DNA of 64,000 nucleotides from an uncultured Sphingomonadaceae bacterium (GTDB taxonomy: Bacteria; Pseudomonadota; Alphaproteobacteria; Sphingomonadales; Sphingomonadaceae), in NCBI GenBank assembly GCA_947499255.1, contig CANMNF010000001.1:372001-436000 (forward strand), given 5' to 3'. A program made the translations under genes and the position numbers. The notes below the pieces were generated by a model, which had not been told where the DNA came from, did not search any database, and saw nothing but the letters and a program-made list of their open reading frames with translations. This document shows positions 1-64,000 of the stretch, piece after piece. Within the stretch, counting starts at the first letter, position 1. Every line of letters starts with the position of its first letter.

Positions 1-2
1 GC

Positions 3-1616
3 ACGCTTGCGCTGTCAAGCGATGACCGCACCATCGTCATTCAAGGGGTTGCCGGGGCGGGTAAGACGACGCTGATCTCTGCCATTGCAAGCGTCGCGCA
101 TCAGGAGGGCAGGGAGGTGCTTGGCCTCGCCTTTGCCAACAAGATGGTCAACGATCTTCGCAGCGACACCGAAATCCGCAGGCAAGGAGGCGAACTGGTT
201 GAAAGCGAGATTGAAGCGAAGACCGTTTCGTCCTTCATCAACCAGCATTTGGGCGGTGCACTCCACGGCTCAGGACCACGATACGAAGCCTCGCGCGCAG
301 TGTTGGAGGGCAAGATACTCGTCCTCGATGAAGCGTCCCTCGTCGCAAACAAGCCAATGAATGATCTCCTCACCATCGCCAACAAGCTCGGTGTCGAAAA
401 GCTCATCATGATCGGCGACAGAGCCCAGCTGCAGCCGATCGAGGCGGGCAAATCATTCTCGCTCATCCAGGCGGATAATCCCGCGATGGCGCGTCTCGAT
501 ACAAGCCTGAGGCAGCGCACAGAGCATATGAAGGAAGCGGCAGGGCTCGCCCGGTCTGGAAACTTCAAGGAGAGCTTCGAGAGGCTTGGAGAAAGGGTTG
601 TAGAGGCGGGCAAAGACCACTTGGAGGTGACCGCCAAAACATGGCTCGATCTTTCAGCTGAAGACCGCGATCGCACCGCGATCTATTCGTCGGGTCGTGA
701 CGCGCGCTCTCTGGTGAACCGAATGGTGCAAGACGGCCTGAGGGCAGAAGGCAAGGTCACCGGCGAGGGGCTTACGCTGACGACGCTTCTGCCGGCCCAC
801 GCAACCCGCGAAGAGCTACGCTATCCCGGAACTTACCGAGAGGGGCAACTCCTCGAGGTCATGCGCCATAACGCTCCGGGTGATCTCCTGCGAGGACGAT
901 ACGATGTCGAAGGAGTAGACGAACAGGGAAGAGTGCTGCTGCGCAACGAGAATGGAAAACTCCAAAGGTTTGACCCGTCGAGGATCGATCCTGCCGACAA
1001 GCGCGATGCTCTGCGTCTTTCAGAAAAGCATGAAGAGATGGTCTTTGAGGGCGACAAGGTGCGCTGGACCGAGAAGGACGACGCCCGCAAGCTGATGAAG
1101 TCCGAAGAAGCCAAGGTGCTCAAAATCAAGGACGGCGTTGTCACCGTCGAAAACCGAAATGGCGACACGGTCGAACTGAAACAGGGCGACAGGATGCTTG
1201 AACGCATGGGGCTCGCCTACGCGCTCAACATGCACCAGGCGCAAGGGGATACTCGCGATATGGCAATCGGCGAGATGCATTCCTCTGCGCGCCACCTGTC
1301 GAACCAAAGACTGGCGCTGGTGATGATGACCCGGGTGCGCGATGACATCACGATCATCACCAACGACAAAGACCGGCTGCTCGCCCAAATCGGGCGCAAC
1401 CCTGGAGACAAGACCAGCGCATTGGAAACACTTGGCGAAAAGCAGGTCGAACTGCCCAAAGGGGGCGGACCGGCTCGCGACTTTCATCCGAAGATTCCCG
1501 ATCATCTGCGGAGCAGCGACGACAAGTTATCACCGCACCCCAGTGTCGATCGCGACAGCCTGCGCGCCGTACCACAGATCGAGCTTCTCGAACGCAACCT
1601 CGAACGCAGTCGATAG
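3..1616 (+). CDS. traI: Conjugative relaxase/helicase TraI, C-terminal part (5' truncated by window edge)
   Basis: The reading frame is open from the first bases, so the relaxase domain lies outside the window. Visible is a RecD-like superfamily 1 helicase: Walker A GVAGAGKTT near bases 48-74, Walker B LVLDEAS around 319-339, a motif-III-like MIGDRAQLQPIEAGKSF near 405-455, and near the C terminus LALVMMTRVRDDITIITND, the motif-VI region typical of TraI/TrwC proteins. By family knowledge the protein nicks oriT and unwinds the transferred strand. The tail (about the last 60 residues) is charged and low in recognisable structure. The next gene starts 10 bases after the stop behind an AGGAGG site. 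Helicase identity is strong; naming it TraI rests also on the F-type transfer genes 38 kb downstream. Confidence 0.9.
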   Translation, partial: TLALSSDDRTIVIQGVAGAGKTTLISAIASVAHQEGREVLGLAFANKMVNDLRSDTEIRRQGGELVESEIEAKTVSSFINQHLGGALHGSGPRYEASRAVLEGKILVLDEASLVANKPMNDLLTIANKLGVEKLIMIGDRAQLQPIEAGKSFSLIQADNPAMARLDTSLRQRTEHMKEAAGLARSGNFKESFERLGERVVEAGKDHLEVTAKTWLDLSAEDRDRTAIYSSGRDARSLVNRMVQDGLRAEGKVTGEGLTLTTLLPAHATREELRYPGTYREGQLLEVMRHNAPGDLLRGRYDVEGVDEQGRVLLRNENGKLQRFDPSRIDPADKRDALRLSEKHEEMVFEGDKVRWTEKDDARKLMKSEEAKVLKIKDGVVTVENRNGDTVELKQGDRMLERMGLAYALNMHQAQGDTRDMAIGEMHSSARHLSNQRLALVMMTRVRDDITIITNDKDRLLAQIGRNPGDKTSALETLGEKQVELPKGGGPARDFHPKIPDHLRSSDDKLSPHPSVDRDSLRAVPQIELLERNLERSR

Positions 1617-1626
1617 GAGGACCACG

Positions 1627-2037
1627 ATGAGCGACCAATCGCACCGCGCGACGCAAGGTGAAAAAGAAGGTGGGACCTTCGCCAAGCAGCACGCCGATCA
1701 GCCGATACTCTCAAGCATCGTAGAGCAGGCCGGTCTTCAGGAAATCGCCTATACAGTGGAGGGGCGGGATCATGTCGTATGCGATGCGAGCGTACAAGGC
1801 GCCCAGGAATGCGCAGACAAGCGAGAAGCCGCATCGCACCAGCAGATCGCCGCCGAGTGCGCAGCGCTGGGCCTTGCTATCCTTATGGCCGTGATCGTGG
1901 GGTCTTTGGCGGTCACCTTCGTCAACCTCGTCACCAAACTCGCAGCGCCGGTCGGAAAACATCGCATTTACACGGTCTTCCCAAAACATTTCTTGCCAGC
2001 AATCGAGCCTGAAGGAGAATCAAACCATGGCATTTGA
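1627..2037 (+). CDS. Hypothetical single-pass membrane protein downstream of traI
   Basis: 136 residues from an ATG with an AGGAGG ribosome site overlapping the traI stop. The N-terminal 80 residues are polar; one strongly hydrophobic segment (about residues 82-103, containing LGLAILMAVIVGSLAV) is followed by a short basic tail. No family recognised. Position directly behind traI and overlap of 11 bases with the next gene suggest co-transcription with traI. A longer upstream frame exists inside traI, but the ATG with its ribosome site is the natural start. Confidence 0.6.
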   Translation: MSDQSHRATQGEKEGGTFAKQHADQPILSSIVEQAGLQEIAYTVEGRDHVVCDASVQGAQECADKREAASHQQIAAECAALGLAILMAVIVGSLAVTFVNLVTKLAAPVGKHRIYTVFPKHFLPAIEPEGESNHGI

Positions 2038-2236
2038 CTACGAGGACGCCGGCACATTCGGCAGCGAACGTGAAGCGAAAGACTGGGCGCATCGCAACAG
2101 GGTGGACTTGCGAGATCTGCACATCCGCAATCTTGGAGGCGACCGCGTTGAGGTCGGCATTCGCAAGAGCTCGTACGACAAGAGCGAAGGTTACGATAAT
2201 CGATACGGGCAGCGACGCAACGGATTTTGGCGCTGA
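2027..2236 (+). CDS. Small hypothetical protein (69 aa)
   Basis: Starts at an ATG behind GAAGGAGAA and overlaps the preceding gene by 11 bases. The product is acidic at the N terminus and ends in an Arg/Tyr/Gly-rich stretch (KSEGYDNRYGQRRNGFWR). No signal peptide, membrane segment or known motif. It may be a small DNA- or protein-binding accessory of the transfer region; this is inference only from location. Coding status is supported by the ribosome site and the tight coupling. Confidence 0.5.
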   Translation: MAFDYEDAGTFGSEREAKDWAHRNRVDLRDLHIRNLGGDRVEVGIRKSSYDKSEGYDNRYGQRRNGFWR

Positions 2237-2323
2237 TGCCTGCTGACGTCGATCAAAATCTCAAAACCATCGAGAAAAAACATCTTTGGGGAAGTAGACA
2301 GGCGCGACCGCAATGTTGGTTCT

Positions 2324-2338
2324 GCATAAGCTTTATGC
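2324..2338. promoter_or_regulatory. Short dyad in the gap before the EamA gene
   Basis: The gap 2237-2499 holds no convincing ORF. Its clearest structure is GCATAA-GCT-TTATGC, a perfect 6-base inverted repeat with 3-base centre, about 190 bases upstream of the transporter start. It could be an operator; no regulator is assigned. Confidence 0.25.
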
Positions 2339-2529
2339 GAGTCTCGTTCTCTCGCTGTCGCGCGAAGACCTGCCAGCCCTGCTAACAATCTGACAAGGGA
2401 TATAGAGCGACAGAACAATAAATGGCAGACTAGAAGATACCAACTTCGATATCTTCGATCTATTAACACCTTGCGAAAAAGGGAAGCGACATCCGTAATC
2501 TGCCACCACGCTTTTCAGCAATTCTGGTC

Positions 2530-3420
2530 ATGGCCCTTTGGGCGTCATGCTACCCCTTGATAACGATAAGTCTCGACAGCGCTCCGCATCTGACCTTTGC
2601 TGTGATGCGCGCTGTGATCGCCGGCTCGCTTCTTCTCGGCGTGGCCCTTATGCTGCGGCGAACCTTCCCGGTGGATCTGGAAAGCTGGGGTTGGATAGGC
2701 CTTGCTGGATTGGGCATGACAGGGTTGGGCTATTATGGAATGTTCCACGCCGCCGAATTCGTATCGCCCGGATTGGCAACGGTTATTGCTAACAGTCAGC
2801 CCCTGATCGCGGCGGTGTTGGCTTTTCTCTTCTTGGGAGAGCGGCTTTCAAAATGGGGCTGGGTTGGTCTTCTGCTTGGATTTGTCGGCATCTTGGCCAT
2901 CGCCGCACCGCAAATGCTTCAAGGACCGATCTCTATGACAACCGGGTTGTTTTACGTGGTCCTTGCGGCGAGCGGCGTCGCGGTCGGAAATATAGCGATC
3001 AAAAAGTTGGCTGGGCGCGTGGACGCTGCGATGGCGATGGGGCTGCAACTTCTGATCGGGGCGCTGCCACTTGGCCTTATTGCCAGCCTGACCGAAACGC
3101 CAAGCGACATTGAATGGTCGCTGATATTCATCCTGAGCCTGTTGGGCTTGAGCATTCCTGGGACCGCTATTGCGTTCTGGCTTTGGCAGGTCACGCTGTC
3201 CAACCTCGAACTATCGAAAGCCAATGTGTTCAGTTTTCTGGTACCCGTTTTCGGACTCACCATCGGCAGCGCCTTCTTCGGAGAACGTCTCACGCTGCTC
3301 ATTGTCATCGGCACCGTTATCGCCACTTCAGGGGTACTGATCACGACTGCCCGGTTTGCTTCCAAACCGGACAGCGCAGACGGACACAGCGTCGGAATTG
3401 CGGCGAGCGAAAACAGTTAA
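2530..3420 (+). CDS. EamA/DMT-superfamily transporter
   Basis: 296 residues, about ten hydrophobic segments arranged as two EamA repeats (second half from about residue 143). Landmark segments are GMFHAAEFVSPGLATVIANS, FLFLGERLSKWGWVGLLLG and the matching SAFFGERLTLLIVIGT in the second repeat. These inner-membrane proteins export metabolites, amino acids or drugs; substrate not predictable here. With ATG 2530 the first helix is short: the frame is open back to a stop at 2464 and reads PPRFSAILV just before the Met, so translation may begin upstream at a non-ATG codon (CTG 2500 or nearby). Family call strong, start uncertain. Confidence 0.88.
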   Translation: MALWASCYPLITISLDSAPHLTFAVMRAVIAGSLLLGVALMLRRTFPVDLESWGWIGLAGLGMTGLGYYGMFHAAEFVSPGLATVIANSQPLIAAVLAFLFLGERLSKWGWVGLLLGFVGILAIAAPQMLQGPISMTTGLFYVVLAASGVAVGNIAIKKLAGRVDAAMAMGLQLLIGALPLGLIASLTETPSDIEWSLIFILSLLGLSIPGTAIAFWLWQVTLSNLELSKANVFSFLVPVFGLTIGSAFFGERLTLLIVIGTVIATSGVLITTARFASKPDSADGHSVGIAASENS

Positions 3421-3485
3421 AGGCGTTCTCCGCCCGCCAGCCAAACAATCAATGCGGTGCAGCACCCATCAGGGGCTGCGCTGAT

Positions 3486-3983
3486 TTAGAGAGCGCGCGA
3501 GCTGGAGTGATAGCGCTGGATCTTCCAGTTTCCACCGGGTTCATGCGTCAATACCGATGTGGCGACGCCCTTCCGGTCGAACACACGTCCGTCGGTCAAC
3601 TCGATCCGGTAGCGATACGTTTCACGGCCCAAAGCGGCATGCTTGCCAAGCATCTCGATTTCGGTTTGCGTGTCGAAGAACTCGAACGTTTTGATCGCGT
3701 CGAGCTCGGGGCCCAGATGGTGCTCCATGTACTCGGCAAAGGTGCCTTCGACCTTACCGTTCTCGACGACAAGCGACGCATCGGCGAACAGTGCCATCAT
3801 CGCACCTTCATCACGCTGCGTCAGCGCATCGCGATATGCCGTCAACGCTGCCATGGGAGCTGCATGCATCTGATGGTGTGCTTGTTGGTGGCTTTCGGGC
3901 TTGTATTGATCATGGTGCTGCGCGGCCGCGGGCGAAGCCAACAAGACGGCTGAAGCCAGCAGAGTATTCAAAAAATAGGACAT
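3486..3983 (-). CDS. Exported NTF2-like/DUF4440-type protein in copper operon
   Basis: 165 residues with a clear signal peptide (MSYFLNTLLASAVLLASPAAAQ), then a His-rich stretch (HHDQYKPESHQQAHHQMH) and an NTF2-like fold pattern: ALTAYRDALTQRDEGAMMALF, a middle strand/helix region and a C-terminal GGNWKIQRYHSSS typical of SnoaL/DUF4440 proteins. It begins 10 bases after the copB stop and is the last gene of the minus-strand copper unit. The His/Met-rich N terminus suggests periplasmic metal contact; catalytic role unknown. Confidence 0.75.
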   Translation of the reverse strand: MSYFLNTLLASAVLLASPAAAQHHDQYKPESHQQAHHQMHAAPMAALTAYRDALTQRDEGAMMALFADASLVVENGKVEGTFAEYMEHHLGPELDAIKTFEFFDTQTEIEMLGKHAALGRETYRYRIELTDGRVFDRKGVATSVLTHEPGGNWKIQRYHSSSRAL

Positions 3984-3993
3984 GTTTGTCTCC

Positions 3994-4953
3994 CTAGAAC
4001 CAGAATCTTACGCCAATGACGTAGTTTGTTACACTCGAATCTTCGCCCTCTGTACGCGCGAAATCGCGACTGTTGCCGACCCTCCATTCCTGTTCGATCC
4101 CGATATAGGGCGCGAACTCGCGTGCGAATTCGTAGCGCAGGCGGATGCCCGCCTCGATCGTGTCGATGCCTGCACCGATGCCGAGCTCGGGAATATCCTG
4201 AGCCGACAGCGAGATTTCGCCGCGGGGTTGCAGAATTAGACGCTGGGTAATCCGCTGATCCACTTCGCCCTCGATCGTGGCAGTCAGATCGCCCTTAGTC
4301 GACAGGAATGCCGCAGCATCGACTTCGAATTGATACGGGACAAGGCCCTGGATCCCGACGACGGCATGTGTCCGTTCAGGTCCAGTGAAATCCTGCCGGA
4401 CACCGGCCTGGAAATCGAAAAACGGCGCGATTGCCCGGCTCCATAAAGCCTGCACCTCGGCTGTTTCGATTGATTCGCCGAAACCACCTTCGCCTTCGGA
4501 CTTGAACCACAATTTGTTGTAGTCGCCGCCGTAATAGCCCTGGACGTCCCAAAGGTAGCCGTCGTCGCCGTCCCGCATCCGATATTCGAACCGGTCGCCC
4601 TGGAACCAGAAAACGGGCGTACCGCTAACCTCTTTGGTCACCGCTTCGCGCGAGGCCGCCATTTCCTCGGCGCCGACAAAGGCGTCCGCGGCAAAGGCCG
4701 GGCCTTGGAGCGCTTCGGGCGGGGGAGGGCCCTCGGGGATAGTCATATGGTCGGCCTCTGCCCCATGACCCATTTGTGAATGGTCCATCATCTGATGATC
4801 GGCACTTTCAGCTGGCTGCTCTTCCTCTGAAGACGGCTCGCTTTCGCTTTTCGCCTCCTGATCCTGATGGGCCGCATGGCTTTGGTCTTGCGCCAGCGCC
4901 GAGGCTGGCAGGGCAAGCAGGGGCAAAGCAAAGATGATGCTTGTATGTTTCAT
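3994..4953 (-). CDS. copB: Copper resistance outer-membrane protein CopB
   Basis: 319 residues from the ATG at 4953, which overlaps the copA stop (TGATG). Signal peptide MKHTSIIFALPLLALPASALAQ, then a Met/His/acidic region with DHQMMDHSQMGHGAEADHM that would bind copper, and a C-terminal CopB beta-barrel domain (about residues 105-319) ending in the aromatic motif YVIGVRFWF expected for outer-membrane insertion. Known role: sequesters or exports copper together with CopA. A 30-residue upstream extension of the frame lies within copA and is not needed. Confidence 0.93.
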   Translation of the reverse strand: MKHTSIIFALPLLALPASALAQDQSHAAHQDQEAKSESEPSSEEEQPAESADHQMMDHSQMGHGAEADHMTIPEGPPPPEALQGPAFAADAFVGAEEMAASREAVTKEVSGTPVFWFQGDRFEYRMRDGDDGYLWDVQGYYGGDYNKLWFKSEGEGGFGESIETAEVQALWSRAIAPFFDFQAGVRQDFTGPERTHAVVGIQGLVPYQFEVDAAAFLSTKGDLTATIEGEVDQRITQRLILQPRGEISLSAQDIPELGIGAGIDTIEAGIRLRYEFAREFAPYIGIEQEWRVGNSRDFARTEGEDSSVTNYVIGVRFWF

Positions 4954-6746
4954 CAGGCCCCTCCCGCTTCGAGCGGTCGGACCGTGACAACTTGGAACAT
5001 CCCAGTGTGCATGTGGTAAAACAGGTGGCAGTGGAACGCCCAATCGCCGCGCTCATCGGCGGTCAGATCGAACTGCGCACTGCCGCCCGGTTGAACGTTG
5101 ACGGTATGTTTCAGCGGCTGACGGCCATCCGGGGCACCGTTGACAAGCTCGAAGAAATGCCCGTGTAGATGGATCGGGTGCACCATCATCGTGTTATTGA
5201 TCAGTTTGACGCGCACACGCTCATTGTAAGCGAACTGTATCGGCTCGGTGATCTCGTTAAACTTCTTGCCGTCAAACGACCACATATACCGTTCCATGTT
5301 GCCGGTGAGATGAATGGTCTTCATCCGGCTTGGGCGACGATTGTCCTTGTTGGGCTTTTCCGCAACCAGTTGACCATAATTGAGAACCCGGTGATCGACA
5401 TCGTTGAGCCCTAGGCCAGGGAAATCCATTCGGTCGATAGGATTGGCCGCCACAGAATCGATACCTGGACCGACTTTCACATTGGGCGGAAGCAATGAGG
5501 TGTCGCGCATCTTCATGGCGCCCATACCCGCCATCGCGCCTGCGGCTTCGGAACCATGGTCCATGCCGGCCATCGCGTCTCCACCGCCGGATCCGTGATC
5601 CATACCAGCCATCGTGCCCGCGCCTTCGGAACCATGGTCCATGCCGGCCATGCCCATATCGGTCATGGTCAGAACCGGCGGTTTCCTAAGCGCTGGCACA
5701 CCAACTCGTGCGCCCGGGCGGCTCGCCAGTGTGGCAACACCCATGCCCGAACGGTCGATTGATTCCGCGACAATCGTGTGCGCTTCGCCATTCGGTTCGA
5801 TTATAACGTCATAGGTTTCGGCCACGCCGATCTGGAATTCATCGGTCTCGACCGGTTGTACATTTTGCCCGTCAGCTTGAACGACGGTCATCGGGAGGCC
5901 CGGGATACGAATATTGAAATAGGTCATCGCCGCGCCGTTGATGAAGCGCAGGCGCACCCGTTCCCCGGGGTTGAAGAGGTATTCGAGATCATCGGCGGGA
6001 CCATGCCCGTTGATGAGGTAGGTATAGGTCGCGCCGCTGACATCCGAGATATCGGTCGGCATCATCCGCATCTTTGCCCACATACGGCGCTGCTCGCCGC
6101 TCAGATCGTAATCGTCGGTCCAGCTATTCTGGTTGTAGTTGAAATAGCCCTCGCCGACCTTGAGCTTCTTCATGATCGTGTAGGGACTCATCGTCGTCCA
6201 GTCGGACAGCATCACCACGTAGTCGCGATCGTACTGGTATGGCTCGGGTTCGATTGGATCGACAATAAGAGGACCGTAATGGCCAAGCGGCTCCTGCAGC
6301 GTATGCGCATGCCACCAATAGGTGCCTGATTGCCGGATCGGGAACTCATAGCGGTATGTCTCGCCCGGCTCGACCGCTGACATGCTTACGCCCGGAACCC
6401 CATCCATCAGGAAGGGCACCAGCAGTCCGTGCCAATGGATCGAGGTGCCGTGACCGCTGCGATTGACGAGATCGACCGCGAGGTTCTGGCCTTCCTTGAG
6501 CCGCACAAGCGGACCTGGGATCGTGCCATTTACCGCTACGCCCGGACCGCGCCGTGATCCGGTTGTGAAGGTCGTATCGGCAACCGTCATCGTGAGGTGC
6601 TCGCCTGACAGGACATCGCTGCCGCGGCGAGCGACGGTTCCGCCCGCCGCACCGCGCGCCCAGGCGGGCATGGCACCCGCAAGACCGAGCAGCCCTGCCC
6701 CGCCAACGCCTGTGCCGATGAATTTCCGTCGATTGATCGCGACCAT
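4953..6746 (-). CDS. copA: Periplasmic multicopper oxidase CopA (PcoA type)
   Basis: 597 residues. A twin-arginine signal (NRRKFIGTG) precedes three cupredoxin domains. Copper ligands are visible as HWHG (about 104-107), HAHTLQEPLGHYGP (from about 147), and near the C terminus HPIHLHGHFFE and HCHLFYHMHTGMFQ (His-Cys-His plus axial Met). Between domains 2 and 3 lies a Met-rich insert built from repeats of MAGMDHGS, seen in PcoA/CopA and absent from laccases. It oxidises Cu(I) in the periplasm. It follows the ECF sigma gene by 56 bases and is coupled to copB. Not to be confused with the P-type ATPase also called CopA at 10863. Confidence 0.96.
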   Translation of the reverse strand: MVAINRRKFIGTGVGGAGLLGLAGAMPAWARGAAGGTVARRGSDVLSGEHLTMTVADTTFTTGSRRGPGVAVNGTIPGPLVRLKEGQNLAVDLVNRSGHGTSIHWHGLLVPFLMDGVPGVSMSAVEPGETYRYEFPIRQSGTYWWHAHTLQEPLGHYGPLIVDPIEPEPYQYDRDYVVMLSDWTTMSPYTIMKKLKVGEGYFNYNQNSWTDDYDLSGEQRRMWAKMRMMPTDISDVSGATYTYLINGHGPADDLEYLFNPGERVRLRFINGAAMTYFNIRIPGLPMTVVQADGQNVQPVETDEFQIGVAETYDVIIEPNGEAHTIVAESIDRSGMGVATLASRPGARVGVPALRKPPVLTMTDMGMAGMDHGSEGAGTMAGMDHGSGGGDAMAGMDHGSEAAGAMAGMGAMKMRDTSLLPPNVKVGPGIDSVAANPIDRMDFPGLGLNDVDHRVLNYGQLVAEKPNKDNRRPSRMKTIHLTGNMERYMWSFDGKKFNEITEPIQFAYNERVRVKLINNTMMVHPIHLHGHFFELVNGAPDGRQPLKHTVNVQPGGSAQFDLTADERGDWAFHCHLFYHMHTGMFQVVTVRPLEAGGA

Positions 6747-6802
6747 TTAGGGCTCCTGTAGTAGTCGTACACTCCCAATTACGCACATCGCGCAGCTACC
6801 CC

Positions 6803-7363
6803 TCAAAAATCCTTCAAACGCTCTCTCAAACGCTTGCGGGCGCGGTAAATGCGGGTTTCGACCGTTTTTTCGCTAACCCCCAGAAGCGCTGCTGCTTCGG
6901 CTTGGGTTCGATCGTCCATGATCACCAGGACCAAAGCCTCGCGCAGGCGGATTGGAAGCCGCTCGATTTCAGTTGTCAGCCGCCGAAGCTCGTCGCGCTG
7001 CGCTGCGACCTCTTCTGGATCCGGGCTTTCGTCCGCGACGAAAAGCGTTTCGGTCGGCGTATCCAAACCGAACAGGCGCGCTGCCTTGCGCTTGCGGAGC
7101 TGGTCGCGGCATTTGTTGAGCACAACGGTCGTCAGATATGGGCCGATCGGCCGGTCCGGATCGAGCCGGTGGCGCGCCAGCCAAACTGACGCTAGCGCCT
7201 CCTGTACGGCATCCTCGGCTTGATGCGTCCCGCCCAGCATTCGACCTGCAAGCGAGATCAGCCGCGCAAAATGAGCTTCAACCAGAGTCCCGAAGGCTGC
7301 CCTGCTACCGCTAATTGCGCGCCGGATCAGCGCTGCGTCAGAATGATTTTCGAGCGCCGACAC
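6803..7363 (-). CDS. cnrH: ECF sigma factor, CnrH-like
   Basis: 186 residues from GTG 7363, just after the stop of the sensor gene. Sigma region 2 is seen in AFGTLVEAHFARLISLAGRM and HQAEDAVQEALASVW; region 4 in LPIRLREALVLVIMDDRTQ, the helix-turn-helix AEAAALLGVSEKTVETRI and RARKRLRERL. Length fits ECF sigma factors. The frame stays open far upstream inside the sensor gene, but that part is non-coding shadow. The order anti-sigma, sensor, sigma matches CnrYXH of Cupriavidus. Expected to direct polymerase to its own operon, hence to copAB. No promoter assigned. Confidence 0.85.
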   Translation of the reverse strand: MSALENHSDAALIRRAISGSRAAFGTLVEAHFARLISLAGRMLGGTHQAEDAVQEALASVWLARHRLDPDRPIGPYLTTVVLNKCRDQLRKRKAARLFGLDTPTETLFVADESPDPEEVAAQRDELRRLTTEIERLPIRLREALVLVIMDDRTQAEAAALLGVSEKTVETRIYRARKRLRERLKDF

Positions 7364-7370
7364 GGAGCGG

Positions 7371-7805
7371 CTAGTTGCTGGGATCGCCGGTGAGCGCCCT
7401 CGAAACTTGGCGGTCGAAGGCGCGCTGTTGTTCTGGGTCGAGTATCTCGCGCATATCGAACACGTGCTGGACCGTCGCCTTTTGCAACGCTCCCATACGC
7501 GCGTGGACATCATCAATTGCCGCGCTGACCTCCGGTCCAAACTCATGCTCTTTTTCCATCGCCTGCGCGAGCCGTGCATTCGATGCACGTAGAGATCCCT
7601 CGAGCGCCGAGCGTTCGACTGCGTAGCGCGCTTCGAGAGTCTCAAGCTCCCTATCCTGCTTGTCGGTGAGGACCAGTTCCTCATGAACAAATTGATGCAG
7701 GCTACCGGCGCGCTCTTGATTTAGCCACCGATCCGCAGCGATCGCCCCGAGGCAGCCGGCCAAGGCAGCAAAAAGAACCGCAAAAATGAGCTGGCGCGTC
7801 TTCAA
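7371..7805 (-). CDS. cnrX: CnrX-like periplasmic metal sensor
   Basis: 144 residues from TTG 7805 (in-frame stop immediately upstream; AGGTGA ribosome site). One N-terminal membrane anchor (about 6-24), then a helical-hairpin sensor domain of the CnrX/ZraP/CpxP class. Residues H37, H41, E58, H114 and M118 have exactly the spacing of the Ni/Co ligands recalled for CnrX (H42, H46, E63, H119, M123), so the full site appears kept. C-terminal part has VFDMREILDPEQQRAFDRQV, an LTxxQ-like motif of the family. It would hold the anti-sigma factor in place until metal binds. Confidence 0.82.
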   Translation of the reverse strand: MKTRQLIFAVLFAALAGCLGAIAADRWLNQERAGSLHQFVHEELVLTDKQDRELETLEARYAVERSALEGSLRASNARLAQAMEKEHEFGPEVSAAIDDVHARMGALQKATVQHVFDMREILDPEQQRAFDRQVSRALTGDPSN

Positions 7806-7808
7806 GGT

Positions 7809-8105
7809 CTAGTCACCTACATGAAGAAGGACGGCCGGCGAAAGCTGATCACCGGCCGCAAAATCGCTATAGACGACCTGCGGTGGTGGGCCGAAGCCGT
7901 ATGGGACTCCAGTGACCCCCATGCCCGCGCTTAGTCCGATCATAAACAGACCGGAAAAAAGCGCGGCGCGGCGGCGGCGATCTGCGATTTCACCGAGCTG
8001 GCCAGCGCGCTGCCAGACCCCGTCCATGAAGTCCGGTGGCTGCTGTGCAAAAGCCTGCGATCCCAACAATTTCAAGGATGAGTCGAGTGAAGAATGATCT
8101 ACCAT
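7809..8105 (-). CDS. cnrY: CnrY-like membrane anti-sigma factor
   Basis: 98 residues from ATG 8105, first gene of the minus-strand copper unit. N-terminal about 45 polar residues are followed by RRRRAALFSGLFMIGLSAGMGVTG, a single membrane helix with positive charges on the cytoplasmic side, and a short periplasmic tail. This topology (short cytosolic sigma-binding segment, one helix) fits CnrY/NccY anti-sigma factors, whose sequences are poorly conserved. The call depends mainly on its place before the CnrX- and CnrH-like genes; stop of this gene and start of the next are 3 bases apart. Confidence 0.65.
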   Translation of the reverse strand: MVDHSSLDSSLKLLGSQAFAQQPPDFMDGVWQRAGQLGEIADRRRRAALFSGLFMIGLSAGMGVTGVPYGFGPPPQVVYSDFAAGDQLSPAVLLHVGD

Positions 8106-8154
8106 GAGCGGCCTCTCTTTTGTTCCAGTTCCTATACGCCCGAGCCAGTCTCAG

Positions 8155-8175
8155 CCCTCAAGAAAATGTTGAGGG
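8155..8175. promoter_or_regulatory. Perfect dyad in the divergent cnrY / DUF2231 intergenic region
   Basis: CCCTCAA-N7-TTGAGGG, a perfect 7-base inverted repeat, lies in the 99-base gap between two divergent metal operons, about 50 bases from one start and 30 from the other. It could be an operator or an RNA hairpin in the leader of the DUF2231 gene. No regulator is assigned. Confidence 0.4.
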
Positions 8176-8204
8176 GTGGACCCGGTTCGTTCGTAACAGG
8201 AAAT

Positions 8205-8882
8205 ATGAGCATATACACCCGCCTCGGTATCGCGCCCCTTATTGCAGCGCTTCTGCTGTCCGCCCCTCTCAATGCGCATAAAGGGCATCAGGACGATATG
8301 TCCGATGAAGAGATGGTGATGATGGAGGCTGGTCTGACCGATGTCGAGGACATGCACGCGATGGACCATGCTGCATCCCCCGGGGCTGACCCGAATGTCG
8401 CCGCTCCCGCGCAAGCAATGACGCCGGCGCAGGTGATGCAGGAAAAGATCGAGGAAAATCGGCTTTCGTCTTTGAGCGATTTGATTTCTCGGCTGCATCC
8501 TGCCGTTGTCCATTTTCCAATCGCTCTGCTTCTCCTTGCTGGAATGGCAGAGGTTGCGATGAAATGGTCTCCGAGCGTTGGCCTTCAAACAATCGTCAGG
8601 CTTCTCGTAGCCTTCGGAACTATCGGAGCAATCATCGCGGTCCTTTTTGGCTGGTTTGCAGGAGGCTGGAGGCTCGACGATCAATCGTCTAATCTCGCAA
8701 TTCATCGCTGGAATGGGACGGCGATTGCGGTGCTTGGCATTGCGGCTTGGACACTAGCAGTCCGCGATGGCGGTCGTACACGGTTGCGAATTTTGCTGGC
8801 GATCATCGCCGCAGCCATTATCGTCCAAGGCTACTATGGCGGAGAGATGGCCCGTGGCCCCAACCATCTGGGGATCATGTGA
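8205..8882 (+). CDS. DUF2231 membrane protein with exported metal-binding-like N terminus
   Basis: 225 residues from ATG 8205 (AACAGGA ribosome site); an upstream in-frame ATG at 8094 overlaps the divergent cnrY gene and is rejected. Signal-like N terminus, then an acidic, Met/His-rich region (HKGHQDDMSDEEMVMMEAG, DMHAMDHAA) and a DUF2231 domain of four helices beginning LHPAVVHFPIALLLL, the family hallmark. Family proteins often sit near copper or cytochrome genes; function unknown. The stop overlaps the next start (TGATG). Confidence 0.78.
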   Translation: MSIYTRLGIAPLIAALLLSAPLNAHKGHQDDMSDEEMVMMEAGLTDVEDMHAMDHAASPGADPNVAAPAQAMTPAQVMQEKIEENRLSSLSDLISRLHPAVVHFPIALLLLAGMAEVAMKWSPSVGLQTIVRLLVAFGTIGAIIAVLFGWFAGGWRLDDQSSNLAIHRWNGTAIAVLGIAAWTLAVRDGGRTRLRILLAIIAAAIIVQGYYGGEMARGPNHLGIM

Positions 8883-9568
8883 TGAGCGATTCCGCCAAGT
8901 CTGAGAATGCGCGCACCTTCACACCCGCTCTTGGCAAAGGCTGGCTGACACCATTCTATGACGCTGCCATCGCTTTGCTCACGCGTGAAGAGGCATGGCG
9001 CGGCGCGCTGGTTCGCGCCGCAGCCTTGGTGCCAGATGACAAAGTGATCGACGTCGGAAGCGGTACCGGCAGCTTGCTGCGCGAACTAATGGCGAGCTGC
9101 CCACCCACCGACCTGGCTGGCGTCGAACCCGATCCGGATGCACTGGCAATAGCACGCCGTAAGTTTGGCGATGCCTCAGATTTGATCCGATGGCACAATG
9201 GTTTCCTCGATACTCTGAGCTTGCCTAAAGGGTGGCGGCCCAACAAGATTGTTAGCAGCCTTGTCCTTCATCAGGTGCCGCTTAAGCAGAAGCGTTTGAT
9301 CCTTGAGCAAATTTCTGCCCTGTTGGCGCCGGGCGGAATGGTCCTGATTGCCGACTACATGCATCAGGAGAGCCCGCTGATGCGCAAGCTTTTTCGCATC
9401 ACAGTCCAGCAGCTCGATGGGCGCGAGGACACCCAGCCCAATGCGGATGGGATCATCGAACGTCACCTCCAGGACATCTTTGAAGACGCCGAACGTCTGC
9501 AGGTTTTTCAGACCGCTACCGGGGCGATCTCGCTCTGGTGCGCAACCAAGAAAGGAGCCGGGAATTGA
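8882..9568 (+). CDS. Class I SAM-dependent methyltransferase
   Basis: 228 residues starting at the ATG that overlaps the DUF2231 stop. Motif I VIDVGSGTGSLL (SAM binding), acidic GVEPDPDAL at strand beta2, and post-motif LLAPGGMVLIADY are typical of Rossmann-fold methyltransferases of the UbiE/Methyltransf_25 type. The substrate is not evident. The middle gene of a translationally coupled trio with DUF2231 and DUF411 proteins, it resembles by context another methyltransferase in this window at 15465. Confidence 0.85.
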   Translation: MSDSAKSENARTFTPALGKGWLTPFYDAAIALLTREEAWRGALVRAAALVPDDKVIDVGSGTGSLLRELMASCPPTDLAGVEPDPDALAIARRKFGDASDLIRWHNGFLDTLSLPKGWRPNKIVSSLVLHQVPLKQKRLILEQISALLAPGGMVLIADYMHQESPLMRKLFRITVQQLDGREDTQPNADGIIERHLQDIFEDAERLQVFQTATGAISLWCATKKGAGN

Positions 9569-10032
9569 CCCGCACACCCCATAATCGAAGTCTTCGCAAG
9601 TCGCTCCTGGGCACAGCGTTTCTCGCGCTTGCAGCCTGTTCAAGCGTCGCGCAGGCGGCAAGCTACACGATGTTTCGTGATCCCGGCTGTGGATGCTGCG
9701 TGAAATGGGCGGAACATTTCGAAGAGGGCATGGACGCACACGTCACGACGACGAACAGCACCGATATGGCGGAAGTCAAAATGGACAAAGGCGTGTCGCG
9801 CGAGCTGTGGTCCTGCCATACCATGGAGGTCGAAGGCTATGTCATCGAAGGCCATGTTCCTACAGCGGCGATCGAGAAGCTTCTGCGCGAACGTCCTGAA
9901 GGTGTAACGGGCCTTGCTGTACCGGGTATGCCGCTTGGCTCGCCCGGCATGGAAGCCGGTAAGCGCGTCCAACCCTATCAAGTCATCGCCTTCGGCAGCA
10001 TCGGCCAGCGCGTTTTCGCGAGTTACCCCTGA
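9565..10032 (+). CDS. DUF411 metal-binding protein
   Basis: 155 residues if translation starts at TTG 9565, which overlaps the upstream stop (TTGA) and has AAAGGAG in front; an ATG at 9538 would lie inside the methyltransferase. Leader SLLGTAFLALAACSSVAQA looks like a signal peptide with a possible lipobox (LAAC). The mature part starts with YTMFRDPGCGCCVKWAEHF and contains SCHTMEVEGYVIEGHVP and GMPLGSPGME, the defining Cys/His/Met motifs of DUF411, a family linked to copper resistance in Proteobacteria. Probable periplasmic copper binder. Confidence 0.88.
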   Translation: MTRTPHNRSLRKSLLGTAFLALAACSSVAQAASYTMFRDPGCGCCVKWAEHFEEGMDAHVTTTNSTDMAEVKMDKGVSRELWSCHTMEVEGYVIEGHVPTAAIEKLLRERPEGVTGLAVPGMPLGSPGMEAGKRVQPYQVIAFGSIGQRVFASYP

Positions 10033-10080
10033 TATTGCTTTCAACCCCGCTCATGATCCGAAGCCGAGACTTCGATCTCC

Positions 10081-10097
10081 CAAGGCAGAAAGCCTTG
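10081..10097. terminator. Hairpin between convergent DUF411 and csoR genes
   Basis: CAAGGC-AGAAA-GCCTTG is a perfect 6-base stem with 5-base loop placed between two convergent genes. No clear T-run follows on either strand, so its role as a bidirectional terminator is tentative. Confidence 0.3.
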
Positions 10098-10115
10098 ATT
10101 ATGACCTCAATCGGA

Positions 10116-10400
10116 TCATTTTGCCATCTTCTCAACAAGCGCGATAAGCTCAGCGACCTTTTCCGACTGGTCGACTGTGTCATTAGAAGCGAGAGCTTCT
10201 TGGATGCAGTGTTTTGCGTGAATATCGAGGACCTTAATCCGTGCTTTCCGGGCAGCGGCCTCAAGCGCGATGAGTTGCTGGAGGATGTCGACGCAGTAGC
10301 GGTCCTCTTCCATCATTTTGATAATGCCTCGGGCCTGGCCTTCAACCCGCCGCATGCGAGTGATCGGGTCTGCAAACTTGCTCACATTCTCTTCGTCCAT
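10116..10400 (-). CDS. csoR: CsoR-family copper-sensing repressor
   Basis: 94 residues from ATG 10400 with GGAGAAG ribosome site; an in-frame start 17 codons upstream lacks one. The DUF156 fold is clear: PITRMRRVEGQARGIIKMM, then C36, and H61-A-K-H-C65. Cys36, His61 and Cys65 fall at the numbered Cu(I) ligands known for Mycobacterium CsoR. Copper binding releases the DNA. Divergent from the small membrane gene and copper ATPase, with a matching operator in between. Confidence 0.93.
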   Translation of the reverse strand: MDEENVSKFADPITRMRRVEGQARGIIKMMEEDRYCVDILQQLIALEAAARKARIKVLDIHAKHCIQEALASNDTVDQSEKVAELIALVEKMAK

Positions 10401-10468
10401 CGTCGCTTCTCCGTTGTCGAGACCCATTCCCGATTTCGATGCCACTTGCAAATCTTGCGATATATACT

Positions 10469-10485
10469 ATACCCCCCTATGGTAT
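10469..10485. promoter_or_regulatory. CsoR-type operator
   Basis: ATACCCCCCTATGGTAT is an inverted repeat (ATACC/GGTAT arms, C-rich left half) of the form bound by CsoR/FrmR/RcnR-family repressors. It lies 69 bases upstream of csoR and 19 bases upstream of the DUF5676 gene start, where it would block the promoter of the copper ATPase unit. Confidence 0.7.
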
Positions 10486-10503
10486 ATGTGAAGGAGAAAT
10501 TTG

Positions 10504-10782
10504 ATGACTGATGGAACTCTGCGAGCCGCAATCACACGTTGGGGATGGACGATAAGCCTGTTCCTGCTGATCAGTTTCATAGTGTGCGTGGCGTTCGGCC
10601 TTCTCGCGCCCACGCAATTTCACATGCACGAAGCTTGGGAGCCGCTGCTGCCAGGATTTGAGTGGCTGACTTGGCCCGGTTTCTTCGCCGGTGCAGTCGG
10701 AAGCTTCCTGTACGGGTGGTACATCGCCATTCTCGCGGTGCCGCTGTATCGCTTCTTCAGCAAGAGCCGGCGGCCTTCGTAA
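10504..10782 (+). CDS. Small two-helix membrane protein (DUF5676-like)
   Basis: 92 residues from ATG 10504 (AAGGAGAAA site). Two hydrophobic segments, TISLFLLISFIVCVAFGLL and WPGFFAGAVGSFLYGWYIAIL, separated by a loop with FHMHEAWEPLLPGFEWL. Looks like the DUF5676 family, commonly found beside copper-exporting ATPases. First gene under the CsoR-type operator and 80 bases before the ATPase gene. Biochemical role unknown. Confidence 0.7.
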   Translation: MTDGTLRAAITRWGWTISLFLLISFIVCVAFGLLAPTQFHMHEAWEPLLPGFEWLTWPGFFAGAVGSFLYGWYIAILAVPLYRFFSKSRRPS

Positions 10783-10862
10783 TCTGAAAACAACGACGGC
10801 ATTCCCATCGCAGCCGGAGGCTTTCGAGCAAGGGATGGCATCACAACGAAATGGAGCAAGCG

Positions 10863-13070
10863 ATGGACCACTCTCATTGCGATCACGACCACGCCAGCGC
10901 CCCTATCTCAAGTGACGTGAGATATGACAAGGTCCCGGCTGACTATAGTGGGACCGTCTATACGTGCCCAATGCACCCGGAAGTGCGGCAGACCAGGATG
11001 GGGTCCTGCCCGATTTGCGGGATGGGCCTCGAGCTTGAATCCGCCGCCATGGTTGAAGACGGGCCGAATCCCGAACTGGTCGATTTCACCAGACGCTTCT
11101 GGGTCGGCGCGGTTCTTACACTGCCGCTGCTCATACTCACTATGGGGCCTTTTCTGGGCTGGTCAGGCGTGCGCGAGATATTTGGCGAGCGGAGCACGCT
11201 CTGGATCGAATTCGTTCTTGGCACACCCGTGGTTTTGTGGTGCGGCTGGCCATTCCTCCAGCGCGGCTTGAACTCGTTCAGAACCTGGAATCTGAACATG
11301 TTCTCTCTGATCGCAATGGGCGTAAGCGCGGCATGGCTATTCAGCGTCGTTGCAATCATTGCACCCGGCGTCTTTCCGGATGGCTTTCGCGACGCTAACG
11401 GTCATGTCGGCGTCTACTTCGAAGCAGCAGCCGTGATTGTGACGCTGGTCCTATTGGGGCAGGTCATGGAGCTGCGCGCTCGAGAAGGCACCGGCAAAGC
11501 CATTCGAGCGCTTCTGGATCTAGCCGCCAAGACTGCCCGGGTGATCCGGGACGATGGATCAGAAGAGGAGATCCCGCTCGAACATGTTGCGGTGGGCGAC
11601 AGGGTTCGAGTGCGCCCGGGTGAAAAAGTTCCGGTGGACGGCACGGTGCTTAAAGGACGCTCCTCGATCGATGAAAGCATGATCACAGGCGAACCTGTGC
11701 CCGTTGAGAAGGTAGAAGGCGAAACGGTCACTGGCGCGACGATCAATGGCACGGGTAGCCTCGAGATAGAGGCAAGACGGGTCGGCTCAGACACAATGCT
11801 TGCCCAGATTGTCGATATGGTTGCTGCCGCCCAGCGCTCGCGCGCACCAATCCAGAAATATGCCGACAAGGTGGCCGGACTGTTCGTCCCGGCAGTCATT
11901 GCGATTGCGGTCCTGGCATTTATCGCGTGGGCAGTCTGGGGACCGCAGCCTTCATTGGCTTATGCACTGGTCGCCGCGGTTGCAGTGCTGATTATCGCAT
12001 GTCCATGCGCTTTGGGCCTCGCAACGCCGATGTCGATCATGACTGCGACGGGCCGCGGCGCGCAAGTTGGTGTGTTAATCAAGAACGCCGAGGCACTTGA
12101 GCGCTTTGAGACCATCGACACATTGATCATCGACAAGACAGGCACCCTTACCGAAGGCAAACCGCGACTAATGGCCGTGATGGCCGAGCCAGGCTTCGAC
12201 CAAACGGAGATACTCCGACTGGCAGCCTCGCTTGAGCGAGGGTCAGAGCATCCCCTTGCCGAAGCGATCGTGAGGGGCGCAGAAGAGCGTAGCATTGAGC
12301 TGACAAGCGTTGAAGACTTCGAAGCGATTACGGGCAAGGGCGTGATAGGACGGGTCTCCGAAAAGTCGGTGGCTCTCGGCAATCTTGCGCTGGTGACGGA
12401 TATGGGCCTTGATAGCGGGTCGCTGAACGAAATAGCCAATACGAGGCGTGACGAAGGTGAGACCGTCATGTTTGTCGTCGTCGACCGCCAGATCGCAGGA
12501 CTCCTAGCGGTGGCTGATCCGGTTAAGGAAACAACACCGGCCGCGATTCAATCGCTACACGAGCTCGGACTTACGATCATCATGGCCACAGGCGATAACG
12601 AACGCACCGCAAAGGCCGTCGCGAACCGGCTCGGTATCGACAAGATCGAAGCTGGAGTGCTGCCCGACGACAAAGCCAGGCTCATTTCTCAGTTGCAGGC
12701 GGAAGGCGCGAAAGTTGCTATGGCCGGAGACGGCGTCAACGATGCGCCAGCACTAGCGCAGGCAGATGTCGGCATCGCCATGGGAACCGGGGCGGATGTG
12801 GCCATCGAGAGCGCCGGGATTACTCTGGTCAGAGGCAACCTTGATGGGATCGTTCGGGCTCGGAAGCTGGCGCGCGCAACCATGCGCAATATTCGGCAAA
12901 ACCTGTTTTTTGCGCTCATCTACAATGCATCCGGCGTGCCAGTCGCCGCAGGATTGCTCTATCCATTCTTCGGAATTTTGATCAGCCCGATGTTCGCTGC
13001 CTTCGCTATGAGCGCCTCCTCGATCTCAGTTGTGGTGAATTCCCTGCGACTGCGAAGTGCGAACCTATGA
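10863..13070 (+). CDS. copA: P1B-type copper-exporting ATPase
   Basis: 735 residues from ATG 10863 (GGAGCAAGCG in front; the ATG at 10851 has no ribosome site). N terminus is His-rich ([10 protein letters not shown]) followed by a heavy-metal-binding domain YTCPMHPEV...CPICGMGLE instead of the usual CXXC ferredoxin-like domain. Then TGEP phosphatase loop, the membrane CPC motif (about residues 380-382, [11 protein letters not shown]), phosphorylation site D424KTGT, HP motif in GSEHPLAEA and hinge [20 protein letters not shown]. This is the Cu(I) exporter class of the inner membrane. Expected CsoR control through the operator at 10469. Confidence 0.96.
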
Positions 13071-13100
13071 CTGGTTTAGGCTCGATTGATCCAAGGGAAG

Positions 13101-13125
13101 GGCGACACATTGATCTAGTGTCGCC
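13101..13125. terminator. Strong hairpin after the copper ATPase gene
   Basis: GGCGACAC-N9-GTGTCGCC is a perfect 8-base stem 30 bases after the ATPase stop. No U-tract follows, so it may be a Rho-assisted end, an mRNA-stabilising stem or an operator for the permease gene downstream. Confidence 0.4.
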
Positions 13126-13233
13126 TCACCTCGCGGAAGATGTGCGTCACCGCAAACATGGATTTTTTTTGAGGGGCGACGTCGATCCTTCCGTACTGAC
13201 GATTAGCGCCCTCTTGTTCCAAGAATTCAGGTA

Positions 13234-14595
13234 ATGGGGAACACTTTGCCTACAAACGAGCACCGCGACGAGCCGAGCGACAAGCAATCGATAAGCCTTT
13301 TGGGCGGCGTTGCGATGGGAACTGGCGTGATGATTGGCGCTGGAATTTTCGCGCTGACGGGCCAGATTGCCGAACTTGCCGGCCCCCTGTTTCCGCTGTC
13401 CTTTGTTGCGGGCGCTTTGGTAACGTCGCTCGCAGCTTACAGCTACATCAAGATGTCAAACAAGTGGCCATCTTCTGGCGGGATCGCGATGATCCTTCAG
13501 AAGGCATATGGGCCCGGCGTGGTTGCGGCATCGGCGTCTTTGCTGATGGCTCTATCGATGGTTATCAATGAAAGCCTTGTTGCCAGAACCTTCGCCACAT
13601 ACGCGCTGCGTCCGTTTGGCCTCGAAACTACCGGGTGGTTGGTTTCTCTTGCAGCATTGGCACTCATAGTATTCGCCTACCTCGTCAACGCCGCCGGCAA
13701 CAAATCGGTAAGCGGATTCTCGGTCATAATGTCTGCGATCAAAATAGGCGGGATCGTCCTCTTCGCCGTAGCTGCCATATGGGCTAGCGGCTTTTCTTCC
13801 GGCGCTTTTTCGCAAACGGTCTCAATGACTGGAGTGGAAGCCCTGCTCGCTTCGGTCGCCTTTTCCATACTGGCCTTCAAGGGCTTCACCACCATCACCA
13901 ATAGCGGCGGTGAGTTGGTCGATCCGCACAAGAATGTTGGCCGCACGATCATGATTTCGATCGCAGTCTGCATCGTCGTTTATCTTCTTGTCGCGATCGC
14001 TGTTGGCTCAAGTCTGAGCATTGAAGAGATTGTCAAGGCGCGTGATTATTCGCTTGCAGCCGCTGCGCGGCCCGCTTTGGGCGATCTGGGCTTCTACTTC
14101 ACCGTGACGATCGCAATTGCTGCCACCACGTCGGGCGTCATTGCGAGTGTTTTCGCTGTGTCCCGGATGCTGACGATGCTGACCGAAATGAAAATGATCC
14201 CTCATAGCCACTTCGGCATGTCCGGCGGAATCCGCAGCCATATGCTGGTCTACACGGTTGTGATCGCGGGAACACTCGCCGTCCTGTTTGATCTTTCGCG
14301 GATCGCTTCGTTGGGAGCTTTCTTTTATCTCGTAATGGACATGCTTATCCATTGGGGCGTTTTCCGCAATCTTCGCAAAGAGGTGGGCGCACGCGCATCC
14401 ATCCTGCTTGCCGCTCTGGCCGCGGACGCCGTTGTGTTGGCCGCTTTCACCTCGGTGAAACTGAAAAGCGATCCTGCGATTGTAGCCTATGCCGCGGTGG
14501 GGATCGCCACGGTCTTCTTGGCCGAGTGGTTCTATCTGTCACGGAAGCCCGAAGACCCTCAAGAAATGACCGAGCATGAGGCGGCGGGAGATTAA
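13234..14595 (+). CDS. APC-family amino acid permease
   Basis: 453 residues, about 12 hydrophobic segments. The N-terminal helix 1 signature GVAMGTGVMIGAGIFALTGQ has the conserved G-x-G-I-F core of amino acid-polyamine-organocation permeases. No cytoplasmic C-terminal domain beyond about 20 residues. Substrate unknown. It stands alone between the copper ATPase and the thiol operon; a role in supplying sulfur amino acids or other ligands under metal stress would be inference only. Confidence 0.88.
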   Translation: MGNTLPTNEHRDEPSDKQSISLLGGVAMGTGVMIGAGIFALTGQIAELAGPLFPLSFVAGALVTSLAAYSYIKMSNKWPSSGGIAMILQKAYGPGVVAASASLLMALSMVINESLVARTFATYALRPFGLETTGWLVSLAALALIVFAYLVNAAGNKSVSGFSVIMSAIKIGGIVLFAVAAIWASGFSSGAFSQTVSMTGVEALLASVAFSILAFKGFTTITNSGGELVDPHKNVGRTIMISIAVCIVVYLLVAIAVGSSLSIEEIVKARDYSLAAAARPALGDLGFYFTVTIAIAATTSGVIASVFAVSRMLTMLTEMKMIPHSHFGMSGGIRSHMLVYTVVIAGTLAVLFDLSRIASLGAFFYLVMDMLIHWGVFRNLRKEVGARASILLAALAADAVVLAAFTSVKLKSDPAIVAYAAVGIATVFLAEWFYLSRKPEDPQEMTEHEAAGD

Positions 14596-14710
14596 CTGAC
14601 AGCTCTGCTAATCTGTCGGTTTGTCCGCAGGCCGTCCATCTTTTAGAAAACCAATAGGCCGAAGCATTGTAACTTATAGGCACGCGAAAAACCGCAAAAA
14701 GAGACACTAC

Positions 14711-15472
14711 ATGGCAACGAAAACAGCTCAGGTCTATCGGATGGTTATGGAGGACCATGTTTGTCCTTATGGCATAAAGACCGTCGACTTGCTCAAGCGG
14801 CAAGGCTTCACAGTAGACGACAACCATCTCACAACCAGAGAGCAGACCGACGCTTTCAAGGAGAAGCACGACGTCGAAACGACGCCACAGACCTTTATAG
14901 ATGACAAGCGGATCGGCGGATATGACGACGTTCGTGAACACTTTGGTAAAAGCCGATCCCAGCCTAAAGAAGGCGAGACCAGCTATCAGCCTGTTGTCGC
15001 TATATTCTTGGTCGCGTTTTTACTTGGGCTCGGGTTAAGCTGGTCGTTCTTTGGCACACCCTTCACCATCCGCGCTGGAGAATGGTTCGTCAGTTTGTCG
15101 ATGACTCTGCTTGCTCTCCAAAAGCTGCAGGATGTGCGCAGCTTCTCGACAATGTTCCTCAATTACGACCTGCTCGCTCAGCGCTGGGTGCCTTACTCGT
15201 TCGTCTATCCCTTCGGCGAGGCTGCGGCCGGTATTCTAATGACCGCAGGCGCACTAGTGTGGCTGTCTGCGCCGCTTGCGCTGTTTATTGGCACGGTTGG
15301 AGGCGTCAGCGTATTCAAGGCCGTTTACATCGACAAACGCGAGCTCAAGTGCGCCTGTGTCGGCGGAAGCAGCAACGTACCGCTGGGTTTCGTCTCGCTG
15401 ACCGAGAATCTGTTCATGATCGCCATGGGTTTGTGGATGGGAGCGAAGGCGCTGGGTTGGATCAGTGTCTGA
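14711..15472 (+). CDS. Glutaredoxin domain fused to MauE/DoxX-like membrane domain
   Basis: 253 residues from ATG 14711. Residues 1-75 form a glutaredoxin: active site HVCPYG, cis-Pro loop ETTPQTFID, and GGYDDVREHF. Residues about 95-253 contain four helices of the MauE/methylamine-utilisation redox-membrane family with a CACVGG motif near residue 216, often proposed as the partner dithiol. The fusion suggests electron passage from cytosolic glutathione/thiols to a membrane dithiol. First gene of an overlapping operon; the next gene begins 8 bases before its stop. Confidence 0.86.
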   Translation: MATKTAQVYRMVMEDHVCPYGIKTVDLLKRQGFTVDDNHLTTREQTDAFKEKHDVETTPQTFIDDKRIGGYDDVREHFGKSRSQPKEGETSYQPVVAIFLVAFLLGLGLSWSFFGTPFTIRAGEWFVSLSMTLLALQKLQDVRSFSTMFLNYDLLAQRWVPYSFVYPFGEAAAGILMTAGALVWLSAPLALFIGTVGGVSVFKAVYIDKRELKCACVGGSSNVPLGFVSLTENLFMIAMGLWMGAKALGWISV

Positions 15473-16175
15473 TCGTTCCGAAACCTCCGATACTGTAATT
15501 GCAGAAGATACCGCCTCGTGGCGTCAGACTTATGATGCCAATGCACGACTTTACACCCTTATGGCGGCCGGCTTTCATCTCACCGGCGTTGCCCGGCAGC
15601 GTAGGCGCATGATCGACGCACTTCGGTTGCAAGAAGGCGATACCGTCATCGATCTTTGCTGTGGATCGGGACAGAATTTCGCAGAACTTCGGCGACGCAT
15701 CGGTCCAAGTGGGCGACTTATCGGCGTCGACATTTCTCGCAACATGCTCTCGATCGCAAGAGAGCTGATCGACAAGAATGGGTGGCAAAACGTCGAACTC
15801 ATCGAGGCTGATATCGCCGATTACGATCCACCTTCGGCAATGCGCGCGGCGATCTCAACTTTCGGTCTGGATATCGTGCCAAGTGCAGAGCGCATCGTCG
15901 AAGCCTTTGCCCATAAGATGCCTGAGGGTACGCGTCTGGGCCTACTTGGCTCACAGGAACCGGAGAACTGGCCCGACTGGCTCGTGCGCCTCGGCATCTG
16001 GATGAACAAGCCGTGCGATATAGAGCGAAAACACCTTTCAATTCGACCGGATAAGGCGGCTGCGCGCACTCTGGAGCAAGAGGAGCGTCAGGATTTTTGG
16101 TTCGGGATCTTTTACTGGTCCGTTTGCCGCAGTGCCCGGCAGGTACGAAAGCTGGAACAGGAGTCCACGCAATGA
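15465..16175 (+). CDS. Class I SAM-dependent methyltransferase (UbiE-like)
   Basis: 236 residues from GTG 15465, overlapping the upstream gene by 8 bases. Motif I VIDLCCGSGQNF with DISRNMLSIAREL for SAM binding and an acidic AAISTFGLDIVP region. C-terminal part is less conserved and ends in an aromatic stretch DFWFGIFYWSVCRSARQVR. Many relatives act on quinones or small lipophilic substrates; the substrate here is unknown. Its stop overlaps the next start (ATGA). Confidence 0.83.
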   Translation: MSDRSETSDTVIAEDTASWRQTYDANARLYTLMAAGFHLTGVARQRRRMIDALRLQEGDTVIDLCCGSGQNFAELRRRIGPSGRLIGVDISRNMLSIARELIDKNGWQNVELIEADIADYDPPSAMRAAISTFGLDIVPSAERIVEAFAHKMPEGTRLGLLGSQEPENWPDWLVRLGIWMNKPCDIERKHLSIRPDKAAARTLEQEERQDFWFGIFYWSVCRSARQVRKLEQESTQ

Positions 16176-16588
16176 TGCTCCTCGCTTTAGCAGTCGCAAC
16201 GGTATTGTTTGTGTTATCGATCATTTCTCACCTCGGTATTCTTGGCGTTGCCCATTCATTTGTGGATAGACGTGGCGACCTGATCGCCAAGCTTACCGTG
16301 TCACTGCTGGTGCTTTTCTCGCATCTTTTCGTTGCTGCGCTGTTCGCGGTCGGTTTCTGGATTGGGATCGAGCTAGATCTTGGCAGCTTCGACAAGACAT
16401 CCACCATGGGATGGATGGACTATTTCTATTTTTCGCTGATCAACGTGACGACCTTGGGTCTGGGGGACATCTATCCCACACAACATCTGAGAGTTCTTGC
16501 TGGCATCGAAGCCCTGACGGGCTTCGCTCTGATCAGTTGTTCAGCGCAGCTATTCTGGAAGATGATGACGAACGGAGAAAAGAAATGA
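16172..16588 (+). CDS. Two-helix potassium-channel-like protein (Ion_trans_2)
   Basis: 138 residues. Three or four hydrophobic segments; between the last two lies a pore loop and selectivity-filter sequence NVTTLGLGDIYPT (T-x-G-x-G-D), the signature of small K+ channels of the PF07885 class. No RCK or cyclic-nucleotide domain is fused, so gating must be intrinsic or by partners. Embedded by 4-base overlaps between a methyltransferase and a DUF305 protein, an unusual setting for a channel. Confidence 0.82.
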   Translation: MMLLALAVATVLFVLSIISHLGILGVAHSFVDRRGDLIAKLTVSLLVLFSHLFVAALFAVGFWIGIELDLGSFDKTSTMGWMDYFYFSLINVTTLGLGDIYPTQHLRVLAGIEALTGFALISCSAQLFWKMMTNGEKK

Positions 16589-17112
16589 ATGACAGCACAC
16601 ATCACTCTGAGGGAGGCGGAGGCGGCAGTTACTGGCGTTTCATGGCGATGGTCTCGACCTCTACCGTCATCATGTTCTTTCTGATGTATTCCAACACATT
16701 CGATGCGGACGATATCTTCTGGAGCGAAACACGTTTTTGGATGACGTTCGTGATGGGCGGGATGATGATGATCGTGATGCTCCTTTTCATGTGGGGTATG
16801 TACAAGGATCGGACCAAGAATTTCATCATCCTAGGAGTGGGGGCGCTTACATTCGCGCTCGCTCTCTGGCTCGTCCGCAGTCAGACGACCGTCGATGATA
16901 CTGAATACATGGCCGCCATGATCCCCCACCATTCGATCGCGATCATGACTAGCGAGCGCGCAAGTCTCAAAGACCCCCGCGTCCGTGAGCTGGCCAAGGC
17001 CATCATCGTGGCCCAGCGCCGCGAAATCGCCGAAATGAAATATCTCATCGACGATATCGAGGAAAACGGTGTCCGAACCGAAGAACGCCTTCCCGAGGAG
17101 ATGCAAAAATGA
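16585..17112 (+). CDS. DUF305-family membrane protein
   Basis: 175 residues from ATG 16585 overlapping the channel stop. Three Met-rich hydrophobic segments (including MTFVMGGMMMIVMLLFMWGM) followed by a DUF305 ferritin-like domain with MAAMIPHHSIAIMTSERA and a long helix ending EMKYLIDDIEENG. DUF305 proteins are copper-associated and carry HH and Met ligands. The orientation suggests a periplasmic metal-binding domain. Next gene starts 4 bases before the stop. Confidence 0.85.
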   Translation: MNDSTHHSEGGGGGSYWRFMAMVSTSTVIMFFLMYSNTFDADDIFWSETRFWMTFVMGGMMMIVMLLFMWGMYKDRTKNFIILGVGALTFALALWLVRSQTTVDDTEYMAAMIPHHSIAIMTSERASLKDPRVRELAKAIIVAQRREIAEMKYLIDDIEENGVRTEERLPEEMQK

Positions 17113-17597
17113 AGAAGATCTTGATCATAACGCTTGCAGCGCTTCCGCTGGCGGGCTGCAACTCCAACACGGCACCAGGCAACGATAGGGAGGCCGCAAT
17201 GGACTCTCCGAGCCCTGCCGCACCGATTGAAGCAGCCGAGGAGGCGCTTGCAAATGTAAGCCCAGGGCTGATGCTTCCGGAAACGATGACGGACGCCGAT
17301 CTTACCGCACTTGGTGCGGAGAAATTGTGCCAGTTTCGCCTTACCGAGATTGCGTTCCCAAGCTTCGTTTATGGTGTCGATGGCAATGGAGCGATAAAGA
17401 TCAACGGCAGACTGATCCCCGTTTCAGCTGATGGGCCGGACAGCTATTCAAGCGGCGAGCTTCGCATCAAAACACGCATGCTCGATGATGAAGGAACGGC
17501 CGGTCTGCAAATGCAGGAAATGATCGTTGTCGCACCGCGCGCCAAAGACGAGTTCGGCTTTTGGGGCTACACAACATGCGGAAAAGACCAGATCTAA
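17109..17597 (+). CDS. Hypothetical lipoprotein
   Basis: 162 residues. Lipoprotein signal MKKILIITLAALPLAGC with lipobox LAGC, then a Pro/Ala/Glu-rich linker and a compact domain (about 55-162) containing two Cys residues, CQFRLTEIAFPSFVYGVDG and WGYTTCGKDQI, which may form a disulfide. No family recognised. Overlaps the DUF305 gene by 4 bases and its TAA overlaps the ATG of the 31-codon ORF that follows. Probably an outer- or inner-membrane-anchored periplasmic protein. Confidence 0.68.
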   Translation: MKKILIITLAALPLAGCNSNTAPGNDREAAMDSPSPAAPIEAAEEALANVSPGLMLPETMTDADLTALGAEKLCQFRLTEIAFPSFVYGVDGNGAIKINGRLIPVSADGPDSYSSGELRIKTRMLDDEGTAGLQMQEMIVVAPRAKDEFGFWGYTTCGKDQI

Positions 17598-17692
17598 TGG
17601 CGAATGGCCGACAAAGTATTCTGATTATCGGTCAGCTTCCCCGACACGCTCGCGCCGTGCGCGCGTACGGTCACACCGGACACACAATATGA
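17597..17692 (+). CDS. Possible 31-codon coupled ORF
   Basis: ATG at 17597 overlaps the lipoprotein stop (TAATG) and the TGA at 17690 overlaps the next ATG (ATGA), so the only gap in this otherwise overlapping operon is exactly filled. Product is short and basic (MANGRQSILIIGQLPRHARA...). The opening SILIIG looks like the first strand of a Rossmann fold, so it may also be the remnant of a gene. No function assigned. Confidence 0.35.
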   Translation: MANGRQSILIIGQLPRHARAVRAYGHTGHTI

Positions 17693-18396
17693 GCCAACCA
17701 GAGAAGATCGCCGTTTTTGGTGCCGGTGGCAGCACTGGAGCTGAAGTTCTGAAGCGCGCGCGAAAACGCGGCCTCAGCATTCGCGCACTTGAACATAGCC
17801 TGCCGAAGCAAAGCGAACGCATTGCTGGCTTTGAGTATGTCAAGTGCGACGTGTTACAAGACGATCTGAGCGAGGCCCTTGAGGGCTGCGATGCTGTCAT
17901 TTCGGCGCTTGGCGTCGCATTCGGGCCGCGAACCGCCATCGATCCTCCTCCCCTATACACCGAGGGTACAAGGAACATCGTCAAGGCTATGGACAAGCTG
18001 GAGGCCAAGCGCATAGCAGTCATATCCGCCGCTTTTGTCGAGCATCAACCGAGCGTCCCAGCTTGGTTTGAACTCACCGCCAAGCCGGCGCTTGCTAATA
18101 TCCTCGAACAGATGCGCGCAATGGAAGCGATGCTGCAAGCCCATGAACATCTACAATGGACTGCGGCGCGCCCGGGTTGGTTGCTGGACGAACCATTCAC
18201 AGGCGAGGCGGTTGTATCGGACGAGAGGCTGGCCGAAGGCTGCTTTCGCTGTCGTCATGCCGATCTGGCCGAATGCCTCCTCGACTTCATCTGCGAAAAC
18301 AGCTGGCTCCAAGCCAAACCAGCGATCGGCAAGCCGGAGGCAGGCGAATTTGAAAGTCTCGCTGCGGTCAAGTCAGAATTGGAGCTCGACCTCTAG
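17689..18396 (+). CDS. NAD(P)-binding NmrA/atypical SDR-like protein
   Basis: 235 residues from ATG 17689. N-terminal dinucleotide-binding motif IAVFGAGGSTGAEVLKRARKR, then CDVLQDDLSEALEGCDAVISALG at strands 3-4 and AARPGWLLDEP at the position typical of NmrA/SDR_a5 proteins (flavin or quinone reductase relatives). A catalytic Tyr-x3-Lys is not evident, as in atypical SDRs. Belongs to the 14.7-19.8 kb operon; substrate unknown. Confidence 0.78.
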   Translation: MSQPEKIAVFGAGGSTGAEVLKRARKRGLSIRALEHSLPKQSERIAGFEYVKCDVLQDDLSEALEGCDAVISALGVAFGPRTAIDPPPLYTEGTRNIVKAMDKLEAKRIAVISAAFVEHQPSVPAWFELTAKPALANILEQMRAMEAMLQAHEHLQWTAARPGWLLDEPFTGEAVVSDERLAEGCFRCRHADLAECLLDFICENSWLQAKPAIGKPEAGEFESLAAVKSELELDL

Positions 18397-18459
18397 CGTC
18401 TTAGCGTGACCACGCGAGACGCAGTTTGTTCGTTCGGCAAAATCAAGACGGAAAAGACT

Positions 18460-19812
18460 ATGCTTTTAGAAAAGATCAAAACATCCGGCCTGTCACACCT
18501 GTCCTATCTCATCGGATCCGGAGGAAAAGCGGCGGTGATTGATCCGCGGCGCGACTGCGACGTGTATGTCGAAAAGGCGCGGGCCCTTGGGTTGGAGATT
18601 ACCCATATTTTCGAGACACATCGTAACGAGGATCTCGTAACCGGTTCACCGATCCTCGCCCAGATTACCGGAGCAAAGGTCTTCCATGGCCCTAACGCAG
18701 GAGGCGAAGTGACATTTGCCGAAACCGCGACAGAGGGCGACAAGTTTAAAATCGGTCAGCTCATTATCGAAATACTTGAGACACCCGGCCACACCGACGA
18801 CCATCTTGCATTCGTTATCCATGACAACGCCTATCCTGAAGGTCCTGTCGGGGTTTTCACCGGTGATGCCTTGTTCGTTGGCGATGTCGGGCGGACCGAT
18901 TTCTATCCCGACCGCGAGCGCGAAGTCGCCGGTTCGCTTTACGACTCGCTCGAAAAGCTAAAGGCGCTTGGAGACCAGACGATCATCTATCCTGCGCACG
19001 GGGCCGGTTCGGTCTGTGGATCGGGAATGGCGGAGCGCGAATTCTCGACCATCGGGCACGAGCGCCGCAATAATCCGCGCTTGCTGATCGAAGATCGAGA
19101 GGCCTTTATCGAGGCGAAGGTGGCGGAACACCATTACCAACCTCCCTATTTCCGTCTTATGGAACGCCTCAACCTCCAAGGTACGGCGGCCGCCCCTCGT
19201 ATCATGCGCCCGCGCCGGTTGAGTCTATCGGAGCTGCGTGACGTCAAGACGGATCACTTAGTCGATGTGCGGGAGCCGATGGCTTATGCTTCGGGTCATT
19301 TTCCCGGATCAATGTGTTTGCCTGTTGGCATGATCTCCGCTTTTGCTGGGTGGTTTATTCGCGAGGGAGAAACGGTGGTTTTGGTGGGGGCCGACGAAGA
19401 CCAGCTCTCCGAGGCGATGTCGCATCTGACGCGCATCGGGGTCGACAACATTCTCGGCGGTTACAATGGGGTGGTTCCAGCGGCAGCCAACGGCATCGGA
19501 ATGGACTCTATCGCGATGATCGACACCGTCGCCGTCAAATCAAGGCTCGAGAACGAAGAAGCCAACTGGACCTTGCTCGACGTTCGCGATGCAGAGGAGC
19601 GGGCAAATATGGCAATCCAGTCATCGGAGCACATCTATGTCGGGGAACTCAACGAGCGCTGGACGGAACTCGATAAGCAGCGCCATTTCACGCTTATGTG
19701 CGCCAGCGGGATGAGAGCTAGCGTCGCGGCGGGCTGGCTTGCCAGTCAAGGTTTCAAGCAGCTCGATATCTACCTTGGCTCGATGGGAGCATGGATGAAT
19801 GATTCTCAGTAG
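18460..19812 (+). CDS. Persulfide dioxygenase-like metallo-beta-lactamase fold fused to two rhodanese domains
   Basis: 450 residues from ATG 18460. Residues about 1-235 resemble ETHE1: THRNED replaces the canonical THxHxDH, followed by ETPGHTDDHLAF, FTGDALFVGDVGRTDF and YPAHGAGS. The first His, second-motif His and Asp expected as iron ligands appear kept, while the second His of the first motif is Asn. Then rhodanese domain 1 (about 260-345) lacks a catalytic Cys, and domain 2 (about 360-450) has it in MCASGMRAS. Predicted to oxidise glutathione or protein persulfides to sulfite and move sulfane sulfur. Last gene of the thiol operon after a 63-base gap. Confidence 0.82.
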   Translation: MLLEKIKTSGLSHLSYLIGSGGKAAVIDPRRDCDVYVEKARALGLEITHIFETHRNEDLVTGSPILAQITGAKVFHGPNAGGEVTFAETATEGDKFKIGQLIIEILETPGHTDDHLAFVIHDNAYPEGPVGVFTGDALFVGDVGRTDFYPDREREVAGSLYDSLEKLKALGDQTIIYPAHGAGSVCGSGMAEREFSTIGHERRNNPRLLIEDREAFIEAKVAEHHYQPPYFRLMERLNLQGTAAAPRIMRPRRLSLSELRDVKTDHLVDVREPMAYASGHFPGSMCLPVGMISAFAGWFIREGETVVLVGADEDQLSEAMSHLTRIGVDNILGGYNGVVPAAANGIGMDSIAMIDTVAVKSRLENEEANWTLLDVRDAEERANMAIQSSEHIYVGELNERWTELDKQRHFTLMCASGMRASVAAGWLASQGFKQLDIYLGSMGAWMNDSQ

Positions 19813-19894
19813 TTCAACTGACATGACTGCGAAAGCGTTCGACTGCGGACACAATCCTGTTGCCGAATTGCACTGGGTCATCTAGGGAATTCGT

Positions 19895-20260
19895 GTGTCT
19901 TTTCTTCGCACCCTTGCACTTATGTCGTTATGCATCGGCCTTGTATTTCAGGTGTCTGCCCAGGCATCGGCTATGCCGCAGTCCGAGACGATGCTTGCGT
20001 CTGACTGTGCCGAAATGCAGCATCATGCATCGGAGGAAGAAGGGCACCATAGGGCTGGCGAGGATGCTAACGGCGCGTGCCAACAAATGTCGATCGACTG
20101 CCTTCTTTCGATGAACGCGATTTCTCCCGTTTGGATTGGAACCGATCAGGGAATTTCTCTAGAGAAGCCGATTGGCGAAGACTTGACGTATCTAAGAGGA
20201 AGCGAACCGCAATTCGGCAGCCGGGTGTCAGATCCGGACAGTCCGCCTCCCCGATTCTAA
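19895..20260 (+). CDS. Small exported His/Cys protein preceding the CusCBA operon
   Basis: 121 residues from GTG 19895 (GTG 19893 is out of frame; AGGGA nearby). Signal peptide MSFLRTLALMSLCIGLVFQVSAQASA, then MQHHASEEEGHHRAGED and two Cys residues (C-x6-C: ACQQMSIDC), ending in DPDSPPPRF. The layout resembles DUF2946-type proteins that stand at the head of heavy-metal RND operons, and matches the unrelated-looking but similarly built gene at 37146-37490. Likely a periplasmic metal-related accessory. Confidence 0.6.
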   Translation: MSFLRTLALMSLCIGLVFQVSAQASAMPQSETMLASDCAEMQHHASEEEGHHRAGEDANGACQQMSIDCLLSMNAISPVWIGTDQGISLEKPIGEDLTYLRGSEPQFGSRVSDPDSPPPRF

Positions 20261-20384
20261 CTCGATTACAGAGAATAGCGGCGCATTGCGCCCTTTCTAA
20301 GCGTTGCCTGGGCGTATCGATGCATCCTTAGTTGCATCAATCAGCTTGCTGGCGCGCAGCATTCTTTTCGAGTGAGAATACTTC

Positions 20385-21620
20385 ATGAAATGGTTCATAG
20401 GCGGAGCCCTCGTCGCGGCTCTATTGCCAACACACATCGCATTTGCGCAGCCACTAGGTTATGAAGAAGCCTTGCGCGCTGCGCGTGAAGATCAGCCGCT
20501 TTTGCAGGCCGGTGAAATGCGTGTCCGGGGATCGCGCGAAGCCTCAGAAGCAGCAGACGCGCTTCCGGACCCTATTCTGCGCGGCGGAATTGCCAATCTT
20601 CCGGTCACCGGACCGGTTGCCTTCGAATTGGATCGCCAGCTCCCCACCCAACTCAGCGTGGGGATCGAACAACCCATACCAAACTTGGCAAGGCGCAGGG
20701 CGCGACTGGGTGTTGCCAGCTCTGATACCCGTATTGCGGAAGTGCGACTGGGCGTTGCGGAACGCAGGATCGACGTCGCCACCGCCCTCGCTTGGGTTGA
20801 CCTCTATTTTGCTCAGGACAAGCTTGCGTTGGCGCATACGGCTCTGAGCGATTTGCGCCGGCTGTTGCCCGTCGCCAATGCTGCTGTCGCTTCGGGTTCC
20901 GCGCGTCCTGCCGAAAGCCTGGCCATCCGCCGCGAACTTCTCGCAATTGAAGATGCCGTTACGCGGATCGAAGCGGAACAGGACGCGGCGCAGGCCGCAC
21001 TTGCGAGCTATACAAATATCAGTGAACCCTCGGCGTCGGGCAGTCCACCCGCGTTCGAGGTTGACCGCGAGGCTCTGCTGAACCTGCTTGAGCTTAACCC
21101 GGAAATTCAACTGGCCGATGCGGAGAGCGGCCGCGCCGATGCGGGTGTTGACCTGGCTCGCTCTGCATTGCGGCCAGATTTTGGCGTGAGCGTCAATTAT
21201 GGCCGGCGCGACCCTGGGTTTGGTGACGCACTGTCGGTGATGGGGTCCGTAACTCTGCCAATTTTCTCTGGAAAGCGACAACAACCTCGCATCCGGGCCG
21301 CCGAAGCCGGCGCCGCTGCGGCCCAGGCTGAACGCGCCGACCGTTTGCGGGCGCTGCGGGTCCAATTTGAAACGGATATGGCCGCATGGCGAAGCGCCCG
21401 GCGTCAATGGGAGCGGGCGCGGGATGAGCTCCTACCTCTGGCACGCAGCCGGGTGGAATTCGAGACCGCCAGTTTCGCAGCTGAGCGTGCCGATCTCATT
21501 GATGTCATTTCAGCCAAAGCTGATCTCGCGCTGCTCGATCTGGAGATTCTCGAGCGAGAGGCCGCCACGGTCGCAATGGCAGTAAAAATCAGACTCTATT
21601 ATGGGGAGGCACGGCGATGA
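20385..21620 (+). CDS. cusC: TolC/CusC-family outer-membrane efflux protein
   Basis: 411 residues with signal peptide MKWFIGGALVAALLPTHIAFAQ. Two OEP repeats with long amphipathic helices: LGYEEALRAAREDQPLLQ at the start and RLRALRVQFETDMAAWRSARRQ in the second half. Forms the outer-membrane duct of the tripartite copper/silver pump. The stop overlaps the start of the adaptor gene by 4 bases. Assignment as CusC depends on the CusA type (HME4) downstream. Confidence 0.87.
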   Translation: MKWFIGGALVAALLPTHIAFAQPLGYEEALRAAREDQPLLQAGEMRVRGSREASEAADALPDPILRGGIANLPVTGPVAFELDRQLPTQLSVGIEQPIPNLARRRARLGVASSDTRIAEVRLGVAERRIDVATALAWVDLYFAQDKLALAHTALSDLRRLLPVANAAVASGSARPAESLAIRRELLAIEDAVTRIEAEQDAAQAALASYTNISEPSASGSPPAFEVDREALLNLLELNPEIQLADAESGRADAGVDLARSALRPDFGVSVNYGRRDPGFGDALSVMGSVTLPIFSGKRQQPRIRAAEAGAAAAQAERADRLRALRVQFETDMAAWRSARRQWERARDELLPLARSRVEFETASFAAERADLIDVISAKADLALLDLEILEREAATVAMAVKIRLYYGEARR

Positions 21621-23110
21621 CCGACGAAAAAGAACGTTTCACGCCGAAGCAGCGCACTTACGGCGCAATGGCGGCCATCGCGCTTGTGAGCCTGGCCGCC
21701 GGATATGGTCTTTCGACGCTTGGCGGCGAGAGCGAAGTTATGTCCGACGACGTCGCTGAGGGCGAGTGTGAGGACGTGCTTTATTGGTACGACCCCATGG
21801 TTCCCGGCCAACGCTTCGATGAGCCAGGCAAATCTCCATTCATGGATATGATGCTGGTCCCGAAATGCGCGGGCGAGTCTGCCACCGCAGGAGTTCAAAT
21901 TGATCCAGGGCTGGTGCAGAATTTCGGCATTCGCACCGCTCCAGCTGAGTTCGGAATCCTTGAGCCAGAGATAACTGTATCAGGTGCGCTTGCCTATAAC
22001 GACCGCAGTGTCGCCTTGGTGCAACCGCGTGCCGGTGGATACGTGCAGCGTACTTATGGATTAGCACAGGACGACCTGGTCGCCCGAGGCGCGCCTTTGG
22101 TCGATATACTTGTGCCCAGCTGGGGCGGAGCCCAACGCGAATACCTCGCTGTTCTCGATACTGGCGACGCAGCGCTTACCGATGCGATGCGGCAAAGGAT
22201 GCATTTGCTTGGCATGCCTGACGGTATCATCGCCTCCGTCGAACGGACGCGCCGCGCTCAGACGGTCATAACGGTCACCGCGCCTTCTGGAGGCGCTATC
22301 ACCTCGCTGGGGGTGCGCCCCGGAATGACTGTTATGGAAGGGCAGACTCTCGCAGAAATTACGGGCTTCTCACCGATCTGGTTGGAGGCCTCCGTTCCTG
22401 AGACACAGTCAGCAGACATTCGCGAAGGCCAGACCGTCAGCGCCAATCTGGCAGCGTTTCCCAATGAAAAGTTTGCAGGCCGGATCATTGCGATCCTGCC
22501 CAGCGCCGAAAGTGCGAGCCGAACGATCACTGTGAGGGCACAGCTTCCAAATCGGAGCGGGAGGCTTAAGCCCGGTATGTTCGCGCAAGTCTCCCTCACG
22601 CCAGACACTCGCCGCGCTCTGCTTGTCCCGTCTGAAGCGATCATCCGCACCGGCCGCCGCAACATCGTGATGCTCAGGCAAGATGAGGGCGCATTCCTTC
22701 CCGCAGAAGTCGAGATCGGGCGCGAAGCGAATGGCCAAACCGAAGTGCTTGCTGGTCTGACACAAGGCGAACAGGTCGTGATCTCCGGTCAATTCCTGCT
22801 CGATTCCGAAGCAAGTCTTTCAGGCATCGAAATCCGTTCGATCGATGGAGTCATGCCTGATGCGTCCAAAAACGAACAGGCTGGCAAGAGCTACAAGACC
22901 ACGGGTCGTGTGACGAAAATCGATGGTGATAAGATCACGCTCAATCACGCTCCAGTGCCGGAGTTGAGTTGGCCGAGCATGGTCATGCCATTTGAGCTGG
23001 AAGACGCGGCGTTGACCGCTGTTGTCGAAGTTGGAGATGAGGTCGAATTCACCTTCACACAGCACGATACCGGTCCGCGCATCGTGTCGATCAGAAAGGT
23101 GGGCCGATGA
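21617..23110 (+). CDS. cusB: Periplasmic adaptor CusB with fused CusF-like domain
   Basis: 497 residues. N-terminal membrane anchor, then a heavy-metal-binding segment [18 protein letters not shown]...[10 protein letters not shown] (about 47-80), the beta-barrel/lipoyl/hairpin body (about 90-405), and from about residue 425 a CusF-like OB-fold with [13 protein letters not shown], the Trp and Met residues of which bind Cu(I)/Ag(I) in CusF. So adaptor and metallochaperone are fused. The gene overlaps cusC and cusA by 4 bases each. Confidence 0.92.
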
Positions 23111-26100
23111 TCGCCCGGATTATCGACCTCTCGATCGCCAACCGGTTAATTATCGTTCTGGCTGCAATCGCTGTCACGCTCGCCGGTTTCTGGGCGGTGC
23201 GCGCAACCCCTGTGGATGCCATTCCTGACCTGTCCGATGTTCAGGTCGTGGTGCGTTCAAATTATGCCGGCCAAGCTCCGCGCATCGTCGAAGATCAGGT
23301 GACCTACCCACTCGCCACCACCATGCTTTCCGTTCCGGGAGCGCAGACGGTGCGCGGCTATTCGATGTTCGGCGACAGCTACGTCTACATCATCTTCGAA
23401 GACGGTACCGATCTCTATTGGGCGAGGTCGCGTGTTCTCGAATATCTCAATCAGGTTGAGGGCGAGTTGCCCGAAGGTGTGACCACAGCGCTCGGACCCG
23501 ATGCGACTGGGGTGGGATGGATCTACGAATACGCTCTGGTCGACCGCACGGGCGGCAATGATCTTGCAGGCCTCAGGAGCCTGCAGGACTGGTTCCTGCG
23601 CTACGAACTTCAGACCATTCCCGGCATCGCCGAAGTGGCGAGCGTGGGCGGAATGGTGAAACAATATCAAGTGGTTCTTGAACCCTATCGCATGGCATCG
23701 CTTGGCGTGACCCACAGCCAGGTTGTGCGCGCAATACAGGCGGCCAACCAGGAGGCCGGCGGTTCGGTGGTCGAGACGGGGGAAGCCGAGTTCATGGTTC
23801 GCGCGTCGGGCTATATCGAAGGACTCGATGACTTTCGCCAGATCCCGCTGAAGACGGTCGGCAATGGGATTCCAGTCACCCTTTCTGACGTTGCAACGAT
23901 CCAGCTGGGCCCTGAAATGCGCCGCGGGATCGCGGAGCTCAACGGAGAGGGCGAAGTCGCAGGCGGCATCATTGTGCTGCGCCAAGGCGAAGATGCGCGC
24001 GCCACGATCACGGCAGTCGAAGAAAAGCTGGAGATGCTCAAGGCGAGCCTGCCCGAAGGGGTCGAGATCGTCACGACCTATGATCGTTCACAGCTGATCG
24101 ATGCTTCTATCGACAACCTCACCGGAAAGCTGATTGCTGAATTCATTATAGTTGCAATCGTCTGCGCGCTGTTCCTTTGGCACATGCGCTCCGCTCTGGT
24201 TGCGATTGTCACTCTGCCACTGGGTGTCCTCGCCGCCTTCATTGTTATGCGCATTCAAGGAGTGGATGCGAACATCATGTCGCTGGGCGGCATCGCGATT
24301 GCAATTGGCGCAATGGTCGATGCGGCAATCGTCATGATTGAGAACGCGCACAAGCACATCGAACACTGGGAACGCGACAATCCGGATTCCGAACTTTCAA
24401 AGGGGGAACGATGGCGCCTCGTCGCTGACGCTTCGAAAGAAGTTGGGCCGGCCCTGTTCTTTAGTCTGCTCATCATAACCCTCTCCTTTCTGCCGGTGTT
24501 TACCCTGCAGGCGCAAGAGGGACGCCTTTTCGCACCGCTTGCCTTTACCAAGACCTATGCGATGGCGGCGGCAGCGATCCTGTCGGTGACCTTGGTTCCG
24601 GTTCTGATGGGATGGCTCGTCCGGGGTAAGATACCGTCGGAAGATTCCAATATCCTCAACCGCTGGCTGACCAAAGCCTACCGCCCCGGCCTCGACTGGG
24701 TCATGAAACGCCCAAAAGCGACGCTGGTAATCGCAGGGCTGGTTTTCCTCACCGCATTGGTCCCGTTCAGCCGCTTGGGCGGCGAGTTCTTGCCTCCGCT
24801 TGATGAAGGGGACTTACTCTACATGCCAAGCGCGCTGCCGGGGCTATCGCCAGGGGAAGCATCGGCGCTGCTTCAGCGGACGGACAGGCTCATCAAATCA
24901 GTGCCAGAAGTCGAGACCGTCTTCGGCAAGGCTGGCCGCGCGGATACGGCCACTGACCCCGCGCCGCTGACGATGTTCGAGACCACTATCCGGTTCAAGC
25001 CGCGCGAGGAATGGCGTGCTGGAATGACTCCCGAAAAGCTGGTCGATGAGCTGGACAAGGCCGTTCAGGTACCCGGCCTCGCAAATGTCTGGGTGCCTCC
25101 CATACGCAACCGTATCGACATGTTGGCCACCGGGATCAAAAGCCCGATCGGGGTCAAGGTCTCAGGTGAGAATCTGGCAGAAATCGAGCGCGTCGCGTTG
25201 CAGATCGAGAATGTTGCCAAACAAGTTCCGGGCGTGAGCTCAGCGCTTGCAGAGCGTTTGTCAGGAGGGCGCTACATCGATGTGGACATCGACCGGATCG
25301 CTGCGTCCCGCTACGGCCTCAATATTGCCGATGTCCAACAGATCGTATCCGGAGCCATAGGCGGCGCGAATATCGGGCGCACGGTCGAGGGACTGGCGCG
25401 CTATCCAATCAACGTTCGTTATCCTCGCGAAATCCGCGACAGTGTAGACGAAATCCGTGCTCTGCCAGTGCTTACTCCCGCTGGTCAGCAGATTACATTG
25501 GGGACAGTTGCGCAGGTGAGCGTGAGCGATGGCCCACCAATGCTCAAGAACGAACAAGGCCGTCTCGTCAGTGCGGTCTATGTCGATGTTCGCGGGCGCG
25601 ACCTCGCTTCAGTAGTGGGCGACTTGCAGACCGCCGTGGCCGACGGTGTCGATTTGCCTGCAGGCGTAAGCCTTTCTTACGCGGGACAATTTGAATATCT
25701 CACTCGGGCCTATGAGCGTCTGCAGATTGTCATTCCGGCCACGCTCGGCATCATTTTCTTGCTGCTCTATCTGATCTTCCGCCGCGTCGATGAAGCGATG
25801 TTGGTTATGGGAACTCTGCCTTTTGCCCTCACGGGCGGCTTCTGGCTGCTTTACCTCTTGGGTTACAATCAGTCGGTCGCAACAGCGGTTGGCTTCATTG
25901 CTCTTGCCGGGGTCTCCGCAGAATTCGGCGTCGTGATGCTGATCTATCTGAAGGCCGCGATGGAGCGACATTCGGGTGAGCCAACTGCGGAATCCGTTAC
26001 CAAATCCATCAGGGAGGGCGCGCTTCTTCGCGTTCGGCCGAAGGCGATGACCGTTGCCGTCATTCTGGCTGGCCTGTTCCCGATCCTGGTTGGCACGGGG

Positions 26101-26274
26101 GCAGGTTCGGAAGTTATGAGCCGGATCGCCGCGCCGATGATCGGCGGCATGATCACCGCACCCTTGTTGTCCATGTTCGTATTACCCGCCGCTTACCTCT
26201 TGATGCGGCGCCCCCGGCCTGAACGGCCATCACAATCCGAAGGAGAAGAAAAATGCGTACCACAACCCGCTTAA
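23107..26274 (+). CDS. cusA: Heavy-metal RND pump CusA (HME4 type)
   Basis: 1055 residues, two times six membrane helices with two large periplasmic loops. Helix 4 reads [20 protein letters not shown], the HME4 signature of Cu(I)/Ag(I) pumps, including the relay Asp. Start [20 protein letters not shown] and [20 protein letters not shown] are typical CusA/CzcA landmarks. Uses proton motive force to drive metal out through CusC. The cusF-like gene begins inside its last 22 bases. Confidence 0.96.
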
Positions 26275-26627
26275 CCCTACTGGTTGCGCCATTGATGCTG
26301 GCCGCGTGCGACAGCAATGCAGAAATGGCTGAGCACGAAGGCATGGCAATGGACGAGAGATCCATGCCAGGCATGCATGACGGCATGGATCAAGGCGTCA
26401 CCCCCAAGACGGCTAGCGCTATTGGCACTGTGACTGCCATCGACGCCGAAGCAGGCACAGTCACGATCGACCATGCGGCGGTTCCAGAGCTCGAATGGCC
26501 CGAGATGGTCATGGCTTTTGACGCCACCGAGGAAGTTCGCGGCGACGTCGCGGTCGGCGACACTGTCACGTTCGAATTCAGCACCGGCGAAGAAGGCAAC
26601 ACAGTCACTTCGATCACAGCGCAATGA
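26253..26627 (+). CDS. cusF: CusF-like periplasmic copper chaperone (lipoprotein)
   Basis: 124 residues, ATG with GAAGGAGAAG site inside the cusA 3' end. Lipobox-like LMLAAC at residue about 19, Met/His-rich linker ([19 protein letters not shown]), then an OB-fold with [14 protein letters not shown] carrying the Trp and Met ligands of CusF. It is a close relative of the C-terminal domain of the CusB protein at 21617. Delivers Cu(I)/Ag(I) to the pump. Confidence 0.9.
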
Positions 26628-26683
26628 CCAAGGTCAAGTGAGCCGACCCACCAAGTGCCAACCCCAGGAATGGAGATGCTAAA

Positions 26684-27373
26684 TTGCCAAAACCCGTGAT
26701 GCTGCGCTTCGCCAAATGGCACATCTGGCTTGGTTGGCTGGTGGGAATTCCGATCTTGATGTGGATGGCGAGCGGCCTGTTCATGGCCGCTCGCCCGATC
26801 GAAGAGGTGCGCGGCAATCATCTGCGCATTGCCTCTGATCAGTCTGCTCTCGCTTTGCCGTCCGATGTGGTCCCAGAGATCGATCAGCCTCTGAAAGAGA
26901 TGCGCGCTTTCATGCAGGACGGGCGAGCCATCATGATGCTGACCGCGATGGATGGAAGCATCACCCGATTTGATTGGGAAAGCCGTACGCCCTTGCCGCC
27001 AGTGGACGAAGCTCTAGCTCGGTCAATTGTGGCCGAGCAGATCGTCGGAGGTGGCAATATCAGTACGGTGCGCCAGTTTGAAGCCAATACCGCGCCTTTC
27101 GACTTTCGCCGCCCATTACCTGTTTGGCAGGTCGTTTTGGACGAGGGAACACATGTCTATGTCGGCCGCGACACGGGTCAGATCGAGGCGGTCCGCACAC
27201 GTTGGTGGCGCGCGTTTGATTTCATGTGGGGGCTTCATATCATGGATCTGCGGTCACGAGAGGACACGAGCCACCCGATACTAATTCTATTCGCCGCGCT
27301 TGGTGTCTTCGCGAGTATTCTTGGCTGCATTCTTATGTTTCGCAGGCGCAAAGCCCGCGTCACTGCCAAGTAG
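26684..27373 (+). CDS. PepSY-domain membrane protein
   Basis: 229 residues from TTG 26684 (GGAG site in front). N-terminal helix FAKWHIWLGWLVGIPILMW with His typical of PepSY-associated membrane proteins, a periplasmic PepSY-like middle (about 45-180; DEGTHVYVGRDTGQIEAVR), and a C-terminal helix GLHIMDLRSR...FASILGCILMFRRRK. Often found near iron or copper uptake/efflux genes. Last gene of the cus unit, 56 bases after cusF. Confidence 0.78.
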   Translation: MPKPVMLRFAKWHIWLGWLVGIPILMWMASGLFMAARPIEEVRGNHLRIASDQSALALPSDVVPEIDQPLKEMRAFMQDGRAIMMLTAMDGSITRFDWESRTPLPPVDEALARSIVAEQIVGGGNISTVRQFEANTAPFDFRRPLPVWQVVLDEGTHVYVGRDTGQIEAVRTRWWRAFDFMWGLHIMDLRSREDTSHPILILFAALGVFASILGCILMFRRRKARVTAK

Positions 27374-27584
27374 CCGTAGCCGGAGCGAGTTGGCTGAGGA
27401 CTGGGGTATGTGGCCACGGCATTGAAGGGGTTTGGGCCACTGTCCCTAGTGGTTTAAACTGGGTCGGTCGATATCCGCTCGGTTTGTGACTCAGGCAACT
27501 AGAAGCGCGTGTTTGGCCATAAACCCGGATGCAGATGTAGGTACTCGCCAGATGGCGTGTAGCGATTAGTCCGAGGTCAAAGGT
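27374..27584. other. Intergenic gap between converging cus and CDF-methyltransferase units
   Basis: No ORF of note. A small stem CCACT-N6-AGTGG followed by TTT (27437-27455) could end transcription from the plus strand, but it is weak. Confidence 0.3.
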
Positions 27585-28004
27585 CTAATAGCGATCGCGA
27601 GTCATGTGATCATATAGGAAAAGAAGAGTTGCAAAAGCGCCTACCAAAACGCCTTCGATTGTTAGCTCTCTGATCATTCCAGTCGACACCTCAGGCCAAG
27701 CCAAGATGACTGCACCGGCACGCGCCAAGAACACGCACGCGAACAAAGAGACCGCTAGCCAAAGCCGAGAATGAAGCGGGACGCCGAATTTTTTGCCGAG
27801 AAACAAGAACAGTCCGAGACCAATTTCGCCGCCTCCGATCATTGAGCGCAGAGCAATGGCCGCGGACGGCTTTGCAGCATCGATACCGTACAAGTCCGTG
27901 AATACCTCAGGATCGGCAAACGACCAGACGCCCAAGATTAGAAGAAGTAAGCCTGAGCCTGCCACCATCACCTCTGCAACGGTCGAAATCCTCACCGCCC
28001 TCAT
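27585..28004 (-). CDS. DUF4345-like four-helix membrane protein
   Basis: 139 residues, four hydrophobic segments; VWSFADPEVFTDLYGID and ALRSMIGGGEIGLGLFLFLG resemble DUF4345 family proteins. Function unknown. Last gene of the minus-strand unit that begins with the CDF transporter at 29672; its start overlaps the preceding stop by 4 bases. Confidence 0.65.
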   Translation of the reverse strand: MRAVRISTVAEVMVAGSGLLLLILGVWSFADPEVFTDLYGIDAAKPSAAIALRSMIGGGEIGLGLFLFLGKKFGVPLHSRLWLAVSLFACVFLARAGAVILAWPEVSTGMIRELTIEGVLVGAFATLLFLYDHMTRDRY

Positions 28005-28579
28005 ACGAACCGCGCAACTGATGATTTATAGCGCCGAAATTCATCGCCATATTGTCGCTCCAGCCAGCGCTCCTCAAGGAAGGGCGCGAGCACATACAAG
28101 AGAGCCCACAACGTAAGCAGGACAGTCACACTCGACTGACCGAGGACTAGGCCCCAGCCCAAAAGACCAGCCCAAGTTGCCACGTAGACCGGGTTGCGGC
28201 TGATCGCGAACCAACCGTCTGTTACCAAGCCCTTTTTTTCACCGAATGCGTTGCGCCAACCCATTTGGAGAGTGATGCGAAGAGCTAGCCCAAAACCCAA
28301 CAAAAGAAGCAAGCCGCCTATGGCTTGTCGCGACAATCCGGTGGCATTGTTGGCTATCTGGAATTCCAGAAACGATAGGACAACGAGCGGGTAGAGAAAC
28401 AACCGGAAGAGCGCCAAGAACGTGCGATGTTGCCAGCTCTTCGGTGCCGGGGGCGGCCAGAACTCAAAGCGACCCGATAACTTGGAGAAGGCGGCAAGTG
28501 TGAAGATCGCTGACACGGCGAGAAACGACATACCGAACGCAGCGAGCGAGTAGGTGCTGGATAGTCCCAACCAAGTCAC
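28001..28579 (-). CDS. Isoprenylcysteine-carboxyl-methyltransferase-like membrane protein, copy 2
   Basis: 192 residues with about five hydrophobic segments. The C-terminal part has GWFAISRNPVYVATWAGLLG and APFLEERWLERQYGDEFRRYKSS, the R-N-P-x-Y and E-E...Y-G-x-E-F-x-x-Y motifs of the ICMT/PEMT/NnrU membrane methyltransferase superfamily (SAM-binding region). Substrate unknown in bacteria. Overlaps both neighbours by 4 bases. Confidence 0.8.
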   Translation of the reverse strand: MTWLGLSSTYSLAAFGMSFLAVSAIFTLAAFSKLSGRFEFWPPPAPKSWQHRTFLALFRLFLYPLVVLSFLEFQIANNATGLSRQAIGGLLLLLGFGLALRITLQMGWRNAFGEKKGLVTDGWFAISRNPVYVATWAGLLGWGLVLGQSSVTVLLTLWALLYVLAPFLEERWLERQYGDEFRRYKSSVARFV

Positions 28580-29028
28580 AGCCAGCGCCTCACACGTTTG
28601 CGATATTCAGCGTAATCTTGGCCAAATATCTTCCCAAGCACCTCTTCCTCCGGCTTGATCTGAAGGGCCGTGATGGAGACTACAAACAGCACGGGCCCAA
28701 TGATCGCCAAAGCATTGGCTAGGTAGAGCGCCCAAGCGAATAGTAAGAGTGCCATCCCGAGATACATCGGATTTCGCGTGAAGCGAAATAGACCAGATAC
28801 GACCAGCGTTTCCGCTTGCTCAGGCTCAAGCGGATTGACGGTTGTCTCATTCCGCGAGAAGTCCAGCACGGCAGCAAGCAAGATCGCCGAGCCGATCATT
28901 AGCAATCCGATTGCAATAAGGTTTAGCCAGTTAAGTGAGATCGAGGCTTGTGGCACTAGGGCGGCCAATGCCCAGCTTATCAGTGCAAAAATGGCGGCTT
29001 GCAGCAACGGTGGGATGCGAAGCTTCAT
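28576..29028 (-). CDS. Isoprenylcysteine-carboxyl-methyltransferase-like membrane protein, copy 1
   Basis: 150 residues, about four hydrophobic segments. Carries SGLFRFTRNPMYLGMALLLF and EEEVLGKIFGQDYAEYRKRVRRW, the same R-N-P-x-Y and E-E...Y-x-x-Y motifs as the next gene, so two related membrane methyltransferases lie side by side. Coupled to the CDF gene by a 4-base overlap. Such small ICMT-like genes are known next to metal-efflux genes, but a reaction has not been assigned to my knowledge. Confidence 0.82.
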   Translation of the reverse strand: MKLRIPPLLQAAIFALISWALAALVPQASISLNWLNLIAIGLLMIGSAILLAAVLDFSRNETTVNPLEPEQAETLVVSGLFRFTRNPMYLGMALLLFAWALYLANALAIIGPVLFVVSITALQIKPEEEVLGKIFGQDYAEYRKRVRRWL

Positions 29029-29672
29029 TTGCTCTCTCCAACTGGCGCCAGACCTACAGCGTTTCGCCAGCCACCGCTTTCCTCCAGCGCTTGGCCAATG
29101 ATTGAATAGGAGGATCGGAAGAACAGACCTGCAAGGATCGCAGCGACGATCAGGTCAGGAATGGCAGATTGCGTCACTGCAACCAAACCACCTGCTATGA
29201 TGACGCCAATATTGCCGATGGCATCATTGCGTGAGCACAGCCAAACGGAGCGCACATTGCTGTCTCCATCGCGCCAACGCAGCAGGATCACCACCGAGAA
29301 CAGATTGGCAGCCAGCGCCAAAAAACCGACCCAGCCCATGGTAGAGGCCTCAGGCGGCGTGGCATCGAAGAAACTGATCGCGGTCGAGATCAGTACGAAG
29401 ATGGCCATTGCCGAGAGGGAAAGCCCCTTGAGCAAAGCCGCCCTCGCTCTCACGATCAAGGCAGAGCCGATCACAGCCAGGCTGATCGCATAGGTTGCGG
29501 AATCTGCGGCAAAGTCCAGCGCGTCGGCTTTCAAAGCCTGCGAACCGGAAAGATACCCAGCTGCAAACTCGACCCCGAACATGATCCCATTGATGATGAT
29601 GACAGCGATCAGGGCCCGTTTGTAGGCCGGTGACACGCCGTCAAATGATTTGTTTTCGCAACATTCGCTCAT
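29025..29672 (-). CDS. Short CDF-family cation transporter (six helices, no C-terminal domain)
   Basis: 215 residues against about 300 for usual CDF proteins; the cytosolic C-terminal domain is missing. Six hydrophobic segments. Helix 2 keeps D-x3-D (ALDFAADS); in helix 5 the usual H-x3-D reads C-x3-D (WLCSRNDAIGN). The N terminus is Cys-rich (MSECCENKS). Predicted divalent metal/H+ antiporter. First gene under the MerR-type promoter at 29706-29736, divergent from the merR-like gene. Confidence 0.8.
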   Translation of the reverse strand: MSECCENKSFDGVSPAYKRALIAVIIINGIMFGVEFAAGYLSGSQALKADALDFAADSATYAISLAVIGSALIVRARAALLKGLSLSAMAIFVLISTAISFFDATPPEASTMGWVGFLALAANLFSVVILLRWRDGDSNVRSVWLCSRNDAIGNIGVIIAGGLVAVTQSAIPDLIVAAILAGLFFRSSYSIIGQALEESGGWRNAVGLAPVGESK

Positions 29673-29705
29673 TTCAAACTCGACTCATTGATTACCAATG
29701 AACCC

Positions 29706-29736
29706 ATGATACAATCTACAGCGACTGTAGAAGCAA
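29706..29736 (-). promoter_or_regulatory. MerR-type promoter with central dyad
   Basis: Read on the minus strand: TTGCTT, a 19-base spacer, then TATCAT as -35 and -10. The spacer contains a perfect dyad TCTACAG-TCG-CTGTAGA (29715-29731). An over-long 19-base spacer with a dyad between the hexamers is the hallmark of promoters twisted open by MerR regulators. It faces the CDF operon and lies just upstream of the merR-like gene. Confidence 0.75.
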
Positions 29737-29746
29737 CAACAAAAAA

Positions 29747-30205
29747 ATGGAGCGGGATTTGAAGAGCATCGGAGCCTTGTCCAAGGCTACAAATGTCAAA
29801 GTGACGACCATCCGCTACTATGAAAGCATTGGGCTACTGGCGGAGCCTGAGCGCACCGAGAGTGGTCGCCGCGTCTATGGCAAAGAGACTTTTGAGCGGC
29901 TGCGTTTCATCCGGCATGCGCGCGATCTAGGCTTCGAGATCGACGCCATTCGGGAGCTTATCGAGCTGCAATCCAGCGAGGAACAGGATTGCAGTCATGT
30001 TGATGGGATTGCACGCCGCCACCTTACCGGTGTGCGAAACCGGATTGAGCAACTTCGATCACTCGAAAACGAGCTGGAGCGGATGCTCGACCAATGTCGG
30101 GGCGGAAAGATCGAGCAGTGCGCGATCATGGAAAGCCTTGCTGATCACGAGCATTGCATCAGTGACCAGCATGAACAACTGGACATCCGCGTGCAGCCCC
30201 GGTGA
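29747..30205 (+). CDS. MerR-family metal-responsive regulator
   Basis: 152 residues. N-terminal winged helix-turn-helix SIGALSKATNVKVTTIRYYESIGLL and SGRRVYGKETFERLRFIRHARDLGF, a dimerisation helix, and Cys residues in QDCSHVD (about 84), DQCRGGKIEQCAIM (about 115-125) and HEHC near the end, matching the ligand positions of ZntR/PbrR/CadR-type sensors. Likely senses a divalent metal (Zn, Cd, Pb or Co) and activates the divergent CDF operon. Confidence 0.88.
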   Translation: MERDLKSIGALSKATNVKVTTIRYYESIGLLAEPERTESGRRVYGKETFERLRFIRHARDLGFEIDAIRELIELQSSEEQDCSHVDGIARRHLTGVRNRIEQLRSLENELERMLDQCRGGKIEQCAIMESLADHEHCISDQHEQLDIRVQPR

Positions 30206-30346
30206 TGAACATCATCAGTTGGAGCCTTGGTATCATTGAATGGCACACGAGAGTCGAAAGGGCCGACACGACCAAATTTCTTTAGTTGCTCGGTTGTTTT
30301 TCTGTTCGCCTACCGTCACACTACTGGCTCACCAAGGAGAATAATC

Positions 30347-30496
30347 ATGGCTGTAAAACATACACCCACTAATGAAGTACATAGTGGTACGAAGGGTGGC
30401 ACGACTGGCTGCGGTTTCGATACAACTGTTAATGCAGACCACTGGGTGAACACTTCCTCACGGATAACTTGCGACAAGAATGGCTGCAAAAACTAA
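30347..30496 (+). CDS. 49-residue Cys-containing small protein
   Basis: ATG with a good AAGGAGA site seven bases upstream. Product has no signal peptide or membrane helix; it is Thr/Asn/Gly-rich with three Cys residues in TGCGFDTT and TCDKNGC. It stands alone between the merR-like gene and the czc region. The strong ribosome site and the clean N terminus argue that it is translated. No family recognised; could be a small metal binder or a peptide of unknown use. Confidence 0.5.
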   Translation: MAVKHTPTNEVHSGTKGGTTGCGFDTTVNADHWVNTSSRITCDKNGCKN

Positions 30497-30630
30497 GGCG
30501 CAGAAAACGAGTCCAGCAGGACGCAGAGTTCCGCTGGCTTAGTCTGTATCCCCTGATCTCTGTCAAAGCTCGCGCGGAATTGGTCCAGCGCCGTCTAAGC
30601 TGGATTCAGCTTTTCTGCTGTCAGTGAGTC

Positions 30631-30733
30631 CAAGACGGGCAATCGCAGTCAGTACAAACAATGTCAGCGCCGTGGCCGTAACTAAGTCGCGAATAACGAC
30701 CGTTGCCAGGGGACGCTGAACCTCTGCACCCGT
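30631..30733 (-). pseudogene. Degenerate fragment of a czcA 3' end
   Basis: These 103 bases match 31470-31572 inside the nearby czcA gene at about 95 positions by my count. In the minus frame they still read TGAEVQRPLATVVI...ALTLFVL, the last membrane helix of an RND pump, with several changes (GG to RD, P to T). No complete gene surrounds it. It is the remnant of a second RND gene or of a tandem duplication; the CDF gene lies between remnant and intact copy. Confidence 0.8.
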
Positions 30734-30772
30734 TTTCACTAAGTGCGCTCATCTTTTAAATCCGCCATCTTT

Positions 30773-31387
30773 TTAGTGCTCGGTGCCTTCCTGATCATGC
30801 TTGTCCATGTGCGCATCGCGCAAGATGTCGATGCCGCCGTATAGCGCGATTCCTGCGACCGCGATGCCAACCAGCAGATCAGGCCAATTTGCGCCGGTCA
30901 GCATAACAATAGCGCCAGCTAAGATGATACCTCCGTTGGAAATGAAGTCGTTAAAGCTGAAGGTTGTGGCTGCGCGCAGATTTACGTCCTTCGCCTGCAT
31001 GTTCTGCAGCAATCGCAGACACACCAGATTGACTACGGCGGCCACCGCAGCCATCGCCATCATCATGATGCCCCCAGGTTCAGATCCCTCGAGGAAGCGC
31101 CGAATGGCGTCGGCGATGACACCACCCGCAAAAACGAGGAGCATAATGCCAGAAAAGCGTGCCGCCCCCCGCTTCCATGTCCGCGAACGGGTGAGTGCAA
31201 GTAGGCTCAGCGCATAGACGATAGCATCCGACGAATTGTCGAGTCCGTTGGCAAGCAGCGCATTGGAATCGGCAAAGTAGCCGACAGCAAAAAAGCCGAC
31301 CGCGATCGCCACGTTCAACCAAAGAACGATCCACAACGTCTTGCGCTTCTCCGGAGTATCAGGGCTGATGTTGTCGTCACCGCTCAT
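30773..31387 (-). CDS. Short CDF-family cation transporter in the czc operon
   Basis: 204 residues, six hydrophobic segments, no cytosolic C-terminal domain. Helix 2 has D-x3-D (GLDNSSDA); helix 5 reads FSFNDFISNGG where most CDF proteins have H-x3-D, so the His is absent. C-terminal tail His/Asp-rich (DAHMDKHDQEGTEH). The start overlaps the czcA stop by 4 bases, placing it in the czcCBA unit as an inner-membrane partner supplying the periplasm with metal for CzcCBA. Confidence 0.8.
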   Translation of the reverse strand: MSGDDNISPDTPEKRKTLWIVLWLNVAIAVGFFAVGYFADSNALLANGLDNSSDAIVYALSLLALTRSRTWKRGAARFSGIMLLVFAGGVIADAIRRFLEGSEPGGIMMMAMAAVAAVVNLVCLRLLQNMQAKDVNLRAATTFSFNDFISNGGIILAGAIVMLTGANWPDLLVGIAVAGIALYGGIDILRDAHMDKHDQEGTEH

Positions 31388-34300
31388 CGGGCGCTCCCCT
31401 CAGTTTGTATTCGGCTATCGACAACCTTACTCTCCTCTCTGTCACTCTCGTCGTCAGACCCGTTAAGCACAAGACGGGCAATCGCAGGCAGTACAAACAG
31501 CGTCAGCGCCGTGGCCGTAGCTAAGCCGCCAATAACGACCGTTGCCAGAGGACGCTGAACTTCTGCACCCGTACCAGTGGCGAGAGCCATCGGAACAAAG
31601 CCAAGCGCGGCCACCAGCGCTGTCATAAGAACCGGGCGCAAGCGCGCCAAAGCGCCATCAGCTATCGCTTCAATCAGCGGCATTTTGGCTTCAAGCCGCT
31701 GCCGGATTGCGGTCATCATCACCAACCCATTGAGAGTGGCAACCCCAGACAGGGCGATGAAGCCTACCGCAGCCGAAACCGAAAACGGCATACCGCGTAG
31801 GGCCAAAGCGAAGACCCCGCCCGCCAGTGCCATTGGAATAGCACTAAAGACCGCAAAGGCTGGCACCCATCCGCCGAGTGCGACGTAAAGCAGCAGGAGT
31901 ATGATCGCAAAACAGACAGGCACCACTATGGAGAGCCGAGCCTGGGCAGCTTGCAGGTTCTGATATTGCCCGCCCCATTCGATGAATGAACCCGGTGGGA
32001 GCGTCACATTGTCTTCAACCACCGCCTGGGCCTCATCCACGAAGGACCCAAGATCGCGTTCACGAACATTGGCTGAAACGATGACCAGCCTTTGCCCTTG
32101 CTCACGGCGTACTTCGGCAAGTCCATCAACGACGCGAAAATCCGCCAATTGCCGGAGCGGGATTGTGGACCCGCTATTGAGCCGGACAGGCAGCGCTCCC
32201 AGCTGATCGAAATCGTTGCGGGTTGCATCGTCCAATCGGACAACAATCTCAAACCGCCGATCACCCTCGAACACCAATCCCGCAGGACGCCCGCCAACGG
32301 CAATGGCGGCGGATTGCGCCACCTCTTCGACTGTCAGGCCGTAGCGCCCAATCGTGGCCCGATCGAACGCGATGTCGAGTGTGGGAAAGCCGGTTACCTG
32401 CTGGACGTTTACATCGCCCGCGCCATCGATCCCGCGCAGCAATGTGGCCACCTCATTGGCCGAATCGCTCAACGCAGAAAGATCATTGCCATAAAGCTTG
32501 ATCGCGACGTCCCCGCGCACGCCTGCGATAAGCTCGTTGAAGCGAAGCTCAATGGGCTGGCTGAACTCGTAATTCATGCCGATCAAACCACCGAGCGCTT
32601 CCTCCATCTCTTCGACCAGCTCATCTTTGGGAAGACTGGGATCAGGCCATTCATCGCGCGGCTTGAGAATGACGTAAGCATCCGAGATGTTTGGCGGCAT
32701 CGGGTCGGTCGCTACCTCGGCGGTGCCCGTGCGCGAGAAGATCAGTTCAACCTGCGGGAAGTCTTCCAAGCGGTCCTCAACCCCCCGTTGCATGGTCAAT
32801 GAGCGTTCCAGCGAGGTCGAGGGGATTCGGATCGACTGGACCGCCACGTCGCGCTCATCGAGCTGAGGTGTGAACTCGCTGCCAAGCGTGGTGAACACCA
32901 GCATGGAGACTGCGAACAGGCCTGCCCCAGTAGCGATTACAGGCCACGGGCGCGCGATGGCACGTGCGACCGCTGGACCATAGCGTTCCTTCGCCAGCCG
33001 CACAGGCGTCACTTCCTTCTCGGAAATCTCCTTGTTCAGAAGCACTGCGACCATCGCTGGCACGAAGGTGAGCGACAGAACGAAGGCTGAAGCGAGCGCC
33101 AACATCACGGTTATCGCCATGGGTGAGAAGGTTTTGCCTTCCACGCCGGTAAACGTCAGCAGCGGCGCATAGACCAACAGAATGATCGCCTGACCGTAAA
33201 CGGTCGGCTTGATCATTTCTCGCGCAGCAGCCTGAGATTCGGACAGGCGCTCGCGCAGTGTGAGCAAACGCCCCTCGCGCTTTTGCCGCTCAGCAAGCCT
33301 CGCAACGCTGTTCTCGACGATGATCACTGCGCCATCGACGATGAGACCAAAGTCGAGCGCACCAAGGCTCATCAGGTTGCCTGATACGCCAAGCCGGTTC
33401 ATTCCGATGGCTGCCATCAGCATGGAAACAGGAATGACGAGCGCAGCGATGATAGCGGCACGGATATTGCCGAGCATGAAGAACAACACGGCAATCACCA
33501 GCAGCGCGCCCTCGGCCAGGTTGGTTCGCACGGTGCTGATCGTCGCATCGACCAAGGCAGACCGATTGTAGACAACCTTGGCTTCCACGCCTTCCGGGAG
33601 AGAGGCCTGAACTTCTTCAAGCCGCTCCGCTGCTCCGGCGGCAACCGTGCGACTGTTCTCGCCCGCGCGCATCAAAACGGTGCCGATCACGGCTTCTTCG
33701 CCGTTCAGCGATGCAGCGCCCGTGCGCAAATCGCCGCCCACTTCCACATCGGCTATGTCACCCACGCGCACCGGAACGGCTTCGCGCGTCGTAACGACAG
33801 CTTGCCTGATGTCTTCGACACCCCCAAGTCGTGCGTCGACACGAACCAGCAAAGCCTCGCCCGCCCGGTCTACAAAATTGGCTCCTTCAGCGAGATTGGC
33901 CGCGTTCAAGGCATCGATGAGCTGTTCAAAACCGACGCCATATCCTGTCATACGGGCCGGATCGGGCTGGACTAGAAACTGCTTTTCGAAACCTCCGATG
34001 GAATCGACACCGGCAACACCGTCCACCGACCGCATGAGCGGCGCAACAATCCAATCCTGAACGGTTCGCAGATAGGCTGCTTTCTCGACCTCACTGGCAA
34101 GCCGCTCCCCGCGCTCAGTGATGAAACTTCCATCACCTTGCCACCCGGACGCGCCGACAGTCCCTGCGCCTTCGCCGCTAGGGTTCGTGTACTCGACCGA
34201 GTACATCAAAACCTCGCCCAGCCCGGTGGAGATCGGCCCCATGCTGGTTTCCGCGCCTTCGGGCAGTTCGGCTCCGATTGGAACCAATCGCTCGGAAATC

Positions 34301-34686
34301 TGCTGCCTCGCAAAGTAGATGTCGGTGCCTTCTTCGAAAATCGCAGTCACCTGGCTGAAGCCATTGCGAGAAATCGAGCGGGTCAGTTCCAGCCCTTCGA
34401 TTCCGGCCAGTCCGGTTTCAATCGGGAAGGTCACCTGCGTTTCAACCTGTTCGGGCGAAAGCGCGGGCGCGGCAGTGTTGATTTGCACCTGTGTGTTGGT
34501 GATGTCGGGAACCGCATCGATAGGCAGGCGCAGAAGGTTAAGCGCACCCCAGCCCGACACGAGCAGTGTGAGCGCAATGACCGCCCAGCGATAGCGAACC
34601 GATAGGTTTAGAATACCGGCGATCACGCCGCGCTTTTCCGACCCTTCAGCAGGCATTGCGGTTTGCGCAGATGAATCAGTGGCCAT
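31384..34686 (-). CDS. czcA: Heavy-metal RND pump CzcA (HME1/2 type)
   Basis: 1100 residues from ATG 34686 (GAGG seven bases upstream; an ATG four codons earlier has no proper spacing). Twelve membrane helices and two periplasmic loops. Helix 4 is LGALDFGLIVDGAVIIVEN, the DFG-x-x-VDGA signature of divalent-cation pumps (Zn, Co, Cd, Ni), different from the CusA-type pump at 23107. The N terminus includes PIDAVPDITNTQVQINTAAP. The gene overlaps the czcB 3' end by 11 bases. Confidence 0.95.
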   Translation of the reverse strand: MATDSSAQTAMPAEGSEKRGVIAGILNLSVRYRWAVIALTLLVSGWGALNLLRLPIDAVPDITNTQVQINTAAPALSPEQVETQVTFPIETGLAGIEGLELTRSISRNGFSQVTAIFEEGTDIYFARQQISERLVPIGAELPEGAETSMGPISTGLGEVLMYSVEYTNPSGEGAGTVGASGWQGDGSFITERGERLASEVEKAAYLRTVQDWIVAPLMRSVDGVAGVDSIGGFEKQFLVQPDPARMTGYGVGFEQLIDALNAANLAEGANFVDRAGEALLVRVDARLGGVEDIRQAVVTTREAVPVRVGDIADVEVGGDLRTGAASLNGEEAVIGTVLMRAGENSRTVAAGAAERLEEVQASLPEGVEAKVVYNRSALVDATISTVRTNLAEGALLVIAVLFFMLGNIRAAIIAALVIPVSMLMAAIGMNRLGVSGNLMSLGALDFGLIVDGAVIIVENSVARLAERQKREGRLLTLRERLSESQAAAREMIKPTVYGQAIILLVYAPLLTFTGVEGKTFSPMAITVMLALASAFVLSLTFVPAMVAVLLNKEISEKEVTPVRLAKERYGPAVARAIARPWPVIATGAGLFAVSMLVFTTLGSEFTPQLDERDVAVQSIRIPSTSLERSLTMQRGVEDRLEDFPQVELIFSRTGTAEVATDPMPPNISDAYVILKPRDEWPDPSLPKDELVEEMEEALGGLIGMNYEFSQPIELRFNELIAGVRGDVAIKLYGNDLSALSDSANEVATLLRGIDGAGDVNVQQVTGFPTLDIAFDRATIGRYGLTVEEVAQSAAIAVGGRPAGLVFEGDRRFEIVVRLDDATRNDFDQLGALPVRLNSGSTIPLRQLADFRVVDGLAEVRREQGQRLVIVSANVRERDLGSFVDEAQAVVEDNVTLPPGSFIEWGGQYQNLQAAQARLSIVVPVCFAIILLLLYVALGGWVPAFAVFSAIPMALAGGVFALALRGMPFSVSAAVGFIALSGVATLNGLVMMTAIRQRLEAKMPLIEAIADGALARLRPVLMTALVAALGFVPMALATGTGAEVQRPLATVVIGGLATATALTLFVLPAIARLVLNGSDDESDREESKVVDSRIQTEGSAR

Positions 34687-35827
34687 GACCAGCCTCATCC
34701 TTTTCGAGCTCGCCCTTCAAGAGCACGGCATTTTCTGAAGCGATGCGTTGACCTGCTTCAATGCCCGATAGGACCGTCACCATTCCGGCTGACCGGTCGC
34801 CAGTCTGGACGGGTTGAACCCTGAACCCCTCTTCGGTGCGGATGAACACAACAGTCTGGCCATCCACGGTTTGAACGGCGTCTTCGGGGACGACAATCCG
34901 ACTGGGGTCACTTTCGCCTGAACTCTGCAGTCGAACCTCAACAAACGATCCCGCCTGCAGGCCTGCCAAAGCGCGCGGCAATGGTAGAACTGCAATCACA
35001 GTCCGACTTTCGGGGTCGAGCGATTGTGTGACAGCGCGCACTTGTGCTGTGGCTGACCCCCCACCTGGCAAATCGAATGTCGCTATATCTCCGGGCCGTA
35101 TTCTCCCGATGTCGGAAGCCGGTATCGCGACTTCGATCTGCAAACCATTCGGGTTGACTACGCGGAACAATTCTTCCCCCGCGTTAACGAAAGAACCCAG
35201 CGTTGCAGGTGCTATGGTCACGCTGCCTGAGATTGGGCTGGTGACGGCGACAGAGCGCCCATCGCCGCCTACTCCGGCCGCTGATGCTGCCGCACTGGCT
35301 CGATTGAGTTCAGCGCGTGCGACTGAAAGATTGGCTTGAGCAGCCTCCAAATCCTGCCGGGCCGTGACATTCTGCTCAAACAGCCCTTGCTCGCGCTGAA
35401 AGAATGCCTGCGCCTGATTGAAGCGGGCTTGCGCCGAAGACCGGGCCGCCGCCAATGAGGCCGCTTCTGCGCTTTCTATAGTCGCAACTGTCTCGCCGCG
35501 ACGAACATTCTCGCCCAAAGACTTACGCAAGCTACGAACGACACCGGATGCGCGCGCATCAATGATCGCGATACTGTCCGGGCGTGCAGAAACGGTCGCG
35601 GGCAAAACCAGCTCCGCAGCGCCACCAAGGGTGACTTCGACAACAGAGATCTTGGCTGCCGTGATCTGTTCGGGCGAAAGCGAAATTACCCCTTCCTTGC
35701 CAGCCGAAACAGCTTCATCGCCTTGCTCTTCGTGCACATATTCATCAGGCGACGCGAATGTCCAGACGGCGAGGGCTATGGCCAACATCGCGGCAACAAC
35801 GCCAATAATTGTTTTGTTGCGGCTCAT
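34676..35827 (-). CDS. czcB: Periplasmic adaptor CzcB
   Basis: 383 residues. N-terminal anchor TIIGVVAAMLAIALAVWTF, barrel-sandwich and helical hairpin (AAARSSAQARFNQAQAFFQREQGLFEQN), lipoyl half TSPISGSVTIAPATLGSFVNAGEELF and beta-barrel to the end; C-terminal tail EAGHGH. Links CzcA to CzcC. No fused CusF domain, unlike the CusB at 21617. Overlaps czcC and czcA. Confidence 0.92.
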   Translation of the reverse strand: MSRNKTIIGVVAAMLAIALAVWTFASPDEYVHEEQGDEAVSAGKEGVISLSPEQITAAKISVVEVTLGGAAELVLPATVSARPDSIAIIDARASGVVRSLRKSLGENVRRGETVATIESAEAASLAAARSSAQARFNQAQAFFQREQGLFEQNVTARQDLEAAQANLSVARAELNRASAAASAAGVGGDGRSVAVTSPISGSVTIAPATLGSFVNAGEELFRVVNPNGLQIEVAIPASDIGRIRPGDIATFDLPGGGSATAQVRAVTQSLDPESRTVIAVLPLPRALAGLQAGSFVEVRLQSSGESDPSRIVVPEDAVQTVDGQTVVFIRTEEGFRVQPVQTGDRSAGMVTVLSGIEAGQRIASENAVLLKGELEKDEAGHGH

Positions 35828-37083
35828 TGGCCCGCTCCTTGAGATTGGGTTGCCAATCGGATCAGAAGTGCGGCAGCTCGACCGCGTTCTTCCTTGGCTT
35901 CGATTAAAGACGCGCGGATTGCATCGCGAGCTTCGGCAGTATTCAACACTTCGATCAGAGGAAATCGGCCAGCGCGGTATCCGATCTGCACAAGCCGCAG
36001 AGCCTCCTCAGCCTGAGGTAGGGACGCCTGAGAGAGCGTTTCGACACGCGAGTCTGCGGCGAGATAGTCAGACCGCGCCTGCGCTATCCGCTGGCGCAGT
36101 TCAGCGAGCACTACCGCTTCGCGAGCGGTCGCTGCGCGCAGCTCGGCCTCGGCAGCCCGGACATTGCCCTGGTTGCGATTCGAGAATGGGAGCGGGATCG
36201 AAACACCCACGATGAACGCAGTGTCACCGCTTTCCTCAAACTGCCGGATGCCTGCTGAAAAGGTCGGGTCAGGAACGCCCAGTGATCGCTCACGGCTAAT
36301 CATGGCTCGCGCGGCTTCACGTTCGTCACGTGCCAAGCGATAGCTCAGGCCGTTTTCAGGCCCAATCTCATCTGACGGTATCGCGATGGCGGGAAAGGCC
36401 GAAGGAATAGATTGCGAGCCGGGCTCATCAGACCAGAGCGCGAACAATGCGGTCCGTGCAGCCATGCTGGCAGCTTTCGCTGCTTGTTCATCAGCCTCTG
36501 CTTCAGCCAATGCCGCTTGCGCACGCATGGCGCGCAGGGGAGGCTCGCGCCCCGCCTCGACTAGGGCTTGGGCTATCCTTGCCAATTCGCGATTGCGCTC
36601 AACCACCTCCGCGGCCAGTTTCAAGCGAGCCTCGGACGAGACCGCAGCGAGATACCGTGTGCGGACAAAAAGAGCCAGGTCAGCGCGCGTCAGGTCGGTT
36701 CGAGTGTTGGCTACTGAAGCCAGCGCTTCTGCCGCTTCGATCCGTGCGCTACGTTTCCCGCCAAGCTCGAACTGTTGGCCTATCGCTAAAGTGTATTCGG
36801 TTGCTCGCAGCCCTGTGAAGGCTCCCGAGCCCGCAAAATCTTCGACTTCAACCGACAGTTGAGGGTTTGGCCGGAGGCGCGCTTGATCGATACGCGCCTG
36901 TGCGGCGTCTGCCTCGGCAACCGGGCCGATCAGGCGCGGATTATCAGACGACGCTGAAGTGTCAGCCTCGGAAGACAGGCCGGCACGAGCGAGTGCATCC
37001 TCGAGGGAAAGGGTCTCCTGCCCGAAGGCGGGAGAGGCGAGAGCCAAGGCTGCAACAGCCATAGGCCAATGTCGAAACGACAT
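35824..37083 (-). CDS. czcC: TolC-family outer-membrane protein CzcC
   Basis: 419 residues with signal peptide MSFRHWPMAVAALALASPAFGQ. Two OEP repeats: LSLEDALARAG near the start, and EAVVLAELRQRIAQARSDYLA with LVQIGYRAGRFPLIEVLN toward the end, the latter a common motif of this family. Forms the outer-membrane channel of CzcCBA. Stop overlaps the czcB start by 4 bases. Confidence 0.9.
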   Translation of the reverse strand: MSFRHWPMAVAALALASPAFGQETLSLEDALARAGLSSEADTSASSDNPRLIGPVAEADAAQARIDQARLRPNPQLSVEVEDFAGSGAFTGLRATEYTLAIGQQFELGGKRSARIEAAEALASVANTRTDLTRADLALFVRTRYLAAVSSEARLKLAAEVVERNRELARIAQALVEAGREPPLRAMRAQAALAEAEADEQAAKAASMAARTALFALWSDEPGSQSIPSAFPAIAIPSDEIGPENGLSYRLARDEREAARAMISRERSLGVPDPTFSAGIRQFEESGDTAFIVGVSIPLPFSNRNQGNVRAAEAELRAATAREAVVLAELRQRIAQARSDYLAADSRVETLSQASLPQAEEALRLVQIGYRAGRFPLIEVLNTAEARDAIRASLIEAKEERGRAAALLIRLATQSQGAGQ

Positions 37084-37145
37084 GTTGGAAACTCCTGACA
37101 GATAGGGACGAAAGAAGCACGGACGGCTCCATTCATGGCTTCGTG

Positions 37146-37490
37146 TCAGGCTTTCGGTGGTTCTTTCAGAACGTCTTGGGCGCGCTTGTGTGGCGCCTGA
37201 TCGCTCAAAGGAAGTACAGGCAGCGCCAGCGTAAGGCCGCTGATGTCTTTCAATCTAGCCAGGGTCGGTACATCAAAACTGCAACTATGATGGTGCAAAT
37301 CAGGATGAGATTGGCCATCGGCATCGTCGTTGTGATCTACATCAGCGTAGTGCTCTGACCCGTGTGCGGCGAGATGATCAGCGACGTGAGTGCCCGAAAA
37401 CGGCTCATCCGCATGCACATCGGGCGCGACCAGAAGCTCGCAAAGAACAAGCGTGGCAATCATTGCCAAAGAGATTAGTGCGCGTGTCAT
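37146..37490 (-). CDS. Small exported His-rich protein preceding czcCBA
   Basis: 114 residues from ATG 37490 (a TTG 13 codons upstream is possible). Signal peptide MTRALISLAMIATLVLCELLVAPDVHA, then a His/Asp-rich stretch HVADHLAAHGSEHYADVDHNDD and HPDLHHHSCSFD, C-terminal DVLKEPPKA. It stands 62 bases before czcC and parallels the gene at 19895 before cusC. Probable periplasmic metal buffer or sensor-like accessory. Confidence 0.65.
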   Translation of the reverse strand: MTRALISLAMIATLVLCELLVAPDVHADEPFSGTHVADHLAAHGSEHYADVDHNDDADGQSHPDLHHHSCSFDVPTLARLKDISGLTLALPVLPLSDQAPHKRAQDVLKEPPKA

Positions 37491-37647
37491 GGACGACGAC
37501 GATATGTCGCTTTGTTCGCTGTTTGGCAATCAAATTTGGTAAATGATCTTGTACCCTGGCCTCATCGGACCAGTTTTTTCAGAAGGCGCAAGCATCCGAA
37601 TTCCACGCAGAGGTACGCCGACGGCCTCTGTCCGAAATTCAGACTTC

Positions 37648-37923
37648 TTACAGATCCCAGAAGACTGAGAAGCCGACATGCGATGCATAATAAGCCGAGA
37701 TCGCTAGGATCACCGGAGCCCCGTGCATGTAGTTCACTTGCCATCTCAGCCAAGTTTTGGGCAGGAACAGCACTTTGTCGAGGCCAGTCTCAAGGGCTGG
37801 ACGCCATCGACCAGCGCGCCAATCATCCGCAGTAACCAGCACGGACAGGACCGCGCAAATCAGCGCCATGATACCCACAGCGATATAGAGCGACGTCCAG
37901 GCAATCAGGGCTTCGTGCTTCAT
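37648..37923 (-). CDS. Small two-helix membrane protein
   Basis: 91 residues from ATG 37923; the frame extends upstream but would overlap the next gene. Two hydrophobic segments, SLYIAVGIMALICAVLSVLV and APVILAISAYYASHVGFSVF, with a central basic/Trp-rich loop (DDWRAGRWRPAL, LPKTWLRWQVNYMHG). No family recognised. Lies between the czc unit and the transfer region. Confidence 0.5.
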   Translation of the reverse strand: MKHEALIAWTSLYIAVGIMALICAVLSVLVTADDWRAGRWRPALETGLDKVLFLPKTWLRWQVNYMHGAPVILAISAYYASHVGFSVFWDL

Positions 37924-38038
37924 AGTCGCAGAATATCGAAATCTGCGCCCCTTGTCGTCCGTGAATTTTGGGTTTGGCGGCGGATCGCTTGATCGATCCG
38001 CATGCATTCCGTGATTGCGTGCCGGTAGCGCTCGGCAG

Positions 38039-38533
38039 TCACCCAAACGCGCGGTCCGCGTCACCTATCGGTTCACGTTGAGCTTCGATGCGCGCATGAT
38101 TCTCGGCAATCGCCGTAGTCGCGCGCTTGGCAAGACCTTGGCAAAGCCCCTCCTTCAAAGGTTCGAATTCGCCCTCACAAGCCGCCATAACTTCGAAGAG
38201 TTGAACGGCCAGAGCAGTCGCAACATGGGCCGTGGTCTCGCAGCAGGGGTCTTCATAGGATTCCGGGCTATCAAAGCAGCGCATCGCTAATTCCGCGCGG
38301 ACCGGGTCGATTTTTAACCTCTGCCTCAGCTTGACGATTTCATCGAACTCCAGCTTGCCTTCCTCGATGCGCTCATAGAACCGATGGCGGTGGCTGGTCT
38401 TCACGATCCCTTCACTCACGAGGCATCTGATGCTCACACCCTGCTTTTTCATCTGAAGCTTTATGAGAATGGCGTTTTCACGGTGCACCTGAGCGCACGA
38501 TTTCTCTTCAACACTCCCTGACCCCTGATACAT
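38039..38533 (-). CDS. Hypothetical protein near the transfer region
   Basis: 164 residues, soluble. The first half (about 18-85: NAILIKLQMKKQGVSIRCLV, KTSHRHRFYERIEEGKLEFDEIVKLRQRLKI) has the look of a helix-turn-helix DNA-binding domain, as in regulators with a Cro-like fold. The rest is helical with Cys residues (EDPCCETTAHV). Could regulate transfer or cargo genes; unproven. Confidence 0.55.
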   Translation of the reverse strand: MYQGSGSVEEKSCAQVHRENAILIKLQMKKQGVSIRCLVSEGIVKTSHRHRFYERIEEGKLEFDEIVKLRQRLKIDPVRAELAMRCFDSPESYEDPCCETTAHVATALAVQLFEVMAACEGEFEPLKEGLCQGLAKRATTAIAENHARIEAQREPIGDADRAFG

Positions 38534-38605
38534 GATCCTTCCTTATACACAGCCTATGCACACGCATACTGTGGATAACTTTTCAAGGGTTTGGCAAGAG
38601 AAAAT

Positions 38606-38953
38606 TTACCCTTTTGCGATCTGCATCGAGCAATAGATGACCGTTTCTCGCACGCCGCAATGGTCTCCCGCGCGCTGGCACAAGCTGGCTCGAAACATGT
38701 CAAGCTCGTCGTTGAGAGGCTTGGCCAGCCTCAGATTGATAGGAATTGGGCCGCCCAGTGGCGGGTCTTCCCCGAAGCCTTCAGGCAGCGCTGCGCTCTC
38801 GGGTTCCACTGTTTCCAGAGCGGTCGTAATGACGTCGCTAAGTCTTTGAAAGCGCTCTTCTCGCAGGGTCAGAGCTTTTACGGCTTCCGCAATGACCTCG
38901 AGACCCTCTCTGCTGACCATCAGCTTATGATTGACGCTCGGCTCGGCGGCCAT
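38606..38953 (-). CDS. Hypothetical protein adjacent to oriT candidate, possible relaxosome accessory
   Basis: 115 residues. The C-terminal half, PIPINLRLAKPLNDELDMFR followed by VRETVIYCSMQIAKG, has the strand-helix-helix rhythm of ribbon-helix-helix proteins (TraY/MobC-like), preceded by a helical N-terminal half. It faces away from the tra operon across the 357-base gene-free region. A relaxosome role is inference from place and fold impression. Confidence 0.5.
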   Translation of the reverse strand: MAAEPSVNHKLMVSREGLEVIAEAVKALTLREERFQRLSDVITTALETVEPESAALPEGFGEDPPLGGPIPINLRLAKPLNDELDMFRASLCQRAGDHCGVRETVIYCSMQIAKG

Positions 38954-39310
38954 TGGCGAGTTCCTCCAGTCTTATCGTTCTTTCCGAAGCGTCTGTCGCA
39001 CTTAGCCCATCACTGGTCGAGCCTTCCGACTCGAAAAATTTTCGGACTGGTTATGCCCGCAAACCACGCGGCAAGAAATAATACCCACGTGGGTCGATAA
39101 TCATGACCGCCCGGGTCTGAATACGACACCACTTGGCTACGCCGGTGAAGCCACCTGGTTACGAATTTCGTGCCAGCCGGGTCCAAAAACAGTGATTCGG
39201 GCAAGTTAATTCTAAGTTGCTGCGATCAATCACTTGAGAAAAGACCCGCGAAATTGCCCTTTTGATTGCGACGCCATCAGCGTCTCTCGTCAAACCAGAA
39301 GGGAAAGACA
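38954..39310. other. Gene-free region with several dyads: candidate oriT and tra promoter
   Basis: No ORF. Structures seen: CGAAAA-A-TTTTCG (39032-39044); the perfect palindrome ACCCACGTGGGT (39083-39094); and an imperfect inverted repeat ACCACTTGGCT/AGCCACCTGGT (39128-39138 and 39149-39159, 9 of 11 pairs, 10-base loop). Such clustered repeats between a possible relaxosome gene and traA fit an F-type oriT. No known nic sequence was recognised, so the site of nicking is not called. Confidence 0.4.
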
Positions 39311-39643
39311 ATGAAAACACACGCTTTGAAAAAACCGGAATTAAAGAAGGCCGGCTCGACTCTCGCCGTGGCCGCAGCCGCGGTCGCCGGAATGAGCGTC
39401 CTGGGTGTGGATGCTGCATTGGCCGGCACCGACACTACCTTCGATACAGCGCTGACGACGTTCACGAACTTCCTCGAGGGTTCGGGCGGTAAGATCATTA
39501 CCGTCTTGTCGCTTGCTGGCGGCATCGTCGCGCTCGCCTCAGGCCGCTTTTCGATGGGTCAGATTGCCATTCCGGTCGGCGTCGGCGTTGGTGCTGGCAC
39601 CGGTGTGCCGATCGTCACTTCGACGATCACCGGCACGGTCTGA
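39311..39643 (+). CDS. traA: Pilin precursor TraA-like
   Basis: 110 residues from ATG 39311 (GAAGGGA site). Long leader MKTHALKKPELKKAGSTLAV... to about residue 38 (DAALA), then a mature part of about 72 residues with two hydrophobic segments, KIITVLSLAGGIVALASG and IAIPVGVGVGAGTGVPIVTS, separated by a short positively charged turn. Size, leader and first place in the tra operon fit F-type pilin. Sequence is too short for certainty by itself. Confidence 0.82.
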   Translation: MKTHALKKPELKKAGSTLAVAAAAVAGMSVLGVDAALAGTDTTFDTALTTFTNFLEGSGGKIITVLSLAGGIVALASGRFSMGQIAIPVGVGVGAGTGVPIVTSTITGTV

Positions 39644-39666
39644 TCTGGCGATCGAACCTTCATCGA

Positions 39667-39714
39667 GGGGGTGCATCGCTGTCTGCTTTTCAGATGACGG
39701 CCACCTCCTTTTTT
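39667..39714 (+). terminator. Terminator/attenuator between traA and traL
   Basis: GGGGGTG (39667) pairs with CACCTCC (39702-39708) with one G-U, the loop holding a smaller stem, followed by six Ts. Placed just after the pilin gene, it would make pilin mRNA more abundant than the rest of the operon. Confidence 0.6.
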
Positions 39715-39728
39715 GGCGGAGCTGACCA

Positions 39729-40013
39729 TTGGACCAATATTCCATCCCAAAGCATCTTGATGATCCGGAGTTAATCGGATTTTGGACGCTCGATGAATTC
39801 CTCGTGATGGTTATTCCCTTCGCGTGGGGAATTCTCGCACAGCATATTGTCATCGGCCTTATCTTGGCCATCGCTGCGTGGTTTGGGTATCGCAAACTCA
39901 AAGCCGGGCGTTCAATGTATTGGGTGCTGCATTTTGGCTACTGGCATTTGCCAGGTGGTTTCTTTGGTCTGAAGGTCGCTCCGCCCTCTCATCTTCGTGT
40001 GATGGCGGGCTGA
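39729..40013 (+). CDS. traL: Type IV secretion membrane protein TraL
   Basis: 94 residues from TTG 39729 with GGCGGAG in front. Begins YSIPKHLDDPELIGFWTLDE, the TraL family opening, and has one hairpin-like hydrophobic region (VMVIPFAWGILAQHIVIGLI). Family members belong to the inner-membrane part of the F-type pilus machine. TraE follows after one base. Confidence 0.93.
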   Translation: MDQYSIPKHLDDPELIGFWTLDEFLVMVIPFAWGILAQHIVIGLILAIAAWFGYRKLKAGRSMYWVLHFGYWHLPGGFFGLKVAPPSHLRVMAG

Positions 40014-40014
40014 C

Positions 40015-40578
40015 ATGGAATTATCTCTTGCTCATGAAGCGTCGCAAAAGACGCTTAAACAACGCAATCTCCTCGCGCTGATCTGCATTGTCCTCGGTAT
40101 CTTGGTCGTGGTCATGTTCACCGCAGCGTCGACCCGCGACCGCGAGATCGTGCTGCAGCCGATCCTTCCCAGCAAGATGGCGCTCAGCTCGACTGCCGTT
40201 ACGCCCGAATATCTCGAGGCGGTGACCCGCGACACAGCGCAGCTTGCGCTCAATCGCTCTCCTGAAACCCTGCAATATTGGCTCGATGGAATCGTCGCGA
40301 TAGCTGCGCCGGAATCGCGCGGCGCGCTCAAAGCCGATCTTATGACAATCATGCAGGAGCAACAGGGCTCGCAGGTCACGCAGTTCGTCACGATCGATTG
40401 GATCAAGACCGATCCGGAAGCCCTCACTAGTCAGGTCGGCGGCGTGCTCCACACGATCGTCGGCTCGCGCGATGTCCGCCGCGAGCACAAGATTTTCGAG
40501 TTCCACTGGAAATACACCGGTGTGTCGCTTCGCCTCAAAGGCTTTGGCGTGGTCGTAAAAGAGGGAGAGGACAAATGA
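40015..40578 (+). CDS. traE: Conjugative transfer protein TraE
   Basis: 187 residues. N-terminal membrane helix NLLALICIVLGILVVVMFTA, then a VirB8-like periplasmic domain with the conserved C-terminal FHWKYTGVSLRLKGFG. Functions in pilus assembly at the inner membrane. The stop overlaps traK by 4 bases. Confidence 0.93.
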   Translation: MELSLAHEASQKTLKQRNLLALICIVLGILVVVMFTAASTRDREIVLQPILPSKMALSSTAVTPEYLEAVTRDTAQLALNRSPETLQYWLDGIVAIAAPESRGALKADLMTIMQEQQGSQVTQFVTIDWIKTDPEALTSQVGGVLHTIVGSRDVRREHKIFEFHWKYTGVSLRLKGFGVVVKEGEDK

Positions 40579-41375
40579 GCCTATTTGTCTCTTCACTTAT
40601 GATCGCGACTGGCGCTGTTCTTGCTTCGCGGATCGATTGCCAGCTTACCCGCCTTGCTGGGAGCGCGTTAATTGCCGGTTCGCTCACCGTTTCAGTTGCT
40701 CCGGCTGCTGCCCAGGAACACATCCTCACTGTGGATAATGGCGAGGTCCTCTGCCAGGCGTCCAAGTCTGATCTCACGCGCATCGCGTTGAAGGATGACC
40801 AATTCGTGTCCGTCTCGCGTGTCCAATCAGGCGTGCCAACCGAAGACTTCTCCATCGTGCACGAGCCGACGCGCGGCGACCTCTATCTCTCTGTCCCGCA
40901 GGGCTATTCCAAGCCGAACATCTCGTTCTTCGGCACCACCCAAAAGGGCTTCGTCTACAAGTTTGATTGCCGGGTAGGTGGGGAGGGCGCTCTCCAGGTT
41001 TTTGTCGCGAATGCGGATGTCGAGAACCCGCAGCCTCCGGCTGAAACGCTTCAGGCCTTTGCGCCTCTTGAAGACCGTGCTGTGGGCCTTGTCCGGGCGA
41101 TGTTCGAGCAGCGTCCTGTCACGGGCTTCGACATCAGCGACGCGGCTCGCGCTCCGGTGAATGTCGGCGACTTCAAGGTCCAGTTGGTCACGGAATATCG
41201 AAGCCCGACGATGACGGGGAAGGTACTCCGCATCGAAAACACGGGCGACGCGCCGCTCGTTCTCAATGAACAGCTGATCGCTGGCGATGGGGCGATCGCT
41301 GTGACGATTTCCAATCCGAACCTCGAAAGCGGGCAGGCCACCGCTGCTTACGTCGTGGTCCCCTCAGGAAGGTAA
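40575..41375 (+). CDS. traK: Outer-membrane core protein TraK
   Basis: 266 residues. Signal peptide is preceded by an unusually long N region; the hydrophobic part and cleavage look to be LAGSALIAGSLTVSVAPAAAQ (about 27-47). The mature domain is beta-rich as in TraK/VirB9-like proteins, ending in a second beta domain (KVQLVTEYRSPTMTGKVLRI). Forms the transfer channel core with TraB and TraV. Confidence 0.88.
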   Translation: MSLFVSSLMIATGAVLASRIDCQLTRLAGSALIAGSLTVSVAPAAAQEHILTVDNGEVLCQASKSDLTRIALKDDQFVSVSRVQSGVPTEDFSIVHEPTRGDLYLSVPQGYSKPNISFFGTTQKGFVYKFDCRVGGEGALQVFVANADVENPQPPAETLQAFAPLEDRAVGLVRAMFEQRPVTGFDISDAARAPVNVGDFKVQLVTEYRSPTMTGKVLRIENTGDAPLVLNEQLIAGDGAIAVTISNPNLESGQATAAYVVVPSGR

Positions 41376-41380
41376 AGCTC

Positions 41381-42670
41381 ATGGATTTTCTGAAGCGCAA
41401 ACCAAAGAACCTCGATGCGGCCGAAGTCGACCAGCACGATACTCTTGATGCGACGGGCTCGATTGCCGAGAATTCGCAGACGCAGAAGCGTCAGAAAATG
41501 CTCATGTTCGGTCTGGGTGGAGTGATTGCGATCGCTGGCGCGATGTATGTCCTCGATACCGACGACACGATTGATGAGGCGATGGCTGATGGCACGCAAA
41601 CGACCGTGTCGACCGATGCCTTGATGAACCGTCAGCGTGTCGATCAGGAATGGGTTGCGATGTACGAGGGTGAGATCAACACGCTCGACACTCGTGTTAA
41701 GGGCACCGAAGCTCAGGGCGCTCAATTGGCCGAGCTCAAGAGCGAAGTGGAACAGCTTAGAGGCGCCAATGCGGAGATGGCGCGCGACGGCCAGCGCGTG
41801 CTGGAAGCCTATGAACGTGAGAACCAGCAGCTGCGCCAACAGGTGCAGCGCGGGAACGCTCGGCCAACAGCGCCGGGCCCGGTCGCCGCCGCGCAGGCTT
41901 TGGGCGTGCCCCCCGCCCAAGGTTCTGCTGCGGCGGCGCCAACCCCTCCTCGCCGCTCGAATGATGTCCAGATGGTGTCGTTCGCGGCTGAGGGTGGAAC
42001 AGCATCGCGCATCGATCCCTCGAACTCACCTGCCGTTTACACAGATTCTCCGAACTACCTTCCGCCCAATTCTATCGCCAAGGCGACCGTGGTGGTCGGT
42101 GTTGATGCGACTACGAACACGCGCAGCCAGAGCGATCCGCTACCTGTCCTTCTGCGTGTCACGGGTCCGGCGCGCTCGGTCTATGGGGAAGGGAAACTCC
42201 TCGCGACCCGCGTGCAAGGCTGCATGGTCAATGGCGCTGCCTATGGCGATCTTTCCAGCGAGAAGGTCTATGTCAAACTCCAACGCATGACCTGCGCGCA
42301 GCCGGGCGGGCGGTTCGCGGTCTCCGAAGTCAAAGGCTTCATCGCCTTCGGCGGCAAGGTCGGCGTGCGTGGACGGGTTGTGAGCCGTGAAGGCGGATTG
42401 ACTACGCAGGCCTTTATCGCCGGGCTCTTCGGCGGCGTCGGCAACGCCTTCCAAGGCGCCAATCAGATCCCGCGCATCGCCAACGAACCCGTTCTGCCTT
42501 CGGCGGAGGATGTGGGCATTCAGGCTATTGGCGGCGGCGCGGCCAATGCCGGCAACACCTTGTCTGAATATCTGATCGAGCGAGCCGAACAATATCAGCC
42601 AGTGGTCGAAATGCCGACCGGGGCGGAGGTCGAGGTCGTTTTCCTCGACGGCACGTTCATCCGAAACTGA
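41381..42670 (+). CDS. traB: Conjugative transfer core protein TraB
   Basis: 429 residues. N-terminal cytosolic segment, one membrane helix (LMFGLGGVIAIAGAMYVL), a coiled-coil region (about 85-150, GEINTLDTRVKG...REN), a Pro/Ala-rich periplasmic spacer, and the C-terminal VirB10-like domain (KVYVKLQRMTCAQPGGRFAV, GFIAFGGKVGVRGRVVSREG). This is the F-type VirB10 analogue spanning both membranes. Confidence 0.93.
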   Translation: MDFLKRKPKNLDAAEVDQHDTLDATGSIAENSQTQKRQKMLMFGLGGVIAIAGAMYVLDTDDTIDEAMADGTQTTVSTDALMNRQRVDQEWVAMYEGEINTLDTRVKGTEAQGAQLAELKSEVEQLRGANAEMARDGQRVLEAYERENQQLRQQVQRGNARPTAPGPVAAAQALGVPPAQGSAAAAPTPPRRSNDVQMVSFAAEGGTASRIDPSNSPAVYTDSPNYLPPNSIAKATVVVGVDATTNTRSQSDPLPVLLRVTGPARSVYGEGKLLATRVQGCMVNGAAYGDLSSEKVYVKLQRMTCAQPGGRFAVSEVKGFIAFGGKVGVRGRVVSREGGLTTQAFIAGLFGGVGNAFQGANQIPRIANEPVLPSAEDVGIQAIGGGAANAGNTLSEYLIERAEQYQPVVEMPTGAEVEVVFLDGTFIRN

Positions 42671-42684
42671 GGAGGAGTAATGGT

Positions 42685-43524
42685 ATGAAGAAGTATACAC
42701 CCTTGGCCAAAGTGACCGGCGGTATCGCGGCCCTTGCGACAGGAAGCGGCGTTGCGGTCGCCGCCGCCGCTCTCGTCTCCCCGGCTGACTCCAACGTTGC
42801 CAAAGCGCTCGCCGACAGGCTGCCCAAAACCGAGATCACGGCGGTTGATTGCGCCAGAATTGATGGCGTCTGCGAGGTCCAGGCCAAGCAGAACCTGTTC
42901 TATGTCGACGAAGGCGCACGATATCTCATCATCGGCCGTGTCTACGATATGGAGACCAGGCAGGACCTGACCGCCGCGCGCCTCCTCGAAATGAACCCGG
43001 ATATGCTTGTCGGGGGAGGGGGCGCTGCTGACAATGCGCCTGCACAGTCCGGTCGACTAGGTACTCAGCCAAAAGGTGCAGCGCCGACCATTGACGCGCA
43101 AGTTGATCCGGCTGCTCTTGGAGCTTTGCCGAAGAACGGCGCGGTTACGATGGGGCGGGGTTCTAGAACCCTGACCGTCTTCAGCGACTTCCGCTGTGGG
43201 TACTGCAAGCGTCTGCACGAAACGCTTGAAACGCTCGATGTGAAGGTGGTCGAGCGCCCGATATCCGTTCTCGGCACCCGCCCGATTTCCGAAGCGGTGA
43301 TCTGCTCGCCCGACAAAAAGCGCGCGGTGAACCAAGCCTATGATGGTGGGTCAATCACGACAGGCGGCGACTGCGACACTTCGGGCCTTGATGCCAACGA
43401 AGCGTTTGCACGTAAGCACGGTTTCACCGGCACCCCGGTCATCGTTCGCGAGGATGGCGCTGTGGTTCACGGCTACCGCCCGCGCGAATTCCTCGAAAAC
43501 TGGATCAAAGGGAACGCCTCATGA
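42685..43524 (+). CDS. dsbC: DsbC-like disulfide isomerase of the tra operon
   Basis: 279 residues. N-terminal membrane/signal segment, a DsbC-type dimerisation region (about 40-95), a linker, then a thioredoxin-fold domain with TVFSDFRCGYCKRLHE (C-x-x-C) and the cis-Pro loop FTGTPVIV. Helps fold Cys-rich TraN, TraU and TraH in the periplasm. Overlaps traV by 4 bases. Confidence 0.9.
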   Translation: MKKYTPLAKVTGGIAALATGSGVAVAAAALVSPADSNVAKALADRLPKTEITAVDCARIDGVCEVQAKQNLFYVDEGARYLIIGRVYDMETRQDLTAARLLEMNPDMLVGGGGAADNAPAQSGRLGTQPKGAAPTIDAQVDPAALGALPKNGAVTMGRGSRTLTVFSDFRCGYCKRLHETLETLDVKVVERPISVLGTRPISEAVICSPDKKRAVNQAYDGGSITTGGDCDTSGLDANEAFARKHGFTGTPVIVREDGAVVHGYRPREFLENWIKGNAS

Positions 43525-44177
43525 CAATGAAGCCGCTTATCGCGCTTGCAGCGCTCGCCGCAGCTCTTGGAGGTTGCACGACGTTCGGGACGAACATCAA
43601 TGGCAGCTTCCGATGTGATGCTCCTGACGGCGTGTGTGCACCCTCGACAGTGATTGATGACAATGCGCTCGCAAGGATCGGAGAGACGAGCTCAACCGAC
43701 CTGCTCGACCCTGTCGGCCCCTACCAGATGGACGACGGCATCGACACGCCCGTTCACATCATCGCTGCTGCGAATGCTCCGGCGATGTCGCGTCCTGCGC
43801 CGAGTTATGAGCTGTCCGTCGTATTCCCCGCCTATACCGATGCATCGGGGACCTCTCACGCTCGACGCGTGGTTCATACCCAGGCGGGCTTGCCAGGGCG
43901 CGGGGATGCGATGGATGCAATGGCCCAGCGCGGCGCTCAACCTTCGCGCAATCGCGGTCTTTTGGCGGCTGCTGAAAGCGCGCCTTCCTTTCTCGCCATC
44001 GCTCCCGGAGTCTTGAGTGCAGGGCTTCCTCCAGCAGGCGACGAAGTTACCGCGCAAGCGGCTGCTGCCGATCGCCCCAATCCCATCGAGGAGATCGAGG
44101 ACAAGGTGAAAGAGCGCCTATCCACTCAGCAGCAGGCACGCCGAGAGGCAGCCTCCTTTCCAGGCACCGTGGAGTAA
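43521..44177 (+). CDS. traV: Outer-membrane lipoprotein TraV
   Basis: 218 residues. Lipoprotein signal ALAALAAALGGC with acylated Cys at about residue 19, then the two-Cys TraV motif GSFRCDAPDGVCAPS and a variable Pro/Ala-rich C-terminal part. TraV anchors the TraK/TraB core in the outer membrane (VirB7 analogue). Confidence 0.88.
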   Translation: MTMKPLIALAALAAALGGCTTFGTNINGSFRCDAPDGVCAPSTVIDDNALARIGETSSTDLLDPVGPYQMDDGIDTPVHIIAAANAPAMSRPAPSYELSVVFPAYTDASGTSHARRVVHTQAGLPGRGDAMDAMAQRGAQPSRNRGLLAAAESAPSFLAIAPGVLSAGLPPAGDEVTAQAAAADRPNPIEEIEDKVKERLSTQQQARREAASFPGTVE

Positions 44178-44183
44178 AGCGCG

Positions 44184-46739
44184 ATGGGCAACGTCCTCAG
44201 CAACATTGTCGATCTCGTCGTGGGAGACAGCCGCAAGCCGGAGCAAAATGCACGGCCAGCGGCGATACCGATGCTCTCGCATTATCTGGGCTATCGCTCG
44301 TTCGATGAGAACAAGCGGATATTCCATCAGGTTCGGTCCAAGGGATTCATTCTTGAGCTCGCTCCCTTGGTCGGTGCGAACGATCGCGTCAGCGACATGA
44401 TCGGCTCGATCTTCTCCGATATCCTGTTGCCCGGAACCAAGTTCAGCGTGACAAACTATGCAAGTCCGCGTGTTGCCGAGAAGCTGCAGGCTTGGGCGTT
44501 GCCTCGTATCAAAGCTTCTGGCGTGTTTCAGACCCTTGCTCGCCACCGGCTCGACAAGCTTACGGGCGGCGCGTGGTCCACACTCGCTAGCGACGGCCCG
44601 TTCTTCGTGCGCAATTTTCGGGTCATCATGTCGGTCGGGGTTACGGATGGATCATCGCTTACGAGCGAAGAGCTGCAGACCATGCGCGATGGCATTATCT
44701 CGGCGCTGGAATCGATCGATGTCCCGGTCAAGGAATACGAGCCGACCGATCTCATCCGCTTGTTCGACGAGATGCTTGCGCCTTCAACCGGCGCCGGCGA
44801 CGAAGTGCCTGGCTACAATCGGTTCGATCCGATCAACGAGCAATGCGTCCGGCGCGATCTCGTCACCCACGTCGAAAAGGACCGTGTGATCCTTCAAGCG
44901 CAATCGCTGCGCCCGACCGGCGCGACCGTCGAAGGCGTGCCGGAGATGAAGGATTTCGTGCCGGAGCGTTTTGATATTCGCACGATGGCTGTGCGCAATT
45001 TTCCCGATCGGTGGGCTCCTTGGGATACTCAGAAGATGATCGGTGATATCTTCAATCCCAAGCTCAGCCTGCCGTGCCCTGTTCTCCAAACGGTTTGCGG
45101 CATCATCCCGAGCCAGGAATCCTCCGAAGGCAAAGCGGGCTATAAATTCGCACGCACCAGCTCGCTTGCGGAAGGCAAGGGCGTGAAGCTGGTCCCCAAG
45201 CTCCGCACCGAAGCGAGCGAATGGGAGTTTGTCCAGGACCGCGTCAAACAGGGCGAGAAGCTCGTCCAATGTTATTATGCCGTGACGATCCTTTCTCCGA
45301 AGGGCAGGGGAGAACCGTGTGAGCGCACCCTGAAGGCGCTTTACAAAGCAAGCGGGTGGGATCTCATCGATGAGACCCACATTCAGCTTCCGGCCTTTAT
45401 GTCGCATTTTCCGCTGATGGTCGCGGATGGTCTCGACCATGATCTGAGGCGCATGAAGCGGCTGCGCACGATGCGTTCGGCGAATGTGGCCGCGATTGCG
45501 CCGGTCCAGGGCGAGTATGTTGGCGGCAACATCCCGCATTGCCTGTTCATCGGAAGGCGAGGACAGCCGCAATTCTGGTCGCCGTTCCAGAATTCAGCCG
45601 GCAACCACAATGTCGCGATTGCAGGCAAGTCCGGTTCAGGCAAATCGGTGCTGCTGCAGGATCTGACGGCCAGTTTTGCGGGTGTCGGGGCCAAGACCAT
45701 CGTCATCGATGATGGGCGTAGCTTTGAACATATGGCCAAGGCGCTTGGCGGCACTTTCACCGAGTTCAAACTGTCCTCGGGCATCTCAATTAATCCCTTC
45801 CGCATGATCGACGAAAAACTTGCGGAGGGCGATGACGATTACCTCGTCGATTGCCTCGCCATGCTCAAATCGATCATTTCGCAGATGGCGCGGAATGAAA
45901 CGCGATTGAACGACACCGAGCGCGGGTTGATCGATCAGGCGGTCAATTTGGTCTGGGACGCCCACGGCCGTGACGGCACGGTCGATCATGTGATCGACGC
46001 GCTCAAAGGGGCCGGACACCCTTACGCTTACGATCTTGCGACTTCGCTTCTGCCATTTGCTGCGAGCGGCACATTCGGTCGATTTTTTCTAGGTGAAGCT
46101 AACCTCGATCTTTCGGCCGATCTCACTGTCTTCGAACTCTCGGATCTTGCGACGCGCGAGGAACTGCGCGGCGTTGTTCTGACCTCGATCATGTTCATCG
46201 CTTCGCAGGTCATGCGCCGAATGGACCGCGCGATCCCGAAACCGCTGATCATCGATGAAGCTTGGCAGATGCTGAAGGGCGGGGCGATGGCCGACTTCGT
46301 TGAGACCTATTCGCGCACCTGCCGCAAATATGGCGGTTCTCTCATCACCGCGACCCAATCGATCCACGATTATTACAAGTCCGAAGGCTCGCGCGCGGCG
46401 CTTGAAAACTCCGACTGGTTCTTGATCCTCCAGCAAAAGGGTGAGACAATTTCTGACTTCCGGAACTCGGATCGCTTCGAAATGGACGGGATGACCGAGG
46501 CTTTGCTGCGAAGCCTCAAGCGCAACGGGATCGACTATTCGGATATCTTTATCCGCGGGCCCGATACTGAAAGCGTTGGTCGCCTCGTACTCGATCGGTT
46601 TTCAGGGACGCTTTATTCGTCGAGTCCCGACGTCTTCGCCGAGATCGAGGACCTCGTGCACTGCGGCTGCACCATGCAGGAGGCCATCGAAGCGGTCGCC
46701 TTCCCTGATGTGGCGCCTCTGCGGGAGGCTGCGGAATGA
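44184..46739 (+). CDS. traC: Type IV secretion ATPase TraC
   Basis: 851 residues. N-terminal VirB4-like domain, Walker A AGKSGSGKSVLLQDL at about residue 480, Walker B PLIIDEAWQML at about 685, and SLITATQSIHDYY as the Q-containing sensor motif. VirB4/TraC-class ATPase powering pilus assembly, associated with the inner membrane. RBS GTGGAG; overlaps next gene by 4 bases. Confidence 0.96.
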   Translation: MGNVLSNIVDLVVGDSRKPEQNARPAAIPMLSHYLGYRSFDENKRIFHQVRSKGFILELAPLVGANDRVSDMIGSIFSDILLPGTKFSVTNYASPRVAEKLQAWALPRIKASGVFQTLARHRLDKLTGGAWSTLASDGPFFVRNFRVIMSVGVTDGSSLTSEELQTMRDGIISALESIDVPVKEYEPTDLIRLFDEMLAPSTGAGDEVPGYNRFDPINEQCVRRDLVTHVEKDRVILQAQSLRPTGATVEGVPEMKDFVPERFDIRTMAVRNFPDRWAPWDTQKMIGDIFNPKLSLPCPVLQTVCGIIPSQESSEGKAGYKFARTSSLAEGKGVKLVPKLRTEASEWEFVQDRVKQGEKLVQCYYAVTILSPKGRGEPCERTLKALYKASGWDLIDETHIQLPAFMSHFPLMVADGLDHDLRRMKRLRTMRSANVAAIAPVQGEYVGGNIPHCLFIGRRGQPQFWSPFQNSAGNHNVAIAGKSGSGKSVLLQDLTASFAGVGAKTIVIDDGRSFEHMAKALGGTFTEFKLSSGISINPFRMIDEKLAEGDDDYLVDCLAMLKSIISQMARNETRLNDTERGLIDQAVNLVWDAHGRDGTVDHVIDALKGAGHPYAYDLATSLLPFAASGTFGRFFLGEANLDLSADLTVFELSDLATREELRGVVLTSIMFIASQVMRRMDRAIPKPLIIDEAWQMLKGGAMADFVETYSRTCRKYGGSLITATQSIHDYYKSEGSRAALENSDWFLILQQKGETISDFRNSDRFEMDGMTEALLRSLKRNGIDYSDIFIRGPDTESVGRLVLDRFSGTLYSSSPDVFAEIEDLVHCGCTMQEAIEAVAFPDVAPLREAAE

Positions 46740-47080
46740 ACTCCCTGTCTCAAACAAAGACCCGCGCAGGCCACCAAGAACGCAGGCAAGACGCGCTGCT
46801 TGTGGGTCTCCGGCTTGCTGGTTGGCTTGCGACGAGCGTGATGGCAACGCTCGGCGTCGCGACGCTCTTCTTCTGGCTTCTCGGCAGCTTCACGCTGCCC
46901 GGCACAATGCTGCAGCTCGACAATCTCACTTCGCGCTATCTCGAAGCGGATGCGGCGCGAAGAGCGCAGTTCAACTCGATCATCTGCGCCGTCCTCGGCC
47001 TCTCTTTTGCGTTCATCGCTTTTTTCCGCCGCGCAAGTCTTCGCGCTGCCTTCGATGTCACGGGAGGTGACCATGACTGA
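46736..47080 (+). CDS. Hypothetical membrane protein in tra operon (between traC and trbI)
   Basis: 114 residues, two hydrophobic segments (WLATSVMATLGVATLFFWLL and FNSIICAVLGLSFAFIAFF). Not one of the named F-plasmid genes by sequence. Overlaps traC by 4 bases and trbI by 8, so it is co-translated with the transfer system. Function unknown; may be a lineage-specific component. Confidence 0.65.
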   Translation: MNSLSQTKTRAGHQERRQDALLVGLRLAGWLATSVMATLGVATLFFWLLGSFTLPGTMLQLDNLTSRYLEADAARRAQFNSIICAVLGLSFAFIAFFRRASLRAAFDVTGGDHD

Positions 47081-47627
47081 TCTGTTCGAGAATGCTGGTA
47101 TGGAACTCGATCCAGACCCCAACACGCGTGCTCGGCCGCGTGCCAAAATCCGTCGATTTGTCGGAATGACGCCGCGCGAATTCATCATGCTGGGTGCTGC
47201 CATCGCGATCTTCATTTGGGGAGCATGGGTCACCAAGAACCTTGTCTCTGATGATGCCGGCGAACCAGAGTTCGTGCAACTCCAGTTGCAGTCGATCATC
47301 AGCGAATATCTAACGGCTCAGGCGCGTTCGAGTGCCGATGAGCAGACCGCAGCCCAGCAAACCGGCATCTTCATGACCACACTGGATCGGACGGTCGCTG
47401 GCCTGTCTGAAAGTGGCAAAGTCATTCTGGTTCATGAGGCCATTATTGGAGGGGATATTCCCGATGTGACCGAAAGCGTGAAGGCGGCTGTCTACGCCAA
47501 GGTCCCGCGCCCGCAGATCGCGCAGGCGCCGAACGCAGCCCAGCCGTCTCAGGCCGCGCGTGTCCAAGGCGAAATGCAGGCCTTCATGGCATCCAATGAG
47601 GGAGGCGAAGGCGATGGCGCGCGCTAA
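47073..47627 (+). CDS. trbI: TrbI-like inner-membrane protein
   Basis: 184 residues from ATG 47073. One N-terminal membrane helix (MTPREFIMLGAAIAIFIWGA), a periplasmic domain with VQLQLQSIISEYL, ...KVILVHEAIIGGDIPDVTESV typical of F-type TrbI, which affects pilus retraction. Longer than F TrbI (about 128) owing to a C-terminal Ala/Pro/Gln tail. Confidence 0.85.
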   Translation: MTDLFENAGMELDPDPNTRARPRAKIRRFVGMTPREFIMLGAAIAIFIWGAWVTKNLVSDDAGEPEFVQLQLQSIISEYLTAQARSSADEQTAAQQTGIFMTTLDRTVAGLSESGKVILVHEAIIGGDIPDVTESVKAAVYAKVPRPQIAQAPNAAQPSQAARVQGEMQAFMASNEGGEGDGAR

Positions 47628-48150
47628 GACCCACCGTCCAGAGACCAGGCGTCTCTCAACCAAGGGCAAGCTTCTCGCATTCGCAGCGCTCTTCGGTGTG
47701 TTCGGCGCGGTCAGCGCGCTCGATGAATGGTCCCAGAACCACGCCTTGATGATTAACGCCACGGACTCGCTGCCCAACTGGGCTTTCCTTGTCGAGAGTG
47801 GTGGTTTCCCCAAGCGCGGCGATTACGTGATTTTCCATCCAGGCGATGACCCGGTGACCAAGAAGTACTTCGGTGATGAGCCCGAAGCTTTCGCGAAGAT
47901 CGCGTTCGGCATACCCGGCGATGTCGTGACCCGCGAAGGCGGCGACGTCATGGTCAATGGAAAGCGCATCGCATCGCTCAAACCCCTGACCAAAAACGGT
48001 GATCCACTCTCCAAGGGACCTGTCGGCGCTGTCCCTGAAGGCTGCGTTTTCGCGGCGACGCCGCATAAGGATGGGTTCGACAGCCGGTATTCGCATATCG
48101 GATTTGTGTGCCGTGACCGTCTGGTCGGCACCGGGCAGCCGATCCTGTGA
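47614..48150 (+). CDS. S26-family signal peptidase (conjugative TraF-type)
   Basis: 178 residues from ATG 47614 (GGGAGGCG site), overlapping trbI. One membrane helix, then the S26 catalytic region: Ser in ATDSLPNWAF and Lys in AKIAFGIPGDVV, followed by GGDVMVNGKRI. Plasmid-borne members mature or cyclise pilin in IncP; here it may process TraA or another substrate. Named by some TraF, but distinct from the F-type TraF at 52942. Confidence 0.88.
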   Translation: MARAKTHRPETRRLSTKGKLLAFAALFGVFGAVSALDEWSQNHALMINATDSLPNWAFLVESGGFPKRGDYVIFHPGDDPVTKKYFGDEPEAFAKIAFGIPGDVVTREGGDVMVNGKRIASLKPLTKNGDPLSKGPVGAVPEGCVFAATPHKDGFDSRYSHIGFVCRDRLVGTGQPIL

Positions 48151-48803
48151 AGCGCCGCGTTCTTCTTGCTGCGTTGATGGCGCTGGGCGCTTCGGCGAGT
48201 GCGTCTCCGTCATCGACAGCGCAGGCGGTGGATCATGGGCAGATGGGTCAGACCTGGCTCGTGATCGAGCCTGATCTGATGTCGGTTATCAAGGCCCGCC
48301 TCGATCACGCTGAGGCTAGCGGCAAGCTCGACGAGCTCAACGAGCGCTTCGCAGCGAGGGTCAAAGAGCGTGTGATGCGGCCGGTTCCTGTAAGCGGTAT
48401 CGCGCGCGCGGAGGTAACCCGCAGCTGGGAGTTCGATCCTTCGATCATCGTTGAAAACGACATTCGCGATCACAAGGGCAATCTCATCGCGGCTGCTGGC
48501 CAGCGTGTGAACCCGCTTGCCACTTCAGTGCTCAGCAAAAGCCTCGTTTTCGTCGATGGCGATGATGCCGATGAGGTCGAATGGGCGCTTCAGCACGGCT
48601 CGGACCAGCGAGCCAAAATCATCTTCGTCGACGGCTCGCCCTTCGAACTGATGAAGGTGCACCGACGCCGGTTCTACTTCGATCAGAACGGCACGCTCAC
48701 CAGCCATTTCGGGATCACGCGCACTCCCGCGCTGGTCGAACAGCAAGGCGAGATCCTGCTCGTGACCGAGCAGGTGATTGCGCGGAAAGGGAAGGGGGAA
48801 TGA
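48147..48803 (+). CDS. traW: Conjugative transfer protein TraW
   Basis: 218 residues from GTG 48147. Signal peptide, then RSWEFDPSIIVENDIRDHKG and NPLATSVLSKSLVFVDGDD, the TraW family core, and C-terminal KVHRRRFYFDQNG..TSHFGITRTPALVEQ. TraW is a periplasmic pilus-assembly protein that works with TraU and TrbC. Overlaps neighbours at both ends. Confidence 0.94.
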   Translation: MKRRVLLAALMALGASASASPSSTAQAVDHGQMGQTWLVIEPDLMSVIKARLDHAEASGKLDELNERFAARVKERVMRPVPVSGIARAEVTRSWEFDPSIIVENDIRDHKGNLIAAAGQRVNPLATSVLSKSLVFVDGDDADEVEWALQHGSDQRAKIIFVDGSPFELMKVHRRRFYFDQNGTLTSHFGITRTPALVEQQGEILLVTEQVIARKGKGE

Positions 48804-49072
48804 GCTGGCTCAGAGACATAATGCCGGTGCCCCTGGCCGCGCCGGAAACAAGAGAGCTTCGCAGCGCGCGGTATCGCACGATGGGGTCTTGCGTGCTGGT
48901 TGCGACGTTTGTCCTGTTTTTCGAGCCGCTTCATGCTGCTCTTGGGCCGTTTGCGCTTCCGATGCTGGCTGCGGCTGCGACCTACTCGATCGTTCAGAGC
49001 TGGCTCTGGATCAAAGCCAAGAACGCGGCGGATGATGCCTGGCTTTACCGGGAGAGTGGTGATGTGGCGTAA
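48800..49072 (+). CDS. Hypothetical small membrane protein between traW and traU
   Basis: 90 residues from ATG 48800 (4-base overlap with traW). Two hydrophobic segments (TMGSCVLVATFVLFFEPLHA and LPMLAAAATYSIVQSWLWI). Overlaps traU by 11 bases. No named F gene occupies this place to my knowledge; function unknown. Confidence 0.62.
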   Translation: MSWLRDIMPVPLAAPETRELRSARYRTMGSCVLVATFVLFFEPLHAALGPFALPMLAAAATYSIVQSWLWIKAKNAADDAWLYRESGDVA

Positions 49073-50087
49073 GCTCCTTGGATTTCTGGCGGCATTGGCG
49101 GCGTTCGCTTTTTCCGTGCCTGTGGCTGCCCAGGGGCTGCCATCGGGGCCGGGGCGTTGCTCCGGCTCTTTCGTCAATCCGATCACCGATGTGTGCTGGG
49201 GCTGCATGTTTCCGCTGTCCTTGGGCTCGCTCAAGATCTGGCCCAGCTCGCGTGCGGACACGAAGAACCCGGACCTCCCCATCTGCGCCTGCGGCACGCC
49301 GGTCCCGCGCATCGGTCTCGCCATGGGCTTCTGGGAGCCTGTTCGGTTGATCGATGTCTCGACCAAGCCCTGGTGCTTTCCCAATCTCGGCGGCATCAAG
49401 CTCGATCCCGGCTTTCCGATCGGCAACGGCTACGCCTCGAATGTGTCGCAGATCGGCGGCCAATCGCAGATGACGGCGAAGTACCACGTTCACTATTACA
49501 TCTATCCGCTGCTCTACTGGCTCGAGATCGTCACCGACTTCCTCTGTCTCGAGGCGAGCTCTTTCGACGTTGCCTATATGAGCGAAATCGATCCGCTGTG
49601 GCAGGATGATGAACTCGCCGCATTGCTCAATCCTGAAGCGGCTTTGTTCACTTCGCCGATTGCGCAGGCTGCGTGCTCGGCCGATTGCATCTCTGCCACC
49701 GCCAAACTGCCGATCGATGAGCTGTTCTGGTGCTCTGGTTGCCAGGGTCCAATGTACCCGATGAACGGCAATATCGGCGCGAATATCGGGATCAAGCAAT
49801 CCTCACGCCTCGCAGCCGAGCGCATGGTCTTCAAGATGCACCGCCAGGGTCTGGCCTGGGGCACGAGCGGATCAAAGGCGCTGTGCAGCAAGTACATCAT
49901 GCCGATCCTGAAAAAGAGCCAATACCGGCTTCAGCAGGTCAATCCGACCCCGATGGTGAGCGGACGCAAGGCGTGCTCACCGATCGGCGCCACCACCATC
50001 CTGCCTAAGTCGGGCCAGGTCTATCCGGTGAAGGGGGAAGATGTCGGCTTCCTCCTGTGGCGCAAGCGCAATTGCTGCGTGCTTTGA
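49062..50087 (+). CDS. traU: Conjugative transfer protein TraU
   Basis: 341 residues from ATG 49062 (GGGAGAG site). Signal peptide MWRKLLGFLAALAAFAFSVPVAAQ, then Cys-rich TraU body: GRCSGSFVNPITDVCWGCMFP, CACGTPVPRIGLAMGFWEP, AACSADCISATAKLPIDELFWCSGC and the end LLWRKRNCCVL. TraU is a periplasmic protein needed for DNA transfer more than for pilus formation. Confidence 0.95.
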   Translation: MWRKLLGFLAALAAFAFSVPVAAQGLPSGPGRCSGSFVNPITDVCWGCMFPLSLGSLKIWPSSRADTKNPDLPICACGTPVPRIGLAMGFWEPVRLIDVSTKPWCFPNLGGIKLDPGFPIGNGYASNVSQIGGQSQMTAKYHVHYYIYPLLYWLEIVTDFLCLEASSFDVAYMSEIDPLWQDDELAALLNPEAALFTSPIAQAACSADCISATAKLPIDELFWCSGCQGPMYPMNGNIGANIGIKQSSRLAAERMVFKMHRQGLAWGTSGSKALCSKYIMPILKKSQYRLQQVNPTPMVSGRKACSPIGATTILPKSGQVYPVKGEDVGFLLWRKRNCCVL

Positions 50088-50100
50088 GGGGAGGGCTGAC

Positions 50101-50838
50101 ATGAACAGCAAACTTGTCCTGGGAACTGCCGCGCTGACCGCTCTTGGCGGTGTGACAATGGTCTTTGCGCAAAGCATGGAAGGGTTCGACCCTCAGGCAA
50201 TCGAAGCGCGCGCGGATGAGTTTCGCGATGACGCACAAGCCCTATTCGACTACGCGACGACAAACAGTGAACCCCACCGCGAGGAAGCCAAGACGGTTGT
50301 CCAGGACGGTTACGCTGCGATCGAGGACCTCGACGTCTCCAATATCGCGGGTGGTGAGGGGCCTTTCGATTTCGATGAAATGGTTGCTGGCGCCAGGGCT
50401 GGCATGGCGAGCCCCAAGGGCGCGCCGCTCTTTATCGCCTTTGCCAGCCTCTCCATGCCTGAAGAGGCATTGTCGCAAATGATTGTAGACACCACCAAGG
50501 CCGGCGGTGTTGTCGTCTTCCGGGGCTTTGCGGCCGACAACCCTCAGGATTTCATCACTGGCATTCGCGATGTGGTGGATCAGGCGGGCGCAAGCAATGT
50601 CGCGATCGATCCGCGTCTGTTTCGATCATTCGGTGTGGACCGCGTGCCGACCTATGTGGCGCTTTCGAGTGATTTTGAACCGTGCGACCAGCTCGATTGC
50701 GTGACAGCGCCGCCGCCGCATGATCGCATCGCTGGAAATGTCAGCGTCTCCTATGTTCTGGAGACCTTTGCCGATGCCAATGGTCCGGGCGCTCCCGTTT
50801 CGCGCCTCGCGCTGTCGAATATTCGGGGGACGCGATGA
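50101..50838 (+). CDS. trbC: Type-F conjugative transfer protein TrbC
   Basis: 245 residues from ATG 50101 with GGGAGGG in front. Signal peptide to about residue 23 (MVFAQ), a charged helical region, then the TrbC core APLFIAFASLSMPEEALSQM, GGVVVFRGFAAD and VAIDPRLFRSFGVDRVPTYV. This thioredoxin-like-fold family works with TraW in the periplasm. 4-base overlap with traN. Confidence 0.92.
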   Translation: MNSKLVLGTAALTALGGVTMVFAQSMEGFDPQAIEARADEFRDDAQALFDYATTNSEPHREEAKTVVQDGYAAIEDLDVSNIAGGEGPFDFDEMVAGARAGMASPKGAPLFIAFASLSMPEEALSQMIVDTTKAGGVVVFRGFAADNPQDFITGIRDVVDQAGASNVAIDPRLFRSFGVDRVPTYVALSSDFEPCDQLDCVTAPPPHDRIAGNVSVSYVLETFADANGPGAPVSRLALSNIRGTR

Positions 50839-52565
50839 ATGGCCTGCGCTTGCCTGTTGTGTGCGCTGCGCTGCTTGCCACCGGACAGCTCGCTCATGCC
50901 CAGATGACATCCACGGAAGCGCGCGCCGAAGGCGAAGCGCTGGGGGAGGGGGTGCGGGACAGCACGAGTGATTCCATTCTTGCGTCTGGCACTGAAGCCG
51001 AAGTGCCCACCTATGGCGGTACTGACTTTCCGCACTTGGACTATGTCGAAGACCCGGTTGGCTTGAGCACGGCAGGGGAAGCGCAGCGCTATGCAGACGA
51101 TTACAGGACCGTAGTTGATCCCTATCGGACGACCTTTGATCAGACGACGATAGACCTATCGTCCGCACAGGCCATCGAAGCTGATGCTGATACCTATCTA
51201 GGGCCCGGGGTCGCCCCTGACGGTTCCGCCGGCACTTGCGATCCGCTCCCTCCGGGTGGCGGCGGAACCACCACATATCTGGAAAGCTGCAATCAGGGGT
51301 CTGAGCCCTATGATGAAGCGCGGGTGTGTGCGGCGCCGCTTAATGTGCAGGTTTCTGGGCGAATAGACTATCTGCACGAGTGCACCAGCTATTCGATCTT
51401 CCACGTAAATTACATTCCTGGGGCCTGCACCTCGTTAATCACGGATGCGAATTCTCAAGGGGCAAACTGTCGGCGCGAAAGCAGTCGCCCCGGCCCCATT
51501 ATTTGCCTTCAGGGAACGATCAACGACTGCACAGAACCCGAGCCCACGACTATCGACACTTTCGCTTGCGACGAGCCGCTGTCTGGTTGGGCCTATCGCG
51601 AGCGCAATACACTGTCGATCGCTAGCGAAAGCGTTGACGAGAGCATTTGTAGCAGCGCGAAGGGAAATGCGACTTGCACGCTCGACACTGAAGTATGTGT
51701 GTCGCCGAACGAGACGCGTAATATCAATGGTCTAGACGTCCTGCGGCCCTGTTGGGAATGGGAACGCACCTATCAGTGCCAAGGCGTTAGCCCCGCCAAC
51801 GATTGTGGCGATTTAGACGCCCGCCCGGAATGCACGCACAGCCACGATGATTGCCTGAGCTACGATCCAGATGGCGTCACCTGCAACGTCTACGACCGTT
51901 GGTATCAGTGCACGACGCCGAACAGCGGCTCGCCGCCTCCACCTGCCTATGTCTGCGCGGATGATCTCTATTGTATCGACGGCGAATGCACGAGCATCGA
52001 GCGTGAGGCTTCAACTGAATTCAAGGACGCTATGGTTGCCATGAATGTAATGGGCGAGCTGCGCGATGAGTTCGATCCCAATGAGCTGAAGATATTCAGC
52101 GGCGAAAATCTTAAATGCACCAAAAAGCTCTTCGGGCTTTCTAATTGCTGCAGCGGGAAAGGCGTTCCGCTCCTCACACCGTTCCTGTGCAGCAGCGAAG
52201 ATCGCGATGTCGATAAGAAGGATGATGAGGGGCTCTGCTACAATGTCGGGACCTATTGCTCGAACAAAATCCTCGGCGTCTGCACCACCAAGAAGCAATC
52301 CTATTGTTGCTACGGCAGCAAGCTCGTTCGCATCCTCAATGAGCAGGGCAAGGCCCAGCTCGGCATGCAATGGGGCAAACCCAAGGACCCGGATTGCGAA
52401 GGGTTTCTGATCGACCAGTTCCAACAGCTCGATCTGAGCCAGATGGATTTCTCGGAAGTCTACGCCGAGTTCGTGGACGCAGCCAAGCTGCCTGATGAGA
52501 TCGAGATGTCGATCCAGATTCAAGAAAGAATTGAGAATTATTACAACCTCCACGGAGGCGTTTGA
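50835..52565 (+). CDS. traN: Mating-pair stabilisation protein TraN
   Basis: 576 residues, signal peptide MNGLRLPVVCAALLATGQLAHA, many Cys residues (for example TCDPLPPGGGG, RPCWEWERTYQCQGVSPAND, GLSNCCSGKGVP, SYCCYGSKLVRI). The C-terminal CSGKGVPLL...KQSYCCYGSKLVRILNEQGK region is the conserved TraN domain. Outer-membrane adhesin that stabilises mating pairs; the middle, receptor-facing part is variable. Confidence 0.93.
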   Translation: MNGLRLPVVCAALLATGQLAHAQMTSTEARAEGEALGEGVRDSTSDSILASGTEAEVPTYGGTDFPHLDYVEDPVGLSTAGEAQRYADDYRTVVDPYRTTFDQTTIDLSSAQAIEADADTYLGPGVAPDGSAGTCDPLPPGGGGTTTYLESCNQGSEPYDEARVCAAPLNVQVSGRIDYLHECTSYSIFHVNYIPGACTSLITDANSQGANCRRESSRPGPIICLQGTINDCTEPEPTTIDTFACDEPLSGWAYRERNTLSIASESVDESICSSAKGNATCTLDTEVCVSPNETRNINGLDVLRPCWEWERTYQCQGVSPANDCGDLDARPECTHSHDDCLSYDPDGVTCNVYDRWYQCTTPNSGSPPPPAYVCADDLYCIDGECTSIEREASTEFKDAMVAMNVMGELRDEFDPNELKIFSGENLKCTKKLFGLSNCCSGKGVPLLTPFLCSSEDRDVDKKDDEGLCYNVGTYCSNKILGVCTTKKQSYCCYGSKLVRILNEQGKAQLGMQWGKPKDPDCEGFLIDQFQQLDLSQMDFSEVYAEFVDAAKLPDEIEMSIQIQERIENYYNLHGGV

Positions 52566-52567
52566 TC

Positions 52568-52945
52568 GTGCCGGGTGCCGATATCCTTGCCATTGAAAGC
52601 GGCGATCCTTTTCCGCCCGCTCAAGTGCTCGACCTTGCGGTGAGCGTCGCGATCGGGCGCGAGCTTGCAACCAGCGAGGAGGAACTGCTCGCTCTGATCA
52701 GGGAGTGGTTTTTGCGGCCCGCGAGCCGCTCCGAGCTAAGCGCCTCGCTCGCCCGGCTGCAGGGCAAGGGCTGGATCCGGCGCTCGAGCGGTGAGGGGCT
52801 CGATTTCTGCCTTACCGAGGCCGGCGTTGAGGCCGCCACGACATTGTCCGGCGGAATGATCCGCATGATCGACCGCGGCCGGGGGCATTTCAAGACCGCC
52901 TTTCTCCTCCAGATGCTCGATCTCGAAAAAGGAAAATGCCCATGA
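52568..52945 (+). CDS. Hypothetical winged-helix-like protein between traN and traF
   Basis: 125 residues from GTG 52568 (TTG 52562 is possible but too close to the GGAGG site). Soluble. ASRSELSASLARLQGKGWIRRSSGEGLDFCLTEAGVEAA resembles the helix-wing part of PadR/MarR-like DNA-binding folds. Overlaps traF by 4 bases. Not an F-plasmid gene; could regulate tra expression. Unproven. Confidence 0.55.
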   Translation: MPGADILAIESGDPFPPAQVLDLAVSVAIGRELATSEEELLALIREWFLRPASRSELSASLARLQGKGWIRRSSGEGLDFCLTEAGVEAATTLSGGMIRMIDRGRGHFKTAFLLQMLDLEKGKCP

Positions 52946-53748
52946 AAAGACTAGCTCTTCTCAGCCTCGCCGCGATAGCAGCGGCCGTAACCACACCCTC
53001 GCTCGCGCAGACTCTCGCGAACCAGGATCGCGACGAGTTCTATTGCGAAGAGCGCAAGCTCGGTAGCTGGTTCTACTGCAACTCGGAAAAAGCAAAGCGC
53101 GAGGCGCGCGAACGCGCTGGAGCAGCTGCGCCCTCGCCAGAACCAGCGGTGACGCGGATGGAGGCGATCACCCGGCAGCTCGATGAGTTGAAGGCGCGGG
53201 CCATTCTCGACCCGACGCAGGACAACATAGTCAATTATATCCGCTTTCAGCGCGAGCAGCTTGATCGCGCCTCCACCTTTGCCGACGTCTGGAGCAGGGC
53301 GCTCTGGCAAAACCCAGAGCTCGATTACACGCTTCAGCGGCCTGTAGGGACGCTTGCCAAGCAAACCTGGCTCGAGGAACGACGCGATCAGCGCACGGGT
53401 TCAATGGAAGCCCTGACGCAGCGTTATGGCGTCTTCTATTTTTACTCATCCACTTGTTCGGCGTGCCGGACTTTCTCGCCCGTGATGCGCGCTCTGTCTG
53501 ACCGATACGGTTTGGAGGTACTTGCGGTCTCGATGGATGGCGGTCCTAACGAGCATTTCCCGAATTTCGTGATTGATCGAGGCCAGTACCAGCGCATGGG
53601 GCTCCAGGGCGGCACTGTCCCGGCGATCGTCCTTTTCGATACGCACACCAAGCAGCCGGTTCCAATTGGCTACGGCGTCATGGCTGCCGACGATGTGATG
53701 CAGCGCATTTTCTCTCTCACCCAGCTCGAACCAGGGAGCGACTACTGA
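52942..53748 (+). CDS. traF: Conjugative pilus assembly protein TraF
   Basis: 268 residues from ATG 52942. Signal peptide MKRLALLSLAAIAAAVTTPSLAQ, helical middle, then a thioredoxin fold with YFYSSTCSACRTFSPVM (C-x-x-C present, which F-plasmid TraF lacks as recalled) and QGGTVPAIVLFDTHT with cis-Pro. Periplasmic; likely disulfide or assembly function. Stop/start with traH overlap by one base. Confidence 0.92.
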   Translation: MKRLALLSLAAIAAAVTTPSLAQTLANQDRDEFYCEERKLGSWFYCNSEKAKREARERAGAAAPSPEPAVTRMEAITRQLDELKARAILDPTQDNIVNYIRFQREQLDRASTFADVWSRALWQNPELDYTLQRPVGTLAKQTWLEERRDQRTGSMEALTQRYGVFYFYSSTCSACRTFSPVMRALSDRYGLEVLAVSMDGGPNEHFPNFVIDRGQYQRMGLQGGTVPAIVLFDTHTKQPVPIGYGVMAADDVMQRIFSLTQLEPGSDY

Positions 53749-55202
53749 TGGATCAGCAAAACAAAGGCGGCGTGGCCGCACGGATCGCAAAACGCGCATT
53801 CTGCAGAGGGGGTGTCGCTCTCTCGGCGTTGGCCGCTGCGAGCATGGCGGTCTCTCCTGTGAGCGCCAATGTTGGCGGCGAACTCAACGACTTCTTCGAT
53901 GACATGGGCGCAGCCGCCAATGTTACCGGACCAGTGGCCTATCAGGGTCAGCAAGCGGGCTATTATTCGGGCGGGAACATCTGGACCCGGTTTCCGCAGA
54001 AAAACGTCGATCCGGTCAATCTTCAGCTCCCATCGATCAAAGCGGGTTGCGGGGGTATCGATGTCTTTTCGGGCTCGTTCTCTTTCATCAATACCGATGA
54101 GATCGTGGCGATGCTCAAGGCCACTGCCAACAATGCGCTCGGCTTCGCCTTTCAGCTCGCGATCAAATCGATCAGCCCTCAGATCGCTGCGACCATTGAG
54201 GAAATGGCGCAGAAAGCGCAGCAGATGAACCAGTTCAACATGAACAGCTGCGAAGTGGCGCAGAACTTGGTCGGGGGCCTTTGGGGCAAGTCCGACCGGA
54301 TGTCCTCGGAGATCTGTAAATCCGTTGGCAACAGCCAGGGTTTGTTCTCTGATTGGGCGAAGAGCCGGCACGAGTGTGGCACGGGAGGCCAGCGCTCATC
54401 GACCATTCAAGCCAACAACGACCCCGATATCCCGGCCGAAAGCTATAACTTCACTTGGGAGATGCTTGATGAGAGCTATCCAAGCTTCTCGGTCGAATTC
54501 CGCGAATATCTCATGACGTTCGTCGGGACGATCATCTTCTACCAGGATGGTGATCCAAGCGGGAACACCGGGTATCAATTCGTCGGAAACGCCAACAGTG
54601 ACTTACTGACGGCCCTCCTTGATGGCGGCAGCGCGGTTGAGATTCTTGATTGCGATACGCCTGACAAGTGCCTCAACCCGACGAAGCAGACCCTCACGAT
54701 ATCGAGCTCTGAGGCGCTGAAGCCGCGTGTGCGCACTATGATCAAAGGCATCAACACCAAGATCCGCACCAACGCTGCATTGAACGGCGACGAGATCGGA
54801 CTGCTCGGTGCAACGACGATCCCCCTCTACAAGATCATGACGGTGAATGCGGCGGCAACGCTTGGCGGGATGACGAATAACGACATGAACGAGCTCGCCG
54901 AAGTCGTCGCGGTCGACTTGCTCGAGACGCTCGCTCAGCAGCACTACAATCTGGCGATACGCGGTGTCGGCACCTTCCAGAACGGCCAAGAAGATGCGGT
55001 CGAACAGTGGCGCGAGCAGATCGCTGTGGCTGGCGAGGTTTTGCGCGACAACTCGGAGAAGATGACCGCGCGGCTGAGCCGCACGCAGATGATCGTCGAG
55101 CGCGCTGTCTTCCTCGAAAGCACGCTGCGCAACAACATCTCCCCGCAAATGTCGTCGGCGCTCTCCTTCAGCACCGCGCTTTCGAACCAGGGCATTCAAT
55201 AA
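53748..55202 (+). CDS. traH: Conjugative pilus assembly protein TraH
   Basis: 484 residues, signal peptide ending SPVSAN, then NVGGELNDFFDDMGAAANVTGP, YYSGGNIWTRFPQKNVDPVN, IKAGCGGIDVFSGSFSFINT and NSCEVAQNLVGGLWG, all TraH family landmarks. C-terminal coiled coil around 400-470. Outer-membrane-associated pilus assembly protein working with TraF, TraU and TraW. Confidence 0.96.
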   Translation: MDQQNKGGVAARIAKRAFCRGGVALSALAAASMAVSPVSANVGGELNDFFDDMGAAANVTGPVAYQGQQAGYYSGGNIWTRFPQKNVDPVNLQLPSIKAGCGGIDVFSGSFSFINTDEIVAMLKATANNALGFAFQLAIKSISPQIAATIEEMAQKAQQMNQFNMNSCEVAQNLVGGLWGKSDRMSSEICKSVGNSQGLFSDWAKSRHECGTGGQRSSTIQANNDPDIPAESYNFTWEMLDESYPSFSVEFREYLMTFVGTIIFYQDGDPSGNTGYQFVGNANSDLLTALLDGGSAVEILDCDTPDKCLNPTKQTLTISSSEALKPRVRTMIKGINTKIRTNAALNGDEIGLLGATTIPLYKIMTVNAAATLGGMTNNDMNELAEVVAVDLLETLAQQHYNLAIRGVGTFQNGQEDAVEQWREQIAVAGEVLRDNSEKMTARLSRTQMIVERAVFLESTLRNNISPQMSSALSFSTALSNQGIQ

Positions 55203-55214
55203 GGACGGCAGGCC

Positions 55215-58034
55215 ATGCTGGAAATCTTCACGACCGGTGGCGGCGAATACGTCGTCAACGTCTTCAACGCGGTCAGCGCTTGGACCGGGGGAGGGGGCTT
55301 TCGCTCCTTGTTGACGGTCGTGATGGTCATGGGCCTGATCTACAGCCTTCTGGTTGTTGCGTTCAGCCTGAATTGGCGTGCCTGGCTCAACTGGTTTCTT
55401 GGCGCGACTCTGATGTTCGGCGCGCTCATCGTTCCCACCACCACGGTCAAAGTCACCGATCGACTCAATCCGTCTCTGGCGCCCGCCACCGTCGCCAATG
55501 TTCCGGTGGGGCTGGCCCTTGTTGCATCAATCAGCTCGACTGCAGGGGACTGGCTCACGCGCACCGCCGAGACCGTCTTTGTCATGCCGAACTCGCTGCA
55601 GATGTCGAACAACGGGATCATCTATGGCGCCAGGCTCTGGGATCGTACACGGGATTTTCGGATCAAGGATCCGCGTATCAGCGCGAATCTCGACGAGTAT
55701 TTTCGCCAATGTCTTTTCTACGATATTCTCCTCGGGTTCGAAGACTTCGACACGATCGCCAATTCTGACAACATTCTCGTCGATATGGGCCCGGGATCTC
55801 CCGCCCGCGCTATGACGCAGATACCGGTTTCCGGGCCATCCACCATCGTTACCTGCCAGGCCGGATACACCGAATTGCAGACCGCGATGGCGGCTTACAC
55901 CGAGCTCGGTCTTGAAGAAGAAGGCCGAAAGATGTTCCCCGGTCTCACGCCAGCAGCCGCAAAGGCCAAACTGGTGGCCGACATGCCGGTGATCGCGAAC
56001 CACTTTCACGGCAGCTCGCAAACCGCGCAGCAAGTTTTCCAGCAGCGCTCGCTTGTCGATGCGTTCCTGCAGGCCCGCGCCAACCTGTCAGCAGCCGATG
56101 GCGACACGTTCGCCATGCTCCGCGCCGAGGAACAGGCGCGCAACACTTACAGCTCGATCGCGCAGCAAGCGATGACCTGGGTGCCGCTTCTCAACATCGT
56201 GTTGACGGTTGTGTTTTACGCGATGTTCCCGGTGATCTTCCCGCTCTTCCTCTTTCCGCGAACTGGTGTCACGGCGCTAAAAGGCTATGTCACGGGTTTT
56301 TTCTATCTAGCCGCTTGGGGACCGCTTTATGTGGTCTTGCACATGTTCATCATGGATCGCGCGGCAGACTCGCTGAACGCGACCGCGCCGGGCGGGATTA
56401 CGATGGCTGGCATGGCGGGCATTGATGCGGTCAACGCGGATACCGCGACCATTGCGGGTTTTCTGATGATGTCGATCCCGTTCCTGGCCGCCGGCATGGC
56501 GCGCGGCGCAATGGCGGTATCAAGCCAAGCGACCTCGATGCTGGCGCCCGCTCAGGCGGCTGCGGAAGCGGCGGCGGTCGAGCGCACGACCGGCAATTAT
56601 TCCTACGGCAATGAGAGCTTCATGAACCTCTCAAGCTTCAACAGGCAGTCGAACCAATGGAACACCGCGCCGTCTTACACGGGCGGGTCGGCTATGATGA
56701 GCACGGTCAACGACAACGGCACATTCATTAAGCGAACCGCTGATGGCTCAACAGTCTTCGATACATCGCCCGGAATGAGCCGCCTGGCGTTTGGCGCCTC
56801 GCTCAGCCAGTTCAACAATTCTGAGCGCCAGCAGACACTCTCCGAGCTGGAAACCGCTCGCTCGACGCTCAGCGAGGAGCGCTCGCGCGCCTTGTCATTC
56901 CTCGACCGCACTTCGAGTCGTCAGACAAGCGGCGTGCGCAATTCAAGCGGGAGCGAGAGCACGTCTGGCTTTCGGTCCGGCGAAAACCTGCAGCGCTTCG
57001 ACAATCAGTCGCTGGATTCACGCGATGGGGTGAGCGAAAGTGATCGGGTCACAAGCTCACGGGGTAATCAGCAGACGAACACTGATAGGCTCGAGACAAC
57101 ACGGTCTGGCAATGCTGGCGTTGGCGGGACTGTTGGCCGCGGCAACTCAACTGGTCGGGTAGGTCGCGGTTCTGGTGCAGGACTTAATGGGGGTGCACAG
57201 GTTGGCATGAATGGCGGACGGGTTCGTACTGATTCTGTCAATCGCGGAAGCGACCGCATGACGGGGCAGGGCTTCGAGTCCTCCACTTCAGAAAACCGGG
57301 CTAACGGATCGAACGCCACACAGGACGCTGGTAGCTACAGACATAGCGGGAGTTTCAACCGCAGCGAAGGATACTCGGACAACTCACACTCCCGCGAGCG
57401 CGCGCTTGAGGAGGTCCGGCGCATCGATGAGCGCATCGCCGAGATCGACGAGTTGTCCACTTCGCTCAGCAACAACACGTCGTCGCGGGACGGCTATGGC
57501 TCGAACGTAAACTTCGACATGAGCCAGATCGTCGCGAGCCGCTATCAGGAGAAAGCGATCGAACTGGGCATCACAGCGCCGAGCCTTGCGCGGACCGACT
57601 ACAGCCCACAAGAGCAGGCCGCCTATGAACTCGTCGCCCGCGACATCATCTTGGACTATTATGATGAGCGCGTCGCTCCCTACCGGGATCTTATCCCTGA
57701 CGAAGGCAGCGTGGTTGGCAATGTGTCCGGCCCCGGCCAATTCAGCGAGGCGGACCTGCGCGCAAGCACACCTCAGCGCTCGCATGGAGGCCCGCGCAAC
57801 CTCGTAAGCGGCTCAAATGACGGTTCCATAGGCGAACGCGTTGATGAAGGCGCGGAAGGTTTGGGTGATCGCTATGAAAGGAATGGATCGCGTTATGGCG
57901 AACGACGTGAGGAGTTCGATCGGAGCCGTGAAGGTCTAGGTGGGGCAGACGACAGGTTCGACGAGCGCTTCTATGATCACGATCAGCGGGAGAGAAGTCC
58001 GCTGCACAGACGCCTTCGCGGTGATGAAAAGTGA
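55215..58034 (+). CDS. traG: Conjugative transfer/mating-pair protein TraG
   Basis: 939 residues. N-terminal part (1-about 460) has several membrane segments, including RSLLTVVMVMGLIYSLLVVAF and WLNWFLGATLMFGALIVPTT, and IVLTVVFYAMFPVIFPLFLF, matching TraG_N. The C-terminal half (about 480-939) is hydrophilic, Ser/Asn/Arg/Gly-rich and low complexity, with a helical segment near 730-750. F TraG uses its C-terminal part for entry exclusion; here that region looks unlike F. Last gene of the tra operon. Confidence 0.9.
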   Translation: MLEIFTTGGGEYVVNVFNAVSAWTGGGGFRSLLTVVMVMGLIYSLLVVAFSLNWRAWLNWFLGATLMFGALIVPTTTVKVTDRLNPSLAPATVANVPVGLALVASISSTAGDWLTRTAETVFVMPNSLQMSNNGIIYGARLWDRTRDFRIKDPRISANLDEYFRQCLFYDILLGFEDFDTIANSDNILVDMGPGSPARAMTQIPVSGPSTIVTCQAGYTELQTAMAAYTELGLEEEGRKMFPGLTPAAAKAKLVADMPVIANHFHGSSQTAQQVFQQRSLVDAFLQARANLSAADGDTFAMLRAEEQARNTYSSIAQQAMTWVPLLNIVLTVVFYAMFPVIFPLFLFPRTGVTALKGYVTGFFYLAAWGPLYVVLHMFIMDRAADSLNATAPGGITMAGMAGIDAVNADTATIAGFLMMSIPFLAAGMARGAMAVSSQATSMLAPAQAAAEAAAVERTTGNYSYGNESFMNLSSFNRQSNQWNTAPSYTGGSAMMSTVNDNGTFIKRTADGSTVFDTSPGMSRLAFGASLSQFNNSERQQTLSELETARSTLSEERSRALSFLDRTSSRQTSGVRNSSGSESTSGFRSGENLQRFDNQSLDSRDGVSESDRVTSSRGNQQTNTDRLETTRSGNAGVGGTVGRGNSTGRVGRGSGAGLNGGAQVGMNGGRVRTDSVNRGSDRMTGQGFESSTSENRANGSNATQDAGSYRHSGSFNRSEGYSDNSHSRERALEEVRRIDERIAEIDELSTSLSNNTSSRDGYGSNVNFDMSQIVASRYQEKAIELGITAPSLARTDYSPQEQAAYELVARDIILDYYDERVAPYRDLIPDEGSVVGNVSGPGQFSEADLRASTPQRSHGGPRNLVSGSNDGSIGERVDEGAEGLGDRYERNGSRYGERREEFDRSREGLGGADDRFDERFYDHDQRERSPLHRRLRGDEK

Positions 58035-58035
58035 G

Positions 58036-58251
58036 CTACCAGCTCAGAATGGCAAACGCTAAGAAGGCAGATGCCAACACCAATGCAATCAAGCCCTGGA
58101 CAGCACCGCCGCTGCCACTTCGACGAGAGTCTTGGTGATCAGAATTCTCGGGCTGCGACGTGAGCCACTCTGGGTTTACGCCGCCAGACGGGTCGTGCTT
58201 CGTCGCAGCTTGTAGAACACCGGATTCGCCTGCTTGATCATCCAAGCCCAT
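58036..58251 (-). CDS. Small tail-anchored membrane protein
   Basis: 71 residues from ATG 58251 (AGGAGA site); an upstream in-frame ATG at 58296 adds 15 codons without a ribosome site. Polar N terminus and one C-terminal hydrophobic segment GLIALVLASAFLAFAILSW, a tail-anchor layout. It ends one base past traG on the other strand. No family recognised. Confidence 0.5.
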   Translation of the reverse strand: MGLDDQAGESGVLQAATKHDPSGGVNPEWLTSQPENSDHQDSRRSGSGGAVQGLIALVLASAFLAFAILSW

Positions 58252-58419
58252 CTTATTTCTCCTAGCTTTCTTATACCATTCAAGGGTGGCAAACACAATT
58301 ACTGGCGGAATTCTGCGAAAAGACTAGGAGAGCGTTTCGGGGCGATCTGGTACTAGGTTCGACCTGGATGATAAGTTGAGGAACTCGAGGGGGCGGAACA
58401 TGTCGAAAAGGCAGGCCGT

Positions 58420-59211
58420 TTGGACACAATGCAATCCAAGATCGATGCGACCTATATAGAGTTGCGCGAGAAGATCCTGTTCGGCGAACTTCAGCCCGGC
58501 TCGCCGATGACGTTCGAGCATATAATCGAGCACACCGGGGTCTCGGCATCTATGGCGCGCGAGCTCATCCTTTCATTGGGGGCGGGCGGGTACCTCACTC
58601 GGCGCGGCAGAGGGCATGTCGTTTCGTCATTCACCAACGAACAGGTTGAGGAATGGCGCCTCGCGCTAGGGGCGATCGTGGAGATTGGCGCGCTGCGCCT
58701 GGCCCTTATTGGCGGTGAAACGCTCGATGCAGCTGAGCAATTTCTCGACGCCAATGTTCGCGACATCTCTCACAGGCAAGAGGACTTCTTCCTTGGAGCC
58801 GTCGCGTTCACGAACATCATTCTGGGAGGAAGGGGCAGCACACTCTCAGGGCTGGTCGAGCAGTTCATCCCGCAGGCGTTTTTCCGCCTTCAGTGGTTGT
58901 CGGATGTCTACGCTGAGCGCACCGGGTATTTGGTAGAAGCTTCCGATCGCTATCTTTCAGCGGCGCGGGCGAAGGACTTGGAGGGTGTTAGAGAAGCGAG
59001 CCGCTTCTTCTTCGATGGGACTGCGCCGGCGCTGCACGAACTGGTCAATGAAATGGCTGCGGGATCATACCCGCCCAAAGACAGGCACGATGGATTTCAT
59101 ACGATTGAGCCAAAGATCACCGGAGCACCGACCTATGCCGGCAGCTCAAGGGCTATGACTCCCCTTTTAAGCCCGCTCGGCGAACGAAAATGCGACGCTC
59201 ACTCGTTCTAA
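58420..59211 (+). CDS. GntR-family transcriptional regulator (FCD-like)
   Basis: 263 residues from TTG 58420 (ATG 58429 is equally possible). Winged helix-turn-helix: IELREKILFGELQPGSPMTF, HTGVSASMARELILSLGAGG and RGRGHVVSSF. C-terminal helical domain (about 75-235) with effector-binding pattern of the FadR/FCD type. Tail of about 35 residues unrelated. Likely ligand-responsive regulator; targets unknown. Confidence 0.72.
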   Translation: MDTMQSKIDATYIELREKILFGELQPGSPMTFEHIIEHTGVSASMARELILSLGAGGYLTRRGRGHVVSSFTNEQVEEWRLALGAIVEIGALRLALIGGETLDAAEQFLDANVRDISHRQEDFFLGAVAFTNIILGGRGSTLSGLVEQFIPQAFFRLQWLSDVYAERTGYLVEASDRYLSAARAKDLEGVREASRFFFDGTAPALHELVNEMAAGSYPPKDRHDGFHTIEPKITGAPTYAGSSRAMTPLLSPLGERKCDAHSF

Positions 59212-59219
59212 GCCTCGCC

Positions 59220-59897
59220 TCACACTTGGGCGGCTTTCACAACCAATGGATCTGACGGATGCACTCGCATGGCTACAGCCGCGGCGGCGCAGGTCCTGAC
59301 CTCGATCTCGCAGAGGTGATGAAACATCGTCTGCGCGGACTGCGCCATGCCATCCAGATAACGCTCGCCTAGCCTGTACGAGCGTGCGTAGATATGTGCG
59401 ATGCTCGCTCTCTTCGCATATTCTTCGAGCATGCGGCGCTCGCCGACCGCAGCGACAACAGCCATCATCATCTTCTGGTGAGCGAGGAGGGCTGCCAATG
59501 GTTTCCCGGACCCGGCGACGGTCTCGAACGCTCGAACCCGCTTGCGCAATTCAGGGATCGCGGGGGTGCAGTTCATCGAGGAGAGCCGGACGATGGCAGT
59601 CGCTTCTATCCCTGCGAGCGCAGCCTGTTCCTCCCAGAGCTGTGTCTCTGTGGGGCGATACCATTCTAACCTGGTGATGTTGGTGCGGATGAACCCGAAG
59701 CTGCGAAGCTCGCTAAAGGCGTATTCACCCCAGGCGAGGTCTTTGTCTGCCGTTTTCGCCAAGGCTTCGGGGGAGGGGGTAAGCGGAATGCCTTCGCCTT
59801 GCGCAATCGCTCGCCTGAAGGTCTCGATCTCGGAATCCGCAGCTTTAGCCAGTTTCTCGATGGCGACGCGGTATAGCTGATCGACTCCTTCACTCAT
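59220..59897 (-). CDS. Helical FCD-like protein convergent with the GntR gene
   Basis: 225 residues from ATG 59897 (TTG 59903 possible). All-helical; the C-terminal part RSYRLGERYLDGMAQSAQTM...CAAAAVAMRVHPSDPL resembles the end of an FCD effector domain. The N-terminal half has no clear helix-turn-helix. It may be a partner or decoy of the adjacent regulator, 8 bases away and convergent. Family call is tentative. Confidence 0.45.
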   Translation of the reverse strand: MSEGVDQLYRVAIEKLAKAADSEIETFRRAIAQGEGIPLTPSPEALAKTADKDLAWGEYAFSELRSFGFIRTNITRLEWYRPTETQLWEEQAALAGIEATAIVRLSSMNCTPAIPELRKRVRAFETVAGSGKPLAALLAHQKMMMAVVAAVGERRMLEEYAKRASIAHIYARSYRLGERYLDGMAQSAQTMFHHLCEIEVRTCAAAAVAMRVHPSDPLVVKAAQV

Positions 59898-59927
59898 GGT
59901 CAAATGATAGCAGCCTGGTTGCGGTCA

Positions 59928-60137
59928 TCAATTGGGCTTGGGCCAACTGCCGCCGTTTACTTCCTGCTCGTACTCGCTGATCCGCTTCCATTCGATCGCC
60001 GTCTCATCGAAGGTGTCATTCTCCAGAATGCGCGTGCAAATCGCATCGAGATCTTCGGCGTCCGCTGGGATGGTTCTCTTGGTCCGATAAGCGTGGACCG
60101 CCTCCACAAGGCGCTTTAAGTCTTCATACTGCCCCAT
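59928..60137 (-). CDS. Small hypothetical protein (69 aa)
   Basis: Acidic, soluble, helical (KRLVEAVHAYRTKRTIPADA, LDAICTRILENDTFDETAIE). ATG start. Lies 30 bases upstream of the FCD-like gene on the same strand and may be cotranscribed with it. No family recognised. Confidence 0.45.
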   Translation of the reverse strand: MGQYEDLKRLVEAVHAYRTKRTIPADAEDLDAICTRILENDTFDETAIEWKRISEYEQEVNGGSWPKPN

Positions 60138-60382
60138 TCACTGTCGTACCCACCTGTTTCGTATCTTTTATTAAACTACCGCAAGTATTAAAGAGAAATA
60201 CGGTCCAACACGGTATCAGGTTCCAGAGCATTCGAGACGGGCACCAATCGCACCGGAGCGACCTCGAAGCGACGTCACATTCGACTGCATCTCCTCCCCG
60301 TCCCTGACGGGCAGGGAATTGAGAGAAAGCCTCCCATCCCCTAAGTCGCGTGAGAATCTGCGAAAACCGAGTTCGAGGTTCG

Positions 60383-61300
60383 CTATTTCCGCAGCACGTC
60401 CTCCAAAATGCGGACTAGCCTCAGCCGTTTGGTCGCAGGGAGTGCGTCCAGATTTTGCTGCTTCCACAAGACCGCCGGCAGGTCCTTCGCATGGGGAATA
60501 TTCAGAAGCTGCCAATCAGGGTCGCCGGCTTTGAAGCCGATCAAGAATTCTCGGTGCTCCTCCGGCATGCCATCGACCATCTGGGCGACGATGGCTTCGC
60601 GTGTTTCCTCGAGTGCGGCAAGCTCGATTGGCTCTTGCGTCATGCCAACCAGCCCGCGCTTGAATTCTTCTTCTAACGGCTTGCGGACCGGCGCTAGAGT
60701 TTCCGCCATGGGGCGGTTGTGGCTGATGAGATAGACAACGAAAGCCTGTCGCAGAGCATCGTCGATCCCTTCGTTGGCCAGCAGGTCTCGGACATCGAAG
60801 AGATCGCGCGGATGCTGGCGGTCAAGTGCTGCGACAATCTTGCCAGCGTAGAGATCTGCAAAGGAAACGATTTGCATTTCGGAGAAACCAAAGGCGTCCT
60901 CGACCGCCGGCGCAACGCTTCGCAAGGCGGTGCCCTGGACCGTTCCGCGCAGTACGGGCGTGACTTCGATCTTGATCTGGACCCCATCTGCGCGAACGAT
61001 CAGCTTAGTGAGGATTGTGTCCTTTGGGGAGGGCAGGCCTGTGACCGCCGCGCCGGGTATCTCTTGTTCGATCCGCTCTTTTATGCGGGTTAGAGAGCTG
61101 TCGATGGTTGCAAGTGAAGTCGCTCGATCTTGGACCGGCAGATAGGTCAGATCTATATCGACCGAGAGGCGGGGCAGGTCGCGGACAAAGAGATTGATTG
61201 CGGTGCCACCTTTAAGCGCGAAGACCCTCTCTTCGGCGACAAAGGGCATGGTGCGGATCAACAGCTCAACCTGTCGGCGATAGGATTCTGAGAAGGCCAT
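60383..61300 (-). CDS. abiEii: AbiEii-type nucleotidyltransferase toxin
   Basis: 305 residues. Motifs of the AbiEii/DUF1814 nucleotidyltransferase fold: FALKGGTAINLF (GG-T loop), RLSVDIDLTYLP (catalytic D-x-D), KIEVTPVLRGT (third acidic residue) and FADLYAGKIVAAL with RDLFDVRDLL. Toxin of a type IV system; family members transfer nucleotides to tRNA or other targets and cause reversible growth arrest. Six bases downstream of the antitoxin gene. Confidence 0.93.
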   Translation of the reverse strand: MAFSESYRRQVELLIRTMPFVAEERVFALKGGTAINLFVRDLPRLSVDIDLTYLPVQDRATSLATIDSSLTRIKERIEQEIPGAAVTGLPSPKDTILTKLIVRADGVQIKIEVTPVLRGTVQGTALRSVAPAVEDAFGFSEMQIVSFADLYAGKIVAALDRQHPRDLFDVRDLLANEGIDDALRQAFVVYLISHNRPMAETLAPVRKPLEEEFKRGLVGMTQEPIELAALEETREAIVAQMVDGMPEEHREFLIGFKAGDPDWQLLNIPHAKDLPAVLWKQQNLDALPATKRLRLVRILEDVLRK

Positions 61301-61306
61301 GCGTCG

Positions 61307-62092
61307 CTACTCGAACAGCTCTGCTGGCAGCGTGATACCGTAGCGGGTATCGAGCTTTCCGCCCTCGACCAGCGCCCGCTTTCCGGAACCAAGATCGATC
61401 TTCGAGAGGTCAAGATGTGAGCGCCATGCGTGGTTGTGCCGGTCGGCAAAAAAGAGAAACAGGCGCTTCACTTTCACACTGGAGCAGTGCTCAAGAAGCG
61501 GCTGCAATTTGCGTGGGCTAAGAGTGCTCATCCCCTCGAACAGCATGTCGACTTGATGGAAGCTTTCATGCTTTGGCAATTCATCCAGAAGCTCGAAGGC
61601 CGCTCGCTCCTTAGTCGAGTAGCGTATGGGCAGCTGCATGCCGGATGCGCTGTACATCACCGGGGTCGGAAGCGGCGGCGCTTCTGCGTCTTTGGGAAAC
61701 AGGCGGCGATTGTTTCGCCACTCAAATTCAGTCTCTAGGGGCAAATCGTCCAGCCATGTCGGTGGTTTTTCTGGCCCGTAGAGATAGACGCGCTGGGAGA
61801 CAGTCGTGATGTAATGGGCATAGCCTTGCTCTTCGAGCGCTGTTCGCCCGCCGACCGTGAGTGGAAGGTCGAGCAAAGACTGAAGTGAGATCACAGTTTG
61901 TTGCCAGGTGAGAGGCCCTCTCGATCTCCGATATACTCGCCGGGTCGGGCTATCGAGCCAGCCTGAGGTGAGGTAATGGCTGCGCAGGGCTGACGAATAG
62001 CCCTTTGCCTCCAACCAAGCGGCATCGACTAAGAGGCCCTCAGGGAGCTCTTGTAGAAGCTGGTTTAGTTTGCCGTCTGAACGCGTAGCCAT
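61307..62092 (-). CDS. abiEi: AbiEi-type antitoxin
   Basis: 261 residues. N-terminal winged helix (KLNQLLQELPEGLLVDAAWLEAKGYSSALRSHYLTSG, DSPTRRVYRRSRGPLTWQQ), then the C-terminal AbiEi antitoxin domain (LPIRYSTKERAAFELLDEL, LSPRKLQPLLEHCSSVKVKRLF). Represses its own promoter and neutralises AbiEii without forming a stable complex, as known for the family. Leads the pair abiEi-abiEii. Confidence 0.92.
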   Translation of the reverse strand: MATRSDGKLNQLLQELPEGLLVDAAWLEAKGYSSALRSHYLTSGWLDSPTRRVYRRSRGPLTWQQTVISLQSLLDLPLTVGGRTALEEQGYAHYITTVSQRVYLYGPEKPPTWLDDLPLETEFEWRNNRRLFPKDAEAPPLPTPVMYSASGMQLPIRYSTKERAAFELLDELPKHESFHQVDMLFEGMSTLSPRKLQPLLEHCSSVKVKRLFLFFADRHNHAWRSHLDLSKIDLGSGKRALVEGGKLDTRYGITLPAELFE

Positions 62093-62115
62093 ACTTAGCG
62101 TTTTAGGCTATTATC

Positions 62116-62162
62116 AAACCAATGTCGAGTTTAAAGTGAGCAGGAAACACTAAACTTGGTTT
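62116..62162. promoter_or_regulatory. Inverted repeat upstream of abiEi
   Basis: AAACC...AGTTTAAAGTG (62116-62120, 62128-62138) mirrors CACTAAACT...GGTTT (62148-62156, 62158-62162) with a two-base bulge. It starts 24 bases upstream of abiEi next to a -10-like GATAAT on the minus strand (62110-62115). AbiEi proteins are known to bind inverted repeats at their own promoter, so this is a candidate operator. The rest of the gap up to 62477 shows nothing recognisable. Confidence 0.5.
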
Positions 62163-62477
62163 AACGAATGGCCGGTCGGGCAAACTGCAGCTGTTGCTCT
62201 CGATTGTCCATATTTCTTGGAATGCCGGTCCATGATGCCGGTGCTTGAGATCCAGTGCGAGTCGGTAGAACCAATCTCGAGATCATGATCATTCTATCCC
62301 TTCATGTTCGCATCAGTTTCTAGGCCGTTTGTTGACTGTCCGGATTCATCGGAGCGGATCGCCGAAGCGGACGCTCTGCATTCGTCCGCCGATCAGACAA
62401 ATCGGTACTACAGGCGGTTACGCGCACCTTGGCTCAGCGTAGAATGAACAACTGCAAAGCAGCGAAATCCTCTAACC

Positions 62478-64000
62478 TCAGACTGGGACGGCAATTGAAA
62501 ATCTGGCGAGATGAGAGACTAGCTCTGTCCTGGTGATTGGAACGTCGTATCGCCATTCGAGTAGCGGTACCCCATGGCTCGACAGCAAGGTCCGCTTCTT
62601 ATCATCTCGGGCACAAGTGAGCTCAAAGCCTTCCTGTCCACCGAATAGTGCGATCGGCTTGTAGTGTTGCTTTCCTTGGTATTCGATGGCGAGCCCTAGT
62701 TCTGGAACATAGATGTCAACGGACTGCATGCCCAGGAAGGCTGGTCGCCACTGATGGACCGCTGATGGCCATATCGAGCGCACAAGGTCGAGAAGTGCGA
62801 CCTCAGAGACCCAACCGCGGCCAATCTCCGGGATAGATCGTTCTCTACGAAAGGCGTCTTCTGCAGCGACCATCCAGTTCGCGAAGAACTCGGAGGCCCC
62901 TGTGTCCGCAACGCCCAAATTCCAAGAGAAAATTCGACCGCGTTGTCCGCTCGGATTGATGAATTGAGCGATTTGCCGACGGCACGCGGCCCAATCCGAA
63001 GCGGGAGGCATTTGCGGTACCGAAAAGGATTCATAGTCCGGTCGCAGTCTGTTCATTTCTTCGAGAACTGGTGGCTCTAATGCGAACTGTGCGTCAAGAT
63101 GGTCGAGGAAGGCCCCAAACTCTTCGAGCAAACGCCCAGATATGGGTGAACTATCTGCGTGTTTTCGCGCGAGGACGCGGATGTCCTGTGCTTGCAATGG
63201 CGTTTTGGTGAGATATCTCAGATAGATGACCTCGTCGAAAAGCGTTTCTCGTTCTCTGCCAGGAACCGCTTCGACCAGCTCAAGCGCTTCGCGAAGCCGG
63301 TCTGCGTCTGTAAGGTCGAGAACCTGTTGCCAATAGGGGTCTGGATCCCATGTGCCTTCCATTGTGTCCGGCAGATCTTCTGGCAGTCCGGTCCCATCAA
63401 CTCCGCGCCATTGATTACCTAGCAGACGCGCCTGCAAGCCATATCCTCTCGACCTCTCATTATCTTCCCGAATCCTAGCAATCGGCAAGCTCGGGTCGAG
63501 CGGGTTGGCAGTCCAGGATTGGCCTTGCGGGATACCATCTGGGCGCATGACGTAGCCAATGTCGAAGCCCGCGGTCGAAAAATCGCCCAATGCAAGATCG
63601 CCGATCGCTTCGACCAGCCGCTCATAGAGTCGGACTTGATCCTTCCGGACTCCCACAGAGATTAAGGTGCGGCCTCGGCCCGATGTCTGTCTAGCAACGG
63701 CAGGGGCATAATTTGCGAGCGCGACTGCACGTTGTCGCCGAAGGCCCGGGCCTTCGAGAAAATGAATACGGTGAGTTATGTCGTCGGCGAAGTGGGGATA
63801 CGTCAGAGGGACAGGATCGACTTTTTTCGATCGTCGCTTCTTTGGTGGTGGCTCCGGCCCGTATTCGACAAGCAGCTCCTCGCAAAGGCTCGAAAGTTCT
63901 GCGAAATGCAAGGCTGCAACAGAGCCAGCTTCACGCTTTCCCGCAAGAGTAGCGTAGAGCTTCTGCCATCTTGCTAGGTCCTTGCGATACAGTTCGCGAC
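62478..64000 (-). CDS. Large protein with C-terminal PD-(D/E)XK-like nuclease motif (5' truncated by window edge)
   Basis: The frame is open to the window edge (506 codons visible), so the N terminus is missing; a TTG at 63911 is not needed. The first 300 residues show no family I recognise. At the C terminus, QSVDIYVPELGLAIEYQGKQ followed by HYKPIALFGG, RDDKKRTLLSSHGVPLLEW looks like a Vsr/PD-(D/E)XK nuclease core: Asp, then E-x-Q, then Lys-containing helix. Next to AbiE this could be a defence or mobile-element nuclease. Nuclease call is by motif only. Confidence 0.6.
   Translation of the reverse strand, partial: RELYRKDLARWQKLYATLAGKREAGSVAALHFAELSSLCEELLVEYGPEPPPKKRRSKKVDPVPLTYPHFADDITHRIHFLEGPGLRRQRAVALANYAPAVARQTSGRGRTLISVGVRKDQVRLYERLVEAIGDLALGDFSTAGFDIGYVMRPDGIPQGQSWTANPLDPSLPIARIREDNERSRGYGLQARLLGNQWRGVDGTGLPEDLPDTMEGTWDPDPYWQQVLDLTDADRLREALELVEAVPGRERETLFDEVIYLRYLTKTPLQAQDIRVLARKHADSSPISGRLLEEFGAFLDHLDAQFALEPPVLEEMNRLRPDYESFSVPQMPPASDWAACRRQIAQFINPSGQRGRIFSWNLGVADTGASEFFANWMVAAEDAFRRERSIPEIGRGWVSEVALLDLVRSIWPSAVHQWRPAFLGMQSVDIYVPELGLAIEYQGKQHYKPIALFGGQEGFELTCARDDKKRTLLSSHGVPLLEWRYDVPITRTELVSHLARFSIAVPV

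What the first reader, a model, noticed from the sequence alone, without database searches (positions are those of the whole stretch)
14711..19812. Overlapping thiol-redox, methyltransferase, K+-channel, DUF305 and persulfide-dioxygenase operon
Seven or eight genes overlap by a few bases: glutaredoxin-MauE fusion, methyltransferase, pore protein with T-x-G-x-G-D filter, DUF305 protein, lipoprotein, NAD(P)-binding protein, then a persulfide dioxygenase/rhodanese fusion. The combination is not one I know as a named system. It could link sulfane-sulfur handling, electron transfer to a membrane dithiol and metal binding, or protect against thiol stress from copper.
Basis: partly seen in the sequence, partly recalled or inferred. 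Interest (0 to 1): 0.75.

Follow-up and report, generated by a model that had tools for sequence, protein, structure and literature searches.

The report
Copper-resistance operon with thiol-protection genes
A row of redox, metal-binding, ion-channel and sulfur-oxidising genes is kept in the same order inside copper-resistance islands of several marine bacteria, and probably protects the membrane and the cell's thiols when copper is high; the individual jobs of several of the proteins are still unknown.

Summary
The genes are there, but only four junctions overlap (8, 4, 4, 4 bases). The block is the middle of a copper island: CsoR-type repressor and operator-like box, Cu-ATPase, DUF411, multicopper oxidase, CopB and CusCBA-like genes flank it. 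The order APC permease-glutaredoxin/MauE-channel-DUF305-DUF6692-NAD(P)-binding-persulfide dioxygenase recurs in 12 of 80 fusion-anchored and 10 of 32 DUF6692-anchored loci (overlapping sets), so it is not chance. The methyltransferase is not part of the conserved block (2 of 80). DUF305 sits beside DUF6692 in 32 of 32. Marks of a copper job: a six-methionine ladder in one DUF305 helix (59 of 59 sequences); a Cys and a His in the channel and Cys/Cys/His in the NAD(P)-binding protein, mostly absent from the few relatives compared outside copper loci; boxes at 27 of 27 CsoR genes, 20 with module genes downstream on the same strand. My reading: a copper-induced module that handles Cu(I) at the inner membrane (DUF305, channel, DUF6692) and repairs the glutathione/thiol pool that copper attacks (glutaredoxin/MauE, persulfide dioxygenase). 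Copper linkage is well supported; biochemical steps are inferred. New variant of a known kind; no description seen in the listings of ten library searches.

The parts
10116..10451 (-). CsoR-type repressor, Cu(I) triad C53-H78-C82
   Evidence: C, H and C at the spacing 25/4 that I recall for M. tuberculosis CsoR; conserved in 26 of 26 distinct sequences (window included)
10468..10486 (.). CsoR operator-like box TATACCCCCCTATGGTATA
   Evidence: Seen. One search searched with the window's own letters: no second site and none in 100 shuffles at up to 3 mismatches. ATACC-N5-9-GGTAT with at most 1 mismatch before 27 of 27 CsoR genes, 9 of 600 random stretches
10851..13070 (+). CopA-type copper P1B-ATPase (flanking gene)
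13234..14595 (+). APC-type amino acid permease, first gene of the conserved order
   Evidence: AA_permease_2
14711..15472 (+). Glutaredoxin-MauE fusion; C18 (CPYG) and C214/C216 (CxC) invariant
   Evidence: (75 distinct sequences); model
15465..16175 (+). Class I methyltransferase, lineage-specific insert in the block
   Evidence: only in L032 and L033 of 80
16172..16588 (+). Two-helix ion channel, filter TLGLGD; H105 and C123 mark the copper-linked clade, H20 and H51 are shared with other relatives
   Evidence: Ion_trans_2
16585..17112 (+). DUF305 half behind three hydrophobic helices (by eye); methionine ladder M53-M57-M61-M65-M69-M72
17109..17597 (+). DUF6692 lipoprotein; C17 lipobox, C74 and C157 conserved
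17598..17688 (+). Spacer between DUF6692 and the next gene; the 31-codon frame here recurs only in L032 among the spacers compared; others carry a GC-rich inverted repeat by eye
17689..18396 (+). NAD(P)-binding protein with added C53, C185-x-x-C188-x-H190
18406..19812 (+). CstB-like metallo-beta-lactamase / pseudo-rhodanese / rhodanese (start 18406 or 18460)
19895..20260 (+). His-rich exported protein before CusCBA (flanking)
   Evidence: (no Pfam)
20385..26274 (+). CusC, CusB, CusA-like efflux genes (flanking; named from recalled likeness, no family call made)
9538..10032 (+). DUF411 protein (flanking, conserved)
   Evidence: within 8 kb in 48 of 80 and 21 of 32 loci

Best explanation
A copper-stress module of a mobile copper island. 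(1) Copper is sensed by the CsoR-type repressor (its Cu site and operator-like box are shown; binding is inferred). (2) The DUF305 protein binds Cu(I) in the periplasm with its Met/His-His half and holds or passes Cu(I) along a methionine ladder that crosses the membrane (residues shown, location and transport inferred). (3) The two-helix channel and the DUF6692 lipoprotein act with DUF305 at the inner membrane; the channel most likely conducts K+ and its copper-clade Cys/His may let copper or thiol state control it (inferred). (4) On the cytoplasmic side the glutaredoxin-MauE fusion exchanges electrons between glutathione, its single glutaredoxin Cys and the CxC loop of the membrane domain, and so keeps membrane or copper-ligand thiols reduced (inferred). 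(5) The CstB-like enzyme oxidises glutathione persulfide, formed when copper drives thiol and sulfide oxidation, to sulfite and GSH; GSH is the cell's buffer for Cu(I) (inferred from the enzyme class). (6) The NAD(P)-binding protein with a CxxCxH site has an unknown redox or sensing role.
For: Copper genes around the block and within 8 kb in 69 of 80 and 26 of 32 loci; ordered block conserved; CsoR triad and box, 20 of 27 CsoR genes with module genes on the same strand within 4 kb downstream (genes in between were not checked); methionine ladder 59 of 59 plus 11 of 13 further membrane-type copies, against 40 Met of 958 hydrophobic-stretch residues in five other proteins; added Cys/His in the copper-linked channel and NAD(P)-binding clades; NAD(P)-binding subfamily mostly in the block (16 of 21 places); invariant C18, C214, C216 on one predicted side; dioxygenase keeps H54, H111, D136, C186 and C414; the soluble DUF305 protein CopM binds Cu(I) (PMC4335983, abstract and passages); PDO reaction GSSH to GSH plus sulfite (PMC12856154, passages).
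Against: No expression or phenotype data. In the window CsoR is divergent and its box lies 4.2 kb before the block, so co-regulation there is not shown; no box with fewer than two mismatches lies in the 260 bases before the fusion gene. Parts occur apart: 8 of 24 full-length dioxygenases lie away from DUF6692; 35 of 80 loci have the reverse order DUF305-fusion, mostly without DUF6692, NAD(P)-binding and dioxygenase genes; L033 keeps the fusion and the CusCBA homologues but lacks channel to dioxygenase. 6 of 32 DUF6692 loci and 11 of 80 fusion loci have no other copper gene of the five tested within 8 kb (some loci end early). The clade residues may follow descent only, and few relatives outside copper loci were compared (9 channels, 3 NAD(P)-binding). 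Two of 13 further DUF305 copies lack M53. DUF6692 and the MauE domain gave no clear structural match.
Confidence: 0.58

Rival explanations
1. Loose cargo: copper, sulfur and ion-channel genes with independent jobs sit together because they travel on the same mobile island; there is no joint mechanism.
For: Conjugation genes in the window; matches on plasmids (369 records with partial matches, none covering 80% of the query); dioxygenase found away from DUF6692 in 8 of 24 copies, one of them beside cytochrome bd genes; parts occur separately.
Against: Same order and strand over several genera (12 of 80, 10 of 32); NAD(P)-binding subfamily mostly in the block (16 of 21); residues present in the copper-linked clades and mostly absent from the relatives compared.
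Confidence: 0.2
2. Kef-like protection: the channel is opened by copper or by glutathione adducts, lets K+ out and acidifies the cytoplasm, which protects thiols; the glutaredoxin part reads the glutathione state.
For: Filter keeps the TxGxGD pattern in the window; conserved H105 and C123 in the copper clade; glutathione-linked neighbour. The Kef precedent is recalled.
Against: Only Ion_trans_2 found in the 138-residue channel, no ligand-binding domain; filter residue is Leu rather than Tyr/Phe; L046 and L058 carry changed filters and L099 lacks the pattern.
Confidence: 0.1
3. ScsB/DsbD-like reductant: the glutaredoxin-MauE fusion carries electrons from cytoplasmic glutathione across the membrane to reduce periplasmic copper-binding cysteines such as those of DUF411 or DUF6692.
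For: ScsB keeps ScsC reduced and ScsB/ScsC act in copper tolerance (PMC8900818, passages); Cys in DUF6692 (C74, C157) and DUF411.
Against: Only three invariant Cys, and the five-helix model with charge distribution puts all of them on the glutaredoxin side; the CxC loop is modelled with pLDDT mostly below 50, so a re-entrant loop is not excluded.
Confidence: 0.1
4. Primarily a sulfide/persulfide detoxification operon that happens to lie in copper islands.
For: CstB-like enzyme with the catalytic positions kept; its copies also occur outside copper loci.
Against: The fusion with DUF305 but without the dioxygenase is common (DUF305 66, dioxygenase 18 of 80 fusion loci); the regulator is of the copper (C-H-C) type.
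Confidence: 0.07

Closest known systems
Cue/Cus/Pco-type copper-resistance clusters (CsoR, CopA, multicopper oxidase, CopB, CusCBA)
   Same: Same kinds of flanking genes, CsoR-type repressor and box; copper context
   Different: Carries a glutathione/persulfide branch, a channel, DUF6692 and a Cys/His NAD(P)-binding protein that I do not recall from described clusters
Staphylococcus aureus CstB (persulfide dioxygenase-sulfurtransferase; cst operon under CstR, a CsoR paralogue; PMC5480029, passages)
   Same: Metallo-beta-lactamase, Cys-less rhodanese, Cys-bearing rhodanese; near full-length match to 3tp9 and 3r2u (that 3r2u is CstB is recalled)
   Different: THRNEDL where the solved relatives have THxHxDF/H; beside copper genes and a C-H-C repressor; an SQR gene was not searched for and none is among the genes named here
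CopM, soluble DUF305 Cu(I) protein of Synechocystis (PMC4335983, abstract and passages)
   Same: DUF305 half with the HH motif, Met-rich
   Different: Three hydrophobic helices with a six-Met ladder instead of a signal peptide; one half domain instead of two DUF305 domains; below the NCBIfam CopM cut-off (42.3 against 90 bits)
ScsB/ScsC suppressor of copper sensitivity (PMC8900818, passages)
   Same: Links thiol redox to copper tolerance through a membrane protein
   Different: Glutaredoxin and MauE replace the DsbD-like domains; redox Cys all predicted on one side
DoxX/SodA/SseA membrane oxidoreductase complex of mycobacteria (search listing only)
   Same: DoxX/MauE-type membrane protein with a rhodanese partner (likeness of DoxX and MauE is recalled)
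   Different: Glutaredoxin fused; not tested further

Membership tests
Glutaredoxin + MauE fusion | Pfam Glutaredoxin and MauE above gathering scores | tested here: met
   24.8 against 22.9 and 41.1 against 27 bits
Glutaredoxin + MauE fusion | Classical dithiol CPYC glutaredoxin site | tested here: not met
   CPYG, single Cys; C18 and G21 invariant in 75 sequences; monothiol type
ScsB/DsbD-like transmembrane reductant | Redox Cys able to face both sides of the membrane | tested here: inconclusive
   Three invariant Cys predicted on one side, but the CxC loop is modelled with low confidence and no membrane-topology program was run
CstB-type persulfide dioxygenase-sulfurtransferase | MBL domain, Cys-less rhodanese, rhodanese with Cys | tested here: met
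   C414 in CASGMR, no Cys at the matching place of the first rhodanese
CstB-type persulfide dioxygenase-sulfurtransferase | Mononuclear iron 2-His-1-carboxylate ligands | tested here: met
   H54, H111, D136 conserved in 23 distinct sequences and aligned to the matching motifs of solved relatives; triad described in PMC12856154; mapping by motif, not by structure
CstB-type persulfide dioxygenase-sulfurtransferase | Full MBL motif HxHxDH | tested here: not met
   HRNEDL in the window, conserved in the 23 sequences; 3r2u also lacks the last His
CstB-type persulfide dioxygenase-sulfurtransferase | Persulfide oxygenase and sulfurtransferase activity | not testable with these tools
   No enzyme assay
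K+ channel (Ion_trans_2) | Pfam Ion_trans_2 and TxGxGD filter | tested here: met
   45.7 against 22.5 bits; TLGLGD
K+ channel (Ion_trans_2) | Aromatic GYG/GFG filter | tested here: not met
   Leu at the position in at least 95% of 29 sequences; Ile in 9 of 9 compared relatives outside copper loci
CopM / DUF305 | DUF305 domain with HH motif | tested here: met
   41.5 against 27 bits; H115 1.00, H116 0.98 of 59
CopM / DUF305 | NCBIfam CopM equivalog cut-off | tested here: not met
   42.3 against 90 bits
CsoR copper repressor | C-H-C Cu(I) site and GC-tract operator | tested here: met
   the reference spacing and operator type are recalled
CsoR copper repressor | Copper-dependent release from the operator | not testable with these tools
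   Needs a binding or expression test

The most novel reading that the evidence does not exclude
The membrane-type DUF305 protein and the Cys/His-bearing two-helix channel form a Cu(I)-conducting or copper-gated pore: Cu(I) moves along the six-methionine ladder of DUF305 and the channel, and DUF6692 receives it outside, while the glutaredoxin-MauE fusion supplies reduced thiol carriers inside. That would be a Cu(I) path built from a potassium-channel fold and a methionine-lined helix, unlike P-type ATPases, RND pumps or Ctr-type channels.
Probability: 0.17. Interest if true: 0.82.

Novelty: new variant of a known kind. Interest (0 to 1): 0.52.

Why it matters
It joins copper resistance and persulfide/glutathione chemistry in one genetic unit, which is a testable form of the idea that copper toxicity is partly a sulfur-species problem. 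It also names proteins without a known role (DUF6692, membrane DUF305, glutaredoxin-MauE, the CxxCxH NAD(P)-binding protein, the Leu-filter channel) with precise residues to mutate. The methionine ladder in membrane-type DUF305 is a checkable prediction for a family that is common in this bacterial family.

Tried and rejected

Corrected on checking: first counts accepted short partial profile hits; one search recounts with hits over at least half of the profile, and these are the numbers given (any copper gene 72 became 69 of 80, multicopper oxidase 58 became 31, dioxygenase 21 became 18, seven-gene order 13 became 12 because L046 has only a piece of the dioxygenase). Multicopper oxidase and CopB are probably undercounted now, as hits were split.

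In one search identical proteins were counted once and hits covering less than 80% of the profile were left out. In one search six CsoR hits of 200 bases or less were left out, 27 kept. The nine channel relatives outside copper loci were picked from the weaker matches (12 channel stretches fetched; the other three lie beside DUF305 and do carry the Cys and His). Of the eight dioxygenases away from DUF6692, neighbours were classed with my profiles for all eight and by Pfam for ten proteins of four of them. Further DUF305 copies were picked by hand from the list; seven were of the soluble type and have no such helix.
Full report
Observation. Four junctions overlap by 8, 4, 4 and 4 bases; then come gaps of 91 and 9 (or 63) bases. 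The lipoprotein is Pfam DUF6692 (281 bits). The last gene may start at 18406 or 18460; I used 18460 and did not test the choice.

Setting. The window lies at 372001-436000 of contig C1 of a 2.96 Mb genome in six contigs; the closest named contig is titled uncultured Erythrobacter (L032, 100% rounded over the fusion protein). Around the block lie, in order: CopB, multicopper oxidase and a sigma-70 factor (minus strand), DUF2231, a second methyltransferase, DUF411, a CsoR-type repressor (minus strand), CopA ATPase, APC permease, the block, a His-rich protein, CusCBA-like genes (CusCBA and CsoR named by recalled likeness). F-type conjugation genes lie at 41-58 kb, so the island is probably mobile. 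On plasmids, 369 records have partial matches; the best, in Croceicoccus and Aurantiacibacter, have glutaredoxin, potassium channel, DUF305, DUF6692 and NAD(P)H-binding genes annotated.

Is it chance? Two anchors were used; counts are (hits over at least half of a profile, within 8 kb). Anchor 1: the fusion protein in named genomes (best 80 of 573). DUF305 66, DUF411 48, CopA 42, multicopper oxidase 31, channel 31, DUF6692 25, APC 24, NAD(P)-binding 22, dioxygenase 18, methyltransferase 2 of 80; any of five copper genes 69 of 80. Anchor 2: DUF6692 in 149 genomes of the family (over cut-off in 25 genomes, 33 places; 32 loci fetched): DUF305 on the same strand within 200 bases in 32 of 32, channel 20, fusion 16, APC 16, NAD(P)-binding 15, dioxygenase 15, any copper gene 26 of 32. 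The seven-gene order on one strand with gaps up to 1000 bases is in 12 of 80 (11 with gaps up to 400; the twelfth, L032, has the methyltransferase in between) and 10 of 32; the sets overlap. Titles of the 12 include Erythrobacter, Qipengyuania, Novosphingopyxis, Altererythrobacter, Pseudopontixanthobacter, Novosphingobium and Pacificimonas. Some of these blocks are nearly identical, so the copies are not all independent. In 35 of 80 loci, many with Rhodobacteraceae-type titles, the order is DUF305-fusion, often after CopA and a MerR-type gene and sometimes with the channel before DUF305. The NAD(P)-binding subfamily lies mostly in the block: 16 of 21 places in the 149 genomes. The dioxygenase is less tied: 16 of 24 full-length copies; of the other eight, one is in a copper locus (L147) and one beside cytochrome bd genes (L145).

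Regulation. The window's repressor has C53, H78, C82, conserved in 26 of 26 distinct sequences; the spacing matches what I recall for Cu(I)-sensing CsoR. A box of the recalled CsoR type lies at 10468-10486; searched with its own letters it is unique and absent from 100 shuffles at up to three mismatches. Before 27 of 27 CsoR genes (hits over 200 bases; six shorter ones left out) a box ATACC-N5-9-GGTAT with at most one mismatch lies within 260 bases; 20 of these CsoR genes have fusion, DUF305 or DUF6692 downstream on the same strand within 4 kb (genes in between not checked). Control: 9 of 600 random stretches, 1 of 96 before fusion hits, 0 of 51 before channel, 0 of 98 DUF305, 0 of 56 CopA, 0 of 43 APC, 0 of 25 CusA hits. 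In the window itself the box is 4.2 kb before the block, so control of this copy is inferred.

Anatomy. DUF305: three hydrophobic helices (by eye; no topology program run), then a half domain with MIPHH. In the second helix M53, M57, M61, M65, M69 and M72 are Met in 59 of 59 distinct sequences; all six also in 11 of 13 further membrane-type copies, five in the other two; Met is 40 of 958 residues in hydrophobic stretches of five other membrane proteins. Channel: H20, H51, H105 and C123 are at 0.97-1.00 in 29 distinct sequences from these loci; nine relatives outside copper loci have TLGIGD and Trp at 123 in 9 of 9 and His at 105 in 1 of 9, while H20 and H51 are shared. These nine were chosen as weaker matches, so this is a clade contrast. 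NAD(P)-binding: C53, C185, C188 and H190 in 22 of 22 distinct sequences; three relatives away from the block lack C53, C185 and H190, and one keeps C188. Fusion: C18, C214 and C216 are the only invariant Cys (75 sequences); the model (mean pLDDT 79.6, pTM 0.67) has five long helices that I read as membrane helices, which puts glutaredoxin and CxC loop on the same side; basic residues average 1.84, 2.32 and 2.96 in the stretches on that side against 0.68, 0 and 0 on the other, but acidic residues outnumber basic ones in the first two (3.36, 2.43). The CxC loop is poorly modelled. DUF6692: mostly beta, barrel-like by its weak matches (pLDDT 83.5), no clear relative.

Mechanism. Shown: genes, order, copper linkage, conserved residues. 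Inferred: Cu(I) binding by DUF305, K+ or Cu(I) passage through the channel, thiol exchange by the fusion, GSSH oxidation by the dioxygenase, the role of the CxxCxH protein. The link I favour is that copper attacks glutathione and sulfide chemistry and that the block restores it while Cu(I) is moved outwards by CopA and CusCBA. Literature support is for single parts: CopM binds Cu(I) (PMC4335983, abstract and passages); PDO turns GSSH into GSH and sulfite (PMC12856154, passages); CstB is under CstR, a CsoR paralogue, and modified low-molecular-weight thiols were proposed to free Cu(I) in S. aureus (PMC5480029, passages; there CsoR itself is said not to respond to sulfide stress); ScsB/ScsC link thiols and copper (PMC8900818, passages).

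Verdict. The co-occurrence is real and is a new composition of a known kind of system. The methyltransferase is a local insert. The most novel reading, a Cu(I) pore from DUF305 and the channel, is not excluded but unsupported by any functional datum.

Noticed in passing
window 60383-61300 (-): AbiEii-type nucleotidyl transferase (type IV toxin-antitoxin) near the conjugation genes.
   Followed up: no
window 41381-58034 and 117-1616: F-type conjugation genes TrbI, TraC, TraN, TraH, TraG and an AAA_30 protein, consistent with an integrated conjugative element.
   Followed up: partly
window 31384-37083 (-): A second RND efflux set: AcrB-type transporter and outer membrane protein.
   Followed up: no
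window 10504-10782: Small membrane-like protein directly behind the CsoR-type box, no Pfam match.
   Followed up: no
window 8747-9568: A second methyltransferase is the one that recurs in the island (within 8 kb in 17 of 80 and 10 of 32 loci).
   Followed up: partly
L033: Locus with fusion and methyltransferase followed directly by the His-rich protein and CusCBA homologues, without channel to dioxygenase: a natural partial block.
   Followed up: partly
L038, L039, L040, L044: Nearly identical blocks in contigs titled Pseudopontixanthobacter, Qipengyuania (two) and Altererythrobacter, suggesting recent transfer.
   Followed up: no
spacer after DUF6692 in L035-L053 type loci: GC-rich inverted repeat in the 90-110 base spacer before the NAD(P)-binding gene, seen by eye, not folded.
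   Followed up: no
L145 (G117:C3:31000-43000): Dioxygenase of the same subfamily near cytochrome bd oxidase genes, with none of my copper profiles hit in the 12 kb.
   Followed up: partly
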